DNA of 40,178 bases, taken from IMG/VR virus record IMGVR_UViG_3300021087_001011, positions 1 to 40,178 of that record; one strand, given 5' to 3'. The translations under genes were made by a program, and so were the position numbers. The stretch is from a virus. The stretch's first letter is position 1. Each line of letters starts with the position of its first letter. The notes under the pieces are model-generated. The model had not been told where the DNA came from. It ran no database searches and worked only from the letters and a program-made list of their open reading frames with translations. Shown in pieces: positions 1 to 40,178 of the stretch.

Positions 1-104
1 TCCAACACGCAAACGCTCGAGACAATGAGGCTAGAAGGCTAACGCCTAACAACACCTAGGGGATACTCCGCGTGCCCTCGTAAGTATCCCCGACCTAATA
101 ACTA
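1..104. other. GC-richer non-coding stretch with a 9-bp hairpin
   Basis: No ORF of useful length was found here. The stretch is visibly richer in G and C than the rest of the window. It contains a perfect 9-bp inverted repeat, GGGGATACT (59-67) with AGTATCCCC (83-91), around a 15-base loop. A smaller GGC/GCC pair lies at about 37-46. No run of T follows the hairpin, so it is not a standard intrinsic terminator. It may be the 3' part of a structured RNA that begins outside the window. I could not fit a tRNA cloverleaf. Confidence 0.35.
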
Positions 105-287
105 ATGGGCAAGAGGAGTACAAAGAAGAAGATGAAGATGATGAATAAGATGATATGTTTGAGTAGGATGTTCATAGGCAATATGCTAGAGGCATCTGTG
201 CTAGGCTTGGTGGTGACTGTAGCGTCCGTAGGACTACTGACCTTGTGTGGCGTATGCGAAGTGAACTGGAGTGTGTTTAGATGGTAG
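105..287 (+). CDS. small membrane protein, 60 aa
   Basis: Not recognised. The first 15 or so residues are rich in Lys and Met, and one hydrophobic helix follows at about residues 30-50. No good Shine-Dalgarno sequence is visible, and the start could be one of the later Met codons. The stop overlaps the start of the next small ORF (ATGGTAG). The same tight packing occurs across the rest of the window, which favours a real gene. Base composition is less AT-rich than neighbouring genes. Confidence 0.4.
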   Translation: MGKRSTKKKMKMMNKMICLSRMFIGNMLEASVLGLVVTVASVGLLTLCGVCEVNWSVFRW

Positions 288-391
288 ACTTTGTTGTAAT
301 ATGTATTATAATTCCTGTGGTATTAGGCGGAGCATGGGCCTACAGAGAAGAAATTATTTCTAAAATAAAAACTTTCCAAATAAAAAAATAA
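281..391 (+). CDS. single-pass membrane peptide, 36 aa
   Basis: The peptide starts MVDFVVICIIIPVVLGG and ends in a Lys-rich tail. Residues 2-20 form one transmembrane helix. Its start overlaps the stop of the preceding gene by 7 bases, suggesting translational coupling. It belongs to a class of tiny one-helix proteins that recurs throughout this window (655-1005, 5643, 9574, 13265-15584, 16147). Function unknown. Existence is inferred from packing and hydrophobicity only. Confidence 0.4.
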   Translation: MVDFVVICIIIPVVLGGAWAYREEIISKIKTFQIKK

Positions 392-568
392 AAAATATTT
401 TTTGTCGGGGCGTCGGCATACAAATATAATTTCATAAAAGCGTTTTACAAACAGCTATAGGTGGAAAATCACCACCTTGAAAAGAAAAGTACTTTATATA
501 ATATTTTCGTAATTTAAAAAACACCATTGTAGAACCATTTCTGCACTGTACTGTACTATAAAGCAACC

Positions 569-603
569 ATGGGTATAGTGTAAGTACCCATTTCAAATTT
601 TTT
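569..603 (+). terminator. probable intrinsic terminator
   Basis: ATGGGTA (569-575) pairs perfectly with TACCCAT (585-591) around a 9-base loop. A few bases later comes a T run (598-603). It lies between the small ORFs ending at 391 and the next promoter, where a terminator would be useful. Confidence 0.5.
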
Positions 604-630
604 GACTACAATTTTTTATGGTTGTAATAC
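602..630 (+). promoter_or_regulatory. sigma70-like promoter for the 655-2394 gene group
   Basis: TTGACT (602-607), a 17-base spacer, then TAATAC (625-630). The first ATG is 24 bases downstream at 655. A late-type CTAAATAT box (643-650) lies between, so the group may be driven by two promoters. Confidence 0.45.
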
Positions 631-642
631 CCTTTTCACCCA

Positions 643-650
643 CTAAATAT
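643..650 (+). promoter_or_regulatory. possible late promoter (CTAAATAT)
   Basis: Resembles the T4 late -10 box TATAAATA and sits 4 bases before the ATG at 655. The motif is short and the DNA AT-rich, so this is one of the weaker members of the late set. Confidence 0.25.
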
Positions 651-654
651 TACT

Positions 655-744
655 ATGCTAGTAGACATTATAGTATATGGCATCTTGTTTGTATTACCTG
701 TTATAATAATGATATGGATATGGTACGAGATGTTTAAGTCATGA
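655..744 (+). CDS. single-pass membrane peptide, 29 aa
   Basis: Starts MLVDIIVYGILFVLPVI and is almost wholly hydrophobic apart from a short charged C-terminus. Its TGA stop overlaps the next ATG (ATGA), indicating coupled translation. It is the first gene after the promoter at 602-630. Function unknown; small phage membrane peptides can modify the host envelope, but nothing here shows that. Confidence 0.45.
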   Translation: MLVDIIVYGILFVLPVIIMIWIWYEMFKS

Positions 745-878
745 AAATCATTCGTTGGATCATTATGCCCATATTCTATGTGTCTGCGTTTCCTATATGT
801 TGTGTTATAGCACTAATGGATTATAACAACGGTCGTGGGTTCAAAGTTAACCTCAGACAAGCAATGGGTAAGAGCTAA
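741..878 (+). CDS. membrane peptide, 45 aa
   Basis: Starts MKIIRWIIMPIFYVS. A positively charged N-terminus is followed by one helix (about residues 6-26) and a polar tail. It is coupled to the preceding peptide by an ATGA overlap. Function unknown. Confidence 0.45.
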   Translation: MKIIRWIIMPIFYVSAFPICCVIALMDYNNGRGFKVNLRQAMGKS

Positions 879-879
879 T

Positions 880-1005
880 ATGGATAATAAAGACATACAG
901 TACTGGGAAAAGGTCAGTGTTTGGTCTTTACGCTTTATTATAGCTGTAGGAGTTCTAATAGTCTATCTTGTAATATCAGGGCATATAGATAAGTTAATAT
1001 CCTAA
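880..1005 (+). CDS. membrane peptide, 41 aa
   Basis: Starts MDNKDIQYWEKVSVW with one helix at about residues 17-34. It begins one base after the stop of the preceding peptide. Third in a row of one-helix peptides; function unknown. Confidence 0.45.
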   Translation: MDNKDIQYWEKVSVWSLRFIIAVGVLIVYLVISGHIDKLIS

Positions 1006-1041
1006 GGTTGCATACTCACTTCTAAAATTCAAACCTACCTA

Positions 1042-1236
1042 ATGCTTTTAAATAGTAGTATGATCTTTAAAATTGCTACACTCCTTAATTCAATATGCTT
1101 AATATTAATCCTATTCATTTTAGCAAAACAATATGGAGATATGGCGACCTTATGGGATATGGTTACTGAGATTGATATAATGTTTAAGGATATTATAGAA
1201 GCAATTACTAATAAAAGAGCTGGGACAAACGTATGA
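1042..1236 (+). CDS. small membrane protein, 64 aa
   Basis: One strong hydrophobic helix (about residues 8-28), then a polar, partly amphipathic C-terminal half. The TGA stop overlaps the ATG of the downstream oxygenase, which supports this strand over the hydrophobic ORF on the opposite strand (1035-1259). No clear ribosome-binding site. Function unknown. Confidence 0.5.
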   Translation: MLLNSSMIFKIATLLNSICLILILFILAKQYGDMATLWDMVTEIDIMFKDIIEAITNKRAGTNV

Positions 1237-1886
1237 CTATGCAAAGTGTAGGACTGCACTCAGACAGTAAAGATTTACCTAAGCGTCAACTCAATTTAGA
1301 TTTATGGTTTCCAACGCCTATATACTGGATAGATGTTCCTGATGCTCAAACTCTTAATAAAGACTTACAAGGACACATATTAGATTGGCAAAGTAAAGAT
1401 CCTGGTATTAGCGTAACTAATCAAGGAGGGTGGCATAGTACAACTGATATGCATACTAAAGAATGGGCAGATCCTTTATTGTTAGAACTTCAAGCTATGC
1501 AAGTAAAAGTAATTGAAAATGAACAATGGACACAACCTACAAAGATAGGTAATATGTGGGCAAACGTTAATAAAACTGATGCTAGTAATAAAAAGCATTG
1601 TCACGCAAATGCATCATGGAGTGGTGTGTACTATGTTAAAGTTCCTACAGAAGTAAACAAAAACTGTGGCTTTCTTCACTTAAACGATCCAAGAGATAGA
1701 GCGGCAATGATAAGACCTGATCAAAAACCAGTAGCAGATATAGATCCAAGGTTGTGGCACCAAGCAAACTATATGCCAAAAGAAGGAAGACTGTTAATGT
1801 TTCCAGCATGGTTAGAACACTTTGTTGGAGTCAATGAAACTCAAGAACCACGAATAAGCGTATCATTCAATTTCGTATATGTCTAA
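1233..1886 (+). CDS. 2OG-Fe(II) oxygenase (TIGR02466-like), 217 aa
   Basis: Resembles the TIGR02466 group of phage and marine bacterial 2-oxoglutarate/Fe(II) dioxygenases, which are double-stranded beta-helix enzymes. The early signature LWFPTPIYW is at 24-32. The core reads KHCHANASWSGVYYV (121-135), with H122/H124 as likely metal ligands. The distal His is H196 in the context MFPAWLEHFVG. R207 in RISVSFNF probably binds the 2OG carboxylate. Substrate is unknown; the family hydroxylates proteins, small molecules or nucleobases. The start overlaps the preceding gene (ATGA), and the stop overlaps the next start by 8 bases. One of four oxygenase-like genes in this window. Confidence 0.75.
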   Translation: MTMQSVGLHSDSKDLPKRQLNLDLWFPTPIYWIDVPDAQTLNKDLQGHILDWQSKDPGISVTNQGGWHSTTDMHTKEWADPLLLELQAMQVKVIENEQWTQPTKIGNMWANVNKTDASNKKHCHANASWSGVYYVKVPTEVNKNCGFLHLNDPRDRAAMIRPDQKPVADIDPRLWHQANYMPKEGRLLMFPAWLEHFVGVNETQEPRISVSFNFVYV

Positions 1887-2394
1887 AACAAAACGTAAAA
1901 AGCGTAGAAGTTATTATATAGGACGTAGTGTAGGACTACCAAGTCACCCAGTTATAACAACTCGTTCATATAATGATCGTGATGATGAAGAGTTTAGTAG
2001 AGGCGAAGAATGGCTTGTCTTAGGATTAGGTTTATGTGTTTGGGGAATATATTGGGGAATAGTTAACGTAATAGATAGATTTACCTTTGAATTAATGCCA
2101 TGGTATATAGAACCATTTACAGCATTTCCATTAGTAGGTGTATTAGCTATGATAGAATTGTATGGACAAAACCCTTTGCATTGGTGGCCGTTAGTGTGGG
2201 GAACAAAAATCAAAATGAAACACTGGCACGATGATCCAATGGTTAAGCTAAAAAATTCAGTTCATCATTTAATAGATGTAGATGAAATGATTCAAAAGCT
2301 AGGTGGTCCTATTAATGTTCATCAAATAGATCCTGATACATTAAAGTTCAGACGTAAAAAGGATATAACAATATACTTGTTATTCACCAAATAA
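1879..2394 (+). CDS. membrane protein, unknown, 171 aa
   Basis: A very basic N-terminus (MSKTKRKKRRSYYIG) is followed by two hydrophobic helices at about residues 44-65 and 78-95, then a polar C-terminal half. No family recognised. It overlaps the oxygenase by 8 bases, so the two are probably co-translated, but a functional link is not shown. Confidence 0.6.
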   Translation: MSKTKRKKRRSYYIGRSVGLPSHPVITTRSYNDRDDEEFSRGEEWLVLGLGLCVWGIYWGIVNVIDRFTFELMPWYIEPFTAFPLVGVLAMIELYGQNPLHWWPLVWGTKIKMKHWHDDPMVKLKNSVHHLIDVDEMIQKLGGPINVHQIDPDTLKFRRKKDITIYLLFTK

Positions 2395-2586
2395 TCTCAA
2401 TTGTGTTGAAAAGATGACCAAGTAGCTCCGGAATAAGCTCCGACCTTTTAGCACCCCGAGCGGGCACTTGGTGACCAAAAAACCTACGATCCTAAGAAAC
2501 CGAGTGGACCTAAGAGACCTAACGAAATGGGTTACCAATTAACAAAACTAGTAGTGTAAAGCAGGTTGCAAATACTAATAATTCAA
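2395..2586. ncRNA. structured non-coding RNA candidate
   Basis: No ORF. This is a GC-richer island between convergent gene groups. ACCAAGT (2417-2423) pairs with ACTTGGT (2466-2472) to close a domain. That domain holds two copies of AGCTCCG (2424-2430 and 2436-2442), either of which could pair with GAGC (2458-2461), and a CCC/GGG stem. Downstream, CCTAAGA is repeated (at about 2492 and 2510). Strand cannot be decided. It does not fit a tRNA: no T-arm consensus and no anticodon arm. It could be a phage ncRNA or a terminator region. Confidence 0.3.
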
Positions 2587-3231
2587 TCATTTTTTTAAGG
2601 GTTTTTCTAGGAAGTATTCAAAATTTTGAGTTTCTTTATTAACTTGAATTTCTTTAGCACCGTTCCTTAAATGAAACTTACGTGCCATATCTGTTAATGG
2701 AGATAAGGTTACTAGTCTATTCAAGTGGTGTGATTTTTTAATTAACTTGAATACTTCTTTAACTATTCGTTTACCACCACCTTTTTTCTTTGACCATACA
2801 GTATAAGCTATTGCAACATTACCACCTATCCCTGCTCTGTGGATACCTTGGTTGTATGCATCTATACTAAACGACTCTAATTCTTTTACAGTTTTAGGAA
2901 TGTGATTAGTAAAAGCAAAACACATAACAGCTACAAGTTCTCCTTTATCATCATTTAATCCATATATTTTTCTACCATATGATGTTCTAAATTTATTATC
3001 TAACTCTGGTCTAACTGGATCTTCAAAAGTGTTTACGTGATCTAATTCTATTACTTCAGATTCCTTTAACCAATCAAAAAAGTTTTCAACTTGTTTCTCT
3101 AGTTTGGAACCTTTGTATGCTTTTTTAATTTTGTGTTCTGCTTCGTCATATGCTTTTTTAACTTTTGTAATATCAACACCATTGATATCATCTACGACTT
3201 TCTTTATGCTTTTTTTAATTTTTGTGTACAT
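2587..3231 (-). CDS. GNAT-like acetyltransferase fold protein, 214 aa
   Basis: The N-terminal third is a Lys-rich, probably coiled helix. The C-terminal part reads as a GNAT core: AIAYTVWSKKKGGGKRIVKE (about 141-160) resembles the beta4 strand plus the acetyl-CoA pyrophosphate loop (Q/RxxGxG/A). It ends with LTDMARKFHLRNGAKEI, like the terminal GNAT motif. Target unknown. It follows the nitrilase gene directly, with TAATAATG at the junction, so the two are probably co-expressed. GNAT assignment is by pattern only. Confidence 0.5.
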   Translation of the reverse strand: MYTKIKKSIKKVVDDINGVDITKVKKAYDEAEHKIKKAYKGSKLEKQVENFFDWLKESEVIELDHVNTFEDPVRPELDNKFRTSYGRKIYGLNDDKGELVAVMCFAFTNHIPKTVKELESFSIDAYNQGIHRAGIGGNVAIAYTVWSKKKGGGKRIVKEVFKLIKKSHHLNRLVTLSPLTDMARKFHLRNGAKEIQVNKETQNFEYFLEKPLKK

Positions 3232-3233
3232 TA

Positions 3234-4103
3234 TTAAATTGGAGTTATTACAGGATCCAAATAGTTTTGAGTTTTGTTTTTTGTTGTTCCTTTTACAAAA
3301 TCAAAATAAAAATGTTGTGTTCCTACTCTTGGAACTTTTACTAATTGTTCTTTATGCCATACGCCCGACGGGCTTGAAGTTGGTCCTGTAAATGATTCAT
3401 CTCCGTGCATAGTAATAGAATTGTCTACACTAATGAGTGGCATATCTGCGGCATAAGACATCATATGAAGACATCCTGTATGAAATTTGTCGTGTACTTC
3501 ATCTTCTATAGGATCTAATCCTCTTGCACCATTTGAAGAATGAATTAAAATATCTGCTTCTAGTTCATATGCTTGTCTACCAATATTTTCTCTGCCAAGC
3601 CACCAAGAACCCCAAAGGTCATTACATAACATACCTACAACTTTAACATCCATACTAGGACGACCATCTTCTCTAATTGGATCAGGTAAATGTATTAAAG
3701 GTGTATAGTGTCCAGGTACAACAGCGTCCCAGGCAATTACATATTGTTTACATACTGTACCAATTAATGATCCAGTCTGATCATAATATCTTTGTTGGTT
3801 TCTTTTAAGTGAGCCTGTTCTTTCTTCTTCTTTCCACAATGTACCAAGTACAAGTCCTATACCATTATTACCAGCATATTTTTCTACGTCGCTTAACGCA
3901 TTGTCTATATCTTTAAATGTTCTGCCTTCCCAAGTTTCCCATTCTGGAAAATAACCTGTAAGGGCACCTTCGGGTGTAATTAAATAATCACACTTATTTT
4001 TAATAGCCCAATCAATACTTTTTTTGATTGTTTCGACGTTACGTTCCAAATCGCGAGTTACAGGTATCTGTGCACCAGCGAATCTCATCGTAGCTTCGCT
4101 CAT
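3234..4103 (-). CDS. carbon-nitrogen hydrolase (nitrilase/amidase family), 289 aa
   Basis: Belongs to the nitrilase superfamily, which hydrolyses amides or nitriles through a Glu-Lys-Cys triad. All three residues are visible: E45 in TPEGALTGY, K119 in CKQYVIAWD and C160 in GMLCNDLWG. Length fits the one-domain members (about 260-300 aa). A strong AAAGGAG sits before the ATG. The substrate cannot be told; candidates are small aliphatic amides or omega-amides. It would release ammonium or a carboxylate in the cytoplasm. It is coupled with the GNAT-like gene. Unusual cargo for a phage. Confidence 0.8.
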   Translation of the reverse strand: MSEATMRFAGAQIPVTRDLERNVETIKKSIDWAIKNKCDYLITPEGALTGYFPEWETWEGRTFKDIDNALSDVEKYAGNNGIGLVLGTLWKEEERTGSLKRNQQRYYDQTGSLIGTVCKQYVIAWDAVVPGHYTPLIHLPDPIREDGRPSMDVKVVGMLCNDLWGSWWLGRENIGRQAYELEADILIHSSNGARGLDPIEDEVHDKFHTGCLHMMSYAADMPLISVDNSITMHGDESFTGPTSSPSGVWHKEQLVKVPRVGTQHFYFDFVKGTTKNKTQNYLDPVITPI

Positions 4104-4130
4104 AGAACTCCTTTTATTTTTAACTCTTTT

Positions 4131-4553
4131 TTACTGAGTTGCAACCGGACAGTTCGGATTTGCAATTGCGTCTTCTAAAGCTGAAGCACTAGCATCTAGT
4201 TCTGTTTGTAGATCTGTAACTGTAAGTGTTAGTTCTACATTAGCTAGTTCTAGTTCTGCTCTTTTAGTATCGGAGTCATTCAATTCCAGCATAGCTGTTG
4301 TTGAATCTGTTTCCCATCCTGCTATTGCATTATTCAAACCATCAATTGTATCATCACGAACTGCTATTTCATTTGCAGAAGCTTCTAATGTAGTTTCCAA
4401 CGTTGAGATATCATTAGTTAGTGAATCAATTTCTGCTTGTAAGTTTGTTTTATCTTTAGAGTTGTTTGATACAATAATTAACAAAGCAACAACAAGAATA
4501 AAATACATCCAACCAGCAGGTTTTCCTAGTCCATTTTTTATTTTGTCTATCAT
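4131..4553 (-). CDS. membrane-anchored coiled-coil protein, 140 aa
   Basis: With the ATG at 4553 it reads MIDKIKNGLGKPAGWMYF, then one transmembrane helix (about 15-32), then about 80 residues of coiled coil rich in Leu, Glu, Asp, Ala and Thr. It ends in a Cys-containing tail. A longer reading begins at TTG (4640), but a near-perfect promoter (4560-4588) sits just before the 4553 ATG, which decides the start. Architecture resembles spanin or anchor proteins, but no lysis partner is visible. Function unknown. Confidence 0.6.
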   Translation of the reverse strand: MIDKIKNGLGKPAGWMYFILVVALLIIVSNNSKDKTNLQAEIDSLTNDISTLETTLEASANEIAVRDDTIDGLNNAIAGWETDSTTAMLELNDSDTKRAELELANVELTLTVTDLQTELDASASALEDAIANPNCPVATQ

Positions 4554-4559
4554 AGTAGT

Positions 4560-4588
4560 AGTATATATTTTTAAGTAAAGGTTGTCAA
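4560..4588 (-). promoter_or_regulatory. sigma70 promoter, leaderless arrangement
   Basis: On the minus strand: TTGACA (4583-4588), 17-base spacer, TATACT (4560-4565), then 6 bases to the ATG at 4553. The predicted transcript start falls at or next to the A of ATG. Confidence 0.75.
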
Positions 4589-4633
4589 TGATGCTTTTGG
4601 TTTTATTATTTGGTAGATTGCCAAAATAATACA

Positions 4634-4662
4634 TTGACAATTCAGTATATTTCTAATATATT
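4634..4662 (+). promoter_or_regulatory. sigma70 promoter, leaderless arrangement
   Basis: TTGACA (4634-4639), 17-base spacer, TATATT (4657-4662), then 6 bases to the ATG at 4669. It is divergent from the promoter at 4560-4588 and has the same geometry. Confidence 0.75.
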
Positions 4663-4668
4663 ATAGAT

Positions 4669-4962
4669 ATGTCACATGATACAGACGACCATCAAAGAGG
4701 ATTGGACGCAAGTTTTGAAGATGAAGTTACTTCATTAAGAACTGTTACTATTCCTTTAAAAGAATACGATAAGTTAAGAGAAAGACACCATTATATCACA
4801 GACAAATCTTTAATTGCTATTATAGATAAAATTGAAGAACTAGTTAGAGCTATGATAAAAATGAGGATACAGGATAAAGGTTTAAATGCTGTTGTAGATA
4901 AAACTGAAGAACTAGTAAGAGCATTAAGAAAACATATCGTAAGAACAGATATTGAAACTTAA
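4669..4962 (+). CDS. hypothetical protein with internal repeat, 97 aa
   Basis: Soluble, charged and probably helical. Two similar segments occur in tandem, at about 46-63 (IAIIDKIEELVRAMIKMR) and 72-89 (NAVVDKTEELVRALRKHI), so it looks like an internal duplication. No family recognised. The promoter just upstream implies a leaderless early transcript. Confidence 0.6.
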   Translation: MSHDTDDHQRGLDASFEDEVTSLRTVTIPLKEYDKLRERHHYITDKSLIAIIDKIEELVRAMIKMRIQDKGLNAVVDKTEELVRALRKHIVRTDIET

Positions 4963-5061
4963 TTAGTTTTTATTAAAAATACTCTTAACAATTTTACGCA
5001 TCTTTTTTATATATTGGTGGAATTCTTTCTTTAATTCCCCCATAAACGTTTTCTTTTTCAT
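4963..5061 (-). CDS. small basic peptide, 32 aa
   Basis: Starts MKKKTFMGELKKEFHQY and is Lys-rich and helical, with no membrane segment. AAAGGGG lies about 5 bases upstream of the ATG. Its stop abuts the stop of the convergent gene ending at 4962. Function unknown. Short length makes this a tentative call. Confidence 0.35.
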   Translation of the reverse strand: MKKKTFMGELKKEFHQYIKKMRKIVKSIFNKN

Positions 5062-5092
5062 AAACACCCCTTTTGACACCTATTATTTAAGG

Positions 5093-5121
5093 TTGTTCAA
5101 TAGTAAGTTATATGCTATATT
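5093..5121 (+). promoter_or_regulatory. possible sigma70-like promoter
   Basis: TTGTTC (5093-5098), 17-base spacer, TATATT (5116-5121). The -35 is weak. It could drive the lipoprotein gene starting at 5193 with a leader of about 65 bases. Confidence 0.3.
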
Positions 5122-5145
5122 ATGAATTAACTATAGTGTTAATGG

Positions 5146-5153
5146 ATAAATAC
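5146..5153 (+). promoter_or_regulatory. late-type promoter box (ATAAATAC)
   Basis: GGATAAATACTC matches the T4 late -10 core and lies 39 bases before the lipoprotein ATG at 5193. Confidence 0.4.
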
Positions 5154-5192
5154 TCTGTAAATGAATATATGCCGTTATTAAATAATATAACT

Positions 5193-5630
5193 ATGAAACG
5201 TTTAATAGGAATAATATTATCAATAGTGTTACTAAATGGTTGTGCTCAACTTCCGTTAGTCTCTACTCTTGAAGGAACTCTATCAGTTAATGGTGCAATC
5301 GCAGGTGTAACTGGAAAATACGAAACACAGGCGGTAAGTGCTGTAGTTAATATGGCATCTCACAAGTCCTCTGGCAAAACAGTAGGTCAACATTTATACG
5401 TTCTTGCATCTAACAAATATACCAAAAAAACTTTGGAAAACAACTTTCCTGATCAAGATTTAAGTATCGATGGTTATTGGAAAGGCTTAGATTCTCCTAA
5501 AATTAATACAATCAAATCAACTATTAAAAAACCTATAGTCCTAGTTAAAAGTACTTTCAATATGCCAGGAGTAAATTTTAGAGCATTAACAGATCCATTA
5601 CCGAGCTTCTACGATAAACCTACCAATTAA
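5193..5630 (+). CDS. lipoprotein, 145 aa
   Basis: From the ATG at 5193 the protein begins MKRLIGIILSIVLLNGCAQL. This is a lipoprotein signal with lipobox LNGC and the lipidated Cys at residue 17. An upstream in-frame ATG (5112) would place 27 non-signal residues ahead of it and is rejected. The mature part is polar with no family I recognise. Phage lipoproteins often act in the host envelope, for example in superinfection exclusion or lysis, but nothing here distinguishes these. A late-type promoter box lies at 5146-5153. Confidence 0.7.
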   Translation: MKRLIGIILSIVLLNGCAQLPLVSTLEGTLSVNGAIAGVTGKYETQAVSAVVNMASHKSSGKTVGQHLYVLASNKYTKKTLENNFPDQDLSIDGYWKGLDSPKINTIKSTIKKPIVLVKSTFNMPGVNFRALTDPLPSFYDKPTN

Positions 5631-5642
5631 ATAACAATCTAA

Positions 5643-5747
5643 ATGAAATTTAATTTTAAACCATCAGAAAATATCACGCACTGGTTAATTTATTATGTTG
5701 CCGTAATGTTAGGCTTCATAATTGTTGTACCTATGCTTGTCAAATAA
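5643..5747 (+). CDS. single-pass membrane peptide, 34 aa
   Basis: Starts MKFNFKPSENITHWLIYY, then one helix at about residues 14-32. It ends directly against the ATG of the next gene (TAAATG). Function unknown. Confidence 0.45.
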   Translation: MKFNFKPSENITHWLIYYVAVMLGFIIVVPMLVK

Positions 5748-6062
5748 ATGTATAAAATTTTAATACTTGCTTACCTTATAGGACAATCTCCTATAGAAAC
5801 ACAACAAACGTTTCAAATGCAACAAACATATGATACTATGGAAGCCTGCAAAACAGAATTACTTAAAACGGATCCTGATCGTAAAACATATGACGTATTA
5901 TGGGAGTTTGTAAATGATATGAACTTTCAATGGGATTGGTTAGTAGCAGGTTGTAAAAATGATTCCACTGGCGAAGAATTTCAAATTGAACCGTCATATC
6001 CTAAAGGTAAACCTTTTGAATTAGAAGGTATTGATATTCAAAAGAATTTTGATAATATTTAA
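5748..6062 (+). CDS. exported or membrane-anchored protein, 104 aa
   Basis: A short hydrophobic N-terminus (MYKILILAYLIGQSP) may be a signal or anchor. The body has two Cys, in TMEACKTELL and VAGCKND. The first resembles the LxxCxxxK element of the exported paralogues at 6434 and 6963. Function unknown. The 3' end overlaps the convergent thioredoxin-like gene by 4 bases with no terminator between. Confidence 0.55.
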   Translation: MYKILILAYLIGQSPIETQQTFQMQQTYDTMEACKTELLKTDPDRKTYDVLWEFVNDMNFQWDWLVAGCKNDSTGEEFQIEPSYPKGKPFELEGIDIQKNFDNI

Positions 6063-6427
6063 TTCTTAATGGAACTGTCGTGGGTGAATATAGCTTCTAC
6101 TCTTCTATAAAATCTTTCTTTATTACTATAACCTACAAGTCTAACTAATTCTTTTCTACCATTCCATACAATAAATGTTGGTGTTCCTCTAATAACTTTA
6201 ATTCGTCCTTCAGCATATGCTTCTTGAAACCATTGAGGTTGATCATATACACTAATAATTTTTAATGGTAATTTTTTAGCTATTTCTGAATCGTTATAGT
6301 CTACTGCTACTTCTTCTATAAATTTTTGACAAATACCACATTTAGGATTGTGTGCCATTAATAATTCTAATGCGTATGCCGGGAAGGCAAATAATATAAA
6401 AAATAAAGTTAATAATAATTTACGCAT
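6059..6427 (-). CDS. exported thioredoxin-like protein, 122 aa
   Basis: A cleavable-looking signal peptide (residues 1-19, ending in AYA) is followed by a short thioredoxin-like domain. It has a CGIC redox motif (C30, C33) in the context NPKCGICQKFIEE and a probable cis-Pro at P83 (RGTPTFIV). It should act in the periplasm as a thiol oxidoreductase, or be carried to the envelope during infection. The CGIC dipeptide differs from CGPC of thioredoxin and CPHC of DsbA. It ends a probable late operon (7743 down to 6059) after two Cys-containing exported proteins, which are candidate substrates. Confidence 0.75.
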   Translation of the reverse strand: MRKLLLTLFFILFAFPAYALELLMAHNPKCGICQKFIEEVAVDYNDSEIAKKLPLKIISVYDQPQWFQEAYAEGRIKVIRGTPTFIVWNGRKELVRLVGYSNKERFYRRVEAIFTHDSSIKN

Positions 6428-6433
6428 GAGATC

Positions 6434-6961
6434 TTATTCCCAGGATTTTTTTTCTCGATATGCTTCTTCGTGTCGTCCTAGTATGTCAAGTATTTCCCAA
6501 CTGCCGTCTTCTTTAATTCTAACTTTAGCGTTTACTTTATCACAAGTCATAGTGAATACAGTAGAGCCAGGATACATTTTATTTCTTTTCTCTGGATCTC
6601 TATAATCTCTTTCTGCCATTCTTTTATTCTTCAAGCAATCCATTAAGTCTTCAGATGCTCTATGATCTACTAGTACTCTAGATCCATCTTCAGCAATAGC
6701 AAAAATACATACTGCAAATACAACGCCATTTTCCGGTGTAGAGTCTGATTGTGCGTGTTCCTCAATCATAATTTTTTCGACTTTTGCGTGTTTATGATCT
6801 AACCATGTACCTTTTTCGTGCTCATGTCCTTGTTCGTCATCATGTGTATGTCCTGGTTTCTCAATGCAAGTACCATGACCACCATCACCACAACCTGTAC
6901 ATTCTGCGTATGCTACTGAGCTAAACATTAAAAATAATATTGTTAATAAAAACTTTTTCAT
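6434..6961 (-). CDS. exported His-rich protein, 175 aa
   Basis: The ATG at 6961 is preferred: AGGAGG lies 11 bases upstream, inside the end of the previous gene, and the product starts with a clean signal peptide (MKKFLLTILFLMFSSVAYA). The mature N-terminus has Cys pairs and many His (TGCGDGGHGTC, HTHDDEQGHEHE), suggesting metal binding. The C-terminal half aligns by eye with the neighbour at 6963-7298: LMDCLKNKRMAERD and VFTMTC match LSACMKSKRIAQRE and VVFTCK. The two look like paralogues. Function unknown. Confidence 0.65.
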   Translation of the reverse strand: MKKFLLTILFLMFSSVAYAECTGCGDGGHGTCIEKPGHTHDDEQGHEHEKGTWLDHKHAKVEKIMIEEHAQSDSTPENGVVFAVCIFAIAEDGSRVLVDHRASEDLMDCLKNKRMAERDYRDPEKRNKMYPGSTVFTMTCDKVNAKVRIKEDGSWEILDILGRHEEAYREKKSWE

Positions 6962-6962
6962 A

Positions 6963-7298
6963 TTATAATTCACCTCCTGAATGAACTTTAATAATTCTTA
7001 ATCCATATTTCGTTTGAGAGTCTTCTTCTAAATCTGCAACAAGTATTTTACAAGTAAACACAACTCTTGCTCCTTTTGCCTCGCTAGTTGAATCCATTTC
7101 TCTTTGTGCTATTCTTTTAGATTTCATACACGCTGATAAATTTGGTTTAAAAACGTGCTCAATCATTTTACCATTTAAAAATAATAGTAAACCAATCACA
7201 CCTGATTTTTCTATATGTTTCTTACCTGGTTTATATTCGTATGCTAGTACGGTTGTACAAAATAATAATAAAAAAATTGTTGTTAATATTTTTTTCAT
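6963..7298 (-). CDS. exported protein, paralogue of 6434-6961, 111 aa
   Basis: Signal peptide (about residues 1-19, MKKILTTIFLLLFCTTVLA) and a mature domain with two conserved Cys: LSACMKSKRIAQRE and VVFTCKILV. The same pattern occurs in the downstream His-rich protein, minus the His-rich insert. Its last codons form the AGGAGG ribosome-binding site of that gene. Possible substrate or partner of the exported thioredoxin-like protein; this is inference. Confidence 0.6.
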   Translation of the reverse strand: MKKILTTIFLLLFCTTVLAYEYKPGKKHIEKSGVIGLLLFLNGKMIEHVFKPNLSACMKSKRIAQREMDSTSEAKGARVVFTCKILVADLEEDSQTKYGLRIIKVHSGGEL

Positions 7299-7299
7299 A

Positions 7300-7743
7300 T
7301 TAGCTTCCGTTTTGATGTTTTAATGTTCTTTGTCCGTCTTTTAGTTTCTCAACGTCTTCTCTTAAATCTTTAACGTCTTCTTGTAGTCTTTTAATGTTAA
7401 CGCCATTGTTCATCATATCTTCCATACGTTCTTGGATTTTTTCTAATTGTCCTGCAATGTGTTCAATAAGCATGAATTGTTCTGAGTCTGCTGGTGGAGA
7501 GCCTAATTCACCACGGGGCCATTTAATACGAAATTCGTTATTCTTTTCAACATCATTTTTAAGTCTTTCTTCGGTTTGAGTCAAGTCTTTTTCTGTTAAT
7601 GTAGATTTGGTTTCTAAATTATTCAAACGTTCAATCACACCAAAGTAAGCCCAAACACCAATAGCAACTGCTATGATTATTGAGATCAAATTCTTCATTG
7701 GCATACTTACAGCCGATTCGCTTGATACATCTAGTCGTTTCAT
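7300..7743 (-). CDS. membrane-anchored coiled-coil protein, 147 aa
   Basis: One transmembrane helix at about residues 17-35, then two coiled-coil stretches (about 38-72 and 95-140), with a Pro/Gly-rich break between them containing WPRGELGSPPADSEQFM. Function unknown; may be structural or lysis-related. A late-type ATAAATAC box (7751-7758) lies 8 bases before the ATG, so it should be expressed late and head the 7743-6059 operon. Confidence 0.6.
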   Translation of the reverse strand: MKRLDVSSESAVSMPMKNLISIIIAVAIGVWAYFGVIERLNNLETKSTLTEKDLTQTEERLKNDVEKNNEFRIKWPRGELGSPPADSEQFMLIEHIAGQLEKIQERMEDMMNNGVNIKRLQEDVKDLREDVEKLKDGQRTLKHQNGS

Positions 7744-7750
7744 TATATGA

Positions 7751-7758
7751 GTATTTAT
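7751..7758 (-). promoter_or_regulatory. late-type promoter box (ATAAATAC)
   Basis: The minus strand reads CTAATAAATACTC, 7-8 bases before the ATG at 7743. It matches the T4 late core. Confidence 0.5.
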
Positions 7759-7783
7759 TAGGAATTATAGAATTATTGAATTA

Positions 7784-7987
7784 TTATGTCCAAGGACGAC
7801 CTACAACTAATCCACCGCTATTAGCATTATCAGTAAGGGTATTATTTGTTTGATATACCGTTGGTAATTGTCCAAGATTAAGTGTATTACGTCTACCTGT
7901 TGTTCCACGCTTTGTAGCCGCCGCAGATAGTTTAGCTTCTTGTCGAAGTTTCTTATTAGCCAATGTTGATATACCGTTTGCCGCCAT
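7784..7987 (-). CDS. small conserved phage protein, virion type, 67 aa
   Basis: Starts MAANGISTLANKKLRQEAKL and ends GLVVGRPWT. From memory, T4-like marine phages encode similar small proteins (GIST...K...RQ.AKL, GRR, LPT.Y, GG...GRPW). Helical N-terminus and an extended Gly/Asn-rich C-terminus. A late-type box (7993-8000) lies 5 bases before the ATG. Function unknown, presumed structural. Confidence 0.6.
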   Translation of the reverse strand: MAANGISTLANKKLRQEAKLSAAATKRGTTGRRNTLNLGQLPTVYQTNNTLTDNANSGGLVVGRPWT

Positions 7988-7992
7988 AATAA

Positions 7993-8000
7993 TATTTATC
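7993..8000 (-). promoter_or_regulatory. late-type promoter box (GATAAATA)
   Basis: AAGATAAATATT on the minus strand, 5 bases before the ATG at 7987. Confidence 0.45.
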
Positions 8001-9038
8001 TTAATTTACTTTGACTTGTATGCCCATATCTCTAGGCTGTCTTGCGTTAGGATAGTACAGATAACTTGCACCTGTAACTGTTGTTAATTGTTCACCGTTT
8101 GTGATGTACTGATAATTGTTTGCACCAATAATTAATATTCCAATGTGTCCAGCTGACTGTTGATAATCGTCATACATTGCTTTATTAAAGTTTAATCTAA
8201 ATTGAGGTGTTCTCCAAGTATTAGTTAATTCAGGAACTATTCTTCCAAAGAATGATGTAGACATTGCTGAAGTAAATTCTCTACTTGGAAAGTTTTCTGG
8301 TACAGGTTTAGTACCCATTCCTTGAGCTAATGTAACATTTCCAGTATAACCTACTTGTCTTAATACATCAGTCATACCGCTTTGATTAATCATTCCTTTA
8401 CGGTCATTATAAACTCTTCCACCACCTTTTCCTTTTCCACCACCTTTAATTTCTATTTTTTGTCCGCTAATAACTAGGTCTCCACCTTTTTCTGCATATG
8501 ATATTTTATTACTCATCATAGCTAATGCCCCTTCGGCAGGACCAGCATCACTTTTTTTAAATGCTCCTGGATTTTTTGCAAGTGTTTGGAATAATGCTTT
8601 TGGAATACCATCTGCTACTACTGATGATAAAGGTGCTTTTGCATTCATACCAGCTTTAGGAATAAGTGCTTCAATGTTAATATAATCAGCACCCTTGTTC
8701 CATTTTTCTACAAAGTCTTTAACTTGTGGTGTAGTGCCTAATTGAGGTATTTGTTTAATTAAGAAAGACATTTCAGAAGCACCTATGTCTGCGTCTTTAT
8801 GTTTTGCAATATATCTTTGAATTCTATTATCTAATTGTGGGCCAATTATAGTTTTATAAACTTTATCAAATATAGGATCGTCTGCTCTTTTTTTGTTTAA
8901 AGCTCTAATTACTCTATCCTTAATTTTTTCAGCTTCTGGACCATCTGGTTGAGCTGGCATTGGAGGAGGATTTACCGGATTTATAGGGGCAGTTCCGGGC
9001 TCCTGTTCAAATAGTTTTCTGAACTCAATATATCGCAT
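8001..9038 (-). CDS. late protein with PD-(D/E)XK-like segment, 345 aa
   Basis: The ATG at 9038 (MRYIEFRKLFEQEPG) is preferred over the upstream ATG at 9137, because a late promoter box (9043-9050) lies in between. The N-terminus is Pro-rich (NPPPMPAQP). The middle contains GPAEGALAMM, then about 15 residues later GGDLVISGQKIEIKGGGKGK. This E...D...E-x-K spacing resembles PD-(D/E)XK nuclease cores, which also occur in proteins of related phages. The C-terminal half has no motif I know. It may be a virion-associated protein or a nuclease-fold protein; the catalytic reading is tentative. Confidence 0.55.
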   Translation of the reverse strand: MRYIEFRKLFEQEPGTAPINPVNPPPMPAQPDGPEAEKIKDRVIRALNKKRADDPIFDKVYKTIIGPQLDNRIQRYIAKHKDADIGASEMSFLIKQIPQLGTTPQVKDFVEKWNKGADYINIEALIPKAGMNAKAPLSSVVADGIPKALFQTLAKNPGAFKKSDAGPAEGALAMMSNKISYAEKGGDLVISGQKIEIKGGGKGKGGGRVYNDRKGMINQSGMTDVLRQVGYTGNVTLAQGMGTKPVPENFPSREFTSAMSTSFFGRIVPELTNTWRTPQFRLNFNKAMYDDYQQSAGHIGILIIGANNYQYITNGEQLTTVTGASYLYYPNARQPRDMGIQVKVN

Positions 9039-9042
9039 AATT

Positions 9043-9050
9043 GTATTTAT
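9043..9050 (-). promoter_or_regulatory. late-type promoter box (ATAAATAC)
   Basis: AAAATAAATACAATT on the minus strand, 4 bases before the ATG at 9038. It is divergent from the late box at 9065-9071. Confidence 0.45.
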
Positions 9051-9064
9051 TTTAGACCCAGATG

Positions 9065-9071
9065 ATAAATA
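9065..9071 (+). promoter_or_regulatory. late-type promoter box (ATAAATA)
   Basis: GATGATAAATATAC, 10 bases before the ATG at 9082. Confidence 0.4.
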
Positions 9072-9081
9072 TACTTTTAGT

Positions 9082-9348
9082 ATGCAGAAGGCAACTAAAA
9101 AATACGCCAGGCGGCGTAAAATCATAAAAGATTCCACAAACTCCGATTTTCCCGACGTTCACCTAGTAGAATTAAACCAACAAGCCCTTAAAAACGGTAA
9201 AATTTATAAGATAAAAGTAGACCATCCTCATTGGGATGATGACTATTGTCAGGCTTGGGTTAGACGAATGCATGAAGTAGATAGGTGGAAACCTTTACAT
9301 TATAGCTATCATAAAGGTTGGAAAACATTTACATTTTATAAAATTTAA
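9082..9348 (+). CDS. hypothetical protein, 88 aa
   Basis: The basic N-terminus (MQKATKKYARRRKI) is followed by a compact domain rich in aromatics, His and Asp (HPHWDDDYCQAWVRRMHEVDRW). No family recognised. Late-type promoter upstream. The stop directly abuts the stop of a convergent gene at 9349. Confidence 0.55.
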   Translation: MQKATKKYARRRKIIKDSTNSDFPDVHLVELNQQALKNGKIYKIKVDHPHWDDDYCQAWVRRMHEVDRWKPLHYSYHKGWKTFTFYKI

Positions 9349-9528
9349 TTATTTTCCTTGAATAAATTTTCTAATAATATCCATTCCTACCACCATAATT
9401 AAAATCATTACATATTCAAATTTAAGATCAAATCCTGTCTTAACAAAATATTCTCTGCCCACAATAGCGGCAAACATAATTGTAAAAATGTATGATAGAA
9501 ATGCGTATATTATTATTCTAAATATCAT
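9349..9528 (-). CDS. two-helix membrane protein, 59 aa
   Basis: Starts MIFRIIIYAFLSYIFTIMF, with helices at about 3-24 and 39-50 joined by a polar loop (GREYFVKTGFDLKFEY). The near-consensus promoter with the leaderless spacing just upstream makes this a convincing gene despite its size. Holins and small membrane effectors share this layout, but nothing identifies it further. Confidence 0.6.
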   Translation of the reverse strand: MIFRIIIYAFLSYIFTIMFAAIVGREYFVKTGFDLKFEYVMILIMVVGMDIIRKFIQGK

Positions 9529-9534
9529 TACCCT

Positions 9535-9563
9535 ATGTTAATACATTATCAGAATAAAGTCAA
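9535..9563 (-). promoter_or_regulatory. sigma70 promoter, leaderless arrangement
   Basis: On the minus strand: TTGACT, 17-base spacer, TAACAT, then 6 bases (AGGGTA) to the ATG at 9528. Confidence 0.65.
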
Positions 9564-9573
9564 CCATATCGTA

Positions 9574-9675
9574 ATGAGAAAGAATAAACAAGACACTCCT
9601 AAGATGATTATCAAGAGCGGTATTGTAGCCATAATTTATGCCTCCATTTATGCCTGGTTTTGCCTAGTTGTCTAG
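9574..9675 (+). CDS. possible membrane peptide, 33 aa
   Basis: Starts MRKNKQDTPKMIIKSG, followed by one helix to the end. No clear promoter or ribosome-binding site. Called only because it resembles the other one-helix peptides in the window. Confidence 0.3.
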   Translation: MRKNKQDTPKMIIKSGIVAIIYASIYAWFCLVV

Positions 9676-9781
9676 TAAAGTGCCTATTAGCCTATTAAAT
9701 TACAACTGTATTTACACTAGTATTGATAAAAGTTATAATATGTTTTAAGATATATTATACTTTAGATAAAAGCTGTAAAAA

Positions 9782-9928
9782 TTATTTGTATTGTGGATTG
9801 TAACCAAATGCTCTGCCAATACGATTATAAAGTCGTGATAGCCAAGCCGGTCTAGGTACTGCCCATGTTACTGCTATTGCAGAAATTAACAAGGCAAGTT
9901 CCATTAGTTCATGTAATAAAAATGACAT
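9782..9928 (-). CDS. small membrane protein, 48 aa
   Basis: The ATG at 9928 has AAAGGAG 6 bases upstream and is preferred over a start at 9979. Product begins MSFLLHELMELALLISAIAV: one helix, then a basic amphipathic tail (PAWLSRLYNRIGRAFGYN). Function unknown. Two overlapping promoter signals precede it (9951-9979 and 9945-9952). Confidence 0.55.
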   Translation of the reverse strand: MSFLLHELMELALLISAIAVTWAVPRPAWLSRLYNRIGRAFGYNPQYK

Positions 9929-9944
9929 ATGTTTCTCCTTTAAT

Positions 9945-9952
9945 GTATTTAG
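9945..9952 (-). promoter_or_regulatory. possible late promoter (CTAAATAC)
   Basis: Overlaps the sigma70-type -10 box at 9951-9956 and precedes the AAAGGAG of the gene starting at 9928. Dual early/late use is possible. Confidence 0.3.
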
Positions 9953-9979
9953 TATACTGCAAATGCGTACTATTCGCAA
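9951..9979 (-). promoter_or_regulatory. sigma70-like promoter
   Basis: TTGCGA (9974-9979), 17-base spacer, TATACT (9951-9956). Unlike the leaderless set, the ATG is 22 bases downstream and has a ribosome-binding site. Confidence 0.5.
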
Positions 9980-10002
9980 TTAGAAATTCTACCAAAATAG
10001 AA

Positions 10003-10218
10003 TTAAGGAGCGTGAGGTGGTAATTTTTTCTCGACCCACCAAATATGTTTTTTGGTAACTGGATCATACTTTCGCATTCTTAATTTCATATTTTTCTTTT
10101 CACCCTTACCAGGTTTAAATGCATAATAATAAAATGCGTGATCCTTCATTTTAGAATCTTCAGGAACCATTCTTACTTTAGTATAAGGTCGTTTTGTTTT
10201 TGGTTTATCTGCTGGCAT
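10003..10218 (-). CDS. bL33-like ribosomal protein, 71 aa
   Basis: The segment MKLRMRKYDPVTKKHIWWVE closely follows the bacterial bL33 C-terminal signature (KLxLRKYDPVVRKHVxxxE). The upstream part (TKVRMVP...FYYYAFKPG) fits the first strands of bL33. bL33 is a small protein of the large ribosomal subunit near the E site. Bacterial L33 is about 50-55 aa, so this version has a Lys/Pro-rich N-terminal extension. It has no L33 zinc Cys pairs, which is normal for the C-minus type. It lies downstream of isocitrate lyase in the same operon direction and could be incorporated into host ribosomes. Confidence 0.6.
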   Translation of the reverse strand: MPADKPKTKRPYTKVRMVPEDSKMKDHAFYYYAFKPGKGEKKNMKLRMRKYDPVTKKHIWWVEKKLPPHAP

Positions 10219-10233
10219 TAAAATAATTTTTCT

Positions 10234-10569
10234 TTACATTGTCCATTGTATAATATACCTAAATAATCCTGTTGCTAACATTGATAATAGTATTGTGTTT
10301 AAAACTATTAATGCTCTGTCGTGCCAAGAAAACCCAACGTACAACCAACCTGCAGTACCTAATGCAGAAAATATTACATCATACATCTTTGGTACTTCTT
10401 CTACAGATCTACATAGTACCGCGGCACAAATTAATCCTACTGAAATCCATTTTACAAACCAAGTACGGTCGTGCAACGGTGTAACTTTTTTAACAGTTCT
10501 TAAACTGTCTTCTAAAGTTTCAATTTGTTCTTCTATTTCGTCAATTCTTTTTAATTGTTCTTTGCTCAT
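10234..10569 (-). CDS. coiled-coil membrane protein, 111 aa
   Basis: A short N-terminal coiled coil (residues 1-27) is followed by three hydrophobic helices (about 38-54, 64-81 and 87-106). It starts 5 bases after the isocitrate lyase stop and is probably co-transcribed with it. The topology is compatible with a holin or channel-like protein but no family is recognised. Confidence 0.55.
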   Translation of the reverse strand: MSKEQLKRIDEIEEQIETLEDSLRTVKKVTPLHDRTWFVKWISVGLICAAVLCRSVEEVPKMYDVIFSALGTAGWLYVGFSWHDRALIVLNTILLSMLATGLFRYIIQWTM

Positions 10570-10574
10570 AAACT

Positions 10575-11843
10575 TTAAAATTGCTCTTCTTCAGTTGATC
10601 CTTCTAAAGCACTTAACGTACTACTGCCTGTAACTAGTTTTGATACTTCATCAAAGTATCCTGCACCAACTTCTCTTTGATGTTTAACTGCTGTAAATCC
10701 TTGTGCCTGCGCCGCAAACTCTTTTTGTTGTAGTTCAACGAAAGCAGTCATGCCTGTTTCTTTATATTTACTAGCTAAATCAAACATACTATGATTCAAT
10801 GCGTGAAATCCTGCAAGTGTAATAAATTGAAATTTACAACCAATCTCTCCTAATTCGTCTTTAAAGTTTCTTATTTGTTTGTCATTTAGTTTAGCTTTCC
10901 AATTAAATGACGGGGAACAATTGTATGCAAACATCTTATTTGGAAATTTTTTACGTACTTCTATACAAAATTCTTTAGCTTCTCCGATGTCTGGGTTACT
11001 AGTTTCCATCCATACTAAATCACTATATGGAGCATATGCAAGTCCACGAGCAACTGCTTGATCCATTCCAGCTTTTACTCTAAAGAATCCTTCAGCAGTT
11101 CGTTCACCTGTTATAAATTTTTGATCTACTTCGTCGTGATCACTTCTAATTAAAGCACCAGCAAGTGAATCTGTTCTTGCAATTATTACTAATGGAACTT
11201 TCATAATGTCCGCGGCAAGTCTAGCCGCTACAAGTTTTTCAATCATTTCGCTAGTAGGTACTAAAACTTTTCCACCCATGTGTCCACATTTTTTTGCTGA
11301 AGACAATTGATCTTCTAAGTGTACTCCTGATGCACCTTCTCTAATCATATGTTTGAATACTTCGTGTGTATTCAATACACCACCAAATCCTGATTCAGCA
11401 TCTGCTACGATAGGTAAAAAATAATCTATGTTCTCTTTACCTTCCATATGTTGAATTTGATCTGCACGAATAAATGTATTATTAATTTTTTTAAGTATGC
11501 GAGGAACACTTTCAGTATTATATAATGACTGGTCTGGATACATTTCGTCTGTTGTATTTGCATCTGCCGCCACTTGCCACCCTGACAAATATACAGCATC
11601 TAATCCTGCTTTGGCTTGTTGTAGTGCTTGGTTACCTGTAAGAGCACCCAAGGAACTTACGTAAGGTAATTCTTTTAGTTTATACCAAAGGTTTCTTGAT
11701 CCTCTTTCAGCAAGAGTATATTGAATGTTAGCAGTACCACGTAATTTTTCTACGCTTTTCTGAGAGTAAGGTCTGATAATGCCGTCCCATCTATTAGAAT
11801 TCCAATCCATTAAAGGGAGAACATTTTTCATTATTGAATCCAT
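10575..11843 (-). CDS. aceA: isocitrate lyase, 422 aa
   Basis: Splits isocitrate into succinate and glyoxylate, the first step of the glyoxylate shunt. The full-length family pattern is present. The Mg site lies around D148 (VADAESGFGG). The catalytic loop is KKCGHMGGKVLVPT (184-197), with nucleophile C186. Also present are TGERTAEGFFR, the AYNCSPSFNW substrate loop, KFQFITLAG, and the family C-terminal end GSTEEEQF. Length matches bacterial enzymes (about 430 aa). No key residue is missing, so it should be active. The start codon shares TAATG with the stop of glutamine synthetase. No malate synthase is in the window. Very unusual for a phage. Confidence 0.93.
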   Translation of the reverse strand: MDSIMKNVLPLMDWNSNRWDGIIRPYSQKSVEKLRGTANIQYTLAERGSRNLWYKLKELPYVSSLGALTGNQALQQAKAGLDAVYLSGWQVAADANTTDEMYPDQSLYNTESVPRILKKINNTFIRADQIQHMEGKENIDYFLPIVADAESGFGGVLNTHEVFKHMIREGASGVHLEDQLSSAKKCGHMGGKVLVPTSEMIEKLVAARLAADIMKVPLVIIARTDSLAGALIRSDHDEVDQKFITGERTAEGFFRVKAGMDQAVARGLAYAPYSDLVWMETSNPDIGEAKEFCIEVRKKFPNKMFAYNCSPSFNWKAKLNDKQIRNFKDELGEIGCKFQFITLAGFHALNHSMFDLASKYKETGMTAFVELQQKEFAAQAQGFTAVKHQREVGAGYFDEVSKLVTGSSTLSALEGSTEEEQF

Positions 11844-12847
11844 TATTGATGTTCTATTGTTGTTATAATACGGTTAACGACTTTGTAAGGATCAGCATTG
11901 CCGGCTGGTCTTCGATCTTCTAAATAACCTTTGTAATTATTATTAATTGTTATCATAGGAACTCTAATACTTGCACCTCTATCATACTCTCCATAACTAA
12001 ATTTGTCAATATGTTGAGTTTCGTGTAATCCTGTTAAGCGTTCATCATTTTTGCTACCATATACTGCAATATGTGATTTGTGTAAAGGTTTCATTTTTTC
12101 ACAAATGTTAGTAATAACTCCTTTACCACCTTGATCTCTTAATGCAGAATTTGAAAAATTAGTATGCATACCATTACCGTTCCAATCTCCTTTAATAGGT
12201 TTAGGTTCGATGTTAATATCTATTCCATATTTTTCTGCTGTTCTATAAAGTATATAACGTGCCATCCAGGCATTATCAGCCGCATTTTTTCCACCTTTAC
12301 CAAACACTTGATATTCCCATTGTCCTAACATTACTTCTGCGTTTGTTCCGTGTATAGATACACCTGCTGTTATACAATTATCAACGTGCTCAAACATTAT
12401 TCTTCTTCCTGTTTTACCTATGTTAGATGCACCTACTCCACAATAATAATCTCCTTGTTCTTTAGGTTCACCTTCAATAGGCCACTCTAAAGGAAATTCA
12501 CCCATCATAAATGTATATTCTTGTTCAAAGCCAAACCAATAATCTTTTTCAGTAGATGAAACAATTTGACTTCTAGAATTAGATTCGTGTGTTGTGTTAT
12601 CTTTGTTTAGTACTTCACATAATACTAACCAGTCCGATTCAAAAGGACCTTTAAATAATTTTACAGGTTGCAATATGCAATCTGATTCGGAACCTTTTGC
12701 TTGTTGTGTGCTAGATCCATCGAAGCCCCATAGAGGAACTTCCTCAATGGATGTTACCATTCTATCTATTACTTTTACTTTTGATCGTAAGGTAGGTTCA
12801 GGCTTGTAACCGTCTAGCCAAACGTATTCTAGTTTTGTTTTTTGCAT
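11843..12847 (-). CDS. glnA: glutamine synthetase, eukaryotic type (GSII), 334 aa
   Basis: Makes glutamine from glutamate, ammonium and ATP. It is the short GSII form found in eukaryotes and some bacteria (glnII), not the ~470-aa GSI. Motifs in order: WGFDGSST (40-47), FGFEQEYTFM (105-114; E108 and E110 bind metal), YYCGVGA, GTNAEVMLGQWEYQ (167-180; E171), WNGNGMHTNFS (222-232; H228), ERLTGLHET (269-277), RGASIRVP and GYLEDRRPAGNADPY. All usual active-site residues appear intact. GSI-type adenylylation is not expected. It is coupled to isocitrate lyase by TAATG and shares the early-type promoter at 13240-13268. Confidence 0.95.
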   Translation of the reverse strand: MQKTKLEYVWLDGYKPEPTLRSKVKVIDRMVTSIEEVPLWGFDGSSTQQAKGSESDCILQPVKLFKGPFESDWLVLCEVLNKDNTTHESNSRSQIVSSTEKDYWFGFEQEYTFMMGEFPLEWPIEGEPKEQGDYYCGVGASNIGKTGRRIMFEHVDNCITAGVSIHGTNAEVMLGQWEYQVFGKGGKNAADNAWMARYILYRTAEKYGIDINIEPKPIKGDWNGNGMHTNFSNSALRDQGGKGVITNICEKMKPLHKSHIAVYGSKNDERLTGLHETQHIDKFSYGEYDRGASIRVPMITINNNYKGYLEDRRPAGNADPYKVVNRIITTIEHQ

Positions 12848-12854
12848 ACACTCA

Positions 12855-13112
12855 TTAAGATATATTCCATCTTTTAGGATCTACTTTGTGTAGTCTAGGA
12901 TTGTAACCTTTAGGCCAATTTAAATTTATATGTAATGTTGAATTATCTTGACATACGATTCTAATTTGATGACCTCTAGGTGTAGAATCTTCCCAAAATC
13001 TTTCGTAGTTATTAATATTAATAACTTTGTGTGTTGCTTTTTTATTACGTTTAAGATCTAAAGATTTAAGAAGTTTTTTCACGTAATGTTCTTTTACTTT
13101 TTTCTTTGCCAT
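12855..13112 (-). CDS. hypothetical basic protein, 85 aa
   Basis: Starts MAKKKVKEHYVKKLLKSLDL. Strongly basic N-terminal helix, then a beta-rich half (HQIRIVCQDNSTLHINLNWP). No family recognised. A ribosome-binding GGAG lies upstream, within the end of the overlapping 55-aa gene. It ends 7 bases before glutamine synthetase and is co-transcribed with it. A nucleic-acid-binding role is possible from charge alone. Confidence 0.55.
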   Translation of the reverse strand: MAKKKVKEHYVKKLLKSLDLKRNKKATHKVININNYERFWEDSTPRGHQIRIVCQDNSTLHINLNWPKGYNPRLHKVDPKRWNIS

Positions 13113-13233
13113 AATTTATTACTCCTGTGTCTTGTTGTTGTGCTATTTTTGCCGCGAATTCTTCTATTTCTTTCTGCTCTCTCTTTTGGCGTCCTACTGT
13201 TTGTATGTTTTTAGTAAGAATCTTTAATACCAT
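13066..13233 (-). CDS. small hydrophilic protein, 55 aa, leaderless
   Basis: Starts MVLKILTKNIQTVGRQKREQ, charged and helical, ending KRTLREKTS. It overlaps the next gene (13112) by 47 bases in another frame. A near-consensus promoter (13240-13268) places the predicted transcript start on its ATG. It is the first cistron of the operon holding glutamine synthetase and isocitrate lyase. It could be a leader that sets translation of the next gene. Function unknown. Confidence 0.5.
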   Translation of the reverse strand: MVLKILTKNIQTVGRQKREQKEIEEFAAKIAQQQDTGVINYGKEKSKRTLREKTS

Positions 13234-13239
13234 AATTGA

Positions 13240-13268
13240 ATTGTATTATATTTTTAGTGTAAAGTCAA
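13240..13268 (-). promoter_or_regulatory. sigma70 promoter of the glutamine synthetase/isocitrate lyase operon
   Basis: On the minus strand: TTGACT (13263-13268), 17-base spacer, TACAAT (13240-13245), then 6 bases to the ATG at 13233. The -35 overlaps the stop of the upstream 36-aa gene. Confidence 0.7.
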
Positions 13269-13375
13269 CCGACTATGTAAAGCGTAATACCAATTACTAT
13301 TACCATAATTATTAACGCTCCTAAAGTAAAATATTTTTGTCTGTTGATTTCTTTTTGAATTTTTGGATTAATCAT
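13265..13375 (-). CDS. single-pass membrane peptide, 36 aa
   Basis: Starts MINPKIQKEINRQKYFT, then one helix to near the end (LGALIIMVIVIGITLYIVG). The start overlaps the stop of the DUF1289 gene as ATGA. Last of the tiny coupled cistrons below the HtrA gene. Function unknown. Confidence 0.5.
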   Translation of the reverse strand: MINPKIQKEINRQKYFTLGALIIMVIVIGITLYIVG

Positions 13376-13581
13376 CTAGTTTTTAATTCTTTTTCATTTA
13401 ATGATTTCCATTCCATTGAAGTATTAGGGTCTTCCCATTTATATATTTCTTCCAAAGTACGACTACAACCTAAACAATATCCACTATTGAGATCAATACT
13501 ACAAACTCCTATGCACGGAAATCTGTAGATCTCGTGGCTACTCATACTAAAATTTTGTTCTGTTACACCTTCTTTGATCAT
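13372..13581 (-). CDS. DUF1289-like Cys-rich protein, 69 aa
   Basis: Carries the DUF1289 signature: FPCIGVCSID (C23, C27), then GYCLGCSRTLEEIYKW (C36, C39), with a Trp after the RTxxEI helix. The four Cys probably bind a metal or Fe-S centre; the role of the family is unknown. The start at ATG 13581 is set by the ATGA overlap with the preceding peptide; a TTG at 13629 is rejected. Homologues are usually bacterial chromosomal genes, so this may be a host-derived gene. Confidence 0.75.
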   Translation of the reverse strand: MIKEGVTEQNFSMSSHEIYRFPCIGVCSIDLNSGYCLGCSRTLEEIYKWEDPNTSMEWKSLNEKELKTR

Positions 13582-13679
13582 ATCGTTATTGCTATTATAA
13601 ACAAAATTGCTAATATAGTCAAGATCCAAGGTGTAAAGTCTATTAATAATTCTTTAAAAAATGTCCACCACCACCACAT
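13578..13679 (-). CDS. single-pass membrane peptide, 33 aa
   Basis: Begins MWWWWTFFKELL and continues with a long hydrophobic helix. Four Trp in a row at the start are striking. It overlaps the DUF1289 start as ATGA. Function unknown. Confidence 0.5.
   Translation of the reverse strand: MWWWWTFFKELLIDFTPWILTILAILFIIAITI
13594..13622 (-). promoter_or_regulatory. sigma70 promoter, near-leaderless
   Basis: TTGACT (13617-13622), 17-base spacer, TATAAT (13594-13599), ATG at 13581 12 bases after the -10. It lies inside the coding sequence of the 33-aa peptide and could give separate expression of the DUF1289 gene. Confidence 0.5.
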
Positions 13680-13682
13680 AAA

Positions 13683-13853
13683 TTAAAACGTCCTCTTCCA
13701 CATAAATTGATTCTTTTCGCATTCTTTTGCTTTTTTATAATTTTCTTCGAGACTTAATTCACTAGAAAAATCATTGCAAGTAAAATTGAATTTGTATCCA
13801 GAGCATGAAGTTAAAAATATTAATGTTAATAACAATATTAATTGTTTACCCAT
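13683..13853 (-). CDS. small lipoprotein, 56 aa
   Basis: The lipoprotein signal MGKQLILLLTLIFLTSCSGY has lipobox LTSC and Cys at residue 17. A short mature part carries two more Cys (TCNDFSS and KECEKN). It overlaps the preceding gene by 8 bases. A small envelope lipoprotein of unknown role, co-expressed with the HtrA-like protease. Confidence 0.55.
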   Translation of the reverse strand: MGKQLILLLTLIFLTSCSGYKFNFTCNDFSSELSLEENYKKAKECEKNQFMWKRTF

Positions 13854-14001
13854 ATACTCCACAACAACTTAATTTTTCCATAAAGAAATAATGGTAAATT
13901 ATTAAGCCAACTATAATTCCTTCCAGCCAAGCCGCCCATGCACACCAAACCGGGTACTTACGAATTAGTTTTATTTTCCAGTTCCTATATTTTTTCCACA
14001 T
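13846..14001 (-). CDS. small membrane protein, 51 aa
   Basis: The ATG at 14001 (MWKKYRNWKIKLIRKYPVW) has AGAGGG upstream and shares TAATG with the previous stop. Basic N-terminus, one helix (about 20-37), then a Cys-Cys end (KLSCCGVYG). Function unknown. Confidence 0.5.
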   Translation of the reverse strand: MWKKYRNWKIKLIRKYPVWCAWAAWLEGIIVGLIIYHYFFMEKLSCCGVYG

Positions 14002-14093
14002 TACTTCATACCCTCTTCTAAATATCCTATAATAATTTGTGCTAGGATCCAACCACAATAAATTGATATTAAAATGCCAAACAATATATCCAT
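14001..14093 (-). CDS. single-pass membrane peptide, 30 aa
   Basis: MDILFGILISIYCGWILAQI and a short acidic tail. It shares TAATG with both neighbours. Part of the chain of tiny cistrons after HtrA. Confidence 0.5.
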   Translation of the reverse strand: MDILFGILISIYCGWILAQIIIGYLEEGMK

Positions 14094-14170
14094 TAGTCTC
14101 TTCTAAACCACGTCATCCATATTAAGAAAACTATTGCAATAACATAATAAATTACAAATAGCCATTCCAT
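14093..14170 (-). CDS. single-pass membrane peptide, 25 aa
   Basis: MEWLFVIYYVIAIVFLIWMT followed by WFRRD. It begins right after the stop of the previous gene (TAAATG) and shares TAATG with the next. Among the shortest ORFs called here; supported only by coupling and hydrophobicity. Confidence 0.45.
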   Translation of the reverse strand: MEWLFVIYYVIAIVFLIWMTWFRRD

Positions 14171-14311
14171 TTATTTCTTTTTCAACCAAGTCAATATTTT
14201 TTTACGACTTTCTTTTCGCCAAGGTTTAAGATCGAGTATAATATAAAAAAAGATTCCGCCAGCTAAAATAAATGCAATAAATCCAAATAAAACTTTAAAA
14301 AATGTTACCAT
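14171..14311 (-). CDS. single-pass membrane protein, 46 aa
   Basis: Starts MVTFFKVLFGFIAFILAGGI, with one helix and a Lys/Trp-rich cytoplasmic-type tail (KPWRKESRKKILTWLKKK). It overlaps the HtrA stop by 7 bases. Direct coupling to the protease gene suggests a related envelope role, but no function is known. Confidence 0.5.
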   Translation of the reverse strand: MVTFFKVLFGFIAFILAGGIFFYIILDLKPWRKESRKKILTWLKKK

Positions 14312-15504
14312 GTAGTTTTTTCCTCTTGTGGTACTAGTATTTCTTCTTGCTCTTCTAATTCTTCTTCTAATTCTTCTTCTTCATCATATAGTTCTTCAAC
14401 ATCTATCATTTCTGTAACTTCTACTTCTACTCGTCCTAATATTACAGAAAGGCTTATGTATTCATAATTTCTATAAACTACAAAGTCTACAGAGTCTCCA
14501 GGCATTTTTGACCATAACACTTCTATTACATCAGGTACTACTTTAATAGGAGCATTGTCCATAGAAACTATTATATCACCAGCCATTAATCCAAATCTCA
14601 TTGCCGCCGAATCTGGCATAACTTCTTTAATTTCTAAAAAATGTTCTATGCCTCTACCAGTTAATTGTACAAATAATTCTTTGTCATCTATTATTCCCAT
14701 TTGTATTCCTATGCTAGGTTTAGTATGATGACCTACTTGAATAATTTGTTCTGCAACTCTTTTTGCTAATTTCCAAGGAATAGAATAACCATAACCTACA
14801 TAATAAGCTGTTGGGGAAATTAAAAGAGTATTAACACCTATAACTTCTCCTTGTTCATTAAGTAAGACTCCCCCAGAGTTTCCTGGATTTATTACAGCAT
14901 CAGTTTGATAGTAATGAACAAAACTGTCCAATGGATTTGGTCTATAGTCATAACTTAATATGCCTTTTGTAAATGACCAAATTAAATTTAAACCGTGCCC
15001 TAATGCATAAACATCATCTCCTATCATAGGATTTTTTGTTGCCCAATCAAGATGACTATGTTTTACTTTTTCTTTAACTTCTAATACAGCAATATCAACT
15101 GTTTCGTCGTATCCTATAAGCACAACTTCTTTTACTGCAAATGGAAAACTCCATGTGTATATTGTAAAAGTGTCCATGTTTTTAACAACGTGATAGTTTG
15201 TTACTATATGAATATCGTTAATAAAGAAACCTGTTCCTAAAGAACTTTTAGGTGGAACAATAATTTCTGGTTTTTCTCCACGTTCGTCAAAAAAATCTTT
15301 ATAAGGGTCTTTATCGAATGGTCCTTTAGGTGAGTCGTCCGGACCCAGAAATGTCATTGATTCGCCACTTTTTTGACCAGTAACAACTACTATACTATCA
15401 AAAGTAGATTCCCATTTCCAGTCTTGTTTTTTATAATCAAACGTACCTGCAGTTGCAGTAGTTACAAATATAAAACTGATTATGAATACTATTCTTGCTA
15501 ACAT
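14305..15504 (-). CDS. HtrA/Deg-like exported serine protease with PDZ domain, 399 aa
   Basis: Signal peptide (residues 1-19, ending ATA), then a trypsin-like domain of the HtrA/Deg family with all three catalytic residues: H105 (VTNYHVV), D137 (DETVDIAVLEV) and S210 (NPGNSGG). One PDZ-like domain follows at about 260-360 (AMRFGLMAGDIIVSMDNAPI). The C-terminus is a strongly acidic tail (EELYDEEEELEEELEEQ). It should work in the periplasm, cutting or chaperoning misfolded envelope proteins. A late-type promoter (15592-15598) precedes a 26-aa peptide gene coupled to it. Rare in phages; may act on receptor turnover, lysis timing or envelope stress. Confidence 0.9.
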   Translation of the reverse strand: MLARIVFIISFIFVTTATAGTFDYKKQDWKWESTFDSIVVVTGQKSGESMTFLGPDDSPKGPFDKDPYKDFFDERGEKPEIIVPPKSSLGTGFFINDIHIVTNYHVVKNMDTFTIYTWSFPFAVKEVVLIGYDETVDIAVLEVKEKVKHSHLDWATKNPMIGDDVYALGHGLNLIWSFTKGILSYDYRPNPLDSFVHYYQTDAVINPGNSGGVLLNEQGEVIGVNTLLISPTAYYVGYGYSIPWKLAKRVAEQIIQVGHHTKPSIGIQMGIIDDKELFVQLTGRGIEHFLEIKEVMPDSAAMRFGLMAGDIIVSMDNAPIKVVPDVIEVLWSKMPGDSVDFVVYRNYEYISLSVILGRVEVEVTEMIDVEELYDEEEELEEELEEQEEILVPQEEKTTW

Positions 15505-15584
15505 TACTTCTCCATTGCCACAACAATAAGTGCGCCAACTACTGCTAGTACTACTAGCGTGAAAAATATTGCTAATACACTCAT
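15504..15584 (-). CDS. single-pass membrane peptide, 26 aa
   Basis: MSVLAIFFTLVVLAVVGALI and a short tail ending AMEK. Its stop shares TAATG with the HtrA start. First cistron after the late-type promoter box, so it may serve as a leader for HtrA. Confidence 0.45.
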   Translation of the reverse strand: MSVLAIFFTLVVLAVVGALIVVAMEK

Positions 15585-15591
15585 TATAAGT

Positions 15592-15598
15592 GTATTTA
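15592..15598 (-). promoter_or_regulatory. late-type promoter box (TAAATAC)
   Basis: GGTTAAATACACTT on the minus strand, 7 bases before the ATG at 15584. Confidence 0.4.
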
Positions 15599-15647
15599 AC
15601 CTTAAAAATGTTTCTTAGAGATGTTTAGACTTGTTTTTGTTTTTACA

Positions 15648-15655
15648 TATAAATA
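15648..15655 (+). promoter_or_regulatory. late promoter, exact T4 consensus (TATAAATA)
   Basis: CATATAAATATG contains the exact T4 late box. The gene at 15686 follows with AAAGGA before its ATG. Confidence 0.6.
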
Positions 15656-15685
15656 TGAAAGTGACACAAGAAAGGAATAAAGAAT

Positions 15686-15892
15686 ATGAAAAAAATGAGA
15701 AAATATACTTTTGTAGATCCAATCCTACCAGAAGGTGAAGATACAAAAGTAATAGAATCTTTAGGCTATAAAAGAGCTGTGAAGTCTTATCAAATGCATT
15801 CCAAAGCGCCAGAAGTTAATGTATACTGGACAAGTAAAAAAGGAACTGACTCTTCTAAAACCCAAACACTTCCAATGGGAAAAAGAGACTAG
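15686..15892 (+). CDS. hypothetical protein, 68 aa
   Basis: Starts MKKMRKYTFVDPILPEGEDT. Soluble and mixed alpha/beta, with a Lys/Ser/Thr-rich tail ending MGKRD. Exact late promoter and a ribosome-binding site upstream. Family not recognised. Confidence 0.6.
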   Translation: MKKMRKYTFVDPILPEGEDTKVIESLGYKRAVKSYQMHSKAPEVNVYWTSKKGTDSSKTQTLPMGKRD

Positions 15893-15898
15893 AGTCCC

Positions 15899-16093
15899 AT
15901 GGGCCGTCCTAGAGGTATTCAACCGGAAAAACAAGAACAACACTTTAGAACTCATAAAGGGCAAAAAGTTAAGCCTTGCCTCTTCGTAAATTTTGGTGGA
16001 AAGAAACGAATGTGTGCCGTAATTGAAGCTACGGGCGAAATGGCACGCGATGAAAATGGTAAACCTTTGCCTTGGCAATCAGTCGGTTCCTAA
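15899..16093 (+). CDS. hypothetical protein, 64 aa
   Basis: Starts MGRPRGIQPEKQEQHFRTHK, basic. The second half (CLFVNFGGKKRMCAVIEATG) looks like a small beta domain. It begins 6 bases after the preceding gene, so it should share its late promoter. Function unknown; a DNA- or RNA-binding role is possible from the charge. Confidence 0.55.
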   Translation: MGRPRGIQPEKQEQHFRTHKGQKVKPCLFVNFGGKKRMCAVIEATGEMARDENGKPLPWQSVGS

Positions 16094-16111
16094 TGTATAC
16101 TACTAATATTA

Positions 16112-16119
16112 GATAAATA
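16112..16119 (+). promoter_or_regulatory. late-type promoter box (GATAAATA)
   Basis: AGATAAATATTG, 27 bases before the ATG at 16147, which has AAGGAG. Confidence 0.45.
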
Positions 16120-16146
16120 TTGTTTAATTAAGACAAGGAGACAATT

Positions 16147-16254
16147 ATGAATAATATGATTAGTAAAGTTACAGGACTTTGGACTAAAGGAAGTAACGTA
16201 CAGAAGATAGGAATTGTCGTTGTAGCAGTAGTAGTACTGTGGGTTATATTCTAA
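16147..16254 (+). CDS. single-pass membrane peptide, 35 aa
   Basis: Starts MNNMISKVTGLWTKGSNVQK and ends in one hydrophobic helix (IGIVVVAVVVLWVIF). A strong AAGGAG ribosome-binding site and a late box make this one of the best-supported tiny genes. Function unknown. Confidence 0.55.
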   Translation: MNNMISKVTGLWTKGSNVQKIGIVVVAVVVLWVIF

Positions 16255-16295
16255 CCAAAATATCCAAAACTAAAAATATTCACGACATATAGAAT

Positions 16296-16334
16296 TATAA
16301 TGGGTTATTAGATTAAACTCTAAAGCCCATTATA
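16296..16334. repeat. 9-bp inverted repeat in a gene-free region
   Basis: TATAATGGG (16296-16304) pairs with CCCATTATA (16326-16334) around a 21-base loop. It lies in the 212-base gap 16255-16466, which otherwise shows only the late box at 16448. No T run follows, so termination is uncertain. Confidence 0.35.
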
Positions 16335-16447
16335 TTAGCACTTTATAAGCTCATACACGTCACTACAAGGGTCTCGTCTATGTTTTAATATGCGTACCAA
16401 CCCCCACCAAAACGTAGCCTTTTCTTACAATTTCAAAAACACCATTT

Positions 16448-16455
16448 CATAAATA
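16448..16455 (+). promoter_or_regulatory. late-type promoter box (CATAAATA)
   Basis: TTTCATAAATATTTTT, 11 bases before the ATG at 16467. It is the only promoter-like signal ahead of the seven-gene cassette 16467-21381. Confidence 0.45.
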
Positions 16456-16466
16456 TTTTTACCCCT

Positions 16467-16982
16467 ATGAAGAAATATATTGGAAAGTTTTTCCAAGTCG
16501 ATTGGAATCAGATAATCAAAAACCTTGACGGTGTAAAACGTCAATACGAGACAACTCCTTCAAATTATCAAGATAAAAAAGAAATTGAAGCGGCATTTAA
16601 GAATGTTGCCAATATAATAAATTTTGAAACCTTTCATGATGGTTTTGGTAATGTTAATAAAGAATTTGGTAATTGGTTAAATGTATTACCTGTTATGTGT
16701 TGGATTAGCGAAATGAAAACAGGATATTGTGTTCCACCTCATATTGATGATAAAGAAATAAATGAAGTAATAGGTGAAGTACCAAAAGATAATTTTGTTA
16801 GATATCATTGTCATATTTCAAATCCTTGTATGGGTAGTACATTAATTGTTGAACAAGATTGTTATCATATGGAAGAACAAGGTGCTGTATATCAATGGGA
16901 TAAAATAGATGCAGAACATTGTGGATTTAATATTGGAAAACAAATAAAATACATATATCATTTTATAGGACAAGCAGAATAA
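16467..16982 (+). CDS. Asp/Asn beta-hydroxylase-like 2OG oxygenase, 171 aa
   Basis: Pattern of the aspartyl/asparaginyl hydroxylase branch of 2OG-Fe(II) oxygenases: PPHIDD (metal ligands H92 and D94), RYHCHISNP (R112, 2OG-binding type), STLIVEQDCYHMEEQGAVYQWD (second strand pair), AEHCGFN (distal H151), and a final hydrophobic strand. A short version of the fold, so probably the core only. Substrate unknown. First gene of a tightly coupled cassette; the next gene starts at TAATG. Confidence 0.6.
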   Translation: MKKYIGKFFQVDWNQIIKNLDGVKRQYETTPSNYQDKKEIEAAFKNVANIINFETFHDGFGNVNKEFGNWLNVLPVMCWISEMKTGYCVPPHIDDKEINEVIGEVPKDNFVRYHCHISNPCMGSTLIVEQDCYHMEEQGAVYQWDKIDAEHCGFNIGKQIKYIYHFIGQAE

Positions 16983-17551
16983 TGATATTACAATTTGATT
17001 ATTATCCTGTATTAAGATCGGATGATGAAGTTAATTCTTCAATTGCTAGTAATGACTTACGAGATGTTATGGACACATATTGGAACGATGAAGAGTGTTG
17101 GTCAACATTAGAATTATCTAAAGAACAAATGGAAAAAGGATCCATAACTAGAACAGCAAATATTAATATAAAAGAACATAACATATTAAAAATAGCAGGA
17201 AAACAAATTTGGAAAGATAAGTTTATAAAACAAACTGCAACCATTGAACTTTCTAAAGTATCAGATGATGAATGGAAAATAATTTTTACTAATTTAATAG
17301 ATGCACCTACAAATGAATTTAATTATTTTAACAATAAGTTTGGAATAGGTTGTGAAAAGTTTCATTTTAAATTAAATGGTGAAGCACTTATTGTTAATCA
17401 AGAAATAAAAGCAGAAGAACTTTATAAAGTTACAAATACTTTTAAATGGAAAGGTAATACTCCTTTACTATTTGAAATGGAAGAATATGGCTATGCTGAA
17501 GAAAATGTATTTGCTAGATTTATACAATGTGTTAGATGGACAATAAAATGA
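16982..17551 (+). CDS. cassette protein of unknown function, 189 aa
   Basis: Starts MILQFDYYPVLRSDDEVN. Soluble and beta-rich, with no membrane segment or Cys cluster. No family recognised. Very AT-rich like its neighbours and coupled to both (TAATG upstream, ATGA downstream). Its place between two oxygenases suggests a substrate-carrier or partner role; this is inference. Confidence 0.55.
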   Translation: MILQFDYYPVLRSDDEVNSSIASNDLRDVMDTYWNDEECWSTLELSKEQMEKGSITRTANINIKEHNILKIAGKQIWKDKFIKQTATIELSKVSDDEWKIIFTNLIDAPTNEFNYFNNKFGIGCEKFHFKLNGEALIVNQEIKAEELYKVTNTFKWKGNTPLLFEMEEYGYAEENVFARFIQCVRWTIK

Positions 17552-18162
17552 ACAAGTATCATAGATATTTAAATATTAAACAAGTAAACAAACCTAAAAT
17601 GTTTGAAAAAGATTTAGAAAATGATTTTATAACGTATATGGGTAATGATGTTGCACAACAAGATTTTGTAGATTGGTTAAGCAAATATAATTTAAAAGTT
17701 AGTAATGTAGTAGAAGGATTTTTTACAAAAACAAACGGCAGTATTCCAGTTCATAATGATATGACAATTAAACCAGACGTAAATGATGCTTGTAAAATTA
17801 ATTTTACTTGGGGACCTAGTAATAGTGTTACCCGTTGGTGGAAAGTCAAAGACGAAAGTAAGTTGAAAGAAATTGTACATGATACGACAGAAGTTAATAA
17901 AGGATTAGAAGAAGCTGGTGTCGTGCCTGATATAGACTGTTATAAATGTTATAGTGCTAATAACGAAGATTTAGAGCTAGTACATGAAGCAGTTATAGAT
18001 AAACCTAGCTTAATGAACGTAGGTCAGTTGCACGATACATATAATCCTAATGCTGGTCAAAGTAGATGGACCTTATCATTTACAATATTAAATAAGGATA
18101 CAGGAGAACATTTAAGTTTTAATAAAGCACTAGAACTTTTTAAGGAGGTAGTTTATGAATAA
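17548..18162 (+). CDS. 2OG oxygenase-like protein, 204 aa
   Basis: The start at ATG 17548 is set by the ATGA overlap with the preceding stop. It reads as a double-stranded beta-helix oxygenase: IPVHND (H69 and D71 as metal ligands), INFTWGPSNSVTRWWKV, then LMNVGQLHDTYNPN (distal H162) and SRWTLSFTI (R173, likely 2OG contact). The order and spacing fit a full catalytic site, but the family is divergent. Substrate unknown. Coupled to the next gene by an 8-base overlap. Confidence 0.55.
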   Translation: MNKYHRYLNIKQVNKPKMFEKDLENDFITYMGNDVAQQDFVDWLSKYNLKVSNVVEGFFTKTNGSIPVHNDMTIKPDVNDACKINFTWGPSNSVTRWWKVKDESKLKEIVHDTTEVNKGLEEAGVVPDIDCYKCYSANNEDLELVHEAVIDKPSLMNVGQLHDTYNPNAGQSRWTLSFTILNKDTGEHLSFNKALELFKEVVYE

Positions 18163-18691
18163 AACTTTAATACTTACGTGCCCTAAAGAAGATGGAAAAA
18201 GATATTTTTCCAAAGCTCAACACGGGTATGAAAACAATTTGAATATTTCATTTAATAACAATGTTGTATTCAAAAATATAAATGATGCAGAAGAAATGTT
18301 GCCAATAACAGACAGCAAACAAGTGGAAATGTCAAACGAAATGCCAAGTAAATTGGTATTAGATTATGATATAAAATGGACTAGTAGTTCTGAAAAAGTT
18401 ATTATTGGATTTGTAATAGATCCAGCTACTAATGTTATTAGTACAACATTTGATAGAAAAAACTTTGTAGGAGGTAGTGAAGATCTAGTAGAAGATTATT
18501 ATGTTAAATTGCAAATTAATGATCAAGAATCTATGTTAGATAAAGAATTTCACAAAGGAGATTTTAAAAAAGTATTATTATCTCACCCTGCAATTGTTCA
18601 ACAACCAATTATAATAAAATTGGAATCTAAACACGCATTTAAAAACGATAATAATATAACATATGATCAAATAGAGTTAAGAATAGAATAG
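18155..18691 (+). CDS. cassette protein of unknown function, 178 aa
   Basis: Starts MNKTLILTCPKEDGKRYF. Predicted beta-rich soluble protein with many acidic residues. No signal peptide, no membrane helix, no recognised motif. A good ribosome-binding site (AAGGAGG) lies within the end of the previous gene. Its stop is one base before the GTG of the aminotransferase. Confidence 0.5.
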   Translation: MNKTLILTCPKEDGKRYFSKAQHGYENNLNISFNNNVVFKNINDAEEMLPITDSKQVEMSNEMPSKLVLDYDIKWTSSSEKVIIGFVIDPATNVISTTFDRKNFVGGSEDLVEDYYVKLQINDQESMLDKEFHKGDFKKVLLSHPAIVQQPIIIKLESKHAFKNDNNITYDQIELRIE

Positions 18692-18692
18692 A

Positions 18693-19787
18693 GTGAAACA
18701 TTTAAAAGGATTAATACCGGGTACCCAACAACTGACTAATGTAGCCAAACCGCATTGGCAGTATGGCTATATTAAAGATAATAAAAAGATTATTGATCCT
18801 TTACTACACTATGGTTGTTTTTTATTAGGGTTTAATAGACCAGACATATTAGATTACGTACACAATAATATGAAAGCTAAACCTGAAATAGCAGAAAGTA
18901 TTGTAAGAAACGAAAATTTATATTTGAATGATTCCAGTTATATGTTAGCGGATCAACTGTTTCAAATGTGTGGATATAAAAGTATATTTGCATTAAGTGG
19001 CAGTGACGCTAACGAAGGAGCAATTAAATTAGCTTCAGCATATCAAAAAATTGTAGGACAAAACAAACGCACAAAGATTGTGTGCTTTGAAAACAGTTAC
19101 CACGGTAGTACATTTTTAAATTACAACCTGGGAGACGGTTTGTTTGGTGATCCTTTTTATACGCTTAAACCGTATGACCAAGTCATCAGATTAAAAAAGG
19201 ACTTCGATATCTCCAGCATCGATTGGAGCGAAGTGATGTGTATCATTGTAGAAACTTGTTCTTATAGTCAGACGTTGCAACCCAACTCTGAACAATTTTG
19301 GAGCAAGTTAACTCAACTTCAAAAACAAGGAGTTGTGTTAATACTTGATGACATCTTTATAGGGGGAGGCAAGACAGGCAGTTTTGTCGGATGGTATAAA
19401 TTGCCTGTCAAGCCCGATATATTCACGATGGGCAAAGCCATATCAGCAGGCTTTTTTCCGTTGAGTGCTACTTTGTATGGCCCACGAATAGATGAAGTGT
19501 TGCCTGATAATTTTGATTGGGAACATGGATTTACATACAATTTTAGCCAAGCAGGCATCCTCAGTACCCTAAAATATATAGACTTGTTGCACGAAGAAAT
19601 GCCATTTGAATTACATTACACATTGAAAGAACGGGCAACATTTATTTTTAAAGAAGCTGGATATGACATTGTAGGACACTTTGGATTAATCTTTGATGTT
19701 AAACGAGGAGATAATAGACAGTTTTTTATTATCCCTATTAGTGCTACAGATGAATACTTTGATGTTTTAAAGGAACAAATAAAATGA
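18693..19787 (+). CDS. class-III PLP aminotransferase, 364 aa
   Basis: Fold-type I, class-III (ornithine/GSA type) aminotransferase using pyridoxal phosphate. Visible elements: LSGSDANEGAIKLA (101-114, phosphate-binding turn), YHGST (136-140), LILDDIFIGGGKTG (216-229, D219 binding the pyridine nitrogen), and FTMGKAISAGFFPLSA (244-259) with Schiff-base K248. Starts with GTG. Shorter than typical members (about 400-450 aa), with the C-terminal domain trimmed. Class-III enzymes act on distal amino groups or semialdehydes. Visibly less AT-rich than the four genes before it, suggesting a separate origin. Coupled to the next gene by ATGA. Confidence 0.85.
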   Translation: MKHLKGLIPGTQQLTNVAKPHWQYGYIKDNKKIIDPLLHYGCFLLGFNRPDILDYVHNNMKAKPEIAESIVRNENLYLNDSSYMLADQLFQMCGYKSIFALSGSDANEGAIKLASAYQKIVGQNKRTKIVCFENSYHGSTFLNYNLGDGLFGDPFYTLKPYDQVIRLKKDFDISSIDWSEVMCIIVETCSYSQTLQPNSEQFWSKLTQLQKQGVVLILDDIFIGGGKTGSFVGWYKLPVKPDIFTMGKAISAGFFPLSATLYGPRIDEVLPDNFDWEHGFTYNFSQAGILSTLKYIDLLHEEMPFELHYTLKERATFIFKEAGYDIVGHFGLIFDVKRGDNRQFFIIPISATDEYFDVLKEQIK

Positions 19788-20320
19788 AAATAGTAGATAA
19801 CTTTCTTAGCGAAGAAGTTTATAAAAACTTTGTAGATGCATTACAAAATGAAAAGTCTCCTATGGAAATTCCTCATGACGAAAGCGATCATAAAGGATTA
19901 GACAATGTTAAGTTATATCGTGTAGAAGGCATAGCAAAAACTATGTTTATGAATGAACTAGAAGAACAAGAGTACTGTAAAATAGATTGGGACAAAGCAG
20001 ACTTTGACGTAAGATATCATGTAACAAGAGCGCCTTATTATTCAAATTTTCATTGTGATCGTTTATCAGATTGGAAAACAGATGCCGTAGACTATTGTGG
20101 CATAACGTTTTTTATGAACGCAGAATGGGATCCAAATGATGGCGGATTCTTTATGTGGAAAAATCGTTGGACTAGTACTACAGGAGAGTTTGTAGAACCT
20201 ATAGCAAATAGATTAGTATTAAATCCACAAGACTTTCCTCACGCAATAACACAAATTACAAGTAAAGATGTAGTGCGACACAGCATACAAATTTTTATAA
20301 ACAAAGGATATGTTATATGA
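19784..20320 (+). CDS. 2OG-Fe(II) oxygenase, prolyl-hydroxylase-like, 178 aa
   Basis: Compact 2OG-Fe(II) oxygenase: FHCDRLSDW (H90, D92), CGITFFMN, DPNDGGFFMWKN (GG-F strand typical of P4H-like enzymes), VLNPQDFPHAITQI (distal H153), and RHSIQIFINKG (R165). The complete metal and cosubstrate site is visible. It may hydroxylate a small molecule made by the flanking aminotransferase and amidinotransferase, or a protein. Coupled to both by ATGA overlaps. Confidence 0.75.
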   Translation: MKIVDNFLSEEVYKNFVDALQNEKSPMEIPHDESDHKGLDNVKLYRVEGIAKTMFMNELEEQEYCKIDWDKADFDVRYHVTRAPYYSNFHCDRLSDWKTDAVDYCGITFFMNAEWDPNDGGFFMWKNRWTSTTGEFVEPIANRLVLNPQDFPHAITQITSKDVVRHSIQIFINKGYVI

Positions 20321-21381
20321 TCTACACAGAATATGATCCATTAGAATCTGTAATCGTAGGAGACACGTATGCTCCTGGCGACGTGGATCATTTGTTGACT
20401 AAAGGCAACATTAATCAATTTAATCATATCCTAGAAGAAACTAAACAGGATTTAGATGCGTTAGCAGACTTCCTAACAAAAGGAGGTATTGAAGTAACTC
20501 GTCCTACAGTATACAACTATGATGCCATAAAAATGCCACAGTTTAAAGTCGATGTACCAATTGCACCAATCGTACCAAGAGATCAGTATATGGTTATGGG
20601 TAATACTATTGTCCAAGCCTATACAAGTTATACAGACAGATACTTTGATGCTATTAGCTATTATAAAATATTTGAAAAATTATTCCGTGAAGGACACCGT
20701 TGGGTAAGTCAACCTGCCCCTATGCTTATAGATTTAAACACTACAGACGAATGGTTTATGAATGATAAAACGTATGTAGAAAAATTATCTGATAGAGTGT
20801 TGTGGCATATGGCTACAATGTTTAAGGCGGGCGATGCATTTATTATTAATACACGAGGTCCTGGAAGTCAAACTGGATTAGAGTGGTGTAAACGTGAACT
20901 GCCTGAATATAGATTTATTACTAACGAAGGCACACGGGTTAAAGAATTTGGACATATTGACCATGGCTTTATTATGGTAGATGATGAAACAGTTATTCAT
21001 GCTGGTATGGATTGGTTGCCTAAGTGTTTGCATAACAAAAAGTTATTAGATGTAAGTGATTGTTTGCCCCCATTAAATATGAATAGATATATTCAAGACT
21101 ATGCTAAAGCACGAGATAAAATGGATGTTGCTTGGTTAGACAAGTATTTAGAGAATTGGAGAGGGTATAATCAAGAAGTTTGCTTTGATCTCAACGTATT
21201 AATATTAGATAGAAACAATATTGTGTTTGCAAGACACATACCTAAACTATTTGAAAAACTAAAATCCTTACACATTGATTGCCACGTAGTGGAGCAACGC
21301 CATTATTTGTATTGGGATGGTGGAATACATTGTAGTACATTAGACGTTAAACGTAGAGGCGTCAAAAGAAAAATCATATAA
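20317..21381 (+). CDS. glycine/inosamine amidinotransferase family protein, 354 aa
   Basis: Belongs to the guanidine-modifying superfamily (AGAT-type amidinotransferases). These move the amidino group from arginine to an amine by a covalent Cys intermediate. The catalytic set is visible: D173 (AGDAFIINTRG), H213 (EFGHIDHGF, as in the HID motif of human AGAT) and C339 (GGIHCSTLDVKR). Length is close to the family (about 350-420 aa). The acceptor cannot be told; glycine, an aminosugar or the product of the preceding aminotransferase are options. Last gene of the + strand cassette. Confidence 0.85.
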   Translation: MIYTEYDPLESVIVGDTYAPGDVDHLLTKGNINQFNHILEETKQDLDALADFLTKGGIEVTRPTVYNYDAIKMPQFKVDVPIAPIVPRDQYMVMGNTIVQAYTSYTDRYFDAISYYKIFEKLFREGHRWVSQPAPMLIDLNTTDEWFMNDKTYVEKLSDRVLWHMATMFKAGDAFIINTRGPGSQTGLEWCKRELPEYRFITNEGTRVKEFGHIDHGFIMVDDETVIHAGMDWLPKCLHNKKLLDVSDCLPPLNMNRYIQDYAKARDKMDVAWLDKYLENWRGYNQEVCFDLNVLILDRNNIVFARHIPKLFEKLKSLHIDCHVVEQRHYLYWDGGIHCSTLDVKRRGVKRKII

Positions 21382-21398
21382 AATCTGTTTACCGAATG

Positions 21399-21887
21399 CT
21401 ACCGCGTCGCTTCGCGACTGCTTACTTTCTGGCGGATGACCGCTTCGCGGCTTATTCGCCACCTTGATCCCTCTCGAACAATATAACCTACGCAATTAGA
21501 TGATCCACACTTACAAGGGTATTGTTTGTAGTCTGTTTTATCAAAACTAAACCCATAATCATAAGTTAACTCTTCATCTTTTTTAATATTCTTTATAGCA
21601 AAAATCCATAATTGTCTGTTATAATCAAAAACTTCACAGTTAGGATTGCAGGAATGATTTATTAATCGAGCAGTATTAAATTTAAAATCACCATCAAGAT
21701 CGTACTGTTCGTTTAAATTAAACAAGTAAATCTCTTTATCGTTATCATACTTTGGATCTGTTTCTGCTTTAGTGTGACTAATTTTCTTTCCTTTATACTG
21801 GATAATTCTTTGACCTTTTTTAATATTAGTAGAGGCAGACAAGCCATGTCTATGTATGTTGGATCTTTTGTTTTTATATAATTTCAT
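21399..21887 (-). CDS. SET-domain lysine methyltransferase-like protein, 162 aa
   Basis: Complete small SET domain: the N-terminal HGLSASTNIKKGQRI strand, RLINHSCNPNC (74-84, SAM-binding pseudoknot), EELTYDYGF (106-113, catalytic-type Tyr) and a post-SET Cys set CKCGSSNCVGY (125-135). SET proteins transfer methyl from S-adenosylmethionine to protein lysines. It could methylate a phage or host protein such as a ribosomal or DNA-binding protein. The last about 20 residues are encoded by a GC-rich, hairpin-bearing stretch unlike the rest of the gene. It sits 2 bases after gp41 in the same operon. Confidence 0.85.
   Translation of the reverse strand: MKLYKNKRSNIHRHGLSASTNIKKGQRIIQYKGKKISHTKAETDPKYDNDKEIYLFNLNEQYDLDGDFKFNTARLINHSCNPNCEVFDYNRQLWIFAIKNIKKDEELTYDYGFSFDKTDYKQYPCKCGSSNCVGYIVREGSRWRISREAVIRQKVSSREATR
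21406..21460. repeat. pair of GC-rich palindromes between convergent genes
   Basis: GTCGC-TTC-GCGAC (21406-21418) and CCGC-TTC-GCGG (21440-21450). The second is nested in GGCG/CGCC (21431-21434 with 21457-21460). These are REP-like small hairpins inside the 3' end of the SET gene, 25 bases past the stop of the convergent amidinotransferase gene. They may act as a two-way transcription stop or be a mobile palindrome. Confidence 0.5.
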
Positions 21888-21889
21888 TA

Positions 21890-23317
21890 TTACTCTTTGT
21901 CTAGATTAGATAAAAACTCTCGCAATTTAGTAGAATCGCCTTCTGTTTTAGCTTGTGGTATTCTAGTACCTTTGCTAGGGTCAACGGCTGTTGTTTGTGG
22001 TTGTTCAGGTGATGTTTTCTTTAATGTATTGTATACTTGACTTACTCGTTTATCATATTTTTGTGCGTCTTCATCTTCAAGTAAATCTCTAATTCTTAAT
22101 GAATCTATGTCAAATTCTAAATCAATTTTACTACCTATACCACTTGATGATCTAGTTTTCATTAATTGTATTTGATATCTTCCACGTTCTCTCATTGCTC
22201 TACTAGTGAATATACCAAATACATTATCAGCAGTTTGTATTTTACTAATACCGCCTGCTATATGTGAGTGATCAAATTCTATTTCTTCAACTGAACCTCT
22301 GTTCAATTGTGATGCAGTTACAAATATAATTCCTAATTCCATTGATAAATTTCTTAATTCTTCTGATACAAACTTATCTTTAACAAATAAATCACTTGGA
22401 GATACTTTTTTAGATATTGGCATCATCAAATCAAGATAATCAACTAACAATACATCAACTTTACTTTGTGTTTTAATTTCATATTCTTTAATAAATGATC
22501 TTAAATCATTTGCATTTTTGCCACTTGGCATATACTTAATTTGGAATTTACCAGATTTCTTACCAAGTATTCTTACTTTCATTTCAACACCATCTAATTC
22601 TTTAAAAATTTTCTTTGTAGGAATGTCAGTAAGCATACTATCTATTCTCATTGATATTAATTCTTCACTTAATTCAAAGCTAACATATAAAATATTCAAT
22701 CCTGCTAACGTCCAGTTACAACCTAAATTTGTAAGGAATAAAGATTTACCTGCACCAGATCCTCCTGCAAATATATTAAGTTCACCTTTATTAAATCCAC
22801 CAAATAGTTTTCTATCTAATGTTGACCAGCCTGTGCTAACTTGACCTGCTTGATCTTTTAATTTCATTAATCTTTCTTTTGGATCTTTAAAATAGTCTGT
22901 ACCTAAATCTTTGTGTAGTCCTATTTGTACTGCATTTTTAACCAAGTCTTCAACTGGACCATAGTCACCTTTTTCTAACATATCTGCAGATTTTAATATA
23001 GCTCTTTCAAGACTTTTATGTCTAACAAATGTTTCAAAGTCACCTAGTAACCAATCATAATGGGATTCGTGAAGACCTTCAGGTACTTTTAAATCTGTTT
23101 TACAATTTGCATTAATCATATCTGTTGTTGGTAATGCATTATGTTCAGCAACATATTTGTCAAGATAATCTGCCGCACCTTGTAATTTTCTATCAAATAA
23201 ATTGTAATTAAATATAGATTGACATCTAATAAATGCTTCTGCATTTCCTAGCATCATTTCTAGATAAACTTTTTGAATATCGTATCCGTATTCTTTATTT
23301 TGTCTTGATTTTTCCAT
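21890..23317 (-). CDS. replicative DNA helicase, DnaB-like (T4 gp41), 475 aa
   Basis: Hexameric 5'-3' helicase of the phage replisome, RecA-type fold. Walker A is FAGGSGAGKSLFLTN (183-197) and Walker B is in VDVLLVDYLDLM. Also present: SQLNRGSVEEIEF and the DnaB-type end MKTRSSSGIGSKIDLEFD. Length matches T4 gp41 (475 aa). The start at ATG 23317 is chosen because a sigma70 promoter lies just upstream. The region between 23317 and 23353 is rejected as coding. Partner of the primase encoded at 24429-25412. Confidence 0.9.
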   Translation of the reverse strand: MEKSRQNKEYGYDIQKVYLEMMLGNAEAFIRCQSIFNYNLFDRKLQGAADYLDKYVAEHNALPTTDMINANCKTDLKVPEGLHESHYDWLLGDFETFVRHKSLERAILKSADMLEKGDYGPVEDLVKNAVQIGLHKDLGTDYFKDPKERLMKLKDQAGQVSTGWSTLDRKLFGGFNKGELNIFAGGSGAGKSLFLTNLGCNWTLAGLNILYVSFELSEELISMRIDSMLTDIPTKKIFKELDGVEMKVRILGKKSGKFQIKYMPSGKNANDLRSFIKEYEIKTQSKVDVLLVDYLDLMMPISKKVSPSDLFVKDKFVSEELRNLSMELGIIFVTASQLNRGSVEEIEFDHSHIAGGISKIQTADNVFGIFTSRAMRERGRYQIQLMKTRSSSGIGSKIDLEFDIDSLRIRDLLEDEDAQKYDKRVSQVYNTLKKTSPEQPQTTAVDPSKGTRIPQAKTEGDSTKLREFLSNLDKE

Positions 23318-24317
23318 TTTCCTTATTGTACCATACATCGGGATCAAAGTCAAGGTGTTTTGGATACTTTGTTAAAACAGAACCAATACAAGAACCTGGA
23401 TCGCCTGGATTTGGTGGAATCCATATGTCATCCCATATATGTTGTAATTTACTAATAGCAGTTTTGTTTAATGCACAACCACCTACAAAAACTACATTAT
23501 CAGCTTTAATATTTGTTTGGCACCAACCACTAATACTAACTAAAGTCAATTCAAAAATATGTTGAGTAGTTGCGGCTATGTTGGCTAAATCTTCTTCTGA
23601 ATTTAATTCAGGTCTCCACCAATTAGCTCCTCGATGTAAGTTTTCTCTTAATTTAAAAGGCATTCTAGTATGAACTAATTCTTCCATAAACTTTCTGTAA
23701 TGAACTCTCCAGTTGCCTTTTTTAGCAAGTTCTTCTGTTTTATATTCTTCTGCGTTTGGTTTAAATCCTAATCGTTGTGTCATTGCACTATAAAATAATC
23801 CAACACTATGCGGATATCTTTGTGAGTATACTTGTTTTAAATGATTTCTTTTACCGTGCCATATAGTAAATGTTTGAAATTCTCCTATGCTATCTAATAC
23901 AACTATTGCGGCATTTCTTTCAAAGAAAGGTGCTGTAAAATATCCATATGCCGCATGGCTATGATGATGTTTTGCATATTCGATTGGAACTTTATGTATA
24001 CCTGCTTTAGCTAGATATTTTTTAATATTATTTTCTTGAAACAGAGATCCTTGTCCTGCGTATAATTGTCGTAAACTTTTTAGAAAAGGTTTTTCATACC
24101 AAATAATTTTTGCCGGGAATGCCCATCTAGGATTTGATCTAACATAGGCTAACATTTTCTCATTTAAACTTGGATCACCTGGGATATTGCTAAAATCTCT
24201 AGATAGTCCGGCCCAAAGAAGTTTTAGCTTATAATGATCTGTTAAACCGTTAGGTCCCCACTTCATCACGGCTAAACTTGCATCGTGACTATTACCTGTT
24301 ATTCCCCATATTATCAT
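23295..24317 (-). CDS. carbamoyltransferase (NodU/CmcH N-terminal domain only), 340 aa
   Basis: Shows the Kae1-like N-terminal half of O-carbamoyltransferases: ITGNSHDASLAV (6-17), AKHHHSHAAYGYF (115-127, HHxxHA metal-binding type), AAIVVLDSIGEFQTFTIW and VVFVGGCALNKTAI. The C-terminal YrdC-like domain of full-length enzymes (about 550-600 aa) is absent, as in other T4-like marine phages. It may carbamoylate a sugar, nucleotide or base. Located inside the replication operon between primase and helicase, which hints at DNA precursor or DNA modification; inference only. Confidence 0.8.
   Translation of the reverse strand: MIIWGITGNSHDASLAVMKWGPNGLTDHYKLKLLWAGLSRDFSNIPGDPSLNEKMLAYVRSNPRWAFPAKIIWYEKPFLKSLRQLYAGQGSLFQENNIKKYLAKAGIHKVPIEYAKHHHSHAAYGYFTAPFFERNAAIVVLDSIGEFQTFTIWHGKRNHLKQVYSQRYPHSVGLFYSAMTQRLGFKPNAEEYKTEELAKKGNWRVHYRKFMEELVHTRMPFKLRENLHRGANWWRPELNSEEDLANIAATTQHIFELTLVSISGWCQTNIKADNVVFVGGCALNKTAISKLQHIWDDIWIPPNPGDPGSCIGSVLTKYPKHLDFDPDVWYNKENGKIKTK
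23325..23353 (-). promoter_or_regulatory. sigma70 promoter for the helicase gene
   Basis: TTGACT (23348-23353), 17-base spacer, TACAAT (23325-23330), then 7 bases to the ATG at 23317. It lies within the 3' end of the carbamoyltransferase coding sequence. Confidence 0.65.
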
Positions 24318-24318
24318 T

Positions 24319-24441
24319 TTATTTGTATATAAATGGATCTCTTTTCTGTAGTTCTTTAACTTTCTTCTTGTACTTTCTGTGTTCTAGAAATTTAGTTATA
24401 GGAGAAAATAAGAACGAAAAGAATTTTTTTATATAAACCAT
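24319..24441 (-). CDS. small conserved phage protein, 40 aa
   Basis: Starts MVYIKKFFSFLFSPITKFLE and ends KRDPFIYK. Basic and amphipathic. From memory, marine T4-like phages carry short proteins with a similar RDPFIY ending near their replication genes. It overlaps the primase 3' end by 13 bases and ends one base before the carbamoyltransferase ATG. Function unknown. Confidence 0.55.
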   Translation of the reverse strand: MVYIKKFFSFLFSPITKFLEHRKYKKKVKELQKRDPFIYK

Positions 24442-25412
24442 TTTTTCATCCTTAATTTAATTTTCAATTGTGATTCCTGTGCGTTTTTTATAATTGCATA
24501 CAAAGTATGTAGTCGACCGTATTTACCAACTGCGTCAGAAATGTCTTTAATATCATGATCCCAATCAGGCATACTTACACTCCATCCCAAATTTATAGCA
24601 TCATGAACTAACTTTTGTCCAGCATCATCTCTGTCAGGTACTACTATGACGTGCTTACCTAAACTGTTTAATAAAATTCCTTGTTGATCTTTAACTTCAC
24701 TTCCTAACAATGCTACACTATCTATAGTAATAGCATCTATAGGTCCTTCTACTGCAATTACAAATTTTCTATCATCATCTTGGGCATCTATGTTAAAAAC
24801 ATACCCTGGTTGTTGTTCAGATAGATATTTTACTTTATTTGAATCAGTAACTCTTCTAGCAGTATAGCCTACTATACGAGATTGATAATAGAAAGGAATA
24901 ATTAATCTATCTCTATAACCACTACCTTTAGCCCAATGAAACTCATAATCATCTAACTTTAGACTTCTTTTGTCTACATATTCTAAAACTTGATAAAAGT
25001 ATTTGTCTTGTTCTTCCCATTCATGTAAAGGTTTTGCACCTTCAGGAAGCTCTTTATTTTTAAATTTTGGTAATTGTGTTATTGCTTGATACCCTACTGT
25101 ATCTGTTTTGATTTGCAGAACTGCTAATGCTAATTTAGTGATTTGTTCATCTGGCATATTAAGCCATCTCATGAACCTTTTCATTTTAAATGATAAATTT
25201 CTACCAACCCTCCAACTTGCTTTAAAACCACAATTGAAACAATGGAAACTCACACCCTCATCAACACTGCCAATTAAGCCTCCTCGTTGTCTAGTATCAG
25301 CAGATGTTCCCATATGCTGACAACAAGGTGCATTAAAAGATAGCCATCCGCTAGGTGTTTGTTTTCTTTTTTGGGGTAAGTGAATTAATAATGCATCATA
25401 TACGATATTCAT
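24429..25412 (-). CDS. DNA primase (T4 gp61-like, TOPRIM), 327 aa
   Basis: Makes RNA primers for lagging-strand synthesis with gp41. The N-terminal zinc-binding domain has C30/C31, H33, C58 and C61 (APCCQHMG and FHCFNCGF). A linker is followed by a TOPRIM core: FVIAVEGPIDAITI (217-230, E222), then VIVVPDRDDAGQ (255-266, D260 and D262). Length matches T4 gp61 (342 aa). The promoter at 25419-25447 is perfect consensus and leaderless. Confidence 0.9.
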   Translation of the reverse strand: MNIVYDALLIHLPQKRKQTPSGWLSFNAPCCQHMGTSADTRQRGGLIGSVDEGVSFHCFNCGFKASWRVGRNLSFKMKRFMRWLNMPDEQITKLALAVLQIKTDTVGYQAITQLPKFKNKELPEGAKPLHEWEEQDKYFYQVLEYVDKRSLKLDDYEFHWAKGSGYRDRLIIPFYYQSRIVGYTARRVTDSNKVKYLSEQQPGYVFNIDAQDDDRKFVIAVEGPIDAITIDSVALLGSEVKDQQGILLNSLGKHVIVVPDRDDAGQKLVHDAINLGWSVSMPDWDHDIKDISDAVGKYGRLHTLYAIIKNAQESQLKIKLRMKKWFI

Positions 25413-25418
25413 GCATAC

Positions 25419-25447
25419 ATTATAAAACTATTTTATGGAAATGTCAA
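25419..25447 (-). promoter_or_regulatory. perfect sigma70 promoter, leaderless, for primase
   Basis: TTGACA (25442-25447), 17-base spacer, TATAAT (25419-25424), then 6 bases (GTATGC) to the ATG at 25412. Both hexamers match consensus exactly. Reads into primase, carbamoyltransferase and helicase. Confidence 0.8.
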
Positions 25448-26233
25448 TTAATTTCGAACTAATATTTTGTCTATTGTGCCCGCAGTTATTTGATGTCTAA
25501 ATCTTAAATGACTAAAAACGCCATTAAAATTTACATATTTGAGAGTGTCTGTAGCAAGTAAATTGGTTACTTCTATATCTGTCCAATTTGTACCAGTAGT
25601 TACTTGATTGTCTAAAGTACCTTGAACTGTTAATGTACCTTCAGCATCTGTAGAATAGTATGCTACTGTATGAAGAGCTGAATTTCCGTTTATTGCCGGA
25701 TCGGCTGTAAGGGCAGATGAATTATATATTAAATTGTTATCTCCGTCCTGAATAAATGTTTTAACTTCGTGTGATACTTTAGGTCCTGGAAATTCACTAG
25801 TACTTAGAAATACTGTTCCTTGACTTCCGAAGTGTGAATTAGGATAAGTTAAAACGTTTTTAGTAGTACTTGTATTATACAAATAAACACTATAACTCAT
25901 ATATTGTTGCTTAAGATTTAGTAAATCGTTTTCAGATAATGTTACAGTAAATTGCCCTACTTTGCTTGGTGTAGATGTTTCTATAATAGTTCCATCCTTT
26001 TCTACAACTAAAGTATCGTCTTCATTCCACATTTTAAACTTAGGTGTGTATGTATTAAGGATACTAACAGCTTTTTCATCAGCATTTTTAACTTCAAATT
26101 GAAGAACATTGTCTATATTTCTGTAAACGTTTATATTTCTTTGATACACGGATCTATACCTCGTAATGTGCCCTGCCAAATTCGCAGTAAGCACTATTCT
26201 ATTATTTAATAAATATCTTCGTATAAGTTGCAT
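25448..26233 (-). CDS. probable virion protein, 261 aa
   Basis: Beta-rich protein without signal or membrane helices. N-terminal half: strands with FEVKNADEKAVSILN and VEKDGTIIETST, like the Ig-like baseplate/fibre domains of tailed phages. C-terminal half: YYSTDAEGTLTVQGTLDNQ, TLKYVNFNGVFSHLRFRHQI and a terminal DKILVRN, like repeated beta domains of structural proteins. No exact homologue named. Late-type promoter (26253-26260) supports a virion role. It is a late gene sitting inside the early replication block. Confidence 0.55.
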   Translation of the reverse strand: MQLIRRYLLNNRIVLTANLAGHITRYRSVYQRNINVYRNIDNVLQFEVKNADEKAVSILNTYTPKFKMWNEDDTLVVEKDGTIIETSTPSKVGQFTVTLSENDLLNLKQQYMSYSVYLYNTSTTKNVLTYPNSHFGSQGTVFLSTSEFPGPKVSHEVKTFIQDGDNNLIYNSSALTADPAINGNSALHTVAYYSTDAEGTLTVQGTLDNQVTTGTNWTDIEVTNLLATDTLKYVNFNGVFSHLRFRHQITAGTIDKILVRN

Positions 26234-26252
26234 AACACACCATCAATATAAC

Positions 26253-26260
26253 GTATTTAT
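26253..26260 (-). promoter_or_regulatory. late-type promoter box (ATAAATAC)
   Basis: CTAATAAATACGTT on the minus strand, about 20 bases before the ATG at 26233. Confidence 0.5.
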
Positions 26261-26271
26261 TAGATATAACA

Positions 26272-26664
26272 ATGCTAAAAGAAGACATAGAGAAAGATTT
26301 CCCCTTCATAAGTGTAGTAGAGTATGGCGGTAAGGAATATGTTGGTGTAATTAACAATCAAGACCACGCAATCACTAGTATGTACATCTATCAGGACTTA
26401 AAGGGCGATAGTCAGAAAGCTGATTTTGTAGCCTTGTGTAAAACTTGGTGGTGGGAGTCTAATAGAATGATTCCTATTGGTATATTTTTAAGAAAAGAAA
26501 TGCAAAATTATAGGGAAATTTTAATGATAATGAATACTAAAGATGTTACAGTAAAAATGGGCCACGTCACAAATTTAAACAATCTTGCTGTAAAAAGAAC
26601 AAAAAGAAGATCAGTTCAACTAGTCAGAAAACCTAAAGAAGTAATCAAAAAAATCAATCAGTGA
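26272..26664 (+). CDS. conserved phage protein, unknown, 130 aa
   Basis: Starts MLKEDIEKDFPFISVVEYGG. Contains KTWWWESNRMIPIGIFLR and a basic C-terminus (KRTKRRSVQLVRKPKEV). From memory, similar proteins (WWWESNR core, basic KRRxxQLVR end) occur in marine T4-like phages. The basic tail suggests nucleic-acid binding. It is the only + strand gene in the 21-40 kb block, and its 3' end overlaps the convergent DUF2061 gene by 7 bases. Confidence 0.65.
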   Translation: MLKEDIEKDFPFISVVEYGGKEYVGVINNQDHAITSMYIYQDLKGDSQKADFVALCKTWWWESNRMIPIGIFLRKEMQNYREILMIMNTKDVTVKMGHVTNLNNLAVKRTKRRSVQLVRKPKEVIKKINQ

Positions 26665-26951
26665 TCTTTCTTATCATGTTTTGAACTAGGAAGTTCATAT
26701 GGAAAATCAAAATAAGGAAATATAGTTGTGTGTTCTTCAGGTCCAGTCTCCTTTGCCCATTTAATTTTATTCCAACCTCGTTCGTGTAGGTAATATAAAA
26801 ACATTTTAGTTATAACTTCTATACCTGCAATAGCACCTGCTAAAGTTATCGCACCTGTAATAAGCCAACTTATTAAAAATGTATCTGTAGTTGCCAAAAT
26901 TCTCCATGTAAGAGTTTTAACTAGACTTCTTTTTCTATGGCTTTTGGTCAT
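26658..26951 (-). CDS. DUF2061 membrane protein, 97 aa
   Basis: Pattern of DUF2061: RSLVKTLTWRILATTDTFLI, then GAITLAGAIAGIEVITKMFL and YYLHERGWNKI. Two transmembrane helices. Family function unknown; found in bacteria and in several marine phages. A strong AAGGAAAT sits before the ATG. The start overlaps the polymerase-like gene end by 17 bases. Confidence 0.8.
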   Translation of the reverse strand: MTKSHRKRSLVKTLTWRILATTDTFLISWLITGAITLAGAIAGIEVITKMFLYYLHERGWNKIKWAKETGPEEHTTIFPYFDFPYELPSSKHDKKDH

Positions 26952-27513
26952 TATTTCCTTTTAATTGTTCGCATATAAGATTCATATGCACTACTACTGC
27001 CATTGCATATGAAGTTGCGTGAGATTTTTTAAAAAAGTAACTTCCGTCTGTAGGTTTTTTCCATACTTGTTCATCTATTTCATCCCAATTTTGTTTAATC
27101 AAATGTCTTTTTGCTGGTCGTATAATTGCTAAAACTGCCGCTAATTGTTCTATGTTTGTAGGTTTAAGTTTTTGTAATATTTCCACGTGTCCATTAATAT
27201 GAAAAATTTGATCTACAAATTCTTTTGCTTCTAATAATTCCCATAATGGTTCAGTGTTTATTAATTTATTAAGATGTTTTTCATCTTTAATATCTTTATA
27301 AATGCTAACGTTCAAACAATCTATTTTAAAATATCCTCTTTGTTCTGCTTTATCATAATCAAGTGTACATAAATTGTTTACTGGATCGTGTGGTACTTCT
27401 GTAAAGTATACGCCAGTATTATGTTTCTTACCAGAATCTAATTTAGCAATTCTGTGTTTAACTTTATCTAATAAAATAGATCTATCTGCAAAGTCTATAT
27501 CTATATCTGGCAT
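26935..27513 (-). CDS. minimal family-C DNA polymerase (Pol III alpha)-like protein, 192 aa
   Basis: Keeps, in the right order, short hallmarks of the Pol III alpha catalytic core. MPDIDIDFADR (1-11) matches the PDFDVDF motif, with D3 and D5 in place of E. coli DnaE D401 and D403. YFKIDCLNV (61-69) matches KFDFLGL, with D65 for D555. IEQLAAVLAIIRPAKRHL (121-138) matches the VALxRPG segment, and YFFKKSHATSYAMAVV (159-174) matches the NKSHAxxYA segment. DnaE is about 1,160 aa; here the PHP domain, most of the palm, fingers and tau-binding parts are gone. It may be a relic, a DNA-binding decoy, or a reduced enzyme. Confidence 0.7.
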   Translation of the reverse strand: MPDIDIDFADRSILLDKVKHRIAKLDSGKKHNTGVYFTEVPHDPVNNLCTLDYDKAEQRGYFKIDCLNVSIYKDIKDEKHLNKLINTEPLWELLEAKEFVDQIFHINGHVEILQKLKPTNIEQLAAVLAIIRPAKRHLIKQNWDEIDEQVWKKPTDGSYFFKKSHATSYAMAVVVHMNLICEQLKGNNDQKP

Positions 27514-27797
27514 TTAACAACAATATTTCTTTGATTAGGGTTTAATACAATTTTAGGATCCTTTGGATATAACATTGAACAACCACATTTACTTTCGTCA
27601 GTTATTTGAATAGATATATCCCGTCCATCCCATCTTCTTGAAAGATTCATATATAGTAAATCTGATATATCTTCAACAGTTTTACCTTCTACAGTTATTT
27701 GTTCTGTCTCAAATAAATTAATAATGTGTTTTTGTACGTCAAGAAAATCCACATCTTTATTTTTAAACGTTTCTATTTTTACTTCTATTTCTTTCAT
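27501..27797 (-). CDS. hypothetical protein, 98 aa
   Basis: Starts MKEIEVKIETFKNKDVDFLD. Mixed alpha/beta, one Cys pair (SKCGCSMLYP). Overlaps the polymerase-like gene by 13 bases and is coupled to the upstream peptide by ATGA. No family recognised; its place suggests a replication role. Confidence 0.55.
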   Translation of the reverse strand: MKEIEVKIETFKNKDVDFLDVQKHIINLFETEQITVEGKTVEDISDLLYMNLSRRWDGRDISIQITDESKCGCSMLYPKDPKIVLNPNQRNIVVKCQI

Positions 27798-27958
27798 TCT
27801 TTATTTCCTAATCCTTTAAACCAGTTACGTTTTTCTTTCTTCTTAGGTTTTTTCTTCTTTTTAATAAGTGTCTTTGTTTCTTTCCATAAATTTTCATCAG
27901 TATAATATTCCCTTATACGATACTTTCCTTTAATGTATGATTTAGTAGTATTTGTCAT
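27794..27958 (-). CDS. small Lys-rich protein, 54 aa
   Basis: Starts MTNTTKSYIKGKYRIREYYT and has a Lys-rich run (LIKKKKKPKKKEKRNWFKG). It shares TAATG with the upstream gene and ATGA with the downstream one, which supports it despite its size. Probable nucleic-acid or membrane-surface binding from charge; function unknown. Confidence 0.55.
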   Translation of the reverse strand: MTNTTKSYIKGKYRIREYYTDENLWKETKTLIKKKKKPKKKEKRNWFKGLGNKE

Positions 27959-28641
27959 TATAAGTTTGCCTCCTTGGTTATGCCTTTTACTATTTCAACA
28001 TCTGCAGGTACTCTTTGAAATCTTACTGCCCAATGTTTAGGATCTATCATACGACTTATAATTTGTAATTGTTCATCATTAAATTTATTCAACATTTCCT
28101 TACCTGTTTTAGAATTTAATACTAGCCATGGAGAAATTTTACCATCTCTAATATCTTGTGTAGCTCTATTCAAACTTGCATACTTAAAATAATCATGCCA
28201 TGGTGCTTCTTTTTCTTCTCCCCAATCCATCATAGATTTAATAGAACGTTCTACTGCTGTCTCCATTGTTTCTTTTAAAATTAAATTTATAGAATATTTT
28301 TCATATAATTCTTCTCTACACCAATGATCTAATTTTACTCCACTAGTAACAACATAATCAATATATTTTTGTGGATATAAAGGTTTAACATTACTCAAAA
28401 AACTTCCAAACTTAACAAATGCTGTATAATAAGGACTCTTACAAAATTCTTCATATGTTTTTTCTTTTTCCATTTTTTGACACAATTGGTAAAATCTAAT
28501 AAAAGTTTGATATCCTAATTGAACTCTTCTTTCATCTTTTTGTAAAAATCTTCTTTTTTGTTCACACATATGAACAGCAAGAGTTTTTTCTCTAGTAAAT
28601 TTTGCGGTACAATGCTTACAAGAATATAACTTTTCTATCAT
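27958..28641 (-). CDS. zinc-finger phage protein, 227 aa
   Basis: The N-terminus carries a classical-looking C2HC/C2H2 finger: YSCKHCTAKFTREKTLAVHM with C8, C11, H24 and C26. About 200 mostly helical residues follow with no recognised domain (WCREELYEKY, MMDWGEEKEAPWHDYFKYA). From memory, marine T4-like phages carry this kind of protein near replication genes. A DNA-binding role is likely but unproven. It overlaps the gene at 28638 by ATGA. Confidence 0.65.
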   Translation of the reverse strand: MIEKLYSCKHCTAKFTREKTLAVHMCEQKRRFLQKDERRVQLGYQTFIRFYQLCQKMEKEKTYEEFCKSPYYTAFVKFGSFLSNVKPLYPQKYIDYVVTSGVKLDHWCREELYEKYSINLILKETMETAVERSIKSMMDWGEEKEAPWHDYFKYASLNRATQDIRDGKISPWLVLNSKTGKEMLNKFNDEQLQIISRMIDPKHWAVRFQRVPADVEIVKGITKEANL

Positions 28642-29117
28642 AATACTTTTTTAATTTCTTCTTTTGACATACCAAAATCTTGTGCTAATGTCTTTAACAC
28701 ACTAACAGAATTTATTGTTGCCAATAATTGTATTTCATCTTCTTTTTTAGTAGGATATAAATTTTTTAAAAACTTAACTGCTTTTGTTTTACTTCCATAT
28801 TCTTTATGTTTATATCCTATCCATGGATGAAACGTAATTTTTTTTCTATCACTTGCAGTCATACAAAGCAAATACCATAATAATTTTTTATGTTTAGATA
28901 AAGTAAAAAAGTTTTTATTATAATATTCATTTGTTTTTAAAATAGTTAATTCTTTATCTTCTTTTTTACCTACTACTGAACTTGCATATCTATTCAATAT
29001 ATAAAAGCCTATTTGCTTTTGTTCGTCAGCTGAAAACTCATCCCAAATGTTTTTAGCTTTCATATCTATAGCCGCAAGAATATCCTTTAACGGTAATCTA
29101 TTCTTCTGAATGACCAT
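28638..29117 (-). CDS. possible clamp-loader small subunit (gp62-like), 159 aa
   Basis: Helical protein with the same order of elements as T4-type gp62: FYILNRYASSV, then an acidic stretch, then NEYYNKNFFTLSKHKKLLWY, then a C-terminal region ending DFGMSKEEIKKVL. gp62 forms the clamp loader with gp44. The match is by eye and weak; no gp44 or clamp gene is in the window. Alternative: an unrelated replication accessory protein. It overlaps the genes on both sides. Confidence 0.4.
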   Translation of the reverse strand: MVIQKNRLPLKDILAAIDMKAKNIWDEFSADEQKQIGFYILNRYASSVVGKKEDKELTILKTNEYYNKNFFTLSKHKKLLWYLLCMTASDRKKITFHPWIGYKHKEYGSKTKAVKFLKNLYPTKKEDEIQLLATINSVSVLKTLAQDFGMSKEEIKKVL

Positions 29118-29397
29118 ATAACTCCAATAACATTATATACTTTTCCCACGCCTTTTGCAATCCTTTATGTTTCCAACATAGCTTAACTGCATCTGGTGTA
29201 ATGTAACGATGACGTCTTTTGAACTCATCTTCTACGTGTGCTTTCTCACTTTTAGATACCATTTGTCTTTCGGCAGTATAATTTCCTACTTCTCGTTGAT
29301 ATACAGTTTCTCCACCATCTGGCGATTCGTAAATATATTTTATTCCTAGTTTTTTAGCTACTACTTCTTTTTTTGTAATTTCTCTAGCTTTTTTCAT
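29098..29397 (-). CDS. hypothetical protein, 99 aa
   Basis: The ATG at 29397 gives MKKAREITKKEVVAKKLGIK, and keeps the overlap with the previous gene to 14 bases; the other start at 29433 is less likely. Contains KYIYESPDGGETVYQRE, a phrase familiar from phage replication-region proteins. No function known. Confidence 0.55.
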   Translation of the reverse strand: MKKAREITKKEVVAKKLGIKYIYESPDGGETVYQREVGNYTAERQMVSKSEKAHVEDEFKRRHRYITPDAVKLCWKHKGLQKAWEKYIMLLELYGHSEE

Positions 29398-29662
29398 AAT
29401 GTAATCCAAATAATGTTGCGTGTCTGGGATCATGAAACGTAATTTTAATATGACCTCCGTCCATTGTTTGTATTTCTTTTAAAGATAATTTTTTTTCTTT
29501 AATTAAATCTAAAAGTTGTGGTAAGTATTCTTGCGTTAACCAAACGTCTATTGGTTTCCCACTTTTTCCTGTTGGTATTTTTAACACAGGTGCTTTAATT
29601 ATAAATCCATTTTTAAGAGTTCTTTTTATTCTTTTTAGGTTTTCTCTTTTTCTTTTTGACAT
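29384..29662 (-). CDS. hypothetical basic protein, 92 aa
   Basis: The ATG at 29662 (MSKRKRENLKRIKRTLKNGF) is preferred to 29764, which would read through the neighbour's frame for 150 bases. Basic N-terminal helix, then a small alpha/beta domain ending TFHDPRHATLFGLHYEKS. Overlaps the upstream gene by 50 bases. Function unknown. Confidence 0.5.
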   Translation of the reverse strand: MSKRKRENLKRIKRTLKNGFIIKAPVLKIPTGKSGKPIDVWLTQEYLPQLLDLIKEKKLSLKEIQTMDGGHIKITFHDPRHATLFGLHYEKS

Positions 29663-29813
29663 TTTTTTTGTTGTTCCAGTTAATAGCATCGTATCCTTTC
29701 CTATATGCATCATCAGATGGACGACTTTGACCGTCCCACGCTTTACCTTTTTCGTATTGAACATCCATGTTCATACCTTTACCTTGAGGTTCTTGTTTAC
29801 TATGTCTACCCAT
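29613..29813 (-). CDS. small conserved phage protein, 66 aa
   Basis: Starts MGRHSKQEPQGKGMNMDVQY and contains KGKAWDGQSRPSDDAYRKGY. From memory, T4-like phages of marine bacteria have short proteins of this type. The C-terminus is almost all Lys, Asn and Arg. It shares TAATG with the previous gene. Function unknown. Confidence 0.55.
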   Translation of the reverse strand: MGRHSKQEPQGKGMNMDVQYEKGKAWDGQSRPSDDAYRKGYDAINWNNKKNVKKKKRKPKKNKKNS

Positions 29814-30319
29814 TATAATAACAATCCATATTCAATAGTTTCACATTGTCTTGATATATCTTTAACAAAAAATGCACACAGAGGTTCTTTACCTGTTGTG
29901 ATTGGTGTAGATATTAATTGATTATTTTTTACTTTAGGAAAATACCATTTAATATCATTATAGAAATTTAACACTTTAACTTCCATAAATTCTGCTTTAA
30001 ATCCATTTAAAGGATTAAACAAGAATGCTTGAAAACCTCTATCTGTAATACTAGTTAAAGGAACAACTTCTACAGAAGTACTATCTTCTTTATCGCCTAC
30101 ACCTATACTCCAATCTAAAGGCATTATTAATTCATTCCCACCTATATCTAAAACAATAGCCGGACTACTAAAACTTTCTATATAAATTAAAGGAATAAAA
30201 AAGAAATCGGGTTCCTTAGGATTGCTATTATCTAAAACCGAAAAACACATATCATCTGATACGTGTTCTGGTAATTTATTCAGTAAAAAAGTTTCGTTTT
30301 CTAATGTTAATATTCTCAT
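29813..30319 (-). CDS. conserved phage protein, unknown, 168 aa
   Basis: Starts MRILTLENETFLLNKLPEHV. Beta-rich with MPLDWSIGVGD, LTSITDRGFQAFLFNPLNGF, NDIKWYFPKV and a terminal CAFFVKDISRQCETIEYGLL. From memory, marine T4-like phages encode close relatives next to uvsW. Role unknown. It starts 15 bases after the UvsW stop and is presumably co-transcribed. Confidence 0.65.
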   Translation of the reverse strand: MRILTLENETFLLNKLPEHVSDDMCFSVLDNSNPKEPDFFFIPLIYIESFSSPAIVLDIGGNELIMPLDWSIGVGDKEDSTSVEVVPLTSITDRGFQAFLFNPLNGFKAEFMEVKVLNFYNDIKWYFPKVKNNQLISTPITTGKEPLCAFFVKDISRQCETIEYGLLL

Positions 30320-30334
30320 TTCTTTCTTTCTGTG

Positions 30335-31789
30335 CTAATTCCATTGTACTTTTTCTACAGTAAATGGATAGTTAGCCTCTTTATAAAATTTCTTTCTTCG
30401 TGTAAGATGCCTTTTAGCAAACTTACAAGTAGATGTTATGTCCCATATTTGAACAAAGTCTTTATCTTTTGCCTTTCTTATGCCACGACCTATTGACTGT
30501 ATTACCCTTATAAATGATTTACCTGCCTCTATTAATACTAAATTAAATATTCTAGGGATATTAATTCCAATAGATGCAACACCATATGTTGCAATTATTA
30601 TTTTATTATTTGCACTAGAAATTTGATCATATTGTTCTTTTCTATCTTGCAATTTTGTTTCGCCTTTAATAAAAACACTATTAGGAATTATTTGTTCTAA
30701 TTTTTCTCCTGCCTTTAATCTATCTACTAATATAAGTGTGTTGCCTGTTTCCTTTATTTTGCCTATTAATTTTGCTATGTATTCTAATCTATCTTGAGTT
30801 GTAACCAAATAACTTAATTCTTCTTGGTATGTTCTATGTACTAATGTGTCAACTAATTGTACTACATTAACGTGACATTTAGATAATATACCTTTATCTT
30901 GTAATTCTTTTGCAGATATTTGATTAATAACAGGACCTATAGCAACTAATAAACTTTGAAATTCAAATTGTTCTTTTGGGATTGTTCCTGTTAATCCCCA
31001 TCTTATTGGAGAATTTTTTAAATGATGTGTTAGTAATTTTTTTAAAACATCTGCTTTTGCTTGGTGCACTTCATCTATTATTAATGTTTGTACACCACTT
31101 AAAAATTCAGTTAAGGATAATGTTGATTGTCCAGCTTTTGATTTTTTATCTAAAACATTTAAAGATTGCCACGTACAAATTGTGTGTGTTTTTCCAAGTT
31201 CTTTTCTATCACCAAAGTATACTCCTACGTCTAGACCTACATTAATATAATCTTCTTCTGTTTGTGTAACTAAACTTTTATTGGGTACTATTACAACAGT
31301 TCGTCCTAGTCTTTCACATAAACTAGATAAACAAGCAGTAACAATTGTTTTCCCTGCACCAGTGGCAACTTCTTGTAATGATTGTGGTTGCTTTATAAAA
31401 TTATTAACAACATCTACTTGATAATCACGAAGTACAATTTCTTGTCCTTCACAAATGTGACCTTTGGGCCATGTTTTATTTCCAAAATAATTTTTGTCAA
31501 TAGGCTGAAATTTTAAATCATATTTCTTTCTTTTATCTTCTATTGAGCCAACTTCAACACCTTGTTTATTAAGTAATTCTAAAATTTTATCTAAATGATT
31601 AACAAAACCGCTACCACCTAAACCAAAGAAACCAATCTTACCATCCCATCTTCCTAATTTATATTGAGGCAAGTATCTTGCGTATGGAACTTCCCATTTT
31701 AAACTATTTGCTATTTTTCTTCGTACATCAACAGGTAGCCCTTCAATTTTTACATTGACTTCATCATTAATTACTATCTTACAACTCAT
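30335..31789 (-). CDS. uvsW: UvsW-type DNA/RNA helicase, 484 aa
   Basis: Superfamily-2 helicase that in T4 unwinds R-loops and branched DNA and switches origin-dependent to recombination-dependent replication. Motifs: LRDYQVDVV (Q-like), EVATGAGKTIV (140-150, Walker A), TLIIDEVHQAKA (235-246, DEVH box), RWGLTGTI (motif III), and QSIGRGIRKAKDKDF (motif VI). Length close to T4 UvsW (503 aa). The start at ATG 31789 is fixed by the ATGA overlap with the upstream stop; an earlier in-frame ATG at 31819 is less likely. Confidence 0.92.
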   Translation of the reverse strand: MSCKIVINDEVNVKIEGLPVDVRRKIANSLKWEVPYARYLPQYKLGRWDGKIGFFGLGGSGFVNHLDKILELLNKQGVEVGSIEDKRKKYDLKFQPIDKNYFGNKTWPKGHICEGQEIVLRDYQVDVVNNFIKQPQSLQEVATGAGKTIVTACLSSLCERLGRTVVIVPNKSLVTQTEEDYINVGLDVGVYFGDRKELGKTHTICTWQSLNVLDKKSKAGQSTLSLTEFLSGVQTLIIDEVHQAKADVLKKLLTHHLKNSPIRWGLTGTIPKEQFEFQSLLVAIGPVINQISAKELQDKGILSKCHVNVVQLVDTLVHRTYQEELSYLVTTQDRLEYIAKLIGKIKETGNTLILVDRLKAGEKLEQIIPNSVFIKGETKLQDRKEQYDQISSANNKIIIATYGVASIGINIPRIFNLVLIEAGKSFIRVIQSIGRGIRKAKDKDFVQIWDITSTCKFAKRHLTRRKKFYKEANYPFTVEKVQWN

Positions 31790-33069
31790 ATATTTTCCAT
31801 AACAAAATATGGATTCCAAGGACTATGTTCTTCAGTAGCATATTGAACAACCAAGTCGAACTCCTCTTCAAAAGAATTTACTTTACTGTAATTCCTTGTA
31901 GTATCAAGACATAATACGCCTTCAGGCTTCCAATTAAATCTTAATAAGGGTTTTGGAATCTTCTTATTATTAATGTACACTATTTTTGTATTATTTGCAA
32001 GACTATTATTAAGTCCATTTTCTCGAACATATTCGTTAAACTTGATACCAGATTCCATGTTTTCTAATCTAAACAATACCGAAATGTCTTTATTGTCCAC
32101 ATAGTCTTTTAAAATTTTATGTGATGCTTCTAAAGATTCAGCAGGATCTTTTTTTGGAAATACTGGTAAAACTACCAATAAAGGAATTCTTTTTAAATCA
32201 AACATTGTTTTTATTACTTGTTTTAATTCCCATTTTTTCTTTTCAACAATAACTACAGACGCTTTACGTTGAACAAGTTTTTTAGTAAACTCATCTTGAT
32301 CGGCTAACGATTGTTCTAAATGTAGTCCACTAAAATATTTTAATCCTAAATATTCTCTTCTATCTTTAAATAAAAATAAGTTACTAGGACTAGGTTGCCC
32401 AAACTTATTTACATAGTGTTCAGCTATTTTTGGTAAACAATTTTTGATTTTGAAATCATAAATTCCTGGTAGAAATTCTTGTTTATTATCATAAAAGTAT
32501 TCACATCTTTCATGAACTTCCAATAATGTTGGATCAATATCTTTTATTTTGCCTTTAAATTTCTCTACTACTTTATGAACTAAACGTTCATTATACGGAA
32601 GAACATATTTGTTTTTGTCTTTTTGTTTATGAGTTCTATAAAAAGGAAAACATTTTTTAACTTCTCCCATAAGTTTACTATATGTAACATTAAAAGGAAA
32701 CCTTATTACAAGGACTCTATGATTTGGTTCATATGCATAATAACTAAAAGGATCGTAAACAAATTCTTTATAATTTCCAATTTTAATATAAGAACTTCTG
32801 TCTATTTGTCTTAATGTTTTACGTAATATAGTTGATGATGCATGAATATCAATGTCTCTATTTTTAAATTGAGTAGAATAACTAGTTTTTAAGATTCTTT
32901 TTACAGTTGCATACTGTCTATCAGTTAAAGCAGTACCTCTATAAACTTTTTTGGCAATGTCAGTTAATATTTTTTTGTCTTTATCTAATACAATAAATGG
33001 CGGATTAACTGGTTTGTCACTCAAACCTATCATCATTTCCAAACAAGATTCGATTGAGATTTGTTGCAT
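31786..33069 (-). CDS. UvsW partner protein of unknown function, 427 aa
   Basis: The ATG at 33069 (MQQISIESCLEMMIGLSDKP) follows a leaderless promoter (33076-33104), so the TTG-start version is rejected. No Walker motifs. The C-terminal third has repeated alternating strands (ASVVIVEKKKWE, PLLVVLPVFP, KIVYINNKKIP), like a helicase-fold domain without catalytic residues. It is translationally coupled to uvsW, hinting at a two-protein complex. Family not named. Confidence 0.6.
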   Translation of the reverse strand: MQQISIESCLEMMIGLSDKPVNPPFIVLDKDKKILTDIAKKVYRGTALTDRQYATVKRILKTSYSTQFKNRDIDIHASSTILRKTLRQIDRSSYIKIGNYKEFVYDPFSYYAYEPNHRVLVIRFPFNVTYSKLMGEVKKCFPFYRTHKQKDKNKYVLPYNERLVHKVVEKFKGKIKDIDPTLLEVHERCEYFYDNKQEFLPGIYDFKIKNCLPKIAEHYVNKFGQPSPSNLFLFKDRREYLGLKYFSGLHLEQSLADQDEFTKKLVQRKASVVIVEKKKWELKQVIKTMFDLKRIPLLVVLPVFPKKDPAESLEASHKILKDYVDNKDISVLFRLENMESGIKFNEYVRENGLNNSLANNTKIVYINNKKIPKPLLRFNWKPEGVLCLDTTRNYSKVNSFEEEFDLVVQYATEEHSPWNPYFVMENI

Positions 33070-33075
33070 ACCTTT

Positions 33076-33104
33076 ATTATACTTTGGTATTATCAAAAAG
33101 TCAA
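33076..33104 (-). promoter_or_regulatory. sigma70 promoter, leaderless, for the UvsW operon
   Basis: TTGACT (33099-33104), 17-base spacer, TATAAT (33076-33081), then 6 bases (AAAGGT) to the ATG at 33069. It overlaps the 3' end of the upstream glycan gene. Confidence 0.75.
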
Positions 33105-33941
33105 TCTAGAAAATGGTAATCCTTCTGCTATTTCTTCTGTAGTCCACTCCGTATATGCATAATCTTGGAGCCATTGTTGCCTGTCGGGCATTTTTGGGTC
33201 TTCTATGTGGGAGAAATCAGTATTTCCTACGTCATATGCAAGACTGTCTTTACCTACAAATGCTGGTATTCCTTTAAGAACTGCTGTAATACCTGGGTTA
33301 CTACTTTCACTAACTACCGCCCAGCAATTTGTTAAATCAAAGTCAAAGTCATCATAACTGTTTTCTACTTGTTTAGGAATTTGCATTCCTACTTGACTTT
33401 CGTGTGTTAGATTTAATCGAACAGGACATCTAGGATGAGTTCTTATTATTATTTTTCTTTTTGAATATTTTCTAATTTTATCAATAGTTTCATGCAAATA
33501 TTCATTTAATGGTGGCATATCTTTCCATTGTTCACTTTTATCATGTTGAGAACATATTAATATATGTTCACCATCAGTCCTCCAAGGACTACATTTTAAA
33601 TTAAATTTATTTGCTCTGTCAGGACCATTATATTCTGCACCCATTGGACCAAAGTCAGCTCTTCGATTTATTCCATCAACACCAACTTTCCAAGTAATAT
33701 TTCTTTTAATACTTCCTACTTCTATTACTAATACTTTTTTATTTTGTTGATGGTATTCCCACCATATTCTTTTATTAGGCAACATCCTTCCGTGCCACAG
33801 TAATGACCATATAACAGCCACATCTGCATCTAAAGAGTTTTCAACTATTTCATGTCCTAATTTTAATAAACCTTGTTTAACTGCATTAAAAACTGGAACA
33901 CTATTTAAAGAACCAAAATTTGTAAACACACTAAACTTCAT
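33093..33941 (-). CDS. capsule-type glycosyltransferase-like protein, 282 aa
   Basis: The start at ATG 33941 is set by the ATGA overlap with the previous stop. GT-B-like protein of the kind seen in capsule polysaccharide genes: PWRTDGEHILICSQHDKSEQ, KRKIIIRTHPRC and VVSESSNPGITAVLKGIPAF. The same three blocks in the same order occur in the genes at 34774 and 35724, so these three are paralogues. Donor and acceptor unknown; probably acts on a surface or virion glycan. Confidence 0.6.
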   Translation of the reverse strand: MKFSVFTNFGSLNSVPVFNAVKQGLLKLGHEIVENSLDADVAVIWSLLWHGRMLPNKRIWWEYHQQNKKVLVIEVGSIKRNITWKVGVDGINRRADFGPMGAEYNGPDRANKFNLKCSPWRTDGEHILICSQHDKSEQWKDMPPLNEYLHETIDKIRKYSKRKIIIRTHPRCPVRLNLTHESQVGMQIPKQVENSYDDFDFDLTNCWAVVSESSNPGITAVLKGIPAFVGKDSLAYDVGNTDFSHIEDPKMPDRQQWLQDYAYTEWTTEEIAEGLPFSRLTF

Positions 33942-34777
33942 ATATTTTTCCAATACTCTTCGTTACGACCTATCATTAAATCTGTTTTTAAGCTAGTTCC
34001 TTTTTGTTTTCGAGAATCTCCTTTTAAATGATCAAGCCAGGTACCTAGTACGCAATTGATGAAAGGATGCCCGCCTCCGCCCGTCTTTGCAGTCTTATTG
34101 TATATGTTTTCGCTATAATCTAGTACATCTGCATCTTGTAGTCTTGCACTTTTTAATAGCTGTCCAAATACATATGAGTCATGCCATTCGGATAATAAAA
34201 ATATACCATTTTCGGCATCTTCATATACACGTTCAAAATCTTTTAAAAATTTTTTGCAGGAAGGATGTTTTAAATTCATTCCATAAAATCCGCACTCGGG
34301 CCATGTTTGTGAACCTCTTCCTCTACCAACAAATGTTAACCATCTTGTATCAGGAAATAATTTTGTAAAGTCATGGACGGGCCAAGGACTATGTACAACA
34401 ACATCAGCATCTATCCATATTAACCAATCTACACTTTCGTCTTCTGCACCATATAATACAGAATAAACTTTATTTGCAAATCTTATTGCGTCCCATTTAA
34501 ATTTTTTATGATGGTCACGTGGACGCTTTTCAGGAAATGGACATATACCATTTGCTTTAGGAACGTCTTTCCATTTATTTTTAAAAGCTGTTAGTTTAGT
34601 AATAACTTCACTATTATGAATTGTAGTTCTTTCATCTCCTTGTGGATTACAATTTTCTGCAAATATATCTAGTCGTATACTTTTATCTACATTTTTATTA
34701 AAAGAATCTATAAATCTTTGTCCATACAAATCCATTCCTTTTTTATTAAAGGTAGTTACTACTTTGTAATTTTTCAT
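33938..34777 (-). CDS. GT-A glycosyltransferase, 279 aa
   Basis: The DxD-type metal/nucleotide-sugar motif is in VDWLIWIDADVVVHSPW (117-132, D123 and D125), followed by a long acceptor region with WPECGFYGMNLKHP and SEWHDSYVFG. Full-length GT-A fold. Adds a sugar from a nucleotide donor; specificity unknown. Coupled to its neighbours by ATGA overlaps. Confidence 0.7.
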   Translation of the reverse strand: MKNYKVVTTFNKKGMDLYGQRFIDSFNKNVDKSIRLDIFAENCNPQGDERTTIHNSEVITKLTAFKNKWKDVPKANGICPFPEKRPRDHHKKFKWDAIRFANKVYSVLYGAEDESVDWLIWIDADVVVHSPWPVHDFTKLFPDTRWLTFVGRGRGSQTWPECGFYGMNLKHPSCKKFLKDFERVYEDAENGIFLLSEWHDSYVFGQLLKSARLQDADVLDYSENIYNKTAKTGGGGHPFINCVLGTWLDHLKGDSRKQKGTSLKTDLMIGRNEEYWKNI

Positions 34778-35724
34778 TTAACCCACTTCCTTAAATGTTT
34801 CCAAGCAGTACCATCTTTTAATTCAGCCAATGTCCAATGTACTTGTGCCATTTGTCGAACCCATAATTCTCTATCAAACTCTCTAGGTTTTTCTATTTCT
34901 GCAAATGAATGATGTGTTACAGGAGCCGATTGAGCTCGTACAGGATCAGTTATATAGGTAGGTATTCCTTCAATTACACTAGACACTGTTGGACTTGAGT
35001 TATGTCCTACAACTGCAAATGCTCCAGCATATTCATCTCTAATATCTTTTGACCAACTAACTTCTACTCCTTGAAATTGTACGTTTCGTGCTTTTATCCA
35101 TTCTCTAATCATTGCTTGATGTCTTGCAGTATTTTTGTCACCAGGATGAAATCTAATTTTAACACGTCTATCAGAATACATTCTAATTTTAGTCATGACG
35201 TCTTTTAACCAATTCATAACAGGCATACCTTCCATACTCCACCCACCATCTCTTTGGCAACAAATTAATATAAAGCCATCTCTACTTGTAGTTCTCCAAG
35301 GCTTAAGGTCTACATTAAGACTCTTTTTAATAATTTCCCATCTATTAGGATCAGGATCTTTGTTACAATATTCTGCTGTATTAGGAAATATTCCATCAAA
35401 GCCATATCTTAAATATGTTTTTTCTTGTTTAGGATCAGCCCATAAAAATAAACTACTATCAACGATTAAACATCTATTTCCTTTTTTAATTTGATTTTCA
35501 TAAACGTTTTTTCTTAAAAGTAAATGACGTGTTTGTTTTGAATCCTTATGTACAAAACCTTGAATAACAGATACATCTGCGTCTATGATTGACCAACCAT
35601 TAGAAACTAAACCCTGATCTCCACTTGCATTAACACCTTCTATAAAATTTTTTATAATTAAAGGCTTTTGTGGACTTTTGTTTCCTGGCGGAATAACTTT
35701 CATATATGCAACTACTCTTTTCAT
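34774..35724 (-). CDS. capsule-type glycosyltransferase-like protein, 316 aa
   Basis: Paralogue of 33093 and 35724. Matching blocks: PWRTTSRDGFILICCQRDGG, RRVKIRFHPGDKN, AVVGHNSSPTVSSVIEGIP, and the shared end motif HHSFAEIEKPREFDRELW. Family function inferred as sugar transfer or a related lectin-like activity. Stop and start overlap on both sides. Confidence 0.6.
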   Translation of the reverse strand: MKRVVAYMKVIPPGNKSPQKPLIIKNFIEGVNASGDQGLVSNGWSIIDADVSVIQGFVHKDSKQTRHLLLRKNVYENQIKKGNRCLIVDSSLFLWADPKQEKTYLRYGFDGIFPNTAEYCNKDPDPNRWEIIKKSLNVDLKPWRTTSRDGFILICCQRDGGWSMEGMPVMNWLKDVMTKIRMYSDRRVKIRFHPGDKNTARHQAMIREWIKARNVQFQGVEVSWSKDIRDEYAGAFAVVGHNSSPTVSSVIEGIPTYITDPVRAQSAPVTHHSFAEIEKPREFDRELWVRQMAQVHWTLAELKDGTAWKHLRKWVK

Positions 35725-36548
35725 TATTGTAAATCCATTTCTTGTAACATTTTTAATGCATTGCCATTTGATAATTCACCCGAAGTGTACTGACAGTATG
35801 CTAACCATTTTTGCCATCTCCAAATTTGTTCCTCATCTGGATACCAAGGGTTTTCTATTTTTGTTAAATCATGATTGCTAACTGGATCAGCGGCAGTAGG
35901 TGCACCTGTAAATGCTGGAACTCCAGCAATTATTCCTTCTATTGCTCCTATAGATTGATAAGTGACTAAAGCAAAAATGTTGTCATTTTTTATTTGAGAA
36001 AATATATGACCTGAACCAACTCTTTTACGTCTTTCTACTTTATCTCTAACAATAATTTTTCTATCAGTATGTTTTTGTAATGTTGCAATAGTATCTTGTA
36101 CCCACTTGTCTCGATCTACATTATAAAATCTACAAGGTTTGGGACTAGGTGTTACAAGTAATATTGCTTCACCATCTGTTCTCCAACCTTTCCATTTAAG
36201 TTCTGGATGAGAAGATTGTAAAGAAAATAGTCTATTAGGTGGAACATCTACTATTTTTTGATGTTGTACATTATTACGAATTACTCTATGCCATTCTTTT
36301 CTTTTTTGATTATTACCTATGTATCCTGTATCAACGTAATAAAAACTTCTACCAGTCCTCCAACATTCATTAATAATTTTATGATTAGTCATTCCCCTGA
36401 TAGATATAGAATTAACCAAAGGTGTTGTTTTAATATTATCCCAATGATCATATTCACTAGGGTCTGGTGAGCCTGTAACTTGTTTAATCCCAGCCATCCA
36501 GTTTTTTAGGATAGCATCATTGTGATCAACTGCATACCATTTATTCAT
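35724..36548 (-). CDS. capsule-type glycosyltransferase-like protein, 274 aa
   Basis: Third paralogue: GWRTDGEAILLVTPSPKPC, RKIIVRDKVERRK, LVTYQSIGAIEGIIAGVPAF and the end motif HDLTKIENPWYPDEEQIW. It has lost the His/Arg of the RTHP or RFHP motif (RDKV instead), so it may differ in activity. Ribosome-binding TAGGAA before the ATG. Confidence 0.6.
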   Translation of the reverse strand: MNKWYAVDHNDAILKNWMAGIKQVTGSPDPSEYDHWDNIKTTPLVNSISIRGMTNHKIINECWRTGRSFYYVDTGYIGNNQKRKEWHRVIRNNVQHQKIVDVPPNRLFSLQSSHPELKWKGWRTDGEAILLVTPSPKPCRFYNVDRDKWVQDTIATLQKHTDRKIIVRDKVERRKRVGSGHIFSQIKNDNIFALVTYQSIGAIEGIIAGVPAFTGAPTAADPVSNHDLTKIENPWYPDEEQIWRWQKWLAYCQYTSGELSNGNALKMLQEMDLQ

Positions 36549-36555
36549 ATTATTC

Positions 36556-37233
36556 CTATTTTATTAAATTTCTTTTGTTAGATTCATCAAAGTATTGTTG
36601 CCATTCATTTGCATAATCACATTGCAAATAATCTACAAACCAAGGTCCACCTTCTGTAAAATGAACGTTCTTAACATCATCTTTACGAGGATATTCTCCA
36701 ACTAACCAATTCCATTCTAAAGGTAAATCACCTATTAGATTTTCATCTGCTAACCATTTAAATTGATGTAATTGTAATCCTGTTGCACTATTAACATAAT
36801 CAGGTGTTAGTGCTGTACATTTATCACAATTCATTAACATAAAACTTGACCAATTTTTCTTTTCATATTTTGTTTGTACTTGTCCTAAAAATTTTTGTTC
36901 AGCTCTTGGTATATAATCGTGTTTACATACTTGGACAGCATATCTTTCATCTCTTAATCTCCATAATTCTGCTACATCTGTTAACATTAATTGATCACAG
37001 TCCATAAACAATGCCCAACCTTTATAATTCATTAAATGTGGAACAATAAATCTACTAAAACTAAATTCTGTTGATTCTATATTACTTCGTTCCCTAGTAA
37101 AATTGTCTTTTATATTTTGTAAGTTAACAGGAGTAATAGCAACAGGTCTGGTACTATTTTTTAATATACTATATGATAGCACATTGAACGCTACTTTTTC
37201 TTTGTTATCATATCCTATAAAAATATTAATCAT
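36556..37233 (-). CDS. GT8-like glycosyltransferase, 225 aa
   Basis: Starts MINIFIGYDNKEKVAFNVLS, typical of GT-A enzymes of the GT8 type. DxD motif in GWALFMDCDQLMLTD (72-86, D78 and D80). Later come NWSSFMLMNC and PLEWNWLVGEY, the usual acceptor/metal region. Transfers a hexose from a nucleotide sugar. The start overlaps the cupin stop by 8 bases. Confidence 0.75.
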   Translation of the reverse strand: MINIFIGYDNKEKVAFNVLSYSILKNSTRPVAITPVNLQNIKDNFTRERSNIESTEFSFSRFIVPHLMNYKGWALFMDCDQLMLTDVAELWRLRDERYAVQVCKHDYIPRAEQKFLGQVQTKYEKKNWSSFMLMNCDKCTALTPDYVNSATGLQLHQFKWLADENLIGDLPLEWNWLVGEYPRKDDVKNVHFTEGGPWFVDYLQCDYANEWQQYFDESNKRNLIK

Positions 37234-37576
37234 TCTTTTTAAATCCTGCGTTTTCTCTTTCTATATCATTATGATCAAATTGTGCCCAATATAATTCAAA
37301 TGCAATTCCGTCTTCTACACCTTCGAATTGATGATATTCTCCAGGTTTAATTCTTGTCCAATCACCAGCATTAAGTAATGTTTCATCTACTAAACCTTGA
37401 TCATCTTTCCAAACCCTTACAATCATTTTGCCTGAAACAACATAAAAGCCATTCCATTTATATTTGTGTCTATGTTTAGAACAAACTCCATTTTTTTTAA
37501 AATCTATTCTATGAAATTCTAATACGCCATTGGCGTGTATTAATTCTGTTTGTCCCCATATTTTTCCTGCTTTCAT
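37226..37576 (-). CDS. cupin-domain protein, 116 aa
   Basis: Single cupin barrel: KHRHKYKWNGFYVVSGKMIV (34-53, H35 and H37 as ligands) and GDWTRIKPGEYHQFEG, with the second His of the cupin motif. Resembles sugar epimerase/isomerase or sugar-nucleotide cupins of polysaccharide clusters. Overlaps the epimerase gene by ATGA. Confidence 0.7.
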   Translation of the reverse strand: MKAGKIWGQTELIHANGVLEFHRIDFKKNGVCSKHRHKYKWNGFYVVSGKMIVRVWKDDQGLVDETLLNAGDWTRIKPGEYHQFEGVEDGIAFELYWAQFDHNDIERENAGFKKND

Positions 37577-38289
37577 AAATCAAATCCCTCCTCTTTTAAA
37601 AATTTTTGTACTGTCCATTTAGGTTCCCATCCTAAGGATTTTATTTTAGTAAGGTCAGCTAAAGTTTCTTCTCGTTCTCCCAGCGTTATATCTCTTACAG
37701 GTAAATTAGGTGCTATATCTTTTATTCTAATATTTTGTCCAGTACCTATATCAAGTGATCCTTTAAAAAATGGATTGTCTATAATACATAATATTGCACT
37801 ACACAAATCTTCTACATGAATAAAATCCCTTTTATGATTAGTAACATATTCTAATTTTCCATTTAATAATTTGTCAAAGAACATATTAAATCTTGGTGTT
37901 TTAGAATAAACTGTATGAAATCTCATACACACTGAATTAGGATGAGGTATGTATTCTATTACATTTTTTGTAGCGGCATAAGGATTTAAATGTGGTTCAT
38001 ATTGCGAACTAGAACCTGCATATAGCACTCTTGTTTTTTGATAATGTTCTAAAATTTTTCTAGTTCCTTCAACATTCATATCCCAATATCTTTTAGGATC
38101 AGACATTGATTCACGTACTCCTCCTATAGCGGCTAAATGAATTACTAACTCTACTTCTGGCAATTCTGCCGTAAATATATTTTTTCCGTCTTTAATGTCT
38201 ATACCAAAAATTTTATGATTTTTTTCTTCTAGTCTTTTAGAAAGTTCTGAACCTATAAAACCTTTATTACCTGTTATTAATATTTTCAT
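37573..38289 (-). CDS. NAD-dependent sugar epimerase/dehydratase (SDR), 238 aa
   Basis: Extended SDR: Rossmann start ILITGNKGFIGSELSKRL (3-20, GxxGxxG), HLAAIGG, AGSSSQYEPH and catalytic YAATK (Y104, K108). Short for the family (about 310 aa) with a trimmed C-terminus. Most likely a nucleotide-sugar 4-epimerase or dehydratase. A late-type box (38301-38308) lies upstream. Confidence 0.8.
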   Translation of the reverse strand: MKILITGNKGFIGSELSKRLEEKNHKIFGIDIKDGKNIFTAELPEVELVIHLAAIGGVRESMSDPKRYWDMNVEGTRKILEHYQKTRVLYAGSSSQYEPHLNPYAATKNVIEYIPHPNSVCMRFHTVYSKTPRFNMFFDKLLNGKLEYVTNHKRDFIHVEDLCSAILCIIDNPFFKGSLDIGTGQNIRIKDIAPNLPVRDITLGEREETLADLTKIKSLGWEPKWTVQKFLKEEGFDL

Positions 38290-38300
38290 TGTACTACCAA

Positions 38301-38308
38301 TATTTATT
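38301..38308 (-). promoter_or_regulatory. possible late promoter (AATAAATA)
   Basis: GCAATAAATATTGG on the minus strand, in the 27-base gap before the epimerase ATG at 38289. Could allow late expression of the glycan genes downstream. Confidence 0.35.
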
Positions 38309-38316
38309 GCCCAGTT

Positions 38317-39042
38317 TTATAATGACGTAGTTGATTTGATGTTTTGTACTTTAGAATAGTATGGATATACAACTTTAATCCATGGAAAAAGTTGTTTACA
38401 AGTTATGGCATCATTAGGCCACCAACCAATTTCGTCTTGTGCTTTAATTATTTCTTTTGCGGCCCATGGCTTTATGACAAACGCACTATTGCCTGCCATT
38501 CCTTGTGGTATTTCTTTTTTCATTACCCAAGGTGCATCGTGTACTCCTTCACCTAAATTTTTTAATGTGTCATGAAAAAGTTCTGCTTTTGGTGTAGCAT
38601 TTGTAGGATCATTTAATCCTAAACAACCTCCTTCAAAATCAAAAGGTGTAAATTTTCTAGTAAAGTATGCATCATGTTCACAAATTACTATTGGTTCATT
38701 TAATTCTACACATTTTTTCCATAAGTTATAATGGCTACCTGCCGCGGCAATTCTTTTATTGATATCATATGTTTTATAAGGTTTTAATAATAATTTTGTT
38801 TTTTCACAAATTCTTTTTTTATGCCAGGGCCATGTCCAATTAATGTTCCACATTGTAGCAGGAGTAACAGCTGGATAAAGAATAGGTTCTAAATCAGAAT
38901 TTGTTTCTTTAATAGATTTAATAACATTATTACTGTAAGCAATACTATTTTCATTTTGTGGCGTAGCCACTGGTGCTGATATATGCTTATTATATTCTAG
39001 TGGCGTTTCAGTATCTAATATTGTTATTATAAATGCTTTCAT
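38317..39042 (-). CDS. GT25-like glycosyltransferase, 241 aa
   Basis: Resembles the LPS-type GT25 family: AAAGSHYNLWKKCVELNEPI (99-118), then VICEHDAYFTR (119-129; E122, D124 region) and GNSAFVIKPWAAKEIIKA. Probable galactosyl- or glucosyltransferase of the surface glycan. Overlaps the methyltransferase gene by ATGA. Confidence 0.65.
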   Translation of the reverse strand: MKAFIITILDTETPLEYNKHISAPVATPQNENSIAYSNNVIKSIKETNSDLEPILYPAVTPATMWNINWTWPWHKKRICEKTKLLLKPYKTYDINKRIAAAGSHYNLWKKCVELNEPIVICEHDAYFTRKFTPFDFEGGCLGLNDPTNATPKAELFHDTLKNLGEGVHDAPWVMKKEIPQGMAGNSAFVIKPWAAKEIIKAQDEIGWWPNDAITCKQLFPWIKVVYPYYSKVQNIKSTTSL

Positions 39043-39737
39043 TTTGTAATTTTGTAAATGTAACTGTTTAATACATTGCTTTTTTTTCTATGATCAAATT
39101 TTTCAATTTTATATCCTTTAAGAGCATTAGTAAATATTTTCCATTTGTCTTGTGTAAATTCATTATTGGTTTTTCGAAAATGCCTCTTCAAGAATTTTTT
39201 AATACCAAATCCTAAATTTTTAAGTTCGGGTCTAGTTACTTGGTCTATAGGAAAAATATCTTCTATATAATATATGCCATTTGGTTTTAAAAAAGGAATA
39301 ATGTTTTTAAATGTTAATGCATTTGCTTCAGGAGTATGTTTACCATCATCTATTACAATATCAAATTTAGTTTTCCATTGTGCAACTTGATTGTATACAT
39401 CTGGATCAGTGCTGTCTATTTTTAAATATTGTACTCTGTTGTCTTGAAGAGATTCAATATGAGATTCATGCTTTCTTACAAAAATATCTATAGCATAAAT
39501 TTTAGCATTAGGAAAATAATCTAACCAGACAGCTATACTTCGTCCGCGATCTACACCTATTTCTAATATATTAATTGGTTTATTTCTTAATTTTTTAAAG
39601 TCAGCGTCATAAATTTCATCATAACTTAATATACCTTTAGTGCATTTATGTTTTAAAAACACTTCTTTTAAAGTAGACGTTTGTAAATTGTCTAATTGTT
39701 TTTGCCATTCCGCCGCATCTTTGTTTGTCATTACCAT
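39039..39737 (-). CDS. SAM-dependent methyltransferase, 232 aa
   Basis: Class-I Rossmann methyltransferase: INILEIGVDRGRSIAVWL (55-72, SAM motif I), IYAIDIF (D84, motif II) and KFDIVIDDGKHTPEANALTF with the IDDG(K/S)H signature of the TylF/cephalosporin-hydroxylase-like sugar O-methyltransferases, then GIYYIEDIFPIDQ. Probably methylates a sugar on the glycan made by this operon. Confidence 0.8.
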   Translation of the reverse strand: MVMTNKDAAEWQKQLDNLQTSTLKEVFLKHKCTKGILSYDEIYDADFKKLRNKPINILEIGVDRGRSIAVWLDYFPNAKIYAIDIFVRKHESHIESLQDNRVQYLKIDSTDPDVYNQVAQWKTKFDIVIDDGKHTPEANALTFKNIIPFLKPNGIYYIEDIFPIDQVTRPELKNLGFGIKKFLKRHFRKTNNEFTQDKWKIFTNALKGYKIEKFDHRKKSNVLNSYIYKITK

Positions 39738-40178
39738 TATTTTCCCATTTGATACTTTCTATATTTTTGTCCTATGAATGTATGATCTGACCAAATATGT
39801 CGTCTACTAGAAAATCTATAACTTTTTTTATCACAAACAGCATCATTTGTTATCCAAGATTCAATAAATTTAATATCACACTCCTGAGCTATTGATTCAA
39901 AACTGTTAGCCATGAAACGCCAACAATCTATATCATCATGATTAGGTCCTGTGCTAGGTGCTATTAATATCATATATTTGTTTGGTTTTAAAATTCTTTT
40001 CATTTCAGCTACCATTTTAAAAGGATTTCTTACGTGCTCTAATGTTTGTCCAGATACTATTAAATCAATTGAATCGTTTTTAAATGGCAATTTGTATGGT
40101 GCTGGCATAACATGAGTAACCCCTGGACCTTCATTTATATCGGCAACGTAATAATGTTTGTATATGTCTTTAAAAACT
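39737..40178 (-). CDS. methyltransferase type 11, 5' end beyond window
   Basis: The open frame runs to the window edge and is therefore partial. The visible part carries YYVADINEG (motif II), LPFKNDSIDLIVSGQTLEHV (motif IV region, SGQTLEHV) and MKRILKPNKYMILIAPS (motif V/VI). SAM motif I must lie outside. An internal ATG at 40108 is not the likely start. Probably a sugar or lipid methyltransferase of the same operon. Confidence 0.75.
   Translation of the reverse strand, partial: VFKDIYKHYYVADINEGPGVTHVMPAPYKLPFKNDSIDLIVSGQTLEHVRNPFKMVAEMKRILKPNKYMILIAPSTGPNHDDIDCWRFMANSFESIAQECDIKFIESWITNDAVCDKKSYRFSSRRHIWSDHTFIGQKYRKYQMGK

Follow-up and report, generated by a model that had tools for sequence, protein, structure and literature searches.

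Many 2OG-oxygenases of unexplained purpose are found in marine tailed phages. Cyanophage P-HM1 encodes 2OG-Fe(II) oxygenases and the DUF6445-type protein PHM1_130 (T4-GC 323), which are the same kinds of small oxygenase as those described here; P-HM1 itself has no aminotransferase, and in its uncultivated relatives one is located between a PHM1_130-type gene and gp47. In Campylobacter phage CP220, a homologue of the amidinotransferase AGAT stands within a row of tailoring enzymes (the radical-SAM/AGAT/glycosyltransferase cluster), and the marine viral flavin halogenases of the VirX1 type likewise represent tailoring chemistry in marine tailed phages. The window, i.e. the whole analysed stretch of 40,178 nt, harbours at positions 16467-21381 of the plus strand a seven-gene cassette coding for three predicted 2OG-oxygenases (G1, G3 and OG6), a class-III aminotransferase (AT), an AGAT-like pentein and two beta-sandwich proteins (G2 and G4). 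Its carriers are marine jumbo-type or large marine tailed phages, and no paper on this gene combination was found in the literature.

The genes overlap or almost abut, with intergenic gaps of -1, -16, -8, +1, -4 and -4 nt in the order from G1 to the AGAT-like gene, and the genes on both sides of the cassette are on the minus strand. The first-pass annotation had described seven same-strand overlapping genes behind one late-type promoter, encoding three oxygenases, a class-III aminotransferase, an AGAT-type protein and two unknown proteins. All ORFs and the CATAAATA site at 16448 were recovered (Table 1), and the assigned classes likewise held, the pentein now being termed AGAT-like and the two remaining proteins still lacking relatives with a known function. 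The plus strand of the 40 kb has three such sites, and that at 16448 corresponds to a TATAAATA-like promoter of a T4-type late transcription unit. Among distinct cassettes, 21 of 40 have [T/C/A]ATAAATA near the beginning of their first gene, where approximately 0.03 would be expected per stretch. The cassette therefore looks like a late-type unit, late expression during infection being read from the promoter motif.

Table 1. Features of the cassette and its surroundings in the window
Feature	Coordinates	Strand	Evidence
T4-type late promoter-like site, CATAAATA(TTTTTA)	16448..16455	+	start 19 nt 5' of G1 ATG
G1, 2OG-Fe(II) oxygenase-like (Asp/Asn beta-hydroxylase type)	16467..16982	+	H92, D94, H151, N155 in 27/27 distinct sequences
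G2, beta-sandwich protein, partner of G1	16982..17551	+	AF2 pLDDT 92.3; no PDB match at E<=1e-3
G3, 2OG-Fe(II) oxygenase-like	17536..18162	+	H73, D75, H166, R177 in 62/62 distinct sequences
G4, beta-sandwich protein between G3 and AT	18155..18691	+	AF2 pLDDT 94.3; no PDB/BFVD match at E<=1e-3
AT, class-III PLP aminotransferase, GTG start	18693..19787	+	PF00202 E 8.5e-34; PLP residues
OG6, 2OG-Fe(II) oxygenase (prolyl-4-hydroxylase-like)	19784..20320	+	PF13640 E 6.4e-05; H90, D92, H153, R165 in 38/38
AGAT-like pentein amidinotransferase	20317..21381	+	HsvA 3.8e-48, AGAT 1e-36 (PDB profile); conserved Cys/His/Asp
SET-domain protein (lysine methyltransferase type), neighbour, membership uncertain	21399..21887	-	PF00856 E 1.8e-23
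Virion structural PHROG	25448-26233

Judged by their conserved residues, G1, G3 and OG6 are predicted 2OG-oxygenases with intact active sites: the iron triad HxD...H is complete in every sequence compared, followed by the 2OG-binding Arg in all G3 and OG6 sequences and by a basic residue in the G1 alignment. No library profile names G1 or G3, and both were classed as oxygenases because of the conserved triad, G3 also because of its Arg. In profile comparison, beta-hydroxylase 7v4f matched G1 only weakly (E 0.018); a single profile family comprising G1 and G3 was not supported. The PF13640 match of OG6 lies under the curated cut-off, and its profile matches include 4iw3 (E 0.004) and the prolyl 4-hydroxylase-domain protein 9ei6 (E 0.008). 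Other cassettes carry alternative oxygenase sets with PF05118 and PF13640 members, and in the variant C cassette only one recognised oxygenase lies directly beside AT. A Trp-halogenase gene was observed near one variant C cassette. In the cultured phage records searched, G3 and OX_b had no orthologue, and AT had only distant counterparts (~20-30% identical), none of them orthologous.

For G2 and G4, structure prediction, as proposed in the first-pass annotation, yielded confident beta-sandwich models with no informative structural match: fold searches with G4 (PDB, viral) and G2 (PDB) returned only weak C2/Ig-like beta-sandwich matches, and in the libraries both proteins match nothing, neither having a relative with a known function. 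Homology between the two was rejected (hhalign P 0.013, yet a probability of just 3%); the strand order appears alike in the two models, which is suggestive only. Each beta-sandwich protein is preceded by at least one oxygenase of one family (G1n-G2, G3n-G4), including loci L253-L255, where tandem G1 copies are followed by G2. G2 is directly beside G1 in 13 of 18 places and at most two genes away in three more; G4 is within two genes of AT in all 37 places, accompanied by G3 in 35 of them. Both proteins are probably recruiters of the oxygenases to a target, or targets themselves. None of the seven proteins has a family among the PADLOC models of anti-phage defence, and a defence role was rejected on these zero matches.

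AT retains its PLP residues G103, S104, D219, K248 and T281 in 76/76 sequences, comprising the Schiff-base Lys, the pyridine Asp and the phosphate-binding residues. All NCBIfam subfamily scores listed fall far under their cut-offs. An acetylornithine aminotransferase (ArgD) was considered and rejected, since TIGR00707 scored 108 bits against a cut-off of 410 and YHGST replaces the FHGRT motif, with loss of its Arg. The AGAT-like gene has no Pfam match. In phmmer searches against PDB it retrieved HsvA, StrB1, SxtG and human AGAT (1.9e-21, 3.7e-18, 4.4e-17 and 1.6e-16, respectively), and profile E values for solved amidinotransferases ranged from 3.8e-48 (HsvA) to 6.6e-35 (SxtG). The first-pass annotation had named loss of catalytic residues in relatives as evidence against its reading; the oxygenase and PLP sites are kept, as are Cys339 (57/57) and Asp89, His213 and Asp215 (58/58), equivalent to AGAT Cys407, Asp170, His303 and Asp305, together with the GGxHCxTLDxxR end of AGAT-type enzymes. 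The acidic partner was not kept: all 58 viral sequences have a His (His164) where human AGAT has Asp254, whereas Asp occupies this place in AGAT, StrB1, HsvA, SxtG and phage CP220, and Glu in the eight bacterial relatives found. The position of AGAT Ser355 is Glu/Asp in the viral sequences. Because of this His, the protein is called AGAT-like, with no functional family membership assigned. The search for a bacterial source of the gene yielded only ~25% identical relatives, mostly from candidate-phylum bacteria.

Comparison of viral loci showed that the cassette is a conserved, co-transmitted, modular unit behind a late-type promoter. In all 67 IMG/VR AGAT loci with enough flank, spanning at least five genomic contexts, AT is at most three genes away from AGAT, which excludes scattered homologues, the outcome that the first-pass annotation had set against its proposal; the order G3-G4-AT is found in 35/37 cases. 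In loci L019 and L021, alignment at 91-92% breaks off at the late promoter and resumes with the AGAT start codon; between these borders AT reaches 70% and the oxygenases do not align. The pair L014/L011 follows the same pattern from AGAT onwards. The oxygenases and AT are exchanged as a block ahead of a constant AGAT-like gene, bordered on one side by the late promoter and on the other by the AGAT start codon. In L005 a single oxygenase, OG6, was swapped, leaving a scar behind. AT distances correlate with those of AGAT, G3 and G4 (Mantel r of 0.85, 0.92 and 0.90, respectively) and less with those of OG6 (0.75). Median dN/dS values of 0.07-0.16 across all seven families indicate purifying selection; between the window and L008 the values are 0.15-0.41 in six genes and ~1.0 in G2. 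The constant pairing and the low dN/dS of the six genes argue that the cassette is more than a chance assembly. The earlier suggestion of a transferred unit thus agrees with a modular cassette exchanged horizontally among many viruses and flanked by minus-strand genes.

We propose, at a probability of about 0.4, that the cassette encodes enzymes which act late to tailor a phage product, probably a protein or glycan of the virion, by oxidation, amination and amidination. The oxygenases would hydroxylate or oxidise the substrate, AT would turn the resulting carbonyl into an amine, and the AGAT-like enzyme would place an amidino group, taken from arginine or a different donor, on this amine, so that a hydroxylated guanidino group results. 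The product would probably be decorated with an amine or a guanidino group; AT adjoins an oxygenase in ~28 viral loci with no AGAT nearby, suggesting that, for this enzyme family, the final amidination is optional. The most likely target is the phage's own virion (a glycan or the side chain of a protein), ahead of host metabolism and DNA, since expression looks late, oxygenase sets swap while AGAT stays, and virion genes and SET recur nearby: in L046 a SET homologue on the cassette strand lies immediately upstream of G3, a baseplate/tail-fibre connector PHROG precedes the variant B cassette of L038, and the window has a virion structural PHROG at 25448-26233. Counting against tailoring are the His at the pentein catalytic position, the missing FHGRT Arg of AT, the AT loci without AGAT, the uninformative beta-sandwich folds, the single AT-adjacent oxygenase of variant C and the window itself, in which no tail gene was identified. 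A bolder version, which we regard as rather unlikely, is a combinatorial surface chemistry, comparable to antigenic variation but achieved by chemistry, in which interchangeable modules of an oxygenase set plus AT, inserted behind a fixed late promoter and ahead of a fixed AGAT-like gene, would yield differing hydroxylated amine or guanidino decorations of the virion, and G2 and G4 would act as dedicated adaptors or substrates.

An auxiliary metabolic pathway is likewise rather unlikely, one in which a free guanidino metabolite, e.g. a hydroxylated guanidino amino acid or glycine-derived guanidinoacetate, would alter or act on the host. The combination of an AGAT-like fold with a class-III AT would suit it, viral GAMT genes have been interpreted as creatine-pathway AMG (PMC11360552), and the isocitrate lyase (ICL) and glutamine synthetase also encoded in the window could provide glyoxylate and amino nitrogen. 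However, among 20 cassette-type records, many of them fragments, ICL occurs only in the window's own phage, so the specific creatine/guanidinoacetate route (ICL to glyoxylate, AT to glycine, AGAT to guanidinoacetate) is not general and was rejected; a late promoter is also unusual for host takeover, and oxygenases varying in number and type beside otherwise constant genes are odd for one fixed metabolite.

That the pentein works as a hydrolase, or with some other donor or acceptor, so that oxidation and amination lead to a different last step, appears doubtful. His164, the acidic residue at the Ser355 position and the AT-oxygenase pairs without AGAT point in this direction, but the retained Cys, His, both Asp and C-terminal motif, and the fact that the closest relatives by sequence are all amidinotransferases, favour arginine:amine amidino transfer as the predicted activity. 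It is improbable that the locus is merely a hot spot gathering unrelated late genes with no common pathway: the DnaB-side site is variable, 41 further DnaB loci (>=2.5 kb flank) carry neither AT nor AGAT, being DnaB relatives without the cassette, and oxygenases are gained and lost, yet the AT-AGAT pairing in several contexts, the G3-G4-AT order, the block exchange with exact borders and the overlapping ORFs all speak against it. Modification of phage DNA bases (methyl to formyl, then amination and amidination) is very improbable, for although the order of chemistry would suit a 5-methylpyrimidine and the AGAT gene is frequently beside helicase, primase and carbamoyltransferase genes, no PF00303 (thymidylate synthase/dCMP-hydroxymethylase) was found in 22 records, mostly fragments, nor any Tet/JBP domain in 23 records, mostly fragments and with a silent search control, the oxygenases look like hydroxylases of proteins or amino acids, and DNA-modifying genes are usually early.

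HsvA, AGAT, StrB1 and SxtG, of the pentein superfamily, are the best PDB matches of the cassette's pentein across most of the length, but the viral members differ at the Asp254 and Ser355 equivalents and their activity is predicted only; should a pentein prove active with His in place of the acidic residue, the view of this catalytic fold would be broadened. AT shares PF00202 and all PLP-binding residues with class-III aminotransferases (ArgD, BioA, omega-transaminases), from which it is distant, with the carboxylate-binding Arg of FHGRT changed to Ser and a short C-terminal domain. The CP220 AGAT is 26% identical, keeps the Asp at the 254 position and has no annotated aminotransferase adjoining. 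Through the cassette the role of the oxygenases becomes testable, and phage surface chemistry would gain a new layer if the product indeed sits on virions. Unlike the VirX1-type halogenase, which is a single enzyme with other chemistry, the cassette links the 2OG-oxygenases of marine phages to a dedicated AT, an AGAT-like enzyme and new beta-sandwich partners in a swappable late-type unit.

The cassette proposed by the first-pass annotation, seven overlapping same-strand genes at 16467-21381 amid opposite-strand surroundings, was confirmed: seven plus-strand ORFs fill the interval with spacings of -16 to +1 nt, and the genes on both flanks lie on the minus strand. Relatives of the AGAT gene were found in 62 IMG/VR loci (identity down to 52%), and the AT gene lies no more than three genes away in 67/67 AGAT loci with sufficient flank, including loci added from other searches. 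Three arrangements are found repeatedly. Variant A reads G3-G4-AT-OG6-AGAT, to which the window adds G1-G2; variant B reads OX_a-OG6-OX_b-AT-AGAT, with OX_a and OX_b assigned to Asp_Arg_Hydrox (PF05118) and the OG6 type to PF13640; and variant C reads G3-AT-AGAT. Cassette contexts vary, the neighbours being, among others, DnaB, a PHROG_10325 gene, radical-SAM genes, and an SDR-like gene with G2-G1 opposite. The cassette is an accessory unit, since DnaB relatives without it are common in a sample that need not be representative. In about 28 loci AT has no AGAT nearby, mostly in P-HM1-like cyanophages, where it comes after a DUF6445/2OG gene in the interval bounded by late sigma factor gp55 and gp47; nine further loci contain G3 and AT without AGAT.

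Coordinates of cassette genes and other features in the window and in related viral loci (L numbers)
Feature	Location	Strand	Remark
G1	window 16467-16982	+	
G2	window 16982-17551	+	
G3	window 17536-18162	+	
G4	window 18155-18691	+	
AT	window 18693-19787	+	
OG6	window 19784-20320	+	
AGAT	window 20317-21381	+	
SET methyltransferase	window 21399-21887	-	adjoins AGAT
Isocitrate lyase	window 10575-12847	-	PF00463, E 3e-102; KKCGH motif; directly adjoins glutamine synthetase gene, an unusual phage pair
HtrA-like trypsin-PDZ protease	window 14305-15504	-	phage-encoded; N-terminal signal-like segment
NodU-type carbamoyltransferase	window 23295-24317	-	next to DnaB; also kept in many relatives
Glycosyltransferase-like, epimerase, cupin-like and methyltransferase-like row	window 33093-40108	-	three paralogues, at 33093, 34774 and 35724
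AT insertion	L112:7339-9074		between DUF6445/2OG gene and gp47; also in relatives L084-L123
Radical SAM protein, HMPTM zinc ribbon	L125:6258-7352		between G3 and AT, AGAT-less cassette
Tryptophan halogenase	L048:7743-9167		PF04820, E 2e-95; near G3-AT-AGAT cassette
Relic ORF	L005:9208-9471		

The window, an IMG/VR virus record, probably comes from the genome of a jumbo-type myovirus, because its DnaB shares 52% identity with the counterpart in Pseudomonas phage PA5oct (287 kb) and nearer relatives (69%) lie on 262- and 358-kb contigs. Its isocitrate lyase was absent from 19/19 other records, outside the window's phage.

The site CATAAATA stands directly ahead of G1, and 21 of the 40 distinct cassettes have a comparable late-type site, where chance would give about 0.03 per 240 nt. 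This motif drives late transcription in T4-type phages, so the cassette enzymes should, by analogy, appear alongside virion proteins. AT belongs to the class-III aminotransferases (PF00202, E 8.5e-34) and keeps the PLP residues in 76/76 distinct sequences; no subfamily model scored near its cut-off, and YHGST replaces the FHGRT motif of acetylornithine aminotransferase. The HxD...H triad is kept in G1 (27/27), G3 (62/62) and OG6 (38/38), as is the 2OG-binding Arg in G3 and OG6.

G4 and G2 were confidently predicted as beta-sandwiches (pLDDT 94 and 92, respectively), and fold searches with both models gave zero matches at E<=1e-3. AT lies within two genes of G4 in 37/37 places, 35 of which also have G3, sometimes doubled or in four tandem copies ahead of G4; G2 adjoins G1 in 13 of 18 places and is at most two genes away in three more, and in loci L253-L255 a run of three G1-type genes precedes it. 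By these neighbourhoods, each beta-sandwich protein is paired with one oxygenase family, and both may be substrates or adaptors of the oxygenases. Kinase-like, radical-SAM and further 2OG genes surround the L253-L255 arrays. G2, at 59% identity between the window and L008/L005, shows a dN/dS of about 1.0 in that comparison with synonymous divergence equal to that of neighbouring genes, and is conserved elsewhere; an episode of positive selection is possible.

We give a probability of roughly two in five to a reading in which a product of the phage, either a protein or a glycan of the virion, would be tailored late by being oxidised, aminated and then amidinated, with AT and AGAT presumably used in sequence, as their gene pairing suggests. 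This reading is favoured by the late promoter, by the resemblance of the oxygenases to hydroxylases of proteins or amino acids, by a baseplate/tail-fibre connector gene upstream of the variant B cassette of L038, by the SET methyltransferase gene beside AGAT, whose homologue in L046 is on the cassette strand, and by radical SAM and flavin halogenase genes near variant C cassettes. Alternatively, the same enzymes might make a soluble metabolite.

A second rival, a pentein with different chemistry, concerns AGAT itself. The proposed AGAT-type amidinotransferase stands in so far as the protein matches HsvA, human AGAT, StrB1 and SxtG, with Asp89, His213 and Asp215 unchanged across 58 viral sequences and Cys339 across the 57/57 covering that position. 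However, at the position of human Asp254, the acid known in AGAT to pair with the catalytic His, His164 occurs in 58/58, whereas the four PDB families and CP220 have Asp and 8/8 bacterial relatives have Glu. A dN/dS of about 0.13 argues for consistent change rather than decay, and loss of the acidic partner weakens the literal label "arginine:amine amidinotransferase".

Comparison of L019 (variant B) with L021 (variant A) showed 91-92% identity immediately outside the cassette; homology ends at the late promoter TATAAATATTTTT and returns at the AGAT start codon, and within these borders AT has only 70% aligned identity and the oxygenases do not align. Identity between L014 and L011 likewise shifts where AGAT begins. 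L005 shares 96% identity with the window in AT and AGAT and about 25% in OG6; in its relic ORF the first 30 residues of a window-type OG6 are fused to the C-terminal end of an AT of the L046/L053 type, and next comes an OG6 with 71-75% identity to those of L046/L053. The relic is the scar of a recombinational swap, and by these exchanges the oxygenases (and AT) are the variable part of the cassette and AGAT the constant part. A gene hot spot is a further rival. DNA modification is the weakest alternative; the 22 records scanned for PF00303 and the 23 scanned for Tet/JBP domains, most of them fragments, yielded no supporting gene, the control in the Tet/JBP scan being silent too.

P-HM1 itself carries the oxygenase gene and lacks AT, whereas some uncultivated relatives carry AT. 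Units of the seven-gene type were not found in open-licence papers, and late tailoring, if correct, makes this a phage cassette of chemistry without earlier description in the searchable literature, where viral amidinotransferase genes are listed as creatine-pathway or general AMGs and other roles are proposed for the many cyanophage 2OG-oxygenases.
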